A stretch of 64,000 nt of DNA, taken from positions 9,436,089 through 9,500,088 of the forward strand of contig NC_037273.1 in assembly GCF_000002425.4 (NCBI RefSeq), in the 5' to 3' direction. The notes under the pieces are model-generated. The model saw nothing but the letters and a program-made list of their open reading frames with translations. It was not told where the DNA came from and did not search any database. Every line of letters begins with the position of its first letter. Within the stretch, counting starts at the first letter, position 1. Origin of the DNA: Physcomitrium patens. Taxonomy: Eukaryota; Streptophyta; Bryopsida; Funariales; Funariaceae. This document shows, piece after piece, positions 1-64,000 of this stretch. The translations under genes were made by a program, and so were the position numbers.

Positions 1-1689
1 AAATCTACTTACTGGAACAAGATCAAACGGAAGCTGGCCTTCCAAAAACTTGGCCACCTAAAATAATACAAAAAGTGAAGGAAGGTGAGTAATGTTTTGA
101 AACAGTATCCTTGAATCTAACAAACACCACGCACAAGGGGTGGTCCAAACGATTGAGAAGTTTTTATGCATGTAAGTTGAATCCACTATAACCCATCGTT
201 TAAGATCAGTTTCAGAACTGTGCCGCGTCTGGACTCAGAAAATTTCTTTCAAAAATTAATTTAGCAGCTTTCAAATCAAGTCTAGGTCAGGTCATACCCA
301 ACCAATATTTCGCAAGTCGGCAGCCATAACTTTCTCCATACCAAGATGTTGGACTTTAATCACCACACGAGTGTTATCACGAAGAACCCCTGCATGCACC
401 TAGTCCAACAAAATACAAGAAAACATATCGAATTTCAACACGACACCCACATTGATAGGAGTGAAGTCTAAAAATTGAGAAGATAAAGCATAAGTATGCA
501 GACATACACACCCAAGAGATTCTAACATGAAGCAACAGACGTACATAGTGATGGACCATGCTTCTGATCAAAAAACCATCACACAATGTCCTTAACCCTG
601 ATATCCCAGTCTGATTAGAATAACTATACCTGGGCAATAGAAGCAGCAGCAAGCGCGGTCGGATCTACTTGTAAAAAAACTTCATCAAGCGGTACTGACC
701 CTCCTGCGTCGTGAGTCAAAGATTTGCTGACAGGACAAGTAGCAAGCTGCTGCATGATGCTGCGTTCAACTTCATCAAAAGGACGAGGTGGGGCATTGTC
801 TAGATGGTTAGACAAGCGCCGGGTCCAAGGCTCTGGTACAAAGTCCTGCTCATCCAACGTAAATTTCATTACACTTACACGTGATTCTGAAATCATTGAT
901 TCGGACGTTCAAAACACTACCACCGACTTTTAAGAAGGCCAAGCGAACCACCGTATGAACCATACACTATAGACCACACGGATAGGATTACTTACAGCTT
1001 TAGTGGCTAAAATTTGTGCAGATTTGACGTAGAATCCACTCATGTCTAGAACCAGACTGTGTACTTTCTCACCACCCCACTCGTGGCGCACAGCCCACAC
1101 TTTGTCCCGCTCTGCTGAAGTCATGTTCCTCACTTGCCTCTTAGTCTTGATGTACCTGACAAATAACAGCCCTATGGGCTGCACATAAATGTTCTCTTGC
1201 TTCTAAAGAAGTAAATAAATCAGCAGCTTGACTTCGCTGGGCACCTTACCCTTCTCTTCATTTTAAGGGAACGAGCTAAGAAATAACATAATCTGACAAG
1301 TGTCCTAAACGCATTATTAACATCATCATCTAAACTATGCGACCCACTCAGTTATAGTTCCTCAAGTGATAATGCAAGACATGTTCATGGGATTTGAATT
1401 TGCAGCATGTGACCCATTGAGAATTTCGCCCATTAAACAGAGAAGGAGAGGGTTAATACCGGAAATATATCGGCAAAAGACGTTTCCAGAACTTCAGAGT
1501 GCGATAGACATTGGGCAAACACAACCGCACAATTGGCTGAGATACAGTTATCCCCAACACTGGCCTTGCTATAGACTCCATAACTCTCCTCGCCGGCATT
1601 GGAAGCGTCTGAGTATCCAAGAGTAGAGATGACGAATCGCTCTTAAAAATGTGTCTGAAAATAAAAACCTCATAACATCGCTTCATATC
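1..1689 (-). CDS. ABC1K/ADCK-family atypical protein kinase, 5' part, running off the left edge
   Basis: Five exons join in frame on the minus strand with GT/AG borders: 1689-1460, 1155-996, 845-630, 399-298 and 57-13, followed by a donor at 12-11; the rest lies outside the window. The exons encode a hydrophobic N-terminal stretch, the ABC1-specific helix with FYVKSAQ (the family's KxGQ motif, here KxAQ), the alanine-rich AAASIAQVH loop and the beta-3 strand VVIKVQH with the likely catalytic lysine. ABC1K proteins are UbiB-like atypical kinases or ATPases of plastids and mitochondria, tied to prenylquinone and lipid metabolism. The best match from memory is the plant subgroup containing Arabidopsis AT4G24810, including the segment VPEPWTRRL and the PLDEVF region. 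The start codon is uncertain: an in-frame ATG lies at 1686, another in the same exon, and an upstream exon is possible. Family assignment is firm; substrate and organelle are unknown. Confidence 0.88.
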
Positions 1690-1855
1690 CTAGATGAAAT
1701 CAGGAGCAGCTCAAAATTCAAACAACCCCGTAAACACAGATTCCTCCAAAGGGGAAAAAGAGAATCCAATTAAAATTACAAAAATCCTATCACTATTTAC
1801 AATCATAGTGACCTCCATTGACCTAATTACAACTTTCTTGAATCCACTATCTTAC

Positions 1856-2350
1856 CAACTGCTTGAGAGCACCGAAAGGCAGCGTACAAATGCTGAGCGC
1901 CTGAAGAGCCGGCCATGCGCCTTCACACAACGACCTGGAAAGCAGAAGCGCTGCGATTTTGACAATTGTAGTCAAGCACCCAACAACCAAAGATACTCCC
2001 CCACAATCCCCGTCTCTCCTGCCCTCTCGTCCATTCGTCCTATCATTCTTCGTAAATACTTCCAACAGCTGCCGCAAGACTGTAACCCCTTCCCGCTTCC
2101 CAGCTCGCAAAGACCCATACTCCCTGTTTTTACCCGTCCGCAATAGCGACGCCTCATGACCCAGACCGCCAAAGGAAGCACACACATATTTCCGACGACC
2201 ATCCAAAAACGTCAACTGCTCACAACAAGTCCTCCTTGCAAGCTCCACGTTCTCTCTTCCCACATCATCCTTCACTGCCTCCCTCCCGTGCTGCGGCAGT
2301 AATCGCCGATTGTGCCTCCGCAGCCGCAGCATGCCCTCCCTATCCTCCAT
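1856..2350 (-). other. possible 5' exon or 5' UTR of the ABC1K gene
   Basis: A 167-codon minus-strand ORF opens at the ATG at 2350 and reaches a good donor (TTG then GTAAGA) at 1856-1854. Joining this donor to the acceptor at 1690 keeps phase 0 into the first recognised ABC1K exon. The encoded peptide is Arg- and Gly-rich, with a short hydrophobic stretch near its end, and resembles nothing I know. It could be a transit-peptide exon, but GC-rich 5' UTR sequence can also stay open by chance. Nothing here decides between the two. Confidence 0.35.
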
Positions 2351-3365
2351 TCTTCACACACCCACCTCTATCACATTCTCATAAAAATTCAAACCGACGT
2401 GCTGCTACGATACATGTCGCAAATCTCTCAAGCCAATTCCATCCAGAGAACAAAGGTGCGGAAAAGGCGCAAGCAAGATAGCAGCTTAGGTGGCTCCTGT
2501 GACATCATGAATGTAGGACCAGCATTAAATTGAATGAAAAAGCTCTGCAGTGGTTCAAACCCATTGGATTTGCAACATTCAAAAGCAGAGCTCGTGAGTT
2601 TCACGCGTGGCTTTGTTCCGGTAACGTGCCAGCACCATCTTCCTCGTCCGATGTCCCCTCTCACTGTTACTCCATTCCTCCTTTTGATTATCTCTGTTTG
2701 ACAGGAGGTTAGGGTTTCAGACCCCCTGCTAATTGCTACGACATTGAATCTTCGATCACGGAATCAGAGCTTAATGCACGGTGCGCAATTCGTCTATCAT
2801 CATTTGGAGCCTCGATGGTTTGCATGAGTCGTTTTCGACTGAATTCTAGGAATTTGGAGAGAATGTTGTGATGTTGCCACATAGTGACCCACCACCTGTT
2901 GACGTATACATCCATCCAAACGTTGTCATCCAACTAATAGTTCATCCATTACGTTCAGGATTGCAATGACACCTAGCCACTCTTCCATTAGATTAAGGGC
3001 ATTGCGACTGTTGGTGCCAACAATAGCATTAGATGTCCTGGCCTTGGAATAGGCTCTACTTTGGAGGGTTCAATTGCCTCAACAAGATAAAGAATTTCTT
3101 TAATAGCTTATTATGTGGACATTTTATTTGTGGTTTGAGCATTGAGATTTAGACTAAAATTTTAATTTATTGTGATTAGATTTAGATTAGAACTTCATGA
3201 CACCAAGTTTAATTTGAGCTTTAGTTTATTGTGACCAAGTGTAGACTAAAGCTTCATTTTATTGCATCCAAGTTTAGACTAGAACTTTAAATTATATTAT
3301 GGATTTTTATTAAAGCTTTATAAATTTTAGTGAAGTTTATCATAACAAGAAATAAACCAAGTATG
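2351..3365. other. intergenic region upstream of the ABC1K gene
   Basis: The first 350 bp are moderately GC-rich, as expected for a promoter or 5' UTR. After about 3000 the sequence turns AT-rich, with short repeated phrases around TTTAGACTAGAACTT. I see no supported gene; the short ORFs here show no family resemblance. Confidence 0.5.
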
Positions 3366-3878
3366 TGTCAAGGACATACTTATCTACTCTAATAATTATT
3401 TAAATAATATAATTAGGTAGAAGAAAGAAAAAATAAGTTAATTTGATAATAACTTGTAGAAAAGCCTCTTAGATGTGGTTTCACCTTTAAACGTATCTAC
3501 AAGTGATTGATAGGTTGAATACTTGGCTAATAAGTTAGCCATATGTCATACATGTTGGTAGCTTGTATTACAAGCTAATTATGTGGCGCACATATAAGAA
3601 ACTTGTCTTGCAAGTTAAGACACATGTCAGAGGTCTTATAAAATGTTGAGACATAGTTCTTAGTTAGATAATCTATATAGAAGTAAGAATGAAGCCTTCT
3701 TCACTCTTATTAAAGCCTTTTTACTTCTTAATCTTATTTTAAGTCCTTCTAGTCTTTTTATTTTTGATAATAGGTATTTTATACTAATATTATATCATCT
3801 TTGAGTAATTATTTAGTCCTTTTGAGTGACTTAAGAGTGTATTAATCTTTTGCTTCTTTGAAGTTTACATCCTTGATA
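3366..3878 (+). repeat. 5' LTR of the relic element
   Basis: It begins TGTCAAGGACATAC and ends CCTTGATA. The middle matches the LTR of the 47-53 kb family, including the phrases around GAATGAAGCC and TTCTTCACTC. Confidence 0.75.
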
Positions 3879-4182
3879 GTTTGACACGAGTAGAATTCAT
3901 TGTTCTTGTTTTAATTAAAAGTAAATGGATTATTTTATTTCTTTTTTTGTATTTTTTAAGGTTGTAGACTATCTATCTTCAAACTAAAATTCTTGTACTT
4001 AAATAGAAATAGGTAAAAGTAGATTAATTTTTATAATATCTTTTAAAAAAAACTTCTTAAAAGCTTCATAAACATAGTTTTGACTTTATATGTATTTATA
4101 ATTGATTGGTAGGTTAGAAACTTGGTCAACAAGTTAACTACATATTCTACGTATTAATAGCTTGTGAAATAATTTAGATATG

Positions 4183-4711
4183 TATCAAAGACATGAATCT
4201 CAAAGAAAGAAAATCTTCAATACACTCTTGTGTCACTGAAGAGAATTAGAAAGTCATTCAAAAGGTGAAGTAATATTAAACTAGAATGGCTACTGCCAAA
4301 CTCAAGAAGATTAGAAAGTCTTGAAACAAGACTAAGGACTAAAAATGCTTTGATAAGAGTGAAAAAGGCTTCACTCTTGCCTCTATATATACTCTTAACT
4401 AAGAACTATGTGGCAATGTCATATAGGACCTCCAAAACGTATTGACTTTGCTAGCTACATGTCTTAACTTGCAAGATAAGTTATCTATGTATATGCCACA
4501 TAACTAGCTTATTTTACAAGCTATTAAATGGAATTAACTTGTTCCATAAGCTACCAATACGTGGTTAACTTATTGGCCAAGTTTCTATCCTACAAATACA
4601 TCTAAAGTCAAAACCGTATTTATGAAGCTTTTAGGAAGCTTTTCTAGAAGATGTTATGAAATTAATCTATATTTATCTACTTCTACCTAATCATATAAAT
4701 AAATATTGAAG

Positions 4712-4758
<47 letters not shown>

Positions 4759-4764
4759 GTAATA
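4183..4764 (-). repeat. 3' LTR of the 4.2-9.5 kb element, with an AT microsatellite
   Basis: This LTR is enlarged by an (AT)n run at about 4716-4756 next to its terminal GTAATA. The adjacent decayed polypurine region matches the one beside the 47.9 kb LTR. Confidence 0.75.
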
Positions 4765-4819
4765 TTATCTTCCCTTTTAGGAATAGTTTCACGAGGAGCG
4801 GTCATCATCTTTCATGGAT

Positions 4820-7800
4820 CTTTGCAATTCTTTATCTTAGTTTTGATGGATGTTTTTGATAAAAAGCCTCAACCTTCTTTGTTGCATTTACAAGATTCTA
4901 TGCTGACTCCCATGTGCGTTTGCTAATATCATATCCATCTCAATGAAGAAGATATTCTAATCTATTTTAGTGATGTCTAGAATCTAAGACTTCTTCTACT
5001 TCGAATTCTTGATTATTATCCACTTCTATAGGAAAATGTGGCATTTGTCTTCTTTTCGAGATATTCACTATCTTATATGGCTCAAAAAGGGACATATAAA
5101 ATATAAGGTGGATCTTCATAGACTTCGATAGATATAATTAATAAGCAATAGGATTGATTTGTTCACAAATAGAGAAAAGTCTCAACTTACAATAGTCCAA
5201 CTTATTACAAGGACAAGTAGTCTTGATATTACGACAAAGTAACCATACCTTGTCACCTATATTGAATTGTGGTTGTTCCTTGCAATAGGCATCCATATTG
5301 GTCTTTTGTCATTCTTGAGCTTTCTTTAATTGTGTCTTCATAGTTGTATGTAGCTCTAACAAACAATTTGTTAAATCTTCCATAGTAGGATTATCAACTT
5401 TTGAAAAGTCAAAAGTATCAAATTATAGATGAAAACCATAATTGGCAAAGAAAGGTGTTTGTTGAGTAGAAGAATGCACGGAATTATTGGATACAAACTC
5501 TGCCAATGGCAAAAGAGTTGTCCAATCATCTTCATGTTAATTGATGATACATCTCAAATACCGTTCCAAAACTTAATTCACTCGTTCTGTTTGTTCATCA
5601 GTTTGAGGATGAAAAACTAAAGAGAGCTTTATATCCACATTTAAAATCTTGAATAGGGTTCTCCAAAATCTTGATACAAATTAAGTCTCCCTATCCGATA
5701 TAATATCCTTTGGCAATCCATGATAGAGATAGATATTATCAATAAAAAGCCTAGTTGTTTCTTCACCTGAAATAGATTTTATATATAGTACAAAATGTGC
5801 CATTTTGGTGAAGCAATCTACGATTACAAATATAGAGTCATATGAACTTGAAATTAGAAGATTTGTAATAAAATCCATAGAAACAAAAGATCATGGTTAT
5901 TTAAGAATTAGTAACGACTGAAGAAGTCGATAAGGTCAATGGTGAGGAGTTTTAGATCTTGAATAAGTATCGTATGATTGTACAAAAACTTTGACTATCT
6001 TCTACATTTGAGGCTACCAAAAATCTTTTGATATTAGTTCCAAAGTCTTATTGTATCCAAAATGTCCGATTGCTAGAAAATCATGACAAGTTTGAAGGAC
6101 ACGTAATCAAGCCTTGTCTTTTAAAATATATATGCGAACTTCAAAATATAGTAGATTATTTTTAAACTCAAACTTTGAAGTGCTATAAGACTTAGACTTG
6201 ATATCATGAACAAGAGGATTAGAAGACATATTTGATTGAATTTACTTCACAAAGATTGAATCAACAATCAATGTTGATTTTATTGCTTGAAGATAAAAAG
6301 ACTCATGCTTCAAAAAAATCATTATTTTTTGATCAAAAGATGCATTTTCTTCTTTTGGTGCAAGATAAGAATGCCTACAAAGGGCATCTGATAGACTTTG
6401 TTGTTTTTTAGATCAATAAGTAAACTTGAAATTGAATCTAGATAAAGACATGTTCCAACAGGCTTGATGATGATTCAAAATATATGATGACATAAAGTAC
6501 TTAAGGTTCTTATGATCCGTATATACAATGATTGGATTTGAAGTACCTTTTAGATAATGATTCCATTCTTAAAATGAATCAATGATTACAAGAAGTTCTT
6601 TGTTATGGATTTCATAATTAATCTTGGTTGCTAAAAATTTCTTGGAATAAAAAGCTACTAAGTAGAATTTGTTATTTGTTTCTATTTGTGACAATATAAT
6701 ATCCATAGCAAAGTTTGATGCATCTCTTTCCATAAAAAATGCCATAGAAAAGTCGACACAATATAAGATTGATGCAAAAGTAAATTCCTTCTTTAAAGTA
6801 TCAAATGATATTTGTACTTCTTTATTCTATTGAAATTTATCTTTACAAATCAAACATATAAGTGAAGCTGCAACTTGAAAAAAGTTGATGAAGATTCAAT
6901 AGTAATTAGCAAAGCCCAAAAAACATTGCACATCTCATATTGTTTTTAGAATCTTTCAATCTATGATAGTTTGGACCTTCTTAGGCTCCATCTTAAGGCC
7001 TTCGTTGAAAATGATGTATGCTAAAAAATCAACTTGAGTAGTATAGAATATACACTTTTTCAACTTGGCATATAATCTTGTATTTCTAAATTTCTGTAAT
7101 ATGCAACGAACATGAAGTTCATGTTTGTCTGTATTCTTAGAATAGATTAGAATGTCAATTAAATAGCAAATGACAAAATCATCTAGAAACTCTCAAAGAA
7201 CATCATTCATAAGATGTTGAAAGTGGCTAATAAATTTGTGAGTCCAAAAGGTATAACATTATATTCAAAATTCTATACCTCGTTTGAAAAGCAATCTTCC
7301 ATTCACCTCTTTTTTTGATACAAACTAAGTTGTATGCTCCTCATAGATCTATTTTGGTATAGATATTTGCTTGATTGAGTTAGTAAAGAAGTCCTAAAAT
7401 CAAAAGCAAAGGATACCTATTTTTGATGGTGATCTTATTAAGTCCTCAATAATCTACATATATCTTTAGAGATTTGTCTTTCTTCTTCACAAATAAGATA
7501 GCAACCCCGGTTGGAGTTTTAAAATGGCGTATGAAGTTCTTTGCTAATTTTTCATCAATATATCCCTTTAATGTAGCCAATTCATCCTACAATAAGTTAA
7601 AAATTGGTCCAAATGGTAGTTTAGCTCTTTCTTGCAAATCAATTGAACAATCATAAGATCATTGTTTTGGAAGAATATATGCATTCTTCTTTTTAAAAAT
7701 ATCTTAAAATTCTTGATATTGGCTAAAAATACTACTTGATATTTTTCCACCATTAAAAATGGGCATAGCATATATAACAAAAGATGATCCTTCTTTTGTA

Positions 7801-8330
7801 GCATATATGAAAGCTCTTGTATTTAATAGTAAAGGTTTGGATGTACTAGATTGATGTACTTCTACTTCACTAATCTGATCTTGAATTATACTACCAAAAA
7901 AGTTAAGATTATGAAAAATCCAATCTATTTGACGATTATATTATTTTAGCCATGATAATCCTAAAATAACCAGATTAGAATGATATCTTGTTACATTAAA
8001 TACTACTACACTGTTATGATCTTTAATTGCTACATCTAAAGGAATAGTTTCATGGATAATATTTTTAAAAGATAACAAATGACCATCTATGATTTCTATA
8101 TGTATAGGATTAGTTTTCTTGACTATAGATGTTTTTTGATTTTTAACAAAATCTTCATCTATAAAACAAGCTGAGGCTCCTGAATCTAATAAGACAAAGA
8201 CTTTGTGATTTTTAGGTCCTAAACACACATCTCTTGTAAAACAAGGTGAAGGATCTGAGGAGAGAATAGGACCTTTATTAGGCATTGTACATGATTCTAG
8301 TTGCACAGACCTTTTTGTAGCTGAAAAAAC
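4820..8330 (-). pseudogene. chromovirus pol remnant
   Basis: Reading leftwards, a protease segment (ORF 8306-7941) keeps the active-site LLDSGASACF. RT, RNase H and integrase follow in many broken frames; the stretch 5878-5681 resembles the integrase core (MDFITNLL, IVDCFTKMAHF). A chromodomain remnant lies near 4880-5040. Stop codons are dense and mostly explicable as C-to-T or G-to-A changes of Arg, Gln and Trp codons. It cannot be translated as a functional polyprotein. Confidence 0.8.
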
Positions 8331-8972
8331 TCATTTTTCAACATATTATTTACTTTGGTAATTGTGCTCCTCATTTTATAATTGTGTTGCTTCTTTGGAC
8401 AATGTTAAGCAGTGTACTTAGCTTCTTTATAATATAAATACAAACCCTCGTAGTGATGCCAAGTCTTTTCTTGCTTTATGAGATGTTTAAAATATATTGT
8501 ATCAATTTGCATTACTTTCAACCTTAATTAATATGTTTCAAAAAAACTTGGGAGGTGCCGCCATTACTTGACTTGTTTTTCTTTAGTCAAGTCTTTGTTG
8601 TTGACGTCTTTTAAATAATTGATTGTCATATGTAATGACTGCAAAATCTTTTGAACAATCTATTGAAGATCTATAATAGTTGTAAATTTATTTTTACTTT
8701 TGTTAGGAATAGCATCCATAATCTTTTCTTCTCTAGACAACTAAAACAAATCCAAAAAGTTAAATTAGAGGAGGATAATCTCCAACCTTTAATAAAAATT
8801 TCCACAAATAGGGATAATCCAATCTCTTTAAAGAAAAGATCAATGTTAAAAAATAAGATTTTTTTATTTAAAGGTGGATAGTCTACAATCTTCAAAATAT
8901 GATAATAGAAGTAAGATAATTTATTCATTTTTAAAATAAGATAGAAATAATATGTTAGCACTCTTGTCAAAC
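8331..8972 (-). pseudogene. gag C-terminal remnant and leader remnant
   Basis: A decayed zinc-knuckle region matches the antisense of the intact gag at 51.7 kb (the phrases around CTTCTTTGGACAATGTT). Compared with the intact relative, most of gag is deleted. The leader hairpin is no longer recognisable, although GGATAATCC-like phrases remain near 8820 and 8880. Confidence 0.6.
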
Positions 8973-9522
8973 TATCAAAGATATGAATCTCAAAGAAAGA
9001 AAATTCTCAATACACTCTTATGTCACTAAAGAGAACTAAAATGTCACTCAAAAGGTGATGTAATATTAAACTAGAATAGCTATTACTAAAAATAAGAAGA
9101 CTAGAAAGTCTTGAAATAAGGCTAAGAATTATAAAGGTATTGACAAGAGTGAAGAAGACTTCACTCTTACCTCTATATAGACTTTTAACTAGGAGCTATG
9201 TAGCGATGTCCTATAAGACTTCCAAAACGTATTGACTTTATTAGCCATATGTCTTAACTTGCAAGACAAGTTATTTATGTATGTGCCACATAATTAGCTT
9301 GTTCTACAAGCTATTACATGGAGTTAACTTGTTCCATAAGCTACCAACACATGGTTAGCTTGTTGGCCAAGTTTCTACCCTACAAATACATCTAAAATCA
9401 AAATCATGTCTATGAAGCTTCTAAGAAGCTCGTGTAAAAGTTATTATGAAATTAATCTATATTTACCTACTTCTACCTAATCATATAAGTAACTATTGGA
9501 ATAAATATATATGCCCATGATA
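8973..9522 (-). repeat. 5' LTR of the 4.2-9.5 kb element
   Basis: It matches the 4183-4764 LTR over its length, without the AT expansion. The putative transcript-start segment TTGACAAGAGT (antisense) lies at 9140-9150. Confidence 0.75.
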
Positions 9523-9610
9523 CTATGTGGCACACTTATAGAAAACTTATCTTACAAAGTCAATATGTATTAGAGGTCCTATAAAATATCATCACATAGC
9601 TCTTAATTAG

Positions 9611-10171
9611 TGTCACGGACATACTCATGTAAGCTAGTAATTACATATATAAATAGGTAGAAGTAAGTAAAAGTAAGTAAAAGTAAGTTAATTCTATAGT
9701 ATTTAATATGGAAGCTTCTTAGAAGCTTTATAGATGCTACTTTGACTTCATAGGTGTCTTTAATTGACTTTTTGGATTAGAAACGTGGTCAACAAGTTGG
9801 CCATGTACCACACATGTTGTTAGTTTGAAGATCAAGCTAACTAGGTGGCTCGCACATAGAAAAACTTGCCTTGTAAGTCAAGGCATGTATCCTACAAAGT
9901 CAACACATATTGGAGGTCCTATAGAATGTCACCACATAGCCCCTAGTTAGATAGTATATATAGAGACAAGAGTGAAGCCTTCTTCACTGTTGTCAATTCT
10001 TTTCTTGCTTTTATTCTAGTTTCAAGGGTCTCTAGTTTTCTTGTCTTTTGGCAATAGCCATTCTAGTTTCTCTTTCAATATACATACTTATTTATTTATA
10101 TTTTGTTACCTTTCTTTGAGTGAAGGCTCACTTGTCTGGATTATTTTTTCATCGAGTTCTTGTCCTTGATA
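9611..10171 (+). repeat. solo LTR with target duplication ATTAG
   Basis: A full-length LTR runs from TGTCACGGACATAC to CTTGTCCTTGATA and is flanked by ATTAG at 9606-9610 and 10172-10176. Sequence on both sides belongs to one older LTR that continues across it. Unequal recombination between the LTRs of a complete insertion is the usual origin. Confidence 0.85.
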
Positions 10172-10429
10172 ATTAGATATTATACATAGAGGCAAGAGTG
10201 AAGCATTTTTCTCTCTTGTCCATGCTTTTTTATTTCTTAGTCTTATTTTAAGATTTTTTAGTTTTTTTTTGTCTTTAGCAATAATCATTTTAGTTCAATA
10301 TATTATTATCTTTGAGTGATTTCTTAGATTTTTTGAGTGACACATGGGTATGTTGAGGTTTTTTCCTTTGAAATTCATATTTTTGATACATACTAGAAGT
10401 TATAGTTGATAATAAATCTACTTGTCTAA

Positions 10430-12152
10430 TTTCTACAGAAATAACTAAACTTCATAGTTGCAAAGCCAAAAATAATGCAATGTGACACAATGTAAGGACA
10501 AAGAAGAAGTAGCAATTATAATTGAGGCTTGTCTTAGATCCTCTAATTCTTAGATAGTTGTTTAAAGTATTACTTGCAGAGAAGCAATGGTATATGAAAC
10601 ATAGCAGCCTCACAGGATAAATTATTTTCTTTTTATATGATTTTTTATTTTTTATTTTTATTTTTTGGCTTGAACTTAGAATGATAAAAAATAATTTTTT
10701 TCAAAATAAAATATACTTATTTTTTTATTTTTAATATATATATATATAAGTTAAAGCAAAAGTTGATGGTTGAAGTATATTAAAAAAAAATCTATTTATA
10801 TATTCTAATGCTAATTTAAACAACTTAAGACAATAAAATAAATAGAATGAAATATTATTTGAAATAAATTTATTTTTTTATAAATATTTAAATAAAATTT
10901 ATCTTAAAGGCAAAAGACTTAATAATTAAGCTAAAATTTAATTCTATCTAATAATTTAATAAATAAATGTGTAAATTATTGATTAGTATTGATATAGTAT
11001 ACTTTAATTTCACCTTCTAAAATCCTCTTATAAATTTCAATGTGTTTTATACAAGCATAAAATATTAGATTTTATTTAAGTTTAATAGTACCTTAATTAT
11101 TAAAAAATATATCAATATTTTTTACTAATTTATTTATTTTTAAAATAATTTATTTTTTTCATAAGAAATTAAGATATTACTTCTATTTTGACACTTTAAT
11201 TCATTTAGTAAGCTATAAAGCTAGACACCTTCTAATATAATATGACTAAAAACTCAATATTTAGATTTTATTAAAGATTTGGATAAATTAATTACCATTT
11301 ATTTTGCCATCTAATTTGCTCTCTTTCTAATATAAAGATGTATGCTTGAATTGATCTCTATGTTTTTGAACATAAGTCCCAGTCTATATTTATATTTTAT
11401 TTTATTATACAAAGTTTATCTTCATAATAATGAATATCATAATTTAGAATTTATTTGGTATATCATAGAATATGTTTTATTACTTCTTGATGATACTCTT
11501 TTAGTTTAGATATAAAACTAATCACTTTCTTCCTTGTATAAGCAATATTTGGTCTTGTAATAGTTAAATATAATTTTTTAAACTAATTGATAAAGGAATT
11601 TTGAATCGAAAGGAAAAGATTATATGTTATTCATTAAAATTAATTCTTTTGGCAATGATGTATGTATGCAAATTTACAATCTAGTATTTCAAAATTTTAT
11701 AAATTTATTATTTATATATTTTTTTGATATTTTAAAATTCTTTTAGATATTTTATTAAGGTCAACTCCTAAGTATCTTTAAATAATTTTGAAGTTGACTA
11801 CATCAAAAATAATTTGAAGGTAGTCTTTTAATCAAGTAATAAGTTTGATATTATGTCTCATAAAAAATATATTTTTTATATATAATATAAGTAAAATAAT
11901 ATCACCATTCTTATGCATGTAATATATATTTTTAGTAAAATTATTTATGGTTATATGTATATTCTTTTGAATACTATTTATTTTTTGTATTAGGCTTTAG
12001 ATGATTATTTTAGTTTATAGATGGATATTTTAAATTTGCACACTAGTAATTTTTTTTGAAATAAGATAAATCCTTTTAGTTGAATCATAATTTTTTTTTC
12101 TTTAAGTACACCATTTAAAAACATTGTCTTGATATTTATATAATATATAGTC
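10430..12152 (-). pseudogene. Copia element, 3' part of pol (RT and RNase H)
   Basis: On the minus strand, directly left of the insertion at 12153, the translation contains the Copia RT signature region (IKTMFLNGVLKE, then LVCKFKISIYKLK), matching the family's DVKTAFLNG and LCKLKKSLYGLKQ. It is the continuation of the RT segment at 24646-24132. Farther left, decay is too strong to place the RNase H end or an LTR. Sequence is about 20-25% GC. Confidence 0.7.
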
Positions 12153-12644
12153 TGTAATAGAATATAAACAAGATAATTATATAGATAATTAGAACCATAG
12201 AATTTTCTAGAATTGGAGTTTGGTTAGTGGATCAGGTAGGATTTGCCATAGAACATTCTAGAAAGGATTTAGGGCGGTTATTTAAATGGAACCTACTATA
12301 AAACCTTCTAAAAGAAAGCTCAAGGTGGTTATTCATATAGAGTCCACAACTTAAGAATATTCTAGAAAGTCTAGGATAGTAGAACAAGGTATAAATAAGA
12401 TTGGCTAAGGCCTTTTGGGGCATCTAGTTTTGAAACCTTTCTCATAGTAAAATTTGGTTTTTCATCTTTTTATTCACATCTGTTCTATTTTGTTTCTATT
12501 TGCTCAATTTTGTCTTTTATGTCCTATTCTGTTTAGTTCCATTCAATTTTGTTCTAGTCTATTTTGTCCTATTTTGTGAGCGGGCTTTATATTGTTGTAG
12601 ATTGGAAGGATCTTAGGTTTTTAAGATAGTCTAGTCTTATTTCA
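12153..12644 (+). repeat. 5' LTR of the 12.2-24.1 kb element
   Basis: It begins TGTAATAG and ends TATTTCA. It contains two perfect three-unit heat-shock-element motifs, GAACATTCTAGAA (12251-12263) and GAATATTCTAGAA (12355-12367). Confidence 0.85.
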
Positions 12645-12840
12645 TTAGTATCAAAGCGGATATTAGACTGTTTACTTTTGATAGCATATCAATAGTCATC
12701 ATTTAAACCAAGGTCAGTTGTTGTGGTTACACTGGATATTGTCTTGAGGCTATCGTAAGTTATTCTTAAAAAATCAATCGAGAGGTAAGAAGGCATTACA
12801 ATAGTAGAGTCCATTAAAGAAATTATAGTATGGGAGATAA

Positions 12841-13398
12841 TGTCATGGATATATGCATATAAGCTAGTAATTACATGTATAAATAGATAGAAATAAATAA
12901 AAGTAAATAAAAATAAGTTAATTCTATAATATTTGCTATAGAACCTTTTTTGAAGCCTCATAGATGCTGCTTTAACTTTATAGGTGTCTTTAATTGACTT
13001 TTTGGATTAAAAACGTGGTCAATAATTTGACCATGTACCACACATGTTGTTAGCTTGATGACCAAGCTAATGATGTGACCCACAGGTAGAAAAACTTGCC
13101 CCGCAAGTCAAGGCATGTATCATACAAAATCAACACATATTGGAGGTCCTATAGAACATCGCCACATAGCCCCTAGTTAGATGGTATATATAGAGATAAG
13201 AATGAAGCCTTCTTCACTCTTGTCAATTTTTTTCTTGCTTTCAGTCTAGTTCTAAAGGTCTCTAGTTTTCTTGGCTTTTGGCAATAGCCATTCCAGTTTC
13301 TTTCTTAATATACATATCAAGTTATTTCTATTTTGTCATCTTTCTTTGAGAAAAGTCTCACTTATTTATTTATTTTTATCATATTCTTGTCCTTGACA
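12841..13398 (+). repeat. 5' LTR with TATA box and transcript-start segment
   Basis: TATATATAG starts at 13185. ACTCTTGTCAA starts 31 nt later at 13216-13226 and is the exact complement of TTGACAAGAGT at 13401-13411, just outside the LTR. Confidence 0.85.
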
Positions 13399-13610
13399 TA
13401 TTGACAAGAGTACACTTACAATATCAGAGCTTTGTCTAATCTTGATTAAGAGTGAATTACTTCTTTCTCTTGATAAGACATAAGCATATTAGAAGTTGCG
13501 GATTACTCTCTTCTAAACTGATATTGTCCTTAATATTTTCTTTGTTCTCAAGTCCTCTCTTCTATTTATCTTGAGCGATATTAGACATCTTCTCTTTTTT
13601 AAGTATTATT

Positions 13611-14616
13611 ATGGCAAAACTTATTGAAAAGAGTGCAATGGCACAAATGCAAGAGCAATTGAGGGAGTTAATGCTTGAAATGCATCAACTCAATTTACCA
13701 CCACGAGAGGCAACAAGATTGACAAGAAGTGAAGATATAGAAATGATTGGAGCTACTTCAACATCTGCACCAAATCATGTCCTTTCTCCTATGGTGGAAT
13801 GCCCTTCTAGTCTTAGAGAACTAAGAATTGTCCTACCTGAGAAGTTTGATTGCATCAGAGCAAAGTTTAGAGGATTTATCAATTAAGTACAACTTGTGAT
13901 TGAACTTCAATCCCAAAGCTATCCAACTCTAGAATCACAAGTTAGATTCATTGGTACGCTTCTTTCAGGTTCAGTATTATCATGGTTTTCATTTTTTTTT
14001 GAATGAAGAGATCCAATATTAGATAATCTAGAGGCTTTTTTAGTAGAGTTTTGATCCATGTATGGAGAACATGATACAATTTGTGTTGCAACCAATAAGA
14101 TCTGTATTTTACGATAAAGCAATTCATCAGTAATGTTGTATGCTTCATAATTTTGACAACTTGTAATTGATATTAAGTGGAATGATGGTGCATTTATTAG
14201 CCAATTTCTCTACGGATTATAATATGAAGTAAAAAAAATTAATGCTCAACTTATCTGATCCTCAAAAATTGAGTCAAGTAATTAAATTTGTTGTGAAGTG
14301 TGACAATCATCTTTTTGAATTTCAATCTGAGAACTATACAAGTCAACCTCAACGTTACTATAATTCAATGGCAATACTGACATCTCTTCAACACATACAT
14401 TCGGAAGTAGAGGATATGTAAATTGATGCGGTATGTTTTAAACCTCTTACTAAGCAAGAAAAGACTCGTCATTGTCAAGAAGGATTATGCTTATATTATG
14501 GAGAACCTAAGTACATTGCTCAACATTGTCCAAAGAAGCGACACAACCATAAAATGAGGAGTATGACGATCAAAGAAGATAGCATGTCGGAAAACAAATT
14601 TGTCCAACTACAATAG
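13611..14616 (+). pseudogene. gag remnant of the 12.8-19.2 kb element
   Basis: The start MAKLIEKSAMAQMQEQ matches the better-preserved gag at 52652 (minus). The ORF is open for 91 codons, then stops where a Gln codon became TAA. A one-base expansion of an A run near 14230 shifts the frame. A decayed zinc knuckle (LCLYYGEPKYIAQHC, with one Cys changed to Tyr) lies near 14490-14530. The gag stop is the TAG at 14614, and GGAAAAC lies at 14589-14595. Confidence 0.8.
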
Positions 14617-17600
14617 GGATCTTGTGGCTGAAACCTTGTACAATGCCTAGTGAAGGTCTTATCCTCTCCTCAGAACCCTCTCTATGTTTTATGATAAATG
14701 TTATTCTAGGACCTAAACATCACAAAGCCTCTGCCTTGCTAGATTCAAGAGCCTTAGCATGTTTCTTAGATGAAGAATTTGCTAAAAGATATAGCATATT
14801 TTTAATGAAGAATACTAAACATGTTCATGTAGAAGTCATAGATGGTAGTCCGTTATCTTCAAGAGATGTTACATATGAAATCTTTCTTATAGAAATAGAA
14901 ACTAATGGTCATAGTAGCTTTGTAATATTTAATATCATTAGATCTCTTTCTAATCCAATCATGTTAGGTTTATCATGGCTATAAAAATATAATCCTAAAA
15001 TAGATTAGACTTTTTTTAGTCTTAACTTTTCTTAAAGTATAACTGAGAGTATAGTTAATCAAGTAAAAAGTCATAAGTCTAGTATAATTAAACCTATATT
15101 TGTAGGTGCAAGATCTTTCTTGCAAGCTGTAAAAGAAGGATCATCTTTTGTCATTTATGCCACACATATTTCTACTGGTGGAAAGACTTCAAGTAGCATT
15201 TCAAGCTAATATCAAGATTTTTAAGATATATTTGAGAAGAAGAATACAGATACTCTTCCAGAACATCGTTCCTATGTCTACTCAATTGTCTTTCAAGAAG
15301 GAGCACAATCGCCATTTGGACCAATCTATAATTTATCTCAAAATGAGTTGGCTAAACTGAAGGAGTATATTGAAGAGAATTTGGCTAAGAACTTCATATG
15401 CTATTCCAAATCTCTAGCAAGAGCTCCAATTTTATTTGTAAAGAAAAAAGACGGATCATTGCAAATGTGTATCGATTATCGAGGACTCAACAAAATCACT
15501 ATAAAAAATAGGTACTCACTACCTTTCATATCTAGACCCCATGATCAATTGAATCAAGCTAAGATCTATACAAAAATAGATCTATGAAGAGCATACAATC
15601 TAGTACGCATCAAAGAAGGAGATGAATAGAACACTGTGTTTCAAACAAGGTATGGACATTTCAAATATAACGTCATGCCTTTTGGACTTATAAATGCACC
15701 AGCAGCATTCCAATATCTAATAAATGATGTTTTTCGGGTTTTTTTAGATGATTTTGTTATTTTTTACTTAAATGACATCTTAATCTATTTTAAGAATATA
15801 AAAAATATGAACTTCATATTTATCATGTATTACAAAAACTAAGAGATGCAAGACTCTATGCCAAGATAGAAAAGTATGTATTTCATACTACTCAAGTTGA
15901 CTTCTTAAAATACATCATTTCAAATGATGGACTTATGATGGATCCTAAGAAAGTTCAAACTATTATGGATTGGAAGATCCCAAAAATTGTAAGAGATGTC
16001 CAATGCTTTTTGAGATTTGCCAACTACTATCGGATCTTCATCAAAGACTTCTCTCAACTTGCAGCTCAGCTTACACATTTGACTTATAAAGACAAACTTC
16101 AATAGAATCAAGAAACAGAAGTAGCATTTGAAGCTTTGAAAACAACCTTTGTTTCTGTACCAATCTTATATTGTGTTGATTTTTCTAAGCCATTTTTTTT
16201 TTATAGAAATAGATGCATTTGACTTTGCTTTGGGTGCCATATTGTTACAAATGGGAATATATAATAAAATTCATCCAATAGCTTTTCATTTCAAAAATTT
16301 TTTAGCAGCCAAGATCAACTATGAGATCCACGACAAAGAACTTCTTACAATCATGGATTTGTTTCAAGAATGGTGCCATTATCTAGAAGGTGCTTGTAGC
16401 CTAGTTATAGTATATACAGATCACAAGAACCTTGAATATTTTATGTCAGTATGTGGTTTTAATTGTCACCAAGCCCGTTGGAGTATGTCTTTGTCAAGAT
16501 TCGAATTGAAGATCACTTATCAACCAGAAAAATAACAAGGTTTGTCAGATGCACTCTCTAGACAATCTTATCTTGCATCAAAGGAAGGAGATGCTACTTT
16601 CGATCAACAATAGATAATTCTCTTGAAGCCAGAGCATCTTCATCTTCGAGCAATGAAATCAATAGTAATTGTTGATTCAACTTTCATTAAGCAAGTTCAA
16701 TCAAGTATGTCTTTTGATCCTCTTATTGTGATATTAAGAGAAATCCTTCAAAGTCTCATGATACTTCTAAGTTTGAATTCAAGAAGAATCTATTATATTT
16801 TGAGGGACGCCTATATGTTCTAGAAGGTGAAGCTCGATTGTGTGTTCTTCAAGCTCGTCATGACTTTCCAGTAGCAGGACATTTTGGGTACAATAAAACT
16901 TTGGAATTAATATCCAAGGACTTTTGGTGGCTCCAAATGTGGAAAGCAATCAAAGATTTTGTAAAATCTTATGATGTTTTCTAGAGATCAAAAACTCCTC
17001 GTCATCAATCTTATTGACTTCTTCAACCATTACCCATTTTAAAACAACCATGGTCTTTTGTTTCTATGGATTTCATGACAGATCTTCGAATCTCAGGTTC
17101 TTATGACTCTATATTCGTGATAGTAGATTATTTTACTAAGATGGCATATTTTGTACCATATACAAAATCTATCACAGGTGAAGAAACAACTAAGCACTTT
17201 CTTGACAATATCTTTTGCTATCATGGATTACTCAAGGATATTATATTAGATAGGAGAGCTCAATTTGTATCAAGATTTTGGAAAACTCTTTTTAAGATTC
17301 TAAAAGTGGATATAAAACTATCTTAGACATTCCATCTTCAAACTGATGGATAAACGAAGCGTGTTAATCAAGTTTTGGAGCAATATTTAAGATGTACCAT
17401 TAACTACAAATAAGATGTTCGGACAACTCTTTTGCCATTGGCAGAGTTTGCTTACAATAATACGATACATTTTTCTACAAAACAAACACCTTTCTTTGCA
17501 AATTATGGTTATTATCCACAATCTAATACTATTGACTTTTCAAAAGTTGATAATCCTGCTGCAAAAGATTTAGCAATTTATTTGTCAAAGTTACATCCAA

Positions 17601-18112
17601 CAATGAAGGCGCAGTTAAAAGAAGCTCAAGAACAACAAAAGGTCAATGCAGATGTCTATCAAAAGGAACAACCACCATTTCACATGGGTGATAAGGTATG
17701 ATTACTTCATCACAATATCAAGACCATTCATCTTTGTGACAAGTTGGACTATCGAAGGCTTCGATAATTTTCTATTTTTATATAAATCAATCTAATTGCA
17801 TATCGTTTATACCTACCAGAGTCAATAAAAATCCATCCAGTATTCCACGTGTCTCTTCTTGAATCATACAAGACAATGGACATACCAAGAAGAAGACAAG
17901 CTCCACCTCCTCTTATAGAAGTGGACAATAATGAAGAGTTTGAAGTGAGAGAAGTCTTGTATTCAAAGCGGCACCGAAATAAATTGAAATATCTTGTCCA
18001 TTGGTACGGATATGATATTAGTGAATACACATGGAAGCTAGTAAAGAATCTTTCAAATGCAACAAAGGTAGTAGAGACTTTTCATCAATGACATCCATGA
18101 AAATCAAGATGA
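14595..18112 (+). pseudogene. pol remnant: protease, RT, RNase H, integrase, chromodomain
   Basis: All domains are recognisable in order. The protease motif is LLDSRALACF, with the catalytic-loop Gly replaced by Arg. RT (15348-15842) has YLND in place of YLDD. RNase H lies at 16150-16540. The integrase core has the MDFMTDL and IVDYFTKMAYF segments (17066-17326). The chromodomain lies at about 17920-18090 (VDNNEEFEVREVL, YLVHWYGYDIS). Many internal stops make it a pseudogene. Confidence 0.88.
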
Positions 18113-18206
18113 AAACCTTCCTTATAAAAGAAATAAGATCTAAACAAGATAACATTCTATTTTCAATCCTTGTTTGTAGCTTCTTTGTAGTTTTGACAGT
18201 AAGGAG

Positions 18207-18629
18207 ATGGAAAACCAAGAACCAGCGGATTTAACTTAAGAGCCTTCATTTGCTGAATTACCGAATGAGACATTATGATTGTCACAACCTTCAAGACGAT
18301 ACAATTGAGATAAAGATCTTTAAGAATGACATATTCTTTCTCAAATAGATGGCGAGATACAACACGTTTGGTATCACGACCTTGGAAGGGACTCTCGATG
18401 TTTGATGATTTCACTAGAGGTAGGAACAACTCCTGATGGTGTTCGAAATATTTTATTTGAAGGAAGTTATGAAGGCTTGAGCAACGATCAAATAACTGGA
18501 TGGTCTTTTCGTCTAAGTATAAGATACTACTGATGGTTGAGAGGCCATATCAATTATCTTTGAAGAAAACAAAGATCAGAGTATGTGGCGAATATAATTC
18601 ATCGCATCATAGATTTCTTCAATATATGA
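18207..18629 (+). pseudogene. third ORF after pol (140 codons), interrupted by stops
   Basis: From the ATG at 18207 to the TGA at 18627-18629 the frame is unshifted over 423 bp, but it holds several stops that look like deaminated Arg, Gln or Trp codons. The C-terminal part aligns with the intact third ORF at 60981-61328: shared elements include an EV-x2-T-x-DG segment, a Trp, YY-x-WLRG, INYL, QRSEYVAN and a final II-x2-I-x-DFF. The N-terminal third is rich in polar residues and differs. I do not recognise the family. Its position between pol and the polypurine tract is the same in every related element here. Confidence 0.7.
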
Positions 18630-18670
18630 TGACCGCTCCTCGTAGAACACGTCCCTACAAAGAGAAGTAA

Positions 18671-19228
18671 TGTCACAGACATATGTATGTAAGCCAGTAA
18701 TTATATGTATAAATAGATAGAAGTAAATAAAAGTAAATAAAAGTAAGTTAATTTTATAATATTTATTATGAAAGTTTTCTAGAAGCCTCATAGATGCTGC
18801 TTTGACTTTATAGGTATCTTTAATTGACTTTTTGGATTAGAAACGTGGTCAACAAGTTGGCCATGTGCCACACATGTTATTAGCTTGATGACCAAGCTAA
18901 CTATGTGGCCCACACGTAGAAAAACTTACCTTGTAAGTCAAGGCATGTGTCCTACAAAGTCAACACATATTGGAGGTCCTATAGAACATCGCCATGTAGT
19001 CCCTAGTTAAATAGTATATATAGAGACAAGAATGAAGCCTTCTTCACTCTTCTCAATTCCTTTTTTGCTTCCAGTCTAGTTCTAAGGGTCTCTAGTTTTC
19101 TTGGCTTTTGGCAATAGCTATTCCAGTTTCTTTCTTAATATACATATCAAGTTATTTCTATTTTGTCATCTTTCTTTGAGAGAAGTCTCACTTGTTTATT
19201 TATTTTTATCATATTCTTGTCTTTCATA
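18671..19228 (+). repeat. 3' LTR of the 12.8-19.2 kb element
   Basis: It begins TGTCACAGACATA, directly after an AG-rich stretch, and is the same length as its partner. Its last bases (CTTTCATA) have decayed from CCTTGACA. Confidence 0.85.
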
Positions 19229-22200
19229 GATACAATAGAGCAATCGTAAATAAAAGCTCAAATATAACACGTCTTAGGTCAGATAGATACTTTGTAAAGA
19301 TAAATAGAAGCCTTGAGGACAAGAAAATCAACATCTACTATGTTGAAATTGACTAAGCTTAATACATACTTTGGAACTTTAAGACAAGAAGTTGTATGTT
19401 AATGACTCTTCAATATGCGATAGTACCTCTAACTATCTAGGGCAAATATCATTGAAGGAATTATATATGCAACTAATTATTTGAGAGATGTGATAGCTAT
19501 TTAGTAGCGACATCAAGTTCAAGATTATGAAATTCAAGGTAGATTTTGTAACTGGGAGGAATTTGACACCGAGTTTAGAATCAATTTTAGCCCATCAATA
19601 CAAAAAAGTTAGCACGTGATCAATTAGCAGAACTTATACAAGCTAAGTTGGTGCAAGATTATGTCTCTCGATTGAAGTCTTTATGTCTCCAAATTGACAA
19701 TATTTTGGAGGCAAAGATGATGGATCAGTTTCTACAAGGTTTGAAACCTAGAATCCAGCAAGAGGTGGAGCTAAAGAATCTACAAACATTTGAAGAGGCA
19801 ATTTGGATTGCAGAGAGAGTTGATGCTGTAGATTTCAAAAATTGTAGAGCACAATCTATAATACGAAGTCCTATGCTGCTATCTTATATTATAGTACAAT
19901 AACCAATGTTAATAAAAATTAACACCTTATAATGATCATTGACACCACAAAGATGACAAATATTGATACAAAAAGGATTGTATTTTTATTATCGGGAGAT
20001 AGGCCATCAAATTGGAGGTTGTTGAAAATGTCAAAGTGCAAGTACCAGTAAGACAATGTAAGTTCACAATCTCAAAACCAAGTGAATAATGAGTTAGAGC
20101 AAGAAAATGGGGCTCCCTAATAAAGGTGCCGGGGGCTAGTACTAGGAATAGCTATTGTCTCTCAAAGACAAATGGCATAGCTTTAAATAACTATAAAATA
20201 AGTTGATTGATACTTCTAATGGGACTACTAAGAGGACAACCATGTTGAGTGCTTGTAGATTGTGGCTCTACAAAAAATTATATCTCAACTGAAATTATCG
20301 ACCAACTTGGAATTAAAACCAAGGAAATCAAAAGAAGAATTATATACCTTGCAGATGACAAAGAAAACATATTGAATAAAACTTGTAAAGAAAAAACCTT
20401 GAGATTAATGGACACATATGTCTTAAGAGATAGATTCAAGATAACAAAGCTAAGGTATGATATTATCTTTGGTATGCCATGGTTGGAGATGGAAAATAAG
20501 GAAGTTGATTCAATAGCAAAAACAATCACTTTTAAAGATGGAAGAGGCAAGGTGATTCTTGCACCTCCACATCAAATGAAGAGAGAAGATAATTTGCAAT
20601 CAAAGACTTACTTGTAGGAATGACTTTTATGAAGAAGCAACTATAATATGAGTAATTAATATATATAGTAGTTCCAAATCTTATGTCAATAGTGAAAAAG
20701 ATAATTGAAAGGATAGAACGAGCGGAAAAATTTACATGAAAATATCAAGATGTCTTTCCAACTGATCTATCTAGTGGCGTACCTCCTGATTGAGGTGCCG
20801 TCTTTCAAATAGAACTATTGCATAGAGCCACACCAATAAGTCAAATAATTTATTACCTAATACCAAAAGAACTTAAAGAGCTGTAGAAGACATTGTTCAA
20901 ACTCTTAGAGAAAGGCCTCATTTGAGATAGCACATCACCATGGAGAGCATCTATACTCTTTACACCTAAGAAATATGATGGACTTTGCGTTTGCATCAAC
21001 TATCGAGGTTTCAATAAAAAATTATTAAAAATACATATCCACTTGTACGCATAGATGATCTTCTTAGCCAACTTTGAGATACAACCATCTTTAATAAATA
21101 GGATCTTCAAAGCAACTATTGACAAACACTTATTGCAAGAGTGGATGTTGAAAAGATGGTATTTTGTATGTACTATGGACATTTTGAATGGCTGGTTTTA
21201 CCCTTTGGCCTCACTAATGCTCCAACCTCTTTCATAGGTCACGTGAACAGATTGTTTTGAGATCTTTTGGACAAGTATGTAGTCGTCTTCATTGATGATA
21301 TCTTCATATATAGTAAAATTTCTAAAGAGCATGTGCAACACCTATAAGAGGTATTGAGTCAACTGCAAGATAGTTGCTTTTATTATAAGCAATCAAAATA
21401 TGAACTTTGGAAGTTGGAAGTCACTTTTTTGGGACATGTGGTGTCTTCCAAAGGCATATATATGGAATAAGATAAGATAAAAGCATTAGAAGATTGGCCA
21501 ACTTCTAAGGATGCTTCTAAGGTTTGTTCATTTTTAGGCCTTGTTGGATACTATCGCCATTTTGTTTGTTAATTTACTCAGATTATTGTCTCATTAACAA
21601 ACCTATTAGAGAAGGATGTTTCATTTGAATGGAAATTGAAGCAACAAAATACCTTTGATAAGTTGAAGGATGCACTGATTACTACTCTAATATTCTAACC
21701 ATATGATCCTAATCTTACTTGTATGCTTGACATTGATGCTTTTGACTTTGCTATTGGAGCAGTTCTTTAGAAAGACTTTGGTAGGAGCCTTCAACTTGTG
21801 GAGTATGATTCACGTAAGCTCAGAAGGATAGAACACAATTATTTTGCACATGATTAGGAGCAATTATTGATTGTACACGCCACAAAGGTGTGGCGACACT
21901 ATCTATTGGAGAATTCAATAGTTGTTCAAATTGACCATTGATCCTTACTACATGATTTGCATTTGAAAAATATGAAATTGTGGAGTCATTGTTCGAAAGA
22001 ACAATTGCAACTTTTTGATATCCAACTTAAATACAAACAAGGGCGATAACATATTATACTAAATAGTTTATCATGAAGACCAAATTTGAAGTAAAAATCA
22101 GAATACAAGGCAAAAGTTGCTACCATTAGTAGTATTACTAAAGAAAAAAAATAGAATGAAGCTACTCAATAGGATATTTATTTCAAGATGATTAGCAATC

Positions 22201-23580
22201 AAATGAAGGTAAGCGATATACAATATTAAGATCACATTCTTAATAAAGGCTTTCTCTATTTTAAGAAGTAAATTTATGTATCTGACAATGTTAAACTTTA
22301 GACACACATACTTTAGAAAGGACATGATATCCCAATATCTGGACATTTGAGATAAAAAAAGAGCTTAGAACGGATCTCAAGGACATGGTTTTGGGTAGGT
22401 TTGGATCATAATATTTGAACCTTTATATGCTCGTGCGAGTCATATCAATATAATAAAGCATGCAACACAATATTTCCTAGATTATTGCAGCTAATTTTAT
22501 TACCTATGGCACATTGGGAGTAGGTGACTATGGATCTCATTATGTGTTTGCTACTGATGCCTCATAATCATACCATGGTTATCTTTGTGAATTGACTCTT
22601 AAAGCAATTTTACTTGGCCATAGTGTACTTAGATATTCATGTTCCAATGCTTGCACGAGTCTTCTTTAATACCATCTTTTATTACCATGGATTATCTCAT
22701 ATCATCATTTCAGATTGAAATCCATACTTAACGAGAAGTTTTTAGTAAGCCTTATTCAAACTACTAAGCACATGAATTAACATATCTACAACTTTCTATC
22801 TTCAAATAAATGGGCAAATAGAGTATGCAAATTGAACCTTGGAAGATATATTGTGGATATTTATGACAGTTCATCATAATAATTGACATGAATACTTGAC
22901 ATCTTCAAAATTTGCTTATAATGATAGTATTCAAGTAAGTATCAATCATTCACCATTTTTTCTTAATATTGATCAACATCCATTTGTGCCAGTAAGTCTT
23001 TATCATCCCATCGACATCAACAACCTGACAACAAAAGAATTTATACAATAGCTTACAATAACCTTATAAAAAGTATGTCATTGCCTTTTTACTGTAAAAA
23101 ATTAACAAAAGTAATATGTAGATAACCATCGGCAACAGAAGACCTTCCAAAACAGTGATCACGTGTTATTCTCCAACACCAACTTGTCACTTGCTACATC
23201 AACCCAAATCCATAAACTAGTACCTCTGTGGCTTAGACCTTTCCTCATTTTTGCAGTGATATCTGATGTCACATATTGCCTCAAGCTTCCGCCACATACT
23301 CAAGTCCATCTAATCTTTCATATTTTGCAACTGAAGAAATTTCATACCTAGCCAAAGCACTTTTCTCATCAATATCAATCACCACTACCACCACTTGTAG
23401 TTGATGATCAACAAGAATATGAAGTGAATAGCATCTTAGAGCATCGCTACGTTTTTCATAGTAGTGGTCGTTTACAACTTCAGTACAAAGTTGTTTAAAA
23501 AGATTATCCCATTCATAATGTAACATGAAACCTATATGCAACCTCACCAATTATCAAGAGATAATTTGGAGACATCATCA
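19229..23580 (+). pseudogene. gag-pol remnant of the classical chromovirus
   Basis: A retrotransposon gag domain (ORF 19648-19902; FLQGLKPRIQQEVEL) is followed by a zinc-knuckle remnant near 19990-20050. The protease ORF 20249-20617 starts with LVDCGSTKNYIS, where the usual LVDSGST has Ser changed to Cys. RT follows at about 20720-21610 with FIDD as the active-site box near 21290. RNase H, integrase and a decayed chromodomain (EHRYVFHSSGRLQLQYKVV) run to about 23570. Stops and frameshifts are frequent. Confidence 0.8.
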
Positions 23581-23622
23581 GAAGTAAAATGAAGACATTC
23601 GATATTAGTAAGAGAAAATAAC

Positions 23623-24126
23623 TATAATAAGGTATAGATAAGATAATTATATAAATAATTAGAACCATGAAAGTTTTTAGAATTGGAGTTAGATTAGTGG
23701 ACCAGATAAGATCTATGGTAGAACATTCTAGAAGAAAGCTTAAGGTGGTTATCTAAGTGGAGCCTACCATATAATCTTCTAGGAAAGGAATTTAAGGCAG
23801 TTATTTAGATAGGGCCTATCACTTAAGAATATTCTAGAAAGTTTAGGATAATAAGACAAGTTATAAATAGGACTCGCTAAGGCCTTTTGAGACATTTGGT
23901 CAAGTATGGATTTGGATCTTTTTTCTTAATAAAGTTTGGTTTTTTAACTTTTTGTTTAGATCTATTTTGTTCTATTTTTGTTTGCTCAATTTTGTCTTTC
24001 ATGTCCTATTTTGTTTAATTTTATTTAGCTTTGTTCTGATATATTTTTTACTATTTTGTGATGAAGCCTTATATTATTGTGGAGTAGAAGGATCTTAGAT
24101 TTTTAAGATAGTCTAGTCCTATTTCA
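23623..24126 (+). repeat. 3' LTR of the 12.2-24.1 kb element
   Basis: It is the partner of 12153-12644. Both heat-shock motifs are kept here (23721-23733 and 23827-23839). The terminal TG has become TA. Confidence 0.85.
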
Positions 24127-24131
24127 TAGTC

Positions 24132-24646
24132 CTACCATTATTTGTTGCTTAAGTTGTAGTAATTTTAATTGTAGACCATTTAATAAAGAGAGAAAAATCT
24201 GCTCACAAATCTGTACTTTTTTTTGTTCAAATCCTCTTCAAAATAACCTTGCCTTCTTCCTACATGGTTACTTGTTGATTCTAAGTTTGAAATTGAATAT
24301 CTACTTCATAATTATGGGATGTTTTTCTTTAAATAATTCTTTTAATATCTAAGTATCATTATTAATATTAGAATCCATTTATTCTTCTATTTCTTTCTTC
24401 CAACCTAGATCATTATAAGCTTATATAAAATTAATATTTTCATATTATGTATTGATTTTTTTATTTTTTTTATAATAAATATTATAAATTTTTGAATTCA
24501 ATTTATACAAGCTATATTCTTTATCTAAGACAAAAATATGATAGTTATTTAATTTTATATTTATTTTTGGAAGTCTTCTTGATTTTTAAACAAAAAAAGT
24601 GATTAAAAAATCAATATTATCTTCATTTAGATAAGCTTGTTCCATC
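24132..24646 (-). pseudogene. Copia RT, N-terminal segment
   Basis: The minus strand reads a Copia RT start (AYNDLGWKKEIEE, then KKARLF and an F-Q-K segment). Its end at the TAGTC border continues in phase into the IKTMFLNG motif at 12152. This shows that one Copia RT was split by the 12-kb insertion. Confidence 0.7.
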
Positions 24647-25196
24647 TGTTAAAAAAATATATCTATTATAATTATTATTTAGATAATATGAATAGGTAGA
24701 ATTATATAAAAGTAGGTTAATTTCATGATATCTTTTAAAAAAGCTTCCTAGAAGCTTCATAGATGCTATTTTGACTTTATATATATTTGTAGTTGATTGG
24801 TAGGTTAGAAACTTGGTCAACAAGTATCCACGTGCCACATATGTTGGTAGCTTGCGGAATAAATTAACTATATGGTACTCATTTAAGAAACTTACCTTGC
24901 AAGTCAAGATGCATATTATGCAAAGTCAACACATTCTTAGAGGTCCTATAGAATGTCGCCACATAGATTCTAAGTAGATAGTATATATAGAAAGAAGAAT
25001 AAAGCCTTCTTCACTCTTGTCAACTCTTTTCTTGTTTCTAGTCTAGTTTCAAGAGTCTCTAATTTCTTTGTCTTTTGGCAATAGCCATTCTAGTTTCCTT
25101 TTAATATATATATTTTTTTATTTTGATTTTTGTCACTTTTCTTTTGACATAGATTTTTCAAGTTTATGCATCTTCTTTTGATTTATGTCCTTAACA
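24647..25196 (+). repeat. 5' LTR of the 24.6-30.3 kb element
   Basis: Same family as 12841-13398. The first 14 bases have lost nearly all C and G (TGTTAAAAAAATAT against TGTCACGGACATAC). Confidence 0.8.
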
Positions 25197-25404
25197 AATT
25201 GACAAGAGTACATTTATAATATTAGAGCTTTATCTACTCTTAATTAAGAGTGGATTATCTCTCTCTCTTTTGATGAGACATAAGCATATTAGAAGTTGTA
25301 GATTACTCTCTTCTAAACTAATATTATTCTTAGTATTTTCTTTATTTTCAAGTCGTCTCTTCTACTTGTCTTGAGCAATATCAATTTTTTTTCTAAGTGT
25401 TATC

Positions 25405-25875
25405 ATTGCAAAGCTTCTTAAAATAAAAAGTGCAATGGCACAAATATAAGAGCAATTGAAAAAGTTGATGCAGTCAATACATCAACTCAGTTTATTGCCA
25501 TCATGAACAACAAAAATGTCAAGAAGTGAAGATATAGACATGATTGAAATTGCTTCAACATCTATACCAAATCACATCCCTTCTCCTTTAGTAGAATACC
25601 TTTCTAATATTAAAGAATCTAGAGTTGCCTTACTTGAGAAGTTTCATAGTATAAAATCTAAATTTTGAGGATTTATCAATCAAGTATAACTCGTGATTGA
25701 ACTTCAACCCCAAAGCTATCAAAGTCCAAGATCACAAGTTATATTCATTGATATACTTCTTTCAAGTTTGGCATTATTATAGATTTTATCTTTTATTGAA
25801 TAAGAAGATCTAATATTGAATAATCTGGAGGCATTTTTAGCAAAGTTTTGATCTATGTATGGAGAATATAATACA
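25405..25875 (+). pseudogene. gag N-terminal remnant
   Basis: It aligns with the gag N-terminus at 13611; the start ATG has become ATT. It holds several stops and breaks off at a deletion where the 31-bp repeats begin. The whole zinc-knuckle region is gone. Confidence 0.7.
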
Positions 25876-25877
25876 TA

Positions 25878-25970
25878 TTACTTATCAAATACTTCTTATA
25901 GATATATATTACTTATCAAATACTTTTTATAGATATATATTACTTATCAAATACTTCTTATAGATATAGC
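25878..25970 (+). repeat. three tandem copies of a 31-bp unit at a deletion junction
   Basis: The phrase TTACTTATCAAATACT recurs at 25878, 25909 and 25940 with 31-bp spacing and only one or two mismatches. The copies sit exactly where about 0.8 kb of gag and protease is missing relative to the element at 12.8-19.2 kb. Confidence 0.85.
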
Positions 25971-25974
25971 AATA

Positions 25975-28900
25975 AATGGTCATAATAATTGCATAGTTTT
26001 TTTTATTACTAGGTCTCCCTCTAATTCGATTGTTTTAGATTTATTGTAGGTAGAAAAACATAATCTTCTAATATATTGGATTTCTTATAAACTTAACTTT
26101 CTTCAAAGCATTATTAAGATTTTTGTAGAAAGCCATGAATCTAATATAGCCAAATACATATTCGTAAGCACAAAAACTTTTTTATATGCAACAAATAAAG
26201 GATCGCCTTTTAATATTTATACCACATCCATTTTTAATGATAAAAAGTCTTCAAGTAGCATTCTAAGTCAATATCAAGATTTTAAAGATATTTTTGAGAA
26301 GAAAAATTCAGATATTCTCTTGGAACATTGTTCATATGATTGTTCAATCGACCTTAAAGAAGGAAGTCAACCACCATTTCGTCAAATCTATAATTTATCA
26401 CAAAATGAGTTGAATAAATTCAAAAAGTACATTAACAAGAATTTAGCCAAGAATTTCATATGCCATTCAAAATCCCTTGCTAGAGCTCCTATCTTATTTG
26501 TAAAAAGAAAAAGATAGATCACTACAAATGTTTGTAGATTATCAAGGACTCAATAAGATTGCCATTAAAAATAGATATCTTTATCCTTGATATTTAGATA
26601 TCTTAATCAATTAAATCAAGTTGAGATCTATACAAAAATGGATCTACGAAGAGTATACAACTTGATCTGCATTAAAGAAAGAGGTGAATGGGAGATTATA
26701 TTTGAAACAAAGTATGAATACTTTGAATATAATGTCATGTCTTTTGGATTCATAAATGCACCAGCTACATTTCAACATTTTATGAGTGATATTTTTTGTG
26801 AATTTTTAAATGATTTTGTTATTCATTATTTAGATGAAATTTTAATCTATTCTAAGAACACAAAAGATGATGAAGTTTATATTTATTGTGTGTTACAAAG
26901 ATTTAGAGATGCAAGATTATATGCCAAGTTTAAAAAATATGTATTTCACACTATCCAAATTGACTTCTTAGGATATATGATTTCTAACAAAGGACTTATG
27001 ATGGATCCAAAGAAGATTCAAATTATTATAGATAAAAAGATTCTAAGAACAGTATGAAATGTGCAATACTTTTTAGGCTTTATTAATTACTATCAGATCT
27101 TCATCAAGAATTTTTTTCAAGTTGCAACTTTTCTTACATGTCTTATATGTAAAGACAAATTTTATTAGAGCAAAGAAGCTAAAGCATCTTTTAAAGTCTT
27201 AAAGTCGGTATTTATTTTTGTACCAATCTTATATTGTATTAATTTTTTGAAGGCATTTTTTTATGAAAATAGATGCATCAAATTTTACTATAGATATTAT
27301 TTTGTCACAAATAGGAAAAGATGGCAAGCTCCATCTAAAAGCTTTCTATCCTAAGAAATTTTTAGCAACTAAGATTAATTATGAGATCTACAACAAAGAG
27401 CTTTTTGCAATCATGGATTCTTTTTAAGAATAGCGTCATAATTTAGAAAATACTTTTAGTCTAGTCACCGTATATATAGATCACAAGAATTTCAAGTATT
27501 TTAGGTCAGCACGTGTTTTGATTTGTCATCATGCTTATTAGAGCATATTTTTATTAAGATTCAAATTCAATATCACTTATTAGCTAGGAAAACATAAGAT
27601 TTGTTTAATATCCTTTATAGATGTTTTTATCTTGTACTAGAAAAAGGAGATGCAGCTTTTAGTCAATAAAGGACGATTTTAAGTAATCCAAAATAATTTT
27701 ATCTTTGAGCAATGAAACCAACATTGAATATTGATTTAATTTTTTTCAAGAAAATTCAATAAAATATGTCCTTTGATTCTTTTATTCATGATATCAAAAA
27801 TACTTTTTTTAAATCTTGTAATACTTCTAAGTTTGAATTCAAAAACAATCTACTTTATTTTGAAGGATGCTTATATGTTTCAGAAGGAGAAGTACATTTA
27901 CGTGTTCTTTAAATAAGTCACAACTTTCTAACAGCAAGATATTTTGGATACAACAAGACTTTGGAGCTAATATCCATAGATTTTTGTTGGCCACAAATGT
28001 AGAAGGCTATAAAAGACTCTGTTCAATCATGTGACATTTGTTGAAGGTAAAAAAAACTCTTTGTCATTGATCTTATAGACTTTTTCAATGATAACCTATT
28101 CTAAAACAACTATGGTCTTTTGTTTCTATGGATTTTATTATTGATCTTTCAATCTTAGGTTCTTGCAATTTTATACTTGTGATAGTAGATTATTCTTACA
28201 AAATGGAAAATTTTGTACCATGCATAAAATCTATCATATGTGAAGAAACTATCAAGCTTTTCTTTGAGAATATCTATCAATATCATGGATTACTAAAAGA
28301 TATTATATTAGATAGGATGATTCAATTTATATGAAGGTTTTGGAAAACTCTTTTTAAAATTCTAAAGGTGGACATAAAGCTTTCTTTGACTTTTTATCTT
28401 CAAACTTATGGAGAGACATAACATGTAAACTAAGTTGTGAAGAAATATTTAAGATGTACCATTAATCAATAATAAGACAATTGGACAACTTTCTTGCATT
28501 TGGCAAAGTTTGTTTATAATAATATGATACATTCTTCTATACAATAAATATCTTTTTTTGCCAATTATGGTTATTATCGATGACTTGATATTTTTGACTT
28601 TTCAAAAGTTGATAATTATGTGCCAAAAGATTTGGCAAATCATTTTTCAAAGCTATATGCAACAATGAAGGTTCAATTAAAGGAAGTTTAAGAATAACAA
28701 AAGATTATCGCAAATGTCTATTGATAGGAACAACTACAATTCAACATAAGTGCCAATATATAATTATTTCATCATAACATCAAGACTATTGGTCTTTGTG
28801 ATAAGTTGAACTACTACAAGCTTGGACCTTTTCTTATTTGAAGACAAATCAATCCAGTTGCTTATCAATTATATTTACCAAAGTCAAAAAAGATCCATCT

Positions 28901-29155
28901 TGTATTGCATATATCTCTTTTTGAACCATATAAAACTGTAAACATATTAAATAAAAGATAAGTCCTACCTCTTTTTATAGAAGTAGACAATAATAAAGAA
29001 TATAAAATAAAAGAAGTTATAGACTCAAGATGGCTCCAAAATAAGTTAGAATATCTTGTCCATTCGTACAAATATGACATTAGTGAATGTATATGGAAAC
29101 CAACAAAGAATCTTGTAAATGTAGCAAAGGCATTGGCAGAGGCTTTTTATCAATG
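25975..29155 (+). pseudogene. pol remnant of the 24.6-30.3 kb element
   Basis: It enters in the late protease region and continues through RT (26320-27057), RNase H, integrase (28128-28334 with the MDFIIDLS and IVDYSYKM segments) and a chromodomain near 28975-29150. The RT box reads YLDE instead of YLDD. Many stops and some frameshifts are present. Confidence 0.8.
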
Positions 29156-29279
29156 ACATCTATTAAAATCAAGATGAAGAATAGTAAGTCTTTGTTATAA
29201 AAGAAACAAGATTCAAGAAAAATTGCATTCTACTTTCTATCATTTTTTGTAGTTTTTATATCATTATGGCGTTAAGGAG

Positions 29280-29701
29280 ATGGAAAACTAACAATTGGTG
29301 GATTCAATCAAAAGCTATCATTTTTTGACTTATAAAACAAGACATTACAATTATCACAACATTGAAGAAAATATAATAGGGATGAAGACCTATAAGAATG
29401 ACATGTTCTTCCTAGAATAGATAGTGAGATATAATAAGTTTGATATCAAAACTTGAAAAAAGACTCTTGATGTTTGGTGATTTTATTGGAGTTAGGCACA
29501 TTTCTTGATGGTATTCTGAATGTTTTATTTGAAAGAAGTTATGAAGGTTTTAATAATGATCTAATTATAAGGTGGTCTTTCTGCCTTAAAATGAGACATT
29601 ATTGATGGCTGACAGGATCTATTAACTACCTTCAAAGAGAACAAAGATCAGAGTACATGGCAAATATAATTTACCATCTTTTAGACTTCCTCAACATATG
29701 A
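29280..29701 (+). pseudogene. third ORF after pol, decayed
   Basis: It corresponds in position and sequence to 18207-18629, starting at an ATG and ending in a similar C-terminus (GSINYLQREQRSEYMANII, then a final LDFLNI). Start and end are in different frames, so at least one indel has occurred. Confidence 0.6.
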
Positions 29702-29743
29702 TCACTACTCCTTGAGGAATTCGTCTCCTAAAATGGAGGATAA

Positions 29744-30283
29744 TTTTATAAATATATATCTACTACAATTGTTATTTAGATAATATGAATTGATAGAATT
29801 ACATAAAATTAGACTAATTTCATAATACTTTTTTAGAAAGCTTATCAGAAGCTTCATAGATGCTATTTTAACTTTATATATATTTGTAGTTGATTAGTAG
29901 GTTAAAAACTTGGTCAACAAGTATCCACATGCTACATATATTGATAGCTTGTAGAACGTGCAGCATCCACATAAGAATCTTACTTTCAAGTCTAAATACA
30001 TCTTATACAAAGTCAACACATTTTTGGTCGTCCTATAGAACGTCGCCACATAGATCTTAAGAAGATGGTATATATAAAGGCAAGAGTGAAGCCTTCTTTA
30101 CTCTTGTCGATTCCTTTCTTGTTTCTAGTTTAATTTTAAGAGTCTCTAATTTCTTTGTCTTTTGAGAATAGCCATTTTAATTTCTTTTTAATATACATAC
30201 TTCTTTATTTTTAGTTTTTTCACTTTTCTTTAGACATAGATTCTTCAAGTTTATGCATCTTCTTTGAGTTCACGTCCTTGACA
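29744..30283 (+). repeat. 3' LTR of the 24.6-30.3 kb element
   Basis: Partner of 24647-25196. It ends CGTCCTTGACA. Confidence 0.8.
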
Positions 30284-32100
30284 TTTTCATTTCTTGTATT
30301 GAATCACTTGTCATTGACTCCATATCTTGTTTATTTTTTGCTGGTGCTATTCTTATTTATTTAACAAAAGTTGGTTGGTAATTTTTTCTATTATATTATC
30401 AAATACTATATTATGATTAATAAAAAAATCAAAACTTCCTATTAATGTTGAGATAGAAGTCGAGATAAATTTTGAGTCAAAGTTTTCTTTATCAAAAATA
30501 ATATCTCTAGAAATAATTATCTTTCTTCTTAGAAGATTATAAATTTAATATATTTTATTATATTTGTCATATCTTATGAATATTACACATATTACCTTTG
30601 ACTCTAACTTATCTTGGTAAAATAAAGATATATGACAATATGCTATACATTCAAAAATTTGTAAGTAAAATAAATTAGGTTTGTATCTTGTAAATACTTC
30701 TTTTGGAGTTAAGAATCTTAAAGCCTTCATCAAAGATCTATTTTGTATGTAGTTTATACTATTTGCAATGTTTTCCTATAAGTATTTAGGTACTTTCATT
30801 TCAATAATGATACTTCTTATCTCTTCTAAAATAGACCTATTTTTTCTTTTTTCTAGCCTTTTTTGTTGAAAAAAATAAGCTGAAATAAGTTCTCTTTTAA
30901 TCCCTTCTTATTTGTGGTACCTTTGAAATTTTTTAGATAAGTAATCATCTCTACAAACTATTTGTAAATATTCAATTTTTCTACTTGGATTTTTTACTAA
31001 CTTTTTGAATTCTTTGAACTTGTCATATGTTTCTAACTTCTATTGTAAAAAATATAATTAAATTTCATATGTATAATAATGAATATACGTTAAAATATAT
31101 ATATTTTTTCTTTAATAAAATTAGTAATGAACCACATAAATTAGATAGAATAAGTTTCAATTATTTACTTGTAAATAAATATATATTTTTTTAAAAAAAT
31201 TCTCTATGTAGCTTTTCAAGTATATAACTTTTACAAATTTCTTCTCACAAGGATAGTTATAGTAGCCTACCAACTAATCTTTGGTTGGATAAGTGATATA
31301 ATGATTGAAAGTTTAGATAATTAATTTATTTGTGCCAAAGCTGAATAATATTTATAGAGATATTAAGTGTTTTTTATTTATATACTTTGTTTGTTGTTTT
31401 TTTGATGCTTGAAATATCATTTTCTTATAGCAAAAAAGTTACCAAAAATAAGTCATTTTTCTTTTTCATAACTTAATAAAGCTTATTTCTTGCTTGAATA
31501 GCTTATATGTAAATATTACCAAGGTTTTTTTTGTCAAATATATAATAAGATGTAAATTTTAATAATATAATATGTTCTAAGTCCACAAATTATTAAAGTG
31601 ATAGTAAATTTGTTTTAATACCATTAATATTAAGAAAATTTTTTACTTCTTTTATATCTTTGGATGAAATTTCAAGTGATATATTTTTTATTCCAAGTAT
31701 GAGAAGAGTTTGTCTTTTAGTATTTTTAATATTAAAAATATTTAATTCATTTATTTTTGATAGCAAATCTTTATTTCTTATTATATGTAAACTTACTTTA
31801 AAGTCCAAAAACCACTTTTTGTCAAAGTTAAATGCATTAAAACATGCATTCACTATGGCTTTGGTTGAAGAATTCATTGAATAGTTTTCTTCATTATCAT
31901 CCTCTATCAAATTGGTGAAATTTCTTTCTTCATTCTTAATAGTTGTAATTGTAATTGTTTAATTTGATCCTGTAAGTTCTTAATATCACATTTTCAAGCA
32001 AAACAACCTAATTTGTCACATATATAGTTATTGATATATTATTTTGATCTTTTTTCTAACTTTAGTATTTTTTGCAAATAGATGATAAAAGTATCTATTT
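30284..32100 (-). pseudogene. Copia element: gag end, protease and integrase
   Basis: Reading leftwards on the minus strand, a zinc-knuckle remnant (CDKLGCFA, then KC) lies near 32010. The protease region is at 31910-31593 (WFLDFKVSLHI for the usual WxxDSGAS-x-H, later TNLLSL). The integrase C-terminal region is at 30733-30545 (LTPKEVFTRYKPNL and an IFECIAYCHI segment), followed by an IISRDIIFD motif. Copia order is gag, protease, integrase, RT, which fits the RT pieces farther left. The protease has lost its DSG triad. Confidence 0.78.
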
Positions 32101-33310
32101 TTTTTGTGATGACAACCAAAAGATCATTGTCATGCTGTAATATGGCTAATAGGTAAAAGAATATAGAAATATTATATTTTAGAGGATTTTATTTCAAAAT
32201 ATTATAGCAATTTATCTTAGAAATATAGATAATAATTAAAGAATAATTAATTAAAGGTGTAAATGCTCTTTTTTTACAAAGTCGACTTTTATTTACTTTG
32301 TAGGACCATAAATAATGCAAAAAAAGGTAGAATAAGAAAATAAAGAATATAAACACATATAGAAGAGAATTAAAAGTTGATTTTTTAAAAAATTACCTTA
32401 AGAAGACAAATATTGATATTTGGAAAGAATTAATTATCAACCTAGGTCTTAATCAGACCTTGAGGCATAAAATTGCACACCTATAATGATTCTAAGATTT
32501 TATTACAAATCAAAGAATAGAATTCCAAAGAAGACTTTATGAGATTTCTTTAATCATTAGTTTTCAGTAATTTGAGTTTGTAATGACTTTGTAAGAGCTT
32601 TGCAAAGTTAGGGTTTTTTTGGATAACTATAGATTTTGTGAAATAAAATAAGGTTTATAATTTGGGCCATTTCATGAGTTTTGTGAGAGAGCAACATGTG
32701 GAATTTTGTAGAATTGTGAATATAGTTGCGCTAAATATATATTGTAAATTTGAGCTTAATTAAATAATTGGATTGGAGGTACTTGAAGTTTAAATGGATT
32801 AGGATCTCAGAAATTTGATTTTTAGGTCTAGTAAGGTTATTTCAGATTTGTAATAATGTGCTAATTGGATTGAAGAGATTTTTATTGGAACTAATAGTTG
32901 ACTTGACTTTCAATACTTATGTGAAATTTGAAAGCAAGTCAATAGTTCAATTAATATTTATTCCTACTAGAAGATTAATATTAAGCTCAAAGATGGAGGC
33001 CCATTGACACCTAAGTGGATTATGATGTTTTTTTCCTATTTTGTAACTTTAATATTTTTCAAATTTCTTTTTTTTATTGATAATTAAAGAATTGAGAGAT
33101 ATATAAAATTTTAAGCAAGATCAATGGTTTAATCAATACATATTCAAGTTCTAAAACTTTCCTAAGATTGATTTAAATTGATTAGATTTTGGTTAGGATT
33201 GGTTTGACTTGATTAAGAATTGATTAAGAATTGGTTTAGAATTGTGGATTTTTTTAAAGATTTATTTAGGATTTTTTTCAAATTTCTTTCAAATTTCTTT
33301 AAGGATTGTT

Positions 33311-33344
<34 letters not shown>

Positions 33345-34810
33345 TTTTTTTTTTTTTTTTTTCTTTATTATTTTTTTATAATTTCTTTAGAAATTATTTA
33401 AGATTTCTTTTTAATTTTTTATAATTTATTTTAAAATTTAATTGGACTTGATCAATATTTTATTATGTTTGTTAAGCTTTAATTTCAATTTAGAGTTATT
33501 AGGATTGTTGTTACAAATGTTTTTTATCTTCCACAATTAAGAGCTTGGTGCATTTTCAAGCAAGACTTCATATAATACGATAGCACCTTCTAAAGTATTG
33601 ATGAAATACTTGTCTTATAGGTCCATAGTCATGACAATATACTCTTATGTATAATATTTCTTCTTTATTATCTTTGCTTTTTTCTTATTGATAAAATTTT
33701 CCTCTTGTGATAACAATGCTTTTAATTTAGAAAAAGTATGTAATATATTTCTTCTTTTCTAAATTTATTTGAAGGTAGATAAGCTCTTAAATAGAATATT
33801 TAGAGATAAAGCAATAACATCTTTGTCATATATAATAACACCTAATCTATCTAAATAATTAAGTAGCAAATTAATTTTGCAATGGTGAAAGAATGGGCTT
33901 GCAAGAATGTTGAGCAAGAGGTTGTCATAAAAGAACATGCCTACCTGATTTCACATTTTAAGAAGATGCTTTGTTAGAAATAGAATTGTAGTTTGCACTA
34001 TAGGAAGGTCCTCCACCCAATTCGATATTTTGAGGTAGTTGTTGACTTAAGTCAGTGTTGTAAGGGAGTCATTTATCCAATTTGGCACCATCAAAGTACC
34101 GTCATTATTATTTAGCCTTGCAAAGAGGTCTTGTATAGAAGTTGTTGGCACCAAGAGTCCAACATATAGTGTAGATGAACAACATAATTTGGAGCTTGAT
34201 CAACATACATGAATCTTAAAATTACAACTCATGAATGGCCCTCATTTTATATTTGAGAGCCTATTTTTGTATTAACCTTAAATTAATCCATGTTGCAATT
34301 GCTGCAATTGTCAATCCACACAAACCTCACAAATTTGTAACATATTTTGATATTTTACCTATGGCCTATGCAATCCCATGGTAAAGAAAGGTCTTAAAGA
34401 AGTTGTTGGAAGATGGAGGATGTATAAGATATTGTTTAGAGATGAGTAGAAACAAGGAAGAATGGTGGATAAAATTAAACTTGAATACAGTGAAATATTT
34501 ACAACTAAATGTTTGAATTTTTGTTGCCTCATCCACACATTTACATATGTAAGTAGTATAGAATTAAGTGAAGTTTGAAAGCATTAACAAGTGCCACACA
34601 TCACAATTTTGTAAAAGTAACTCATCACCAATTGGAATTAAATTGGTTACATGTCCAAAATGGATTAAAAAAATCTTTATCCAAAACATTTATATAAATT
34701 CTGTTTTTGAGCCAAATTGTATGAAAATACTTGGAATCTTCCTGATTTCTATTTCCCTTCTATAGCATTATTTTTTTCCATTTTTACACCTCCTGAATAT
34801 ACGCAAAAAT
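32101..34810. other. AT-rich unassigned sequence, probably the 5' end of the Copia element and other decayed repeats
   Basis: This should hold the Copia gag N-terminus and LTR, but I could not delimit them. A (TTG)n and poly-T run lies at about 33308-33362. From about 33880 to 34460 the GC content rises slightly and codon-like stretches appear, yet I identify no family. No supported gene. Confidence 0.4.
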
Positions 34811-35280
34811 ACTTGAAAATGGGTTGCCTACCTTAGTCAATGTTTTTAGCAAGACTAGGTGATGTCACACAAGCCGAAGTCCAACGAGACAATAAGCTTA
34901 AAACAAAAGTACATGAAATCGAACTTGTTATTGTCTACAGAGAATGAAACTTCGTGAATTACACCAATTGTGGGAATATTCTAAGCTGTATGTTCTCCTT
35001 GTCCTCTATTCTTCACTTCGGTGCCAGAAGGTCACCAAAACAAGTGAATCTAAGGCTCTTTCCCAACACCCATGGAAAATATAATGCCCTCTTCGGTTCG
35101 TGAACGACTCTATGCTACGTTCGATCTGCAGCTCCAGCTTAATGAGTGCCACATACTTTAAAAGGGAGCTTAAACACCTTAAACACTTACATACGTGGCG
35201 TGTGCAAGACGTTCCAACTGTTAATTAGTCTTCCCTTAAAAGCGAGTTGATTGCCAAAATTATGTTATAATTTTTCGCGC
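34811..35280. other. 3' flank of the TBC gene
   Basis: Moderate-GC sequence directly downstream of the stop. It probably holds the 3' UTR; I see no other gene. Confidence 0.45.
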
Positions 35281-38200
35281 TCATAGCCCTCGTTTGATGT
35301 ATTGCAGCTTTACGAGTTCAGGTGGAGAATTGTTGTATTGGATATTCCCTATCTTTTTAATTTGCGAAGATGATGAATGTAGAGATCCAGAGGATGATCC
35401 TCCAACTTCCTGAAGGTGTAGATCGTCTTTCTTGTGATCCGTATAAACCTGAATTTCCCAATGGAAGTAAAACAATTGGGTTAGTTCGGTAGCACCATAA
35501 ACTATTGCTTATATCCGCCTAGAGTTATATTTCTTCGATGGCAATTATCTTTATCAATACCTTGCAGCTGCTGAGCATATCATGTTCTACAAGAACGAAT
35601 AGGAGACCACAATTGTTATGTACCTTCCTCTCTTGCAAAACATAAGGTCGGCTCATCACGGTTTTTTTGTTGGCCGTTAATCTAGCAAGTATTTCTGCTT
35701 CTTCCTGCCTCCTAACATTCTGGCTTCTCTCCCATGCCGAATCACCGTCTTGTCTAACACCTTCATGCCGACCACTTCTATGTTGGAATTTTTCTCCTTG
35801 GCTAACCCCATTGCCAAACATCTGAGTTAATTCATATCCGAGGTTGCTGGTGCAACAAGCAAAACAATGTTTTGTCAGAACGAAAAACAATCAATTCCAA
35901 CGACACTTTCTGGAACTGTGTAATAGAAGAGTCACGAAAGATTGGGAAAATACTTCGGAATTGTTTGCTGATGCAAGGCTGAACTGTTATTCATTTCACT
36001 GCCCTTTAATTTAGATTCTGCGCTACGTTTAGCTGAAGGAACAGAATTGGCATGGAATTCTAGTGTTGCCGCCAGTGTGCTCTCGGCCATCACGGCGCGC
36101 TTTTCCATTGCTGCTAGTTCTTCTGCTGTTCGCTTGCCAACTGTTTCTAGAATGCTCTCGGCCGTAACTGCCCTTCTTTCCATTCCTTCAAGCCTTTTCT
36201 CAGCTGACATTGCTCGCTTTTCCATTGCTTGTAACCTGCTCTCTGCCAACAGTGCCCGCTCTTCCATCGATGCCAGTTGTTCTACGGTGCTTCTCTGAAT
36301 ATCAATTTCAAGAAAAATCCTTGCACATCAGTGACTATCGAAACTAATGGAAAAAATGAACCTGCAACCTTTGGACACCATGACATCTAACCGCTTAGTA
36401 GACTTAAACAAGGAATAAGAACAAGAGCAATACAAAGCGGACTGGTAGAAGTTATCAGTAATTCCACTTTACCAAGTACTAACAAAATAATTTCATTGCA
36501 AGAAATCGCCTAACTTTACTTCAAGTACTCGAACACATGTGCAGACATTCGAAACAAGAGAACAGATCAAAGGGTAATACCAGTGCTTTATTAGCAATTT
36601 GTAGATCCTCTTCTGCACGCTGGCGGGATTCCTCTGCCTTCTTGTGTTCTAGCACATGCGCCTAGAAGATATGATCGATGTGAGGACCATCACAATGGAG
36701 ATTCTCTCTCTTTCACACGAAAAGGATTTCAAGAAAAATAATAAGAGCAAAAAACCCAGGTTGAGGGACCTATGTTCAACCCAAGCAGCAGAAATGATTC
36801 AGTTACTCGCACAGAAACATCCGGGAACAGCACTAAGGACCACCAAGTTCTACTACATGAAAATTGCACAGAAAATAGAGAGCATATCATGAAACAAAAT
36901 GCATTTCGTTATTTACCTTACACTCAACTACCACGCATGCAAGTAACTGCTGAACTAAGCTTGGCTGATCTCCGTATAAGAATCATGATGACATGCTTTC
37001 TATATTCTTTTGATCCTGAAACTATCTGCTACGAAATCTGATTATTGATCATACCTGAGTAATGGTTTCCTCCTGGTTGGCTAGAGTTTCTTCTAAATGA
37101 GCAACTTGCGCCTTCAATTCTTCCACCTACAATGTTTCTTGTCAGTTTCATCTCAAAACCATTCACGTAAGCAGTCAGTGCTTGTTGCTTGGTACATTGA
37201 AAGTAACCTTATCAGATCTTCTAATCAACAATTAAGGGTTACCACCGCTATGGTACAGAATAAACAGACGTTTGTCCTTTTGCATTTTTGAGATGATGAG
37301 CACCAGATTATGGATTCCTGCTTCTGTGTCAGGTAGTCACATTAATTTACAACTCCTTTGGATAACAATAAAATGGTTAGTGTCATCTGACTATCTTCGT
37401 ACCTGTTTATGCAGATCGAATATCTGTGCATCATCGTATTCAATTCTTTCATCGATTCGTGAATATGATCCAGACTTGAAGCACTTTGAGGTATTAAGTT
37501 TGGGTTGGAAATTGCGGAACATTGAGGGACTGAACAGGGGTGACAATAAGCTACTATCCACATCGTCAGCATATTCGTAGAACTTTGGAATACTAAGTTG
37601 GGATTCAAAAATACCCCTCTCTCGATCCTCTGCATCATTCAAGGACTTTTGGCAACTGAATTGAGAATCCAAATCACTACTATTTTCATCTTCTGCACCA
37701 CTCAAGGATCTTGGACTGCTAAGTTGGGGCTCTTCCAAAGGAATCTTCTCTTCATCCTCTGCGATATTCAGTGAGGATACTGCAGGAATTGAGGTCTCGT
37801 GTGATTCAATCGTCTCTTGCTTGGCCGCCTGAGAAATGCGCCATTGTCGTAAATCTAGTGATCTCTGATGGAGAGAAGCAATCAAAGCAGGTCGATGTTT
37901 GCTTCGTAGTTTCTCGAGCTTTTCGTCATCAATCATTCGAAATTCAGTACAGGCTAGTATGATAAGTTCGTTGCTGTCGAATGCAGTCTCACCCATTGAT
38001 TGCAACAATGATAGAACTCCTTCGTTGTCACGTTGAATTAACTCATCAGCTACAAACATAAGATAAAACAATTAAACCATTTATAGGTGTCTCCTATCTC
38101 GCAATTCCTTAGTAGGAATCATTCGATTTACTCTGTAACATGATATCACTTTTATGACCTGCAGTGCAAAAGAGATCAAGAGCTACTACTCTCAATCGGT

Positions 38201-41200
38201 CATTCACATGTAAAAGATCATTCAGGCAACACCAATCAAAAAAATTCAATAAACGAAGGGGATGTACCATGCGTCTTCAAGAGGGCCATAGCAGTTCGAA
38301 ACAACATACTGCGATCTCCTTCATACAAAAGCACGTCCCAGACCCTCAAGACTGCAATACGCCAGATTTGTCGCAGAAACGATCAATTCTTGATATCTGA
38401 TATTGTAGCGGAAAAACGATGAAGCGTAATCGCTTGCTTCGGAAGTCAAAAACCTCTTGACGTGAGAGGCTGAAATTCACATCTAATCAAACTCTATTTA
38501 ACAACTAAAATAATACTCCTTGCGTCACAAATTAAGTTACTAAAGAATCGTGACACAAGTTGGGCAAAAGTCACGTGATAAAAAGTAAAAAATAAATCAA
38601 AAGATGCTAATCATTAACACTAGCACCAAGCTTATGGTGTCATTTCTTTTAAGAAGATACTGTGATAAGAGTGGCAAAGAATGTATTCGACAAGATCGGC
38701 ATGTCATCTAAGAGTCCTCTGGACGCACATATGTGAAGATAATATTTCATTGAGCAAGTCCAGACCAACAGAACTATCTTAAATGAGAGATCATACCGCT
38801 TTCCCAAGGCAGAACGTTCACAAAGATAGAGAGAAACCAGGCGCCACTAAACCACGAAACCTCCACATCTACAGCTTTCAAATGATCCGCTGCGAAGGAA
38901 ACACAGATATCAGCAACTTTGCTATCACAAAATTACAAGGTTATTATTTTATGAACAAAATCAGACAGTTCTTATCGTATGTATAAGGGACATATAAAAC
39001 AATTGACTCACCTAATTCAGGAATGTGATCGAACACTAGTGACGCAAAAACAAGCTGATCTATCTGATCCACAATCACCAAAGTGCAGTGCAATGTCTCC
39101 AAAGTTAGATACAGAGTACCAATAAATTCCATTCGAAAATGGTTGGTTCGTGAAGCTTGTAACATATTAAATGCGAAAAAGAGAACTAACGAGGATAAGG
39201 AAAATCAAAATCAAATTAACAAAAAATAAAATAAAATAAAATAAACTAGAGGAACAAATGAAGAAAACCAGAACAAAAACATGCGGTAACTAGTAGTAGC
39301 GAACCAACCTGCGCTTCAGCCATTTTCTCCGTATAGTAACCTTCAAAATAGCCGTCAATTAATGATGTCAATGTCCTGAACAAGTTGTAATGTCCAGTGC
39401 ACAAATGTTAGCCTTGAACGCTCATCAGGACCTGCAGATTTATAAATGATTCTACGCGCATCATTAAAAGCTAAATCATTCAGAAAGACATAGAACCGCT
39501 TCACGAGTTGATTCGCAGTTTACACAGGAGTTGTCGATGTAAGAAATGGTTTTAGAATATATTACATATAATTGAAAATGATGATACCAGTGAAATCTGT
39601 ATGAAAACGCACCAAAAAGCATCTTCTTCGGGCATTAAAAGAAGCAAGAGGGCAGCAAGAAAATTCATTGCCTGCATTGCAAGCATTTCAACAAGTTTGA
39701 GGGCCATTTTAGAAAGATGCTCATGTGAAGCACACATCCGAGTGTCGTTGGCGAACATAGACAAGACTAAAGTACCTTCGATAACGGAATCAAAGAGAGG
39801 AAACCCACGTCAGCATAATCATTCAATGAACCTCAAAGGCACTCAAGTTGTACTGTGATTGGACATGGCGAAAGTACAGGCACCTGACAGTATCCAACGG
39901 AAGGATTATGTCGTGCATACGCTGTTAGGATACGCCTAAGCTGGCCCAGCCCATCCTCTTTAAGCTGAGGATGACCAGGGAATGTCCTTGATAGATCCTA
40001 TTATCACACCAACACTAACTTAGAAATCTGCATTGGGTTATCAAGTAATTATTCAAAAAACAAGACAAAACAAAACAAAAAAACGAATCCAAATCTAAAT
40101 CCAAGTATCAGCTTCGCAAGCACAATGAAGCACAACCGCAAAGCATGACCAAAGTCCCGGCCAAACATAATTAATGAGAAACATAAGACAAGAGCTACCT
40201 TCTCGATTTGACTAGCCCACTTCTCTAGAGGCCGTGATTTAAATGGAGGAAGCTTGTCCTCGTAGGATGCATCACTAGGCTCGGCACCTTCTGCATCTCT
40301 ACCAAGGCGATCATTGTAGTACCCTTTTACGCGTCGTTGCTTTGCACCCGAAAAAATCTGCCACATCTGTACTCACAAATGTAACACAAACTTCAACACT
40401 CAACATCGAGGTATGGAAAGGATTATTAGAACTAAAAAAAGATATGTAATAATAAAAATAAATCAACACTCTTGCTGAATCAGACCTCGCCTCTCAATCC
40501 TGATGGAACGCCGCCCCACACAAGAGTTCGGAGCTCCTCCGCCCAATGACACGCTCCAATATTACCCCCATCTTGCACACCATATCGTCCTCTACTATCA
40601 GACACTCCATCTTCAAATTCATTGTTCTCCTTTGCTCTTTTCCTCCAGGCCAAAGCCTCCTCAACAACCCACCATCCAGATTCCGCCTCGTCAGTTGCGG
40701 ATTCAGCTCTACCACTGCCACCGGGATCGCTGTACGTTTGAAGGAATTGAACCCAGCAGTCCAACCTTGCAATTTCTTCCAACTGTAACAATCGCATGCC
40801 GGGGGGAAAAGAAAATGTTAATGAAAGGCCTTGGTCCAGTGTTCTCGAGCATAAAACACTAGCGGCGACACTCAAAGACGCACCTCAGACGTTTTCTGGT
40901 GCTTGAGGTATTCCTCCAAATGCTGCGGCCGCACTTTGAAACCAAGTATACTCCTGCAACAATGCACCGACATTTGAGTACAAAGAACACAAGAGGCCCT
41001 TCTTGATTCCAAAAGAGTCGGCGAAAGGACACAAATCCCACAACTACAGGCAACAAATCCCCCGTCCCAGAGCACCACGACGCTCCCATTCACGTACCGA
41101 TCCTCCATTAACCTTTGATCCGAGGTCGGATCCAAGCTCGAATCCGAATTCTTTCTTCCCTTCGGATATATCTTGTCCATTTTCCATTTCTCATTCTTCC

Positions 41201-41273
41201 CCAACAAATTTTTCGCAAAGTCCTTGGCCTTCCCTCTCCTCCCGACCAGGCCAACACGCATTCCAGTCGACAT
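35281..41273 (-). CDS. TBC-domain Rab GTPase-activating protein with C-terminal coiled coil (16 exons, 903 aa)
   Basis: Sixteen exons join in frame on the minus strand with GT/AG borders: 41273-41098, 40953-40884, 40782-40486, 40366-40199, 39997-39884, 39671-39613, 39375-39309, 39063-39012, 38889-38797, 38351-38268, 38049-37403, 37126-37055, 36661-36581, 36294-35954, 35846-35624 and 35448-35281. The N-terminal segment FKVRPQHLEEY matches plant TBC proteins. The TBC domain spans about residues 164-394 and has both catalytic fingers: IxxDxxR at 235-241 and YCQ at 273-275, then MNFLAALLLLLMPEEDAFW and LRVWDVLLYEG. Residues 610-760 form a coiled coil with AVMAES repeats, as in Arabidopsis AT3G55020-type proteins. 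Such proteins stimulate GTP hydrolysis by Rab GTPases in vesicle traffic; the Rab partner is unknown. The chosen ATG is the first after an in-frame stop. The segment 400-609 is divergent and low complexity, and the exon 14 donor is the weakest call. Confidence 0.92.
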
Positions 41274-41885
41274 CGTTACCGCTACTCTCAATCCTCCTCC
41301 TCCTAATCCTTCATCAATCTCTGCGCGTCAATACCAGTCTTCTGCAATCGCTGCTACCAACCCAATACTGTGACAAATCAAGGCGTGCGCACAACCCCAA
41401 TGCCTCAATGCGGGATCCAATTCAACTGGCCTGGCTCGCACGAAGTAGGTCTGCTCCTTACCCTTCGCACTGCGTCAACGAAGCCTCGACGCGGACCAGC
41501 CAAGCTCTAACCAGTGGCTGGATTCCTACTAAGCCCAACGCGTTGGGAGGCATTGATCCCAACAACCCAGAAAAACATAATCAACCCACAAAACAACAAA
41601 CAATATGGTAACGAGTAAAGAATTGGCACCGCGTTGCTGGTGGGGGATGCAGAAATGGGCCACTTGACCCCCTCCCTCATACCGGGGAACTGTATCCCAC
41701 CGCGGCATGCCGGGTATGTCACGCACAGAACCTGGTCTTGTGGAGGCACAAGCTTCCCTTCTCCTTGTTCCGGTTCAAACATGGCATGCGCACTTTCCAT
41801 GCTGAAATTAGTGGTTGTGTGACTTGGTACTTCGTTGGTACTTCCTGCAAACAAGATATTCGAAGTTAGATATAAAAGTGTGAAA
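41274..41885 (-). promoter_or_regulatory. GC-richer region upstream of the TBC gene: 5' UTR and promoter
   Basis: This is the most GC-rich stretch around the gene and ends abruptly at AT-rich DNA near 41885. A long minus-strand ORF (41899-41507) follows an acceptor-like TTTGCAG at about 41849, so an upstream noncoding exon is possible. Its translation, with one hydrophobic stretch, matches nothing I know. Confidence 0.45.
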
Positions 41886-43811
41886 ATTAAAAAAATCATA
41901 AATTTGTTTTAGTTTTAGATTCTTTTATTTAAGTAAAAAAAATGTGAATAAGAATTTTGAATTTGAAACTTTCTTTTTGTTTTAGGAATAGTGACAATTT
42001 GAAAATTTGAATTATTTAGTAGCTTGATTTGGAAAATTCAAACAAAGATGATATATTATAAAAATTCTAATCAAAGAATAATATTTTAAAAACCTATGTG
42101 ATTAGATTGGAGATATGTAGATTTTTAAGAAATTAATACTTTTCATAGGATCTATTTTTAAAAAAGAGATTAGAAACCTAGTTAGTTTTGCAAAAGCTCT
42201 ATTAAAAATAGATTTTTTAAAAATAAATAGTTCGTAAGTGTTTTCATAGATCTTATTAAAAATATATATAAAATGTATGTAATGGTGGCAATTGACTATC
42301 AATTTATTAGTTTTTTTTTATATTTTTTAAATTATTATTAAACGCTTTTTGGATAGATAAATTTATATTAGGTAAAAATAATGAGTTTATTGATTTCTCA
42401 AATTAATATAAATAAATAAAAATTTGGCATAAAAAATATGAAATTAAAAGAATAAAAAATATAATTAAGTATATGTATTAATTCTTTATAAAAGAATTTA
42501 GACTAAATATTGAAAATATAACACATCAAAAATAAATCACATTATTTATTAAAATAATAAATAAAAAAATGATTTAATACATTCACATATTTTAATTGAT
42601 TTAAAAATTTTAAAATTATGTACTTTTTTAAAAAAAATATGAATTTTTAGAAATAATATTTAATAAAATTAAAAATAGTCTTATAATTGATAAATTTAAG
42701 TATCAAAATTATACTTTTTTTAAAGACTTTTTAAAAACATAAGCTTTTTTTCTACAAAATGATTCATTTTGTATAAATTCTATGTTTCCAACTCTATTTT
42801 TGTATCCCATTTTCAACTATTGTCCCTACTTCAATCCATCTAGTTCATCTCAACCCACTCTATGTTCAAACCCTACTCCCATCTCCACCCTCTCCATCTC
42901 CACACTTAATTTTATTCTTGTCTCTAATTTATTATAAGTATGTATAATTTTAAAATATTATAAAATATTAATAAAATATTATTATATTAAAAGTAGAGAT
43001 AGAAGTAGAATTGAAAGGAAGTGCTAGGGTCAAAATGGAGACAATGGTTGAGAATGAAGAATGAGAGGTGTAGAATAGAAAATGATTGGAGATATGGGAC
43101 TTGTACAAAATTAATCATTTAGTGGAAAGGAGGAATGTGGCCTTAACAAGTCATTTTTTTATACATACATCTTCAATATAAAACAATTTAAAATAAAAAC
43201 TTGTTAAAACAATACCTCCTTTTCTACTCCATGATCCATTTTCTAGATGTCTTTTATCTCCAATCCTATTCTCAATCTTTTTTTTTTTGTTCCATATTCT
43301 CTACTCTATTTGTCTTGACTCCACTTCAATCTCATTTTGTTCATCTCTACTATATTGTAGCCTTGACTTCATTCATGTCTTAAAAGTTTGAAACTGAATA
43401 GTTCAATTAGTTATTTATTTTCTTTAATATTCAAATAAAATACCTCTTTGAAATTAATTTATCAAAATTATCTAAAATAAAAAACTTTCACATTTATTTT
43501 TAAAAATAATAAATAATACTTAAATATTTTTTATTTTTTTAATAAAAGAATATATTAAATAATTACAATATAATTTTATGTCTATATTTTTATTTGAATT
43601 AGGTATTTATTATATCTACAATTTTAATTAAAATTCTATGAATTTTAAATAAAATATTTTTATTACACTTGTTTACTTGAAAATTTAAGAAAAAACCAAA
43701 AGAAAAAGAGTCTTGATAGATTCCAAATCTAAAAATGCATTACAATACACAAGCATAAGCAATGGTTAGATGGATTGCTATCTACTTTAAAATCCAAGCC
43801 ATGTAGAGGTA
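41886..43811. other. AT-rich intergenic DNA with a foldback repeat
   Basis: No gene is visible. Apart from the inverted repeat listed separately, it is about 20-25% GC with long A and T runs. Confidence 0.5.
42755..43160. repeat. imperfect inverted repeat, MITE- or foldback-like
   Basis: The left arm (about 42755-42900, starting ACAAAATGATTCATTTTGTA) resembles the reverse complement of the right arm (about 43015-43125, with TTGTACAAAATTAATCATTT). Related pyrimidine-rich phrases recur at 43200-43380, and purine-rich ones at 62880-63060. Ends and target duplication were not resolved. Confidence 0.45.
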
Positions 43812-44285
43812 TGTTAGGGACATAGTCCTTAGACCTTTCTAGAGACAAGTTTCTAGAACCTTCTAGAAAGAAGTCTCTAGAAACTTCCAGAAGATTCCTT
43901 GAATATACTCTTAGAATATTCTTCAAAGATTCCTTAAAGATTCTTTGAAGATTCCCTAAAGATTCCTTTAGAAGGCTCTAGAAGATTCTTAGAATATTCT
44001 AGTAGATTCTAGGAAGTTACTTGAGAAGCTTCCTAGCTCTTGGGTAGTTGCTCGAGAAGCTTCATAGTTCTTGGGAAGCTTCTTGATGCGCTTCCTTAGA
44101 ATCATAGGCCACTAGTATATATAGGAGTCGAGGTTGAAGGGTTCTTCAGTCTCGACAACACATCTCTTGAAGCTCTAGCTCAATTCTCTTGGCGTTGCTC
44201 TTGTACTCATCTGATAATCTAGTTCTTCTCATTTCTTCTTGAACTTCTTGTTTAGATTTCTTGTTTGTATTTTTGGTCCGTGACA
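43812..44285 (+). repeat. 5' LTR with heat-shock-type array, TATA box and transcript-start segment
   Basis: TATATATA begins at 44116. CAGTCTCGACAA (44147-44158) begins 31 nt later and is the exact complement of TTGTCGAGACTG at 44288-44299. Upstream lie two perfect four-unit heat-shock elements (43851-43868 and 43880-43897). Confidence 0.93.
43851..43897 (+). promoter_or_regulatory. heat-shock-element array in the LTR
   Basis: TTCTAGAACCTTCTAGAA (43851-43868) and the GAAnnTTCnnGAAnnTTC block at 43880-43897 each have four contiguous inverted nGAAn units, the consensus bound by heat-shock-factor trimers. More GAATATTC and GAAGATTC pairs follow to about 44010. In the 3' LTR one GAA of the first block is mutated; the second block is intact. 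Binding itself is inferred. Confidence 0.75.
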
Positions 44286-44287
44286 GT

Positions 44288-44299
44288 TTGTCGAGACTG
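44288..44299 (+). promoter_or_regulatory. candidate self-primer binding site
   Basis: TTGTCGAGACTG lies 2 nt after the LTR end and is the perfect 12-nt complement of the predicted RNA 5' end at 44147-44158. This geometry is that of Tf1-type self-priming. Confidence 0.8.
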
Positions 44300-44309
44300 C
44301 CTTTATCTT

Positions 44310-44683
44310 AATATCAGAGCTGAATCCTTCTTGTTTGAGAGCGGATTACTCCTCTTCTTGAAGGTATTCTAGCGCTTTAGGGATTGCGGATTACCTTCCT
44401 TCAAACTGATATTTTCTCAATCACAATATCAGAGCTTAGTTCTTTGAGGCAGAGAGTGGACTACCCCTTTCTTTGGAGATACTTGAGCATTCTAAGGGTT
44501 GCGGATTACCCTCTCTTGGACTGATATTAATTCCTTCTTTTTGTTTAGCATAGCTAGTAAAAAAGACTGTTAACATCGATTTCAGAGCTTTGCCTTCTTA
44601 ATAGAGTGTGGATTACTCCTTTTCTCGAAAGCATTGAGGCATTTTTAGAGGTTGCGGATTACCCTCCTCTAAAACTGAAATCG
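44310..44683 (+). repeat. three tandem leader hairpin units
   Basis: Stem arms are AATATCAG at 44310-44317 with CTGATATT at 44406-44413, AATATCAG at 44425-44432 with CTGATATT at 44521-44528, and CGATTTCAG at 44577-44585 with CTGAAATCG at 44675-44683. Each unit also contains two GCGGATTAC- or GTGGATTAC-type blocks. The third stem differs from the first two on both arms in a pair-preserving way. Confidence 0.8.
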
Positions 44684-44811
44684 TTTAGTATTTTTTTTTT
44701 TTTCTTTCTTTTCTCCGAGTAGGTTTTAGTGACAGATAGTACTACAATTTTCTCCAAGAGACTTAGCAATTTCTTCTTCTCTCAAAATTTTAATCCATCT
44801 ATTCTCTAAAT

Positions 44812-45861
44812 ATGGAAGTAGACCAGGTCATAGAAAGTGCATCTCGACAAGTAGACAATAGAGTGGCAACTCTTGCAGATCTTTAAGCTCTTATGAATAG
44901 TGTACGAAAGGAGATTGCATTTCTTCGCAATCTAAGTAAAGAACCTCAAATTGATCTAGTGACCGAAGAAGCTAGACGCGAAATTCATAGCCTACAACAA
45001 GAGATTATTCGACTGAGAGAAGCAAGACATGTATCATATACGACCCCTATGGATACTTCAAGGATTAGTACGAAAGAACCAAAAGCGAGTATGCCAGACA
45101 AGTTTGACGGAACAAGAGCCAACTTTCGAGGTTTTGTGCAACAAGTACGGCTTTACCTACGCCTATACCCTTCTCGTTATCCGAATGGATTTACCCAGGT
45201 TGCTTTCATAGGTACTCTTCTATCAGGAAATGCTCGCTCTTGGTTTGCTCTACTATTGGAGAAGGATTCTCCAATATTGTATGACCTAGAGGCTTTCATA
45301 GAGAGACTTATTGCTGCGTTTGGAGATAGCGATCGAGAAAGAGTGGCTGAAAGAAAGATACAAAATCTGCGACAAGGATCACGTTCTGCTGCAATCTATG
45401 CTGCAGAATTTCAACAGCTTACATGTGATCTTGATTGAAATGATAAGGCGTTCATGACACGATTTCGATATGGACTGAGAGATGATGTCAAGAAGTTATT
45501 GATCACCATGCGTAAGGCGGATACTTTAGAAGAACTTATATCTCAGGCAATTATTTGTGACAACCGCCTCTTTGAATTACGACAAGAAAGACGATCAGGC
45601 TGGAGAAATGATGGAGCATATGCTACATTTTCAAAAGGTCCAGAGAATCACTCCACAGATCCTGAACCCATGCAAATTGATGCGGTATGTTTCAAACCCC
45701 TCACAGTTGAGGAAAGGAAGCGACGGTTTGAAGAAAACTTGTGTTTATATTGCGGAGAAGCGGGCCATAAAGCTGTAGATTGTCGAAAGAAACAGAAGCC
45801 TCAAACAACAAGACTCAGGAGTACAAGCATGCAGGAAAACAAGGACGCCCAGCCACAATAG
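44812..45861 (+). pseudogene. gag of the outer element (two in-frame stops)
   Basis: The ATG at 44812 opens a gag of about 350 codons, in one frame to the TAG at 45859. Stops occur at 44884 (TAA, from Gln) and 45436 (TGA, probably from Trp). The N-terminal part is coiled-coil-like; the central part is the retrotransposon gag domain (PDKFDGTRANFRGF, then FIGTLLSGNARSWF). A CCHC zinc knuckle ([14 protein letters not shown]) lies near 45740-45780. Its last codons overlap pol in the -1 frame. Confidence 0.9.
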
Positions 45862-45876
45862 GGACCGTGCGGCTGG
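45834..45876 (+). promoter_or_regulatory. candidate -1 frameshift site: GGAAAAC, 8-nt spacer, stem-loop around the gag stop
   Basis: GGAAAAC is at 45834-45840, CCAGCC at 45849-45854 and GGCTGG at 45871-45876. The 16-nt loop contains the gag TAG (45859-45861). After a -1 slip at AAC, reading continues in the pol frame ([13 protein letters not shown]). Placement is identical in the elements at 51.6 kb and 57.4 kb. Confidence 0.7.
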
Positions 45877-47381
45877 ACATCTCAACATCCAAAATTAATC
45901 AAGGTCCCTTTCTCTCAGCTCAACCTTCAGATTGTTTTATGGTACCTTTACATCTGGGTATTCAAGAACTACAAGTCGATGCTTTATTAGACTCGGGTGC
46001 ATCCGCTTGCTTTATAGATGAAGAGTTTGCCAAGCTTCACAATATTTCTCTTGTAAAGAAATTTAAGCCTGTCCATGTAGAAGTCATAGACGGACGACCA
46101 TTGTCTTCGGGCAATGTTATCCATGAAACTAAACCATTGAAGGTAGGTCTTGAAAACCATGAGAGCAATATTGTGTTTAATGTTATGAAGACCCCTTCAT
46201 GTCCTATCATTTTGGGACTATCTTGGCTTGATTGATATAATCCATTGATAGATTGGAAGTTGCGGAAAGTGACATTTCCAACAAACTCCTTGAAGGTGGA
46301 ATCTGCCAAGACAATGTCTAGAAACAAATCCTTGTTTATAGGTGCAAGGGCTTTCATGAAGGAAGATAAGCAAAATACACATCTTGTCATCTTCGCAACT
46401 CTGACTCGAAAAGATGCAACTTCGACTTTGGTTATTCCAAAGCAGTATGAAGAATTCAAAGATGTCTTTGAAAAGAAGAATGCTAATATGCTGCCAGAGC
46501 ATCGACCCTATGACTGTGCCATTGAATTGCAAGAAGGAGCACAACCACTTTTTGGACCAATCTACAATTTATTGCAGACAGAGTTGACTGAGTTGCGGAA
46601 GTACATTGATGAGAATCTAGCCAAGAACTTCATCCGTCATTCGAAGTCGCCAACTGGGGCACCAATCTTATTTGTGAAGAAGAAGGATGGCTCACTACGG
46701 ATGTGTGTGGACTATCGAGGTCTCAACAAGGTGACAAAAAAGAATCGCTATCCACTGCCTTTGATCTCTGGTCTTCTAGAACAACTTGGACGTGCAAGGA
46801 TCTTTACAAAGATTGACCTGAGGGGAGCTTACAACCTAGTGCGAATTAAGGAAGGAGATGAATGGAAGACAGCGTTCCGAACAAGGTATGGCCATTTTGA
46901 ATACAATGTCATGCCATTTGGTCTTACTAATGCTCCAGCGGTCTTTCAACACATGATGAATGACATCTTTCGAGAGTATCTAGACGATTTTGTTGCCATC
47001 TATCTAGATGATGTTTTGATATTTTCTAAGAACGAGGAAGAACATGAGAAGCACGTTCGTCTGGTACTCAAAAAACTACAGGAGCGAGGACTCTATGCCA
47101 AATTGGAGAAGTGCTTATTTCACCAAACTGAGATGGAGTTTTTGGGATTCATCGCGACTACGGAAGGCTTGAAGATGGATCCAAAGAAGGTGGAAGCAAT
47201 CATGACTTGGGAAGTTCCGAAGACAGTTAGGAACGTACAATGTTTTCTTGGATTTGCTAACTACTCTCGGATCTTCATCAAGAATTATTCTCAAGTTGCT
47301 GCCCCCCTCACTCGGTTAACATGTAAGGATAAGCTCGAATGGGGACCTATCGCAGAAAAAGCATTTCAAGATTTGAAGATG

Positions 47382-47911
47382 TGTCAAGGACAAGAACTCG
47401 ATGAAAGCTAAAGAGTAAGTGAGACTTTTCTCAAAAAGAAATAGGACAAAATAGAAATATGTATATTAAGAAAGAAACTGGAATGGCTATTGCCAAAATA
47501 CAAGAAAACTAGAGACCCTTGAAACTAGACTAGAAGCAAGAAAGGAGTTGACAAGAGTGAAGAGGGCTTCACTCTTGCCTCTATATATACTATCTAACTA
47601 GAAGCCACGTGGCGATGTTCTATAAGACCTCCAATATATGTTGACTTTCTAGGCCACATGCCTTTGCTTGCAAGGCAAGTTTTCTATGGATGGACCACGT
47701 AATTAGCTTGTTCTTTAAGCTTCCAACATGCGTGGCACATGGCTAACTTGTTGACCAAGTTTCTAACCTAAAAGTCAACTATAGACTCCTATAAAGTCAA
47801 AGCAGCATCTATGAAGCTTCTAAGAAGCTTCTCTAGAAGATATTACACAATTAACCTACTTTTATATACTTTTATCTATTCATATAGGTAATTATATGTA
47901 TGTCCGTGACA
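47382..47911 (-). repeat. 3' LTR of the minus-strand element
   Basis: On the plus strand it reads TGTCAAGGACAAG to TATGTCCGTGACA. The LTR ends are 11-bp inverted repeats of each other with few mismatches, longer than the TG/CA minimum. Confidence 0.95.
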
Positions 47912-47930
47912 TTACCCCCCCTTCTAGGGA
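47912..47930 (-). other. polypurine tract
   Basis: On the coding strand TCCCTAGAAGGGGGGGTAA directly precedes the LTR. It is the expected plus-strand primer. Confidence 0.85.
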
Positions 47931-47952
47931 CGAGTTCCACGAGGAGCGGTGA

Positions 47953-48122
47953 TTATATATTGAGAAAATCTAATATGCGGCGAATTGTATTTGCTACATA
48001 CTCTGATCTTTGTTCTCTTCGAAGATAGTTGATGGGTCCTCTTAGCCATCGATAGTGTCCCATTCCAGGGCAAGAAGACCACCCTGTTATTTGATCACTG
48101 TTGAGGCCTTCATAACTTCCTC
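47953..48122 (-). pseudogene. third ORF, C-terminal remnant
   Basis: Open sequence encodes GSYEGL, then the conserved block GHYRWLRGPINYLRREQ and a C-terminus ending RILDFLNI before a TAA. Relative to the full-length copy at 18207-18629, about 330 bp is deleted. The deletion removes the N-terminal half and joins this part to the pol 3' flank. Confidence 0.75.
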
Positions 48123-48150
48123 AATCTTGTCTCTTTTATAAGAGAGGTTT

Positions 48151-51100
48151 TCATCTTGGTTTTGATGGATGTCGTTGATGAAAAACTTTGACTTTAGTTG
48201 ATGCATTTGCTAGATTCCTGGATGGCTCCCATGTGCGCTCACTAATATCATATCCGCACCAATGAACAAGATATTCCAGCTTATTTCGGCGTCGCCTTGA
48301 GTCTAATATCTCTTCCACCTCAAATTCTTCATTATTATCTACTTCTATAGGAGGCGGTGGCATTTATCTTCTTCCTTGTATATCCACTGTCTTATATGGT
48401 TCAAGAAGAGACACGTGTAATACAGGATGGATCTTCATTGACTCCGGTAGATGTAACCGATATGCAACTGGGTTGATCTGTTCAGAAACAGAAAAAGGGC
48501 CAAGCCTACGATAGTCCAATTTGTCACAAGGTCGAGTGGTCTTGATATTGCGACGAAGTAGCCATACCTTATCACCCACGTTGAGTTGTGGTTGCTCTTT
48601 ACGATATACATCTGTATTTATCTTTTGTCGTTCTTGAGCTTTCTTCAACTGCGCCTTCATTATTGCATGTAACTCTGACAACCGATTTGCCATATCTTCT
48701 GCTGCAGGATTATCAACTTTTGAAAAATCAAAAGTATCAAGTCGTGGATGATAGCCATAATTGGCAAAGAAAGGTGTTTGTTGCGTGGAGGAATGTACCG
48801 TATTATTATAAGCAAACTCTGCCAATGGCAAAAGGTTTGTCCAATCATCTTGTTGGTAGTTGATGGTACACCTTAAATACTGTTCCAAGACTTGGTTTAC
48901 GCGCTCTGTTTGTCCATCAGTTTGAGGATGGAAAGCTGAAGATAGCTTTATGTCCACTTTTAAAATCTTAAAAAGAGTCCTCCAAAATCTCGACACAAAT
49001 TGAGTTCCCCTATCCGATATGATATCTTTAGGCAATCCATGATAGCGATAGATATTATCAATGAAAAGCTTAGCTGTTTCTTCACCTGTGATAGATTTTG
49101 TACATGGCATAAAATGTGCCATCTTGGTGAAACGATCTACTATCACAAATATAGAATCATAAGATCTTGAGTTTGGAAGATCTGTGATGAAATCCATAGA
49201 AACAGAAGACCATGGTTGTTCTGGTATAGGTAATGGCTGAAGAAGTCCGTAAGGTCGATGTCGAGGAATTTTTGATCTTGAACAAATATCACATGATTGT
49301 ACAAAGTCTTTGACTGACTTCCACATTTGTGGCCACCAAAAATCTCTTGATATGAGTTCCAAAGTCTTATTATATCCAAAGTGTCCTACTGCTGGAAAGT
49401 CATGACGTGCTTGAAGAACACGCAAACGTGCTTTTCCTTCTGGAACATATAGGCGTCCTTCAAAATATAATAGATTATTCTTGAACTCGAACTTAGAAGA
49501 ATCATGAGACTTGGAAGAATTATTCTCGATATCATGAACAAGAGGGTCTAAGGACATACTGGACTGGATTTGCTTGAGAAAAGTTGAATCAACAATCAAT
49601 GTTGATTTCACTGCTCGGAGATGAAATTGCTCCGGTTTCAAGAGGACCGTTCTTTGTTGCTCAAAAGCTGCATCTCCTTCTTTTGGTGCAAAATAAGAAC
49701 GTCTAGACAGGGCATCGGACAAACCTTGTTGTTTTCCTGGCCGATAAGTGATAATGAAGTCGAATCTTGACAAAGACATACTCCAACGAGCTTGACGACG
49801 ATTCAACACGCGTGCTGACATGAAATACTCGAGGTTCTTGTGATCTGTATACACAATGACTGGACTAGAAGCACCTTCTAGATAATGACGCCATTCTTGA
49901 AAAGAATCCACGATTGCAAGAAGTTCTTTATCGTGGATCTCATAATTGATCTCGGCTGCTGAGAATTTTCTTGAATGAAAAGCTATCGGATGAAGTTTGT
50001 CATCTGTTCCCATTTGTGATAAAACTGCACCCAAGGCAAAATCCGATGCGTCTGTTTCCATAAAAAATGCCTTGGAAAAGTCAACACGATATAAGACTGG
50101 TGCAGAGACAAATGATGTCTTCAAGGCTTCAAATGCTGCTTCCGCTTTTTGATTCCATTGGAATTTATCTTTACTAGTCAAGCGTGTAAGTGGAGCTGCA
50201 ACTCGTGAAAAGTCTTTGATGAAGATCCGATAGTAATTGGCAAATCCCAAGAAACATTGGACATCTCTTACAGTCTTTGGAATCTTCCAATCCATGATTG
50301 TTTGGACTTTCTTAGAATCCATCATGAGACCATCATTTGAAATGATGTATCCTAAAAAGTCAACTTGAGTAGTGTGAAATACACACTTTTCCATCTTGGC
50401 GTACAATCCTGCATCTCTGAGTTTTTGTAATACTTGACGAACATGTATTTCATGTTCTTCAACATTCTTAGAATAAATCAGGATATCGTCTAGGTAGCAG
50501 ACGACAAAATTGTCTAAGAATTCACAAAATACATCATTCATGAGATGTTGAAAAGCAGCTGGTGCATTCGTGAGTCCAAAAGGCATGACATTATATTCAA
50601 AATGCCCGTACCTGGTTCGAAACGCAGTCTTCCATTCATCTCCTTCTTTGATCCGTACTAGATTATATGCTCCTCTTAGATCTATTTTTGTATAGATCTT
50701 AGCTTGATTTAACTGGTCAAGGAGTCCTAATATCAAAGGTAATGGATACCTGTTCTTGATTGTGATCTTGTTGAGTCCTCGATAGTCAACACACATTCGT
50801 AAAGATCCATCTTTTTTCTTTACGAATAGAATTGGAGCTCCAGCTGGAGATTTTGAATGGCGTATGAAATTCTTCGCTAAATTTTCGTCAATATATGTCT
50901 TGAGTTCAGCCAACTCATCTTGCGATAAACTGTAAATTGGTCCAAATAGTGGCTGAGTTCCTTCCTTGAGATCGATTGAACAATTGTATGGGCGATGCTC
51001 AGGAAGAATATCTGCATTCTTTTTCTCAAAAACGTCTTGATAATCCTGATATTGACTTGGAATGCCACTTGAAGTCTTTACGCTTTCAGAAATAGGTGCA

Positions 51101-51665
51101 GCATAAATAGCAAAAGTTGATCCTTCTTTTGCTGCGTGTATAAATGCTTTTGCACCTATAGGTGCGAGTTTTACTATACTAGAGTCATGGTTTTTTACTT
51201 GGTTAATAGAACTGTTACTAATGCTCTGAGGAAAATCAAGTTTATGAGAAATCCAATCTATTCGAGGATTATACTTTTCTAACCATGATAAGCCTAAAAT
51301 TACTGGATTAGAGGGAGATCTAATTATATTAAAAATTACGCAACTACTATGACCATTTATTACTACATCTACAGGAAGTGTTTCGTGAGTTACATCTCCA
51401 GAAGACAACGGACGACCATCTATGACTTCTACGTGTACAGGTTTAGTTTTTTGTATTAATGATATTCTATGACATCTAGCAAATTCTTCATCTAAAAAAC
51501 AAGATGAGGCTCCTGAATCTACCAAGGCAGAGGCTTTGTAATTATTAGGTCCTAAACGCACATCTATTGTAAAACAAGGAGATGGTTCTGAGGAGAGGAT
51601 AGGACCTTTATTAGAAGTTGTACAAGATTCCAGCCGCACGGTCCCTATTGTAGCTGGACGTACTC
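48151..51665 (-). CDS. pol polyprotein with one stop just before the chromodomain
   Basis: From the -1 slip point (51665) the frame is open for about 1,099 codons to a TAA at 48366-48364, then in the same frame through the chromodomain to 48151. Domains in order: protease (LVDSGASSCF), RT with YLDD (VVCYLDDILIYSKN), RNase H (ETDASDFALGAVLSQ), integrase zinc-binding HHCC (H..H..CDICSRSK) and an Asp-Asp-Glu core in the MDFITDL, DRGTQF and HPQTDGQTERVNQ segments, then IEVDNNEEFEVEEIL and YLVHWCGYDISERTWEP as chromodomain. The TAA replaces a Gln codon in the relative at 17.9 kb. Every catalytic motif I checked is intact. It is the best preserved pol in the window. Confidence 0.93.
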
Positions 51666-51672
51666 GTTTTCC
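51630..51672 (-). promoter_or_regulatory. candidate -1 frameshift site
   Basis: On the minus strand GGAAAAC (51672-51666), an 8-nt spacer, CCAGCT (51657-51652), a 16-nt loop with the gag TAG, and GGCTGG (51635-51630). The sixth pair is a T-G wobble. Confidence 0.7.
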
Positions 51673-52652
51673 GACATACTGTCTTCTTTGACAGCCGTAC
51701 TCCTCATTTTGTAGTTACGTCGCTTCTTTGGACAATGTTGAGCAGTGTGCTTAGGTTCTCCACAATATAAGCACAATCCTTCTTGTCGACGACGAGACTT
51801 TTCTTGCTCAGTAAGAGGTTTGAAATGTACCGCATCAATTTGCATATCCTCTACTTCTGAAGGTATGTGTTGAGGAGACGTCGGTGTTGCCATTGAATTG
51901 TAGTAACGTTGAGGCCCACTTGTGCGACTCTCGGATCGAAATTCAAAAAGTCGATTATCGCACTTCACAGCAAAGTCAATTGCTTGACTCAATGTTTGAG
52001 GATCAGGTAAATTAAGCATCAATTTCTTTACCTCATATTGTAATCCGTAGAGAAATTGACTCACAAGTGCGGCATCATCCCACTTGATATCAGTTGCAAG
52101 TTGTCGAAATTACGAAGCATATAATGTTACTGATCGATTGCCTTGTCGCAAAATACGGATCTTGTTGGTTGCAACACGAATTGCATCATGTTCTCCAAAC
52201 ATGGATCGAAACTCCGCCGAAAAAGCCTCCAGATTATCCAATATTGGATCTCGTCGTTCAAGAAAAGATGAAAACCATGACAATGCTGAACCTGAAAGAA
52301 GTGTACCAATGAATCTAACTTGTGACCCTGGAGTTGGATAGCTCTGGGGTTGAAGTTCAATCACTAGTTGGACCTGATTGATGAATCCTCGAAACTTGGA
52401 TCTGGTACCATCAAACTTCTCGGGCAAGGCAACTCTCGGTTCTCTAACACTCGAAGGGTGTTCCATTCTGGGAGAAGGGACATGGTTTGGTGCAGATGTC
52501 GAAGCAACCCCAATCATCTCTATATCTTCACTTCCTACCATTCTTGTTGCTCCTTGTGGTGGTAAATTGAGTTGATGCATCGCAAGCATTAACTCCCTCA
52601 ATTGTTCTTGCATCTGTGCCATTGCACTCTTCATTTCAACAAGCTCTGCCAT
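51645..52652 (-). pseudogene. gag with one in-frame stop
   Basis: The ATG at 52652 opens a gag of about 335 codons with a single stop at 52112-52110 (TAA, where the relatives have GAA or GAT). The gag core (LPEKFDGTRSKFRGFINQV) and zinc knuckle CLYCGEPKHTAQHC (CX2CX4HX4C) are intact. The frame ends at the TAG at 51647-51645, inside the frameshift stem-loop. Confidence 0.9.
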
Positions 52653-52736
52653 AGTAGCACTTAGAAAAGAGAAGATGTCTAATAACGCTCAAAACAAATA
52701 GAAGAGAGGAATTGATAACAAAGAAAATACTAAGAA

Positions 52737-52862
52737 CAATATCAGTTTAAAAGAGGGTAATCCGCAACTTCTAATGCGCTTATGTCTTATCAAGAAAAAG
52801 GGGTAATCCACTCTTAATCAAGAAAAGACAAAGCTCTGATATTGTAAGTGTACTCTTGTCAA
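52737..52862 (-). promoter_or_regulatory. leader hairpin and self-primer site
   Basis: On the coding strand TTGACAAGAGT (52862-52852) lies 2 nt after the LTR and complements ACTCTTGTCAA at 53041-53031. The latter starts 31 nt after the TATA start at 53072. A single hairpin follows with perfect 9-bp arms CAATATCAG (52844-52836) and CTGATATTG (52745-52737). Confidence 0.8.
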
Positions 52863-52864
52863 TC

Positions 52865-53394
52865 TGTCAAGGACAAGAACTCGATGAAAGCTAAAGAGTA
52901 AGTGAGACTTTTCTCAAAAAGAAATAGGACAAAATAGAAATATGTATATTAAGAAAGAAACTGGAATGGCTATTGCCAAAATACAAGAAAACTAGAGACC
53001 CTTGAAACTAGACTAGAAGCAAGAAAGGAGTTGACAAGAGTGAAGAGGGCTTCACTCTTGCCTCTATATATACTATCTAACTAGAAGCCACGTGGCGATG
53101 TTCTATAAGACCTCCAATATATGTTGACTTTCTAGGCCACATGCCTTTGCTTGCAAGGCAAGTTTTCTATGGATGGACCACGTAGTTAGCTTGTTCTTTA
53201 AGCTTCCAACATGCGTGGCACATGGCTAACTTGTTGACCAAGTTTCTAACCTAAAAGTCAACTATAGACTCCTATAAAGTCAAAGCAGCGTCTATGAAGC
53301 TTCTAAGAAGCTTCTCTAGAAGATATTACACAATTAACCTACTTTTACATACTTTTATCTATTCATATAGGTAATTATATGTATGTCCGTGACA
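52865..53394 (-). repeat. 5' LTR of the minus-strand element
   Basis: Identical to 47382-47911 except for three transitions that I find. Confidence 0.95.
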
Positions 53395-55661
53395 AGATGG
53401 TATTTACTACAGCTCCAATCTTGGTACATCCGGACTTTACAAAGGCCTTTTATTTGGAGACAGATGCTTCGGATTTTGCTTTGGGAGCTGTACTTTCACA
53501 GATGGACGTAGATGAGAAGCTCCATCCAGTTGCGTTCTATTCTCGAAAATTCTCTGCTGTTGAGATCAACCATGAGATCCACGATAAAGAACTCCTTGCT
53601 ATAGTAGATTCTTTCCAAGAGTTTTGCCACTTTCTCGAAGGAACTGCACATCCAGTGACCGTATATACGGATCACAAGAATTTGGAGTATTTTATGTCGG
53701 CTCGGGTTTTGAATCGGCGTCAAGCTCGGTGGAGTATGTTGCTATCCAAGTTCGACTTTGTTATTACTTATCAGCCTGAGAAGCAACAAGGGTTGTCCGA
53801 TACATTATCAAGGAGATCATATCTCATGCCAAAGGCTGAAGATGCAGCATTTGATCAACAGTGCACGACATTGTTGAAGCCAGAGAAATTTCGGCTCAAC
53901 GCAGCTATTGTACCAATTGATGCTGACTTCCTCGACCAGGTACGGGCCGCAACGATTGAAGATTCTCTAGCCCTTGATATCAAGCAACATGCTAGTGATG
54001 ATAAATTCAAGATGGAAGGAGATCTAGTATATTTCGAAGAGCGGTTGTATATCCCAAAAGGGCCAACACGACTCCGAGTTCTTCAATCTCGTCATGACTT
54101 TCCAACTGCGGGACATTTTGGATTCAATAAGACCTTGGAACTTATTTCCCGCTATTTCTGGTGGCCTCAAATGTGGAAGGATGTGAAAGATTTTATTGTA
54201 TCTTGTGACATTTGTTCAAGATCCAAAAACCCTCGATATCGGCCTTATGGACTTCTACAGCCATTGCCTATTCCGCGCCGACCATGGTCTTCGGTTTCCA
54301 TGGACTTTATTACGGATCTACCACCATCGAATTCATTTGACAGCATTTTTGTTGTCGTAGATCGGCTTACAAAGATGGCGCATTTTGTCCCTTGCAAGAA
54401 GACATTGTCAAGCGAAGACACAGCAAGACTCTTTCTTGATAATGTGTATCGATATCATGGTCTACCAGATGATATCGTATCGAATCGAGGAACCCTGTTT
54501 GTGTCAAAGTTTTGGAAATCTCTTTTTGAAATATTGAAGGTGGATATCAAGCTTTCTTCGGCATTTCATCCTCAAACGGACGGCCAAACAAAACGGATGA
54601 ATCAAGTTTTAGAGCAATATTTACGTTGCACCATCAACTATCAACAAGATGATTGGGTCGCATATCTATCGCTAGCCGAGTTCGCATATAACAACACCCT
54701 TCATGCGTCAACTCAACAAACGCCATTCTTTTCCAATTATGGATACCATCCGAAGCTTGACTTATGGAGTTCATCAACGATTAACAATCCGGTAGCTGAA
54801 GGATTGGTGAAGGAGCTTTCGCAGCTTCAAACTACATTGAAGCTTCAATTGCAAACTGCCCAAGAATCTTACAAGGCGTCCGCACACAAATTTCGGAATC
54901 AGGCACCTAAATTCACGATTGGAGACAAAGTTTGGCTGCTTCGACGAAATATTAAGACCAAGCGGCCATGTGACAAATTGGACTATCGGAGATTGGGACC
55001 ATTTGTTATCCAGAAGCAGATCAATCCTGTAGCGTATCGTCTGGAGTTACCAGCTACTATGAAGGTACATCCTGTCTTTCATGTTTCTTTATTGGAGCCT
55101 TATCGAGAATCGTCTTTTCCTGGAAGAGTACAATGTCCACCACCTAGCATAGAAATAGAGAACCACGAAGAACACGAGGTGGAAAAGGTCCTGGATTCAC
55201 GGCAAAGATGGGGTAAATTAGAATACTTTGTGCATTGGAGTGGTTGTGATATTAATGAACGAACCTGGGAGCCAGTCGAAAATCTCGCGAATGCACCACA
55301 AAAAGTACAGGAGTTTCATCGACGATATCCTGAGAAATCCAAGTCGGTTCGACAATAGCTTCTTACTGAAGCTTGCTCATCCAAAAAACAGAAAAGAGGA
55401 GAGAGCACCACCAAAACCCATAGTTGATGTAGTCATTCTCTCCAAGATAGCGTTGAACTTTGTTAGTAGCCCAAGTTTGTTCTTATTGTTTTAGCCTTTG
55501 AATATGGATAGCCAAGATACTACACTTTTCATGTCATCTCAAGCAACTAGCTCACGAAGACCATCGCGAGATGAAGAACCGCTTGCACCACGACGACGTC
55601 GAAGGATTCCGAGCAACAGATCGCTGGTGATTGTATTTGAGGTCGAGCCTGCCTACAATGG

Positions 55662-56073
55662 TGTCATGGACATACATTGGAAGATTCTTCGAATATTCAT
55701 CTAGAATATTCTCTAAAGATTCTCTAAAGATTCCTTTAGAAGGTTCTAAAAGATTCTTAGAATATTCCCTAAAGATTCTCTTAGAAGGTTCTAGAATATT
55801 CTGATAGATTCTAGGAAGTTGCTCGAGAAGTTTCTTAATTAGTAGAAGTTGTTGGAGAAGCGACCTAGTTAGCGGAAGTAGCTCGAGAAGCTTCCTATTC
55901 AGTAGTATATAAAGGAGTCGAGGCTGAAGGGTTCTTCAGTCTCGACAACACATCTCTTGGAGTTCTAGCTCACCTTTCTGGTGTTGTTCTTGTACTCATC
56001 TGTTTAATCTAGTTCTGCCACTTCTTCTTGAACTTCTTGTTAGATTTCAAGTCTATATTTTGTGTCCGTGACA
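55662..56073 (+). repeat. 5' LTR with heat-shock-type array
   Basis: TATATAAA starts at 55906 and CAGTCTCGACAA at 55937-55948, again 31 nt apart. A perfect GAAnnTTCnnGAAnnTTC block lies at 55784-55801. Confidence 0.93.
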
Positions 56074-56075
56074 GT

Positions 56076-56315
56076 TTGTCGAGACTGCATTTTCACTGGT
56101 ATCAGAGCTAGTTCCTTCTTGTTAGAGAGTGGATTACCCCTCTTCTTGAAGGTGTGCTAGTGTTTTAGAGGTTGCGGATTACCCTCCTCTAAACTGATAT
56201 CTCTTCTTTCTCAATATTGGAGCCTTATTCTTCTTGGAGAGAGTGGATTACCCCTCATCTTGGAGTCTTAAGGCGTTTTAGAGGTTGCGGAGTACTCTCC
56301 TCTGAACCAATATTG
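56076..56315 (+). promoter_or_regulatory. self-primer site, tRNA-Met-like site and two leader hairpins
   Basis: TTGTCGAGACTG (56076-56087) lies 2 nt after the LTR. TGGTATCAGAGC (56097-56108) matches the initiator-Met tRNA complement and forms the 5' arm of hairpin 1 (partner CTGATATC, 56194-56201). Hairpin 2 has arms CAATATTGG (56212-56220) and CCAATATTG (56307-56315). Confidence 0.8.
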
Positions 56316-56376
56316 TCTTCTTGTCAAAACTCTTTTTTCTTCTTTCTGAAGGTTAGTCGAAGGTTAAGACATTAAA

Positions 56377-57378
56377 ATGGCTGAAAGTTTGGAATCCAAA
56401 CTAGACGCCATCATAAATGCTCTTGCCTCGTTGTCACATAGGACAACAGAGATCGAAGGAGTCATGGTAGGACTCCATAACAATGGAGCATCTGGGATAG
56501 CGCCATCTAAAGCATATCAGCCTCAAACTTCTGCGCCAGAAGAAGCAGTTCTACGTCCATTTCAACAAGATCGAGTAGTCCTACAACGAAAGGAGCCTCG
56601 AGTTAGTCTTCCGGATAAGTTCGATGGAACTCGTTCCAAGTTTTGAGGTTTTGTCAACCAAATCAGGTTGATAACAATTTTACAGCCCGAATGTTATCCG
56701 ACGGAGGAAGCGCGTGTTGGGCTTGTTGGAACCTTGCTTACAGCACAAGCTCTGTCTTGATTTACTCCCTTGTTTGAGAAGCGATCGCCAATCCTGAGCA
56801 ACTTTGAAACGTTCTTGGAGGCGTTTGCAGAAGCATTTGGCGAGCATGATAAAGTTCGATGGGCTACAACAAAGATCCGATCGCTACGACAAGGAACACG
56901 CTCTGCATCAGTCTATGCCTCGGATTTCAGACAATTGACAAGTGACATTAATTGGGGTGAAGAGGCGTTGGTGAGTCAGTTTTATTGGGGCTTGAAGGAT
57001 GATGTGAAGGACTTGCTGTTATCTCTTCCTGATCCTTAAACGCTCAACGAAGCTATTAGCTTAGTTGTAAAGTGTGACAACCGCCTATTCCAACGTCGCC
57101 AAGATCAACGTCCAAGACACCAAATGACTAGTTACGACGTGACTATGTCTGCAAATAGCTTAAACTCACATTCGGAGGCAATAGACATGCAAATCGACAC
57201 GGCGCGTGCCCGATCTCTTACTCCAACAGAGAAGAAACGGCGTATGAAGGAAGGGTTATGTTTGTACTGTGGAGAAGAAGGTCACAAGGTTGGAAATTGC
57301 CCAAAGAAGCAAAATTGGCACCCTGTCAAGACTAGAAGTGCGATGATTCCGGAAAACGACGACGCCCAGCCACAGTAG
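56377..57378 (+). pseudogene. gag with three stops
   Basis: One frame runs from the ATG at 56377 to the TAG at 57376. Internal stops lie at about 56644 (TGA, from Arg CGA), 56758 (TGA, from Trp) and 57037 (TAA, from Gln), all single transitions. The zinc knuckle CLYCGEEGHKVGNC is intact. Confidence 0.9.
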
Positions 57379-57393
57379 GAACCGTGCGGCTGG
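57351..57393 (+). promoter_or_regulatory. candidate -1 frameshift site
   Basis: GGAAAAC 57351-57357, 8-nt spacer, CCAGCC 57366-57371, 16-nt loop with the gag stop, GGCTGG 57388-57393. Same geometry as at 45834. Confidence 0.7.
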
Positions 57394-60300
57394 ACAATCT
57401 AATATCACGACAACAATCAGGTTCCTCCTTCTCTGTCCAACCTGCCCGTTGTTTTACAATTCCTTTGTTTTTAGGCCCTCAAAAACAAAAAACTTTAGCT
57501 TTATTGGATTCGGGGGCATCTACTTGTTTTTTAGATGAAGAGTTTGCTAAACGCCACAAGATCCGTTTAGTACAGAAGTCCAAACCTGTTCACGTAGAGG
57601 TGATAGATGGACGACCCTTATTGTCAGGCAACGTTACCCACGAATCAGAACCTATAGAAGTGGTGTTTAAGGACCATAGTAGTCACGTTATTTTTAATAT
57701 TATTAGAACCCCATCAAGCCCTATTATCCTTGGTCTTTCTTGGTTAGAAGATCATAATCCGTCCATTGATTGGAGGCTACGAAGGATAACATTTCCTAAA
57801 AAAAATAATAATAAACCTGTTGATAGAACCTACATGAAGAAATCCATGTTTATTGGAGCGAGAGCATTCATAAGATCGTCCAAGGAAGGCGCACCATTTG
57901 TCATTTATGCAGCTCCAACTAGCGGCGAGAATATCTCAACATCGAATATACCAAAGCAATATAGGGATTTTGAAGACGTGTTTCAGAAGAAGAACGCCGA
58001 TATACTGCCGGAACATCGACCATATGATTGCGCCATAGACTTAGAGGAAGGAGCGCAACCACTTTTTGGTCCAATATACAACCTATCGCAGACGGAGTTG
58101 GCAGAATTGCGGAAGTACATCGATGAGAATCTAGCCAAGAATTTTATTCGACATTCAAAGTCGCCAGCTGGAGCACCAATCCTATTCGTGAAGAATAGGG
58201 ATGGCTCACTACGGATGTGCGTGGACTACCGAGGACTCAACAAGGTGACCAAGAAAAATTGCTATCCCTTACCTTTGATCTCCGGCCTCTTAGATCAACT
58301 TGGATGTGCAAGAATTTTTACAAAGATTGATTTAAGAGGAGCCTACAACCTTGTGCGAATCAAAGAAGGAGATGAATGGAAGACAGCCTTTCGTACAAGG
58401 TATGGCCATTTTGAGTACAATGTCATGCCTTTTGGTCTTACCAATGCTCCAGCGGTCTTTCAGCATATGATGAACGACATCTTTCGGGAGTACCTCGATG
58501 ACTTTGTTGTCATCTATCTGGATGATATTTTGATATTTTCCAAGAATGAAGAAGAACATGAGAAGCACGTTTGTTTGGTTCTTGAAAAACTACGCGAACG
58601 AGGACTCTACGCCAAGTTGGAGAAGTGTCAATTTCACCAGAATGAGATGGAATTTTTGGGCTTCATTGCGACTACAGAGGGCTTGAAGATGGATCCAAAA
58701 AAGGTAGAAGCAATTATATCTTGGGAAGTTCCGAAGACGGTTAGAGATGTTCAGTGTTTTCTTGGATTTGCTAACTTCTATCGGATCTTCATCAAGAATT
58801 ATTCTCAAGTTGCTGCACCACTCACGCGTCTAACAAGCAAAGACAAGCTCGAATGGGGATCACAAGCAGCAAAAGCATTTCAAGATCTCAAGACGGCATT
58901 CACTACGGCTCTAATCTTGGTACACCCTGACTTTGCAAAGGCTTTCTATTTAGAGACCGATGCTTCAGATTTTGCTTTGGGAGCTGTGCTTTCACAGATG
59001 GGCATAGATAAGAAGCTTCACCCAGTTGCGTTCTATTCACGAAAGTTCTCTGCTGCTGAGATCAACTACGAGATCCACGACAAAGAGCTGCTTGCTATAG
59101 TAGATGCCTTCCAAGAGTGGCGTCACTTCCTCGAAGGAGCTGCACATCCAGTGACTGTTTATACGGACCACAAGAATTTGGAGTACTTCATGACAGCTCG
59201 AATTTTGAATCGTCGTCAAGCTCGATAGAATATGTCTTTATCACGATTTGACTTTATTATCACCTACCGCCCTGGAAAACAGGAAGGATTATCTGACGCA
59301 TTATCGAGGAGATCGTATCTTGCGCCAAAGGCTGGAGAAGCAGCGTTTGATCAACAATGTACAACATTGTTGAAACCAGAAAAATTCAGGATTTTTGCTA
59401 TTGTTGCAACTATCGATGACGGCTTCCTCAACGAGGTACGTACTGCGACCATTGAGGATTCTATAGCTCTTGACATCAAACAACGTGTCGATAATAACAA
59501 GTTTAAGGTGGAGGGAGATCTTCTGTATTTTGAGGAGCGGTTGTATATCCCAAAAGGACCAACTTGACTTCGAGTACTTCAATCTCGCCACGACTTTCCA
59601 GCTGCGGGACATTTTGGATTCAACAAGACTTTGGAGCTCATTTCACGAGATTTTTGGTGGCCCCAAATGTGGAAGGATGTGAAGGAATTTTTCCTTTCTT
59701 GTGATGTTTGTTCAAGATCCAAGATCCCTCGACATCGTCCGTATGGACTTCTCCAGCCATTGCCTATTCCGCACCGACCATGGTCTTCAGTTTCTATGGA
59801 CTTCATTACGGACCTACCGCCATCGAATTCATTTGACAGCATCTTTGTTGTGGTGGATCGATTTACAAAGATGGCGCATTTCGTGCCTTGCAAGAAAACA
59901 TCGTCAAGTGAAGATACAGCAAGACTCTTTCTTGATAACATATATCGTTATCATGGCCTACCAGATGATATCGTGTCGGATCGAGGTACTCAGTTTGTAT
60001 CGAAGTTTTGGAGGTCTCTCTTTGAGATATTGAAGGTGGATATTAAGCTCTCTTCGGCTTTTCATCCTCAAACTGACGGTCAAACGGAGCTGGTGAATCA
60101 AGTTTTGGAGCAATATTTACGATGCAGCATCAACTATCAACAAGATGATTGGACTGCATATCTACCGCTTGCTGAGTTCGCATACAACAACACTCTTCAT
60201 GCGTCAACTCAACAAACACCATTCTTCTCCAACTACGGATACCACCCCAAGCTCGATTTATTGAGTTCTTCAGCAAATAACAACCCAGCAGCTGAAGGAT

Positions 60301-60854
60301 TTGTGAAGCAACTATCGGAGCTTCAAGCGACGTTGAAGCTTCAATTACAATCTGCCCAAGAGAGTTACAAGGCATCTGCAGATAAATATCGAAATGAGGC
60401 GCCTACTTTTAAAGTTGGAAGTAAAGTATGGCTTCTTCGACGGAATATCAAGACCAAGCGGCCATGTGACAAATTGGACTATCGGAGATGAGGGCCATTT
60501 GTTATCGGGAAGCAGATCAATCCGGTGGCATATCGTCTAGAGTTACCAGCTACTATGAAGGTACATCCAGTCTTTCATGTGTCTTTGTTGGAACCTTATC
60601 GAGAGTCAGCTTTTCCCCAAAGAGTACAAAGTCTGCCACCAAGTATCGAAATTGAAAACCATGAAGAATACGAGGTGGAAAAGGTACTAGATTCACGGCA
60701 TAATAGGAGAAAATTGGAGTATTTAGTGCATTGGAGTGGATACCACATCAATGAACGAACGTAAGAGCGTGCCGAAAATCTTGCCAATGCACCAAAAAAG
60801 GTACAAGAATTTCATCAACGATATCCTCATAAACCTAAGCCGATTCAACGATAG
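57357..60854 (+). pseudogene. pol with four stops, no frameshift
   Basis: A single frame covers protease (LLDSGASTCF), RT (YLDDILIFSKN), RNase H, integrase (HHCC region near 59590-59720; core MDFITDL, DRGTQF, HPQTDGQTELVNQ) and chromodomain ([20 protein letters not shown]). Stops lie at 59226 (TAG, from Trp), 59565 (TGA, from Arg), 60489 (TGA) and 60762 (TAA, from Trp). All RT and integrase catalytic residues I checked are present. Confidence 0.92.
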
Positions 60855-60980
60855 CTTCTTGCTGAAGCTTGCTCATCAAGTAGCATAAAAAGGGGGGAAG
60901 GCACCTCCAAAACCCATAGTTCGATAGTGTAGAACTTTGTTAGTAACTATAGTTTGCTCTCATCATTTTAGCCTTTGGAC

Positions 60981-61328
60981 ATGGATAGTCAAGATACTAC
61001 ACTTGTTATGTCATCTCAAGCGACTAGCTCACGAAGACGACCGCGAGATGAAGAACCGCCTGCACCACGACGACGTCGGAGGATACCGAGCAACAGATCG
61101 CTAGTAATTGTATTTGAGGTCGAGCCTACCTACGACGGTCAGCCAGAAGGTGTGTTTGGAGGACAGTTTCACAATGAAGACACAGAAGTCCACGCTTGGT
61201 CAGAGATTGAAGGTGTTGGTCACTACCGTTGGCTCCAAGGGCCGATGAATCATTTGCCTCGCGAACAACAATTGGAATTCATAGCGGATGTGATGCGACA
61301 GATTTTCATTTTCTTGCGTTGGTATTGA
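60981..61328 (+). CDS. third ORF after pol, intact (115 aa), unknown function
   Basis: It starts at ATG 60981, 126 nt after pol ends, and ends at TGA 61326, about 50 nt before the 3' LTR. Residues 1-40 are Ser-, Arg- and Pro-rich with a five-Arg run that could act as a nuclear-localisation or RNA-binding patch. Residues 41-115 form a compact, aromatic-rich block: LVIVFEVEP, an acidic stretch, then HAWSEIEGVGHYRWLQGP and a helical-looking C-terminus ending FLRWY. There is no signal peptide or membrane segment, so it is not envelope-like. Homologous reading frames occupy the same place in four other elements here. I do not recognise the family. Confidence 0.8.
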   Translation: MDSQDTTLVMSSQATSSRRRPRDEEPPAPRRRRRIPSNRSLVIVFEVEPTYDGQPEGVFGGQFHNEDTEVHAWSEIEGVGHYRWLQGPMNHLPREQQLEFIADVMRQIFIFLRWY

Positions 61329-61378
61329 CTGATAACAACATTGCTTCTCGGAGACCTCAAAGTTAGAAGAGGAGGTGA

Positions 61379-61822
61379 TGTCATGGACATACATTGGAAG
61401 ATTCTTCGAATATTCTTCTAGAATATTCTCTAAAGATTCTCTAAAGATTCTCTAAAGATTCATTTAGAAGATTTTAGAAGATTCTTAGAATATTCTCTAA
61501 AGATTCTCTTAGAAGATTCTAGAATATTCTTAGAAGGTTCTAGAATATTCTCATAGATTCTAGGAAGTTGCTCAAAAAGTTTCCTAATTAGTAGAAGTTG
61601 TTGGAGAAACGTCCTAGTTAGCAGAAGTAGCTCGAGAAGCTTCCTATTCAGTAGTATATAAAGGAGTCGAGGCTGAAGGGTTCTTCAGTCTCGACAACAC
61701 ATCTCTTGGAGTTCTAGCTCATCTTTCTGGTGTTGTTCTTGTACTCATCTGTTTAATCTAGTTCTGCCACTTCTTCTTGAACTTCTTGTTAGATTTCAAG
61801 TCTGTATTTTGTGTCCGTGACA
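61379..61822 (+). repeat. 3' LTR of the nested element
   Basis: It is 32 bp longer than its partner. One extra block of about 20 bp duplicates a heat-shock unit, giving two perfect four-unit blocks at 61512-61529 and 61533-61550. Confidence 0.93.
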
Positions 61823-62067
61823 AATGGTCAGCCAGAAGGAGTGTTTGCAGGACAATTTCACAATGAAGACATGGAGGTTCATGCTTGGTCAGAAGTTGAA
61901 GGCGTGGGCCACTACCGTTGGCTTCAAGGACCATTGAATCACTTGCCTCGTGAACAACAATTGGAGTTCATAGCAGAGGTTATGCGACAGATCTTCATTT
62001 TCTTGCGTTGGTATTGACTGACGATAACATTGCTTCTCGGAGACCTCGAAGCTAAAGGAGGAGGTGA

Positions 62068-62541
62068 TGTTAGGGACATAGTCCTTAGACCTTTCTAGAG
62101 ACAAGTTTCTAAAACCTTCTAGAAAGAAGTCTCTAGAAACTTCCAGAAGATTCCTTGAATATACTCTTAGAATATTCTTCAAAGATTCCTTAAAGATTCT
62201 TTGAAGATTCCCTAAAGATTCTTTTAGAAGGCTCTAGAAGATTCTTAGAATATTCTAGTAGATTCTAAGAAGTTACTTGAGAAGCTTCCTAGCTCTTGGA
62301 TAGTTGCTCGAGAAGCTTCATAGTTCTTGGGAAGCTTCTTGATGCGCTTCCTTAGAACCATAGGCCAGTAGTATATATAGGAGTCGAGGCTAAAGGGTTC
62401 TTCAGTCTCGACAACACATCTCTTGAAGCTCTAGCTCAATTCTCTTGGCGTTGCTCTTGTACTCATCTGATAATCTAGTTCTTCTCATTTCTTCTTGAAC
62501 TTCTTGTTTAGATTTCTTGTTTGTATTTTTGGTCCGTGACA
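62068..62541 (+). repeat. 3' LTR of the outer element
   Basis: Preceded by the purine-rich GCTAAAGGAGGAGGTGA. Eight substitutions from 43812-44285. Confidence 0.95.
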
Positions 62542-62805
62542 AGGTATAGCTTGGAATAGGTAAATTCAAATAAGGAGAATCTAGTTCTAAGTGCCTCTAC
62601 GATATAGCCAAGTTCAAATTTTAAATAAGTAAAAAGTTGAAATTGTAGGTTGCAAAGGCATTGGGCCACAATGATTGAGATTTGGAATAGATTGATGTTA
62701 GTTTGATTCAAGGATTGAGACTTAGGCATGATTTACCAATGTGGCTTCCAACTATTTGCAAATCATTTTCAACCTCCAATTACTTAAAACCTAATTGATA
62801 AATTT

Positions 62806-62844
<39 letters not shown>

Positions 62845-64000
62845 AAATTCATAAAATAATAAATAAATAAATAAATTTTTTAAGATAGAAGTAGGATCAA
62901 GATTAAGACATGGTAGAAATAGAATCAAGGCCAAGACAAAGTAGGGATGGAAGTGGAGTTGGACAAAGTGGAGAATGTGGGACGGAAATGAAAAAAGATG
63001 ATTGAAAATAAGGTCGGTAATAAATGACATATACAAAGTGAATTATGTGATAGAAAGAAATGTGTGACTTTAATAAAGTTAGAGTGTAGTTTTAAGAAGT
63101 TCTTTTAAAATATTATTATTATCTAATGTATTTAAAATAATAAAAAATAAAATAAAAAATTGAAATATTAAAAATAAAATAAAATAATAAAATATATTAA
63201 TATTATAAATATAATACAAAAAACTTACTTCTATATAATTATAAACTTATTTTTTAATAATCATATAATAATTAATTTTATAATAATTTAAATTATATTA
63301 TTTAAAATAATATCTAAAATAATTATTATTTAATAATTCTAATAATATTATAAAATAAATTATATAAAATTAAATAATATTTTATTTAAAATATATATAA
63401 AATATCAAAATTATATAATATATTAAAAATATATATATATTCAAATAATTTATATATATTTTTAAGATATATTCTAATTTATGCATAGTAATCTTATATA
63501 TTAATAAAAAATTATTAAAGCCACATCTCCCTGAGAGCTCTCAATTATGCTTTAAAATTTAAATTTTTGTAATTTTCCTATTTTATGATAATTCAGCATG
63601 TTAAATTAGGATTTATATTGATAGAATTTAGTTTTATAGAATTTTTAGGATAACAACCTTTGATGGTATAAATTATAGACTAATTCTTTAAATTAGGTTA
63701 ATTAGGATTAAAGTGATAAGAACTAGAAAATTATAATGACAACTTAATTGGTTTTAAAAATTTAGAAGTTGTTAGTCATTACTATGAGGGTTGACTAAAA
63801 GCCTACAAGTGCACCTATAATCATTTCACATGATTTATAATGAGTTAGAATTATAATTCTCTAAAAGATTTAGTGAAGTTTAACAATGATAGTTTTGAGC
63901 TTTCCTCCAAATTTGACAAATTCAAGCGGCATGGTGATTCTTCTAATTAAAGGGAATCTTTTTAATGTAATGGTGGTATTGGATTCATCCCGTAGAGTGA
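62542..64000. other. AT-rich flank with a TA microsatellite
   Basis: (TA)n lies at about 62809-62841. A purine-rich stretch at 62880-63060 resembles the foldback repeat near 43 kb. From 63090 to 63520 the sequence is extremely AT-rich. No gene supported. Confidence 0.5.

What the first reader, a model, noticed from the sequence alone, without database searches (positions are those of the whole stretch)
60981..61328. Conserved third ORF downstream of the integrase-chromodomain
A 115-140 codon ORF lies between pol and the polypurine tract in the outer element (55504-55661 plus 61828-62017), the 55.7 kb element (60981-61328), the 12.8 kb element (18207-18629), the 24.6 kb element (29280-29701) and as a remnant in the 47.4 kb element (47953-48122). 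These span at least three LTR types. The shared core is W-x(n)-GHYRWLxGPxNxLxREQ and an aliphatic helical end. Between the outer and 55.7 kb copies I count by hand, over the C-terminal 62 codons, about 18 codons with only synonymous change and 5 with amino-acid change, which suggests purifying selection. It is not envelope-like. A basic N-terminus plus a compact domain would fit an RNA- or chromatin-binding accessory protein, but that is a guess.
Basis: partly seen in the sequence, partly recalled or inferred. Interest (0 to 1): 0.9.

Follow-up and report, generated by a model that had tools for sequence, protein, structure and literature searches.

The report
Conserved third gene of moss retrotransposons
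Very numerous jumping genes of a moss genome carry a small third gene of unknown fold, which natural selection kept working while the elements were copying themselves, and none of the literature searched here describes it.

Summary
Window 60981-61328 is an intact 115-codon sense ORF between pol and the 3' LTR of a Ty3/Gypsy chromovirus; by protein matches the genome is the moss Physcomitrium patens. It is the only intact copy of the five in the window: one is split by a nested insertion, two are stop-ridden relics, one is truncated. ORF3 is a real gene. Between the two type A window copies dN/dS is 0.096 (pol 0.116). In 29 genomic copies chosen by neighbouring non-coding DNA, fixed changes are 3 non-synonymous to 21 synonymous, while singletons (mostly post-insertion) are 62 (13 of them stops) to 12, as neutral (p = 3.5e-10). 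Three types were seen: A (mostly 115-117 aa), B (140) and C (about 140, host unnamed), sharing a C-terminal domain with the motif WS-x(3)-G-x-GHYRWL-x-GP. No significant match in Pfam, PHROGs, NCBIfam or PDB sequences, nor to the elements' gag, pol or chromodomains; no membrane segment by hydropathy. The basic N-terminus is not shared by the types. The fold is unresolved (AlphaFold pLDDT about 51). Best reading: a non-envelope accessory protein needed in the element's replication, acting with its own machinery; this mechanism is inferred. The kind (sense extra ORF) is known; this family appears undescribed.

The parts
60981..61328 (+). ORF3, type A, intact (115 aa), of the nested 55.7 kb element
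   Evidence: 98% identical to P. patens UniRef protein P0002
55662..61822 (+). nested LTR element (E6) that carries the intact ORF3; 5' LTR 55662-56073, 3' LTR 61379-61822; its pol has in-frame stops
   Evidence: LTR ends and AATGG at 55657-55661 and 61823-61827; LTRs 96.4% identical, 32 gap columns left out, and stops in pol
60966..60971 (+). TTTTAG after a pyrimidine-rich stretch, 9 bases before the ORF3 ATG: 3' splice-acceptor-like, function not tested
60648..60833 (+). chromodomain end of pol (with a stop) upstream of ORF3; pol stop at 60852-60854, 126 bases before the ORF3 ATG
55504..55661 (+). 5' part of ORF3, type A, of the outer element (E5), cut by the E6 insertion
61828..62017 (+). 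3' part of ORF3, type A, of the outer element (E5)
53379..55358 (+). 3' half of pol of the outer element: RNase H, integrase, SH3 (Tf2-1-like), chromodomain
   Evidence: Pfam matches; dN/dS yardstick
18207..18629 (+). ORF3, type B, decayed copy (seven internal stops) in the 12.8 kb element
29280..29701 (+). ORF3, type B, decayed copy (frameshift, stops) in the 24.6 kb element
47959..48121 (-). ORF3, type B, C-terminal remnant in the 47.4 kb element; 5' part deleted although the LTRs are 99.25% identical
4722..4841 (-). place where ORF3 would lie in the 4.2 kb element (E1): B-type flanks present, ORF3 missing

Best explanation
ORF3 is a bona fide third gene of moss chromoviruses. Shown: it is a sense ORF between pol and the 3' LTR, it was under strong purifying selection while the elements replicated, it decays neutrally after insertion, and it is shared by element families that have diverged far in sequence. 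Shown by lack of signal only: no membrane segment by hydropathy and no known domain. Inferred: it is made as a separate small protein (its frame relative to pol differs between families, so a pol read-through is unlikely), with a flexible N-terminus (SQP...RPRDEE-like motif) and an 80-90 residue domain of beta strands and a C-terminal helix (low-confidence models). Because the domain core is strongly constrained rather than fast-evolving within type A, I think it most likely binds the element's own replication machinery (Gag, integrase complex or RNA) and is needed at an assembly or nuclear step.
For: Selection: ORF3 dN/dS 0.096 overall and 0.061 in codons 39-115, against 0.116 for pol in the same pair. 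In 29 copies chosen by non-coding DNA, fixed changes against E6 were 3 N: 21 S, singletons 49 N and 13 stops: 12 S. Shared domain: 22 positions at which the same residue reaches 80% in each of types A (35 sequences), B (13) and C (16). Placement: in 12 of 12 elements taken around ORF3 matches, ORF3 lies between a chromodomain and the 3' LTR of an LTR pair. Frame: pol stop to ATG is 126 bases in 6 of 6 type A loci (same frame) and 94 bases in 6 of 6 type B loci (shifted frame), and 145 bases in the window's outer copy.
Against: No fold, partner, transcript or peptide was seen. Loss of ORF3 occurs: E1 lacks it, and E4, with nearly identical LTRs, has a truncated one, so either it works in trans or some elements move without it, or these losses postdate insertion. 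Between one type A and one type B set of proteins, ORF3 (37.5% identity) is less conserved than gag (54%) or pol (68%), which fits a host-facing role at least as well as one inside the particle. Variants shared by two or more of the 29 copies are 22 N and 2 stops: 13 S, so constraint is not visible within the subfamily.
Confidence: 0.4

Rival explanations
1. ORF3 antagonises host silencing: a small protein that blocks a small-RNA or DNA-methylation step and so lets the element be transcribed.
For: Small stand-alone gene beside gag-pol; less conserved between types A and B than gag and pol in the one pair compared; the elements are numerous (14,676 and 20,396 first-look candidates for types A and B, of which 150 each were scored), which would fit escape from silencing.
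Against: Low dN/dS within type A (0.06 in the core) without sign of an arms race; no significant match in Pfam.
Confidence: 0.25
2. ORF3 is a nucleic-acid or chromatin-binding cofactor: it coats element RNA or helps the chromodomain integrase choose its site.
For: P0001 and its close type A relatives have two arginine clusters; the elements have a chromodomain.
Against: The N-terminal net charge is not basic in the type B and C proteins tested nor in two divergent type A relatives; no similarity to the window's chromodomains or gag. The fold searches are uninformative because the model is poor.
Confidence: 0.2
3. ORF3 is an envelope-like protein, as sense extra ORFs of plant LTR elements have often been called.
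For: Same position and orientation as env; a 3' splice-acceptor-like TTAG lies 9 bases (type A) or directly (type B) before the ATG in the genomic loci shown.
Against: Only 115-140 residues in the window's types; highest 19-residue hydropathy 0.54-1.13 in five proteins, below the about 1.6 usually taken for a membrane segment (recalled).
Confidence: 0.05
4. ORF3 is a chance or decaying stretch: a pol or host fragment captured once, without function.
For: Three of five window copies are decayed or truncated; 17 of 29 copies sampled blind to ORF3 are not intact.
Against: Fixed changes are overwhelmingly synonymous; 0 of 5000 neutral simulations as extreme; no similarity to gag or pol.
Confidence: 0.01

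Closest known systems
Sense additional ORFs between pol and 3' LTR (aORF-3S) of plant LTR retrotransposons, reviewed in PMC7264820 (passages read)
   Same: Position between pol and the 3' LTR, sense orientation, present in many copies of a family.
   Different: The passages describe them as envelope-like; its main text has no occurrence of Physcomitr-, moss, chromovirus or Tcn1. ORF3 is short, has no membrane segment by hydropathy and keeps one domain across divergent families.
eORF-3'F of SIRE and other lineages in the REXdb survey, PMC6317226 (passages read)
   Same: Extra forward ORF in the 3' part of the element.
   Different: That survey counted ORFs of at least 250 codons, so ORF3 was below its limit; [quoted passage not shown]
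Retand antisense ORFs with the TRP28 domain, PMC11963269 (abstract and outline read)
   Same: A conserved extra protein between pol and 3' LTR, function unknown.
   Different: Antisense, non-chromovirus, flowering plants; ORF3 is sense, in moss chromoviruses, with no significant Pfam match.
Tcn1-clade chromoviruses of mosses and Selaginella (PMC2864245, PMC3350952, PMC6317226; passages read)
   Same: Chromodomain-bearing Gypsy elements reported from P. patens; the window elements are very probably of this clade (inferred).
   Different: For SM-Tcn1 the passages give two ORFs; SM1-Galahad of Selaginella has an ORF3 that encodes a chromodomain, which moss ORF3 does not resemble. A figure legend in PMC2864245 that covers fungal elements and SM-Tcn1 names an 'add. 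ORF' of unknown function without saying which element has it; figures are not held.

Membership tests
aORF-3S (sense additional ORF of plant LTR retrotransposons) | lies between pol and 3' LTR | tested here: met
   window E6; 12 of 12 genomic elements taken around ORF3 matches
aORF-3S (sense additional ORF of plant LTR retrotransposons) | sense orientation to gag-pol | tested here: met
aORF-3S (sense additional ORF of plant LTR retrotransposons) | present in most copies of the family | tested here: met
   29 of 29 loci selected by non-coding DNA of the E5 subfamily carry it over at least 346 of 348 bases, 12 of 29 intact; not tested for other subfamilies
envelope-like proteins | transmembrane segment | tested here: not met
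   hydropathy of five proteins, maximum 1.13 over 19 residues; no dedicated predictor was available
envelope-like proteins | made from a spliced mRNA | not testable with these tools
   acceptor-like TTAG before the ATG in types A and B; no shared donor seen by eye; no RNA data
chromodomain | profile similarity to chromodomains | tested here: not met
   hhalign against a profile of six window chromodomains: probability 0.2-0.3%; shallow profiles, so distant homology is not excluded
captured gag or pol fragment | similarity to gag or pol of the same elements | tested here: not met
   tblastn of the window and hhalign against five gag or pol segments, probability 0.1-0.3%
chromovirus (host element) | integrase with C-terminal chromodomain | tested here: met
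   PF00385 E 1.2e-13 and SH3_Tf2-1 E 4.2e-21 in 53379-55358; chromodomain upstream of ORF3 in 12 of 12 genomic loci
Tcn1 clade (host element) | reverse-transcriptase phylogeny and self-priming | not tested
   no tree with reference elements was built; inferred from moss host and domain order
P. patens families RLG1, RLG2 or RLG3 | match to the published family sequences | not tested
   family sequences not at hand

The most novel reading that the evidence does not exclude
ORF3 founds a protein family known only from moss chromoviruses, shared by element lineages whose sequences have drifted far apart, and is an obligatory third gene of their replication: a non-envelope sense gene conserved across an LTR-element lineage, with a new fold and a new role in replication, targeting or escape from silencing, in elements that are very numerous in a model plant genome.
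Probability: 0.35. Interest if true: 0.8.

Novelty: new variant of a known kind. Interest (0 to 1): 0.62.

Why it matters
Gag and Pol are held sufficient for transposition of LTR elements (PMC7264820, listing and passages), and the REXdb survey raised the question whether extra ORFs have any function (PMC6317226, passages). Here copies sampled blind to ORF3 give a clean contrast: changes that accumulated while the element replicated are constrained as strongly as in pol, and changes after insertion are neutral. That makes 'does the third gene matter?' answerable in a haploid laboratory moss some of whose Gypsy elements are transcribed (RLG1 and RLG2: PMC7466625, passages; which family the window elements belong to was not tested). 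A survey with a 250-codon limit would miss such a gene, so others may be hidden elsewhere.

Full report
Setting. The window is 64,000 bases, 34% GC, without N, and lies at G000:C21:9436089-9500088 in a genome of 470,438,890 bases in 101 contigs. The elements are Ty3/Gypsy chromoviruses: RT, RNase H, integrase, SH3 (Tf2-1-like) and chromodomain match in Pfam.

Observation. The 55.7 kb element (here E6, 55662-61822, LTRs 96.4% identical) has an intact sense ORF of 115 codons at 60981-61328, 126 bases beyond the pol stop and 50 bases before the 3' LTR. E6 sits inside the ORF3 of the outer element (E5), with AATGG at both edges. The proteins of E5's two ORF3 pieces, 55504-55661 and 61828-62017, are 89% and 91% identical to E6's. 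Three more copies, at 18207-18629, 29280-29701 and 47959-48121 (minus strand), are relics. The 4.2 kb element has the flanking sequence but no ORF3.

The family. A protein search gave 102 relatives at E<=1e-3 of 125 candidates, the named ones from P. patens and Ceratodon purpureus. A search with part of a P. patens protein gave the 140-residue type B, 23 proteins including the query. A profile search gave 1,375 proteins at E<=1e-3 of 2,498 candidates; only the best 120 are listed, and among them is a third type, C, of about 140 residues, from contigs without a host name. Peat moss is my guess for its host, not shown. A tree of 62 chosen proteins puts A (39), B (13) and C (10) in separate clades, each with 100/99 support. 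The types share a short SQP...RPRDEE-like N-terminal motif, weak in C, and a C-terminal domain; at 22 positions the same residue reaches 80% in each type, among them W-S-x(3)-G-x-G-H-Y-R-W-L-x-G-P.

Selection. Between E5 and E6, over 115 codons, there are 26.5 synonymous and 11.5 non-synonymous differences: dS 0.462, dN 0.044, ratio 0.096; the core (codons 39-115) gives 0.061 and the N-terminus (1-38) 0.25. Differences by codon position are 6, 4 and 28. None of 5000 neutral simulations had as few non-synonymous changes. Pol of the same two elements gives 0.116 over 655 codons. To avoid picking copies by their ORF3, I fetched 30 genomic loci by the non-coding DNA downstream of E5's ORF3; L041 is the window and was dropped. 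The 29 others carry ORF3 over at least 346 of 348 bases; 12 of 29 have start, no stop and no indel, 16 have a stop. Fixed differences from E6 are 21 synonymous and 3 non-synonymous (7.4 of 24 synonymous expected without selection). Singletons, which I take to be mostly post-insertion, are 12 synonymous, 49 non-synonymous and 13 stops (15.6 of 74 synonymous expected). Variants shared by two or more copies are 13 synonymous, 22 non-synonymous and 2 stops. Fixed against singleton has Fisher p = 3.5e-10. So ORF3 was selected while elements replicated and is free to decay afterwards. Copies of a subfamily are related to one another, so the p-value is indicative; and the test covers type A only.

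Anatomy and expression. In 12 of 12 genomic elements taken around ORF3 matches, ORF3 lies between a chromodomain and the 3' LTR of an LTR pair (one pair partial), ending 38-50 bases before the 3' LTR match; gag and pol are open in some and broken in others. Type A ORF3 begins 126 bases after the pol stop and in the same frame (6 of 6), type B 94 bases after and in another frame (6 of 6); in E5 the distance is 145. A fused or read-through product is therefore unlikely as a general rule. Before the ATG both types have TTAG after a pyrimidine-rich stretch, 9 bases away in A and directly in B; the window's decayed B copies differ there. That fits a 3' splice site, but I found no shared donor and there are no RNA data; re-initiation is equally open.

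Function. There is no membrane segment by hydropathy in five proteins. Nothing matches significantly in Pfam, NCBIfam or the PDB by sequence, nor in the window's gag, pol or chromodomains. AlphaFold suggests a few beta strands and a C-terminal helix, with pLDDT near 51, too low for the fold searches to mean much. Strong constraint on the core argues for a steady partner; lower conservation between one A and one B set (ORF3 37.5%, gag 54%, pol 68%) leaves room for a host-facing role. I commit to a replication cofactor working with the element's own machinery (about 0.4), ahead of a silencing antagonist (0.25) and a nucleic-acid or chromatin binder (0.2). That it is a selected gene I hold near certain.

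Known or not. [quoted passage not shown] The REXdb survey looked for extra ORFs of at least 250 codons and found those of a lineage mutually unlike (PMC6317226, passages). Searches of the held library and passages of PMC2864245, PMC7466625, PMC3350952, PMC9033089, PMC6317226 and PMC3729371 showed no description of this ORF; a figure legend in PMC2864245 names an 'add. ORF' of unknown function without saying for which element. The first description of moss chromoviruses (Novikova and others 2008, Plant Journal) and the 2018 chromosome-scale genome paper are recalled only and were not read, nor were Repbase entries or supplements, so absence from print is not established. The UniRef gene models of P. 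patens among the hits are named 'Predicted protein'.

Noticed in passing
47379-53394: The 47.4 kb element has LTRs 99.25% identical, so it is young, yet its pol is open for 1091 codons and stops before the chromodomain, and its ORF3 has lost its 5' part. Whether this deleted form has multiplied in the genome was asked but not answered.
   Followed up: partly
4183-9512: A B-type element with ORF3 missing between pol and the 3' flank, and a long TA repeat near the 3' LTR edge.
   Followed up: partly
43860-62541 and 55662-61822: The nested (hence younger) element has less similar LTRs (96.4%) than the element it sits in (98.4%), by alignments with hand-set LTR bounds and gaps left out; noise or gene conversion.
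   Followed up: no
P0118: A type B ORF3 protein is filed under Kitasatospora herbaricolor (GCM10010495_82620) on a 549-base contig: probably moss DNA in a bacterial assembly.
   Followed up: no
L042-L070, ORF3 region: Variants among the 29 copies are dominated by C-to-T (41) and G-to-A (40) of 111 counted by column, as expected for decay of methylated copies.
   Followed up: no
P0095, P0101: Two P. patens gene models join type B and type A ORF3 sequence; they may be gene-model artefacts over nested copies or recombinants.
   Followed up: no
37272-41899: A cluster of ORFs of 102-226 codons on both strands between the elements; the three tested had no Pfam match at E<=0.1, and no Rfam family reached its threshold in the window.
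   Followed up: partly
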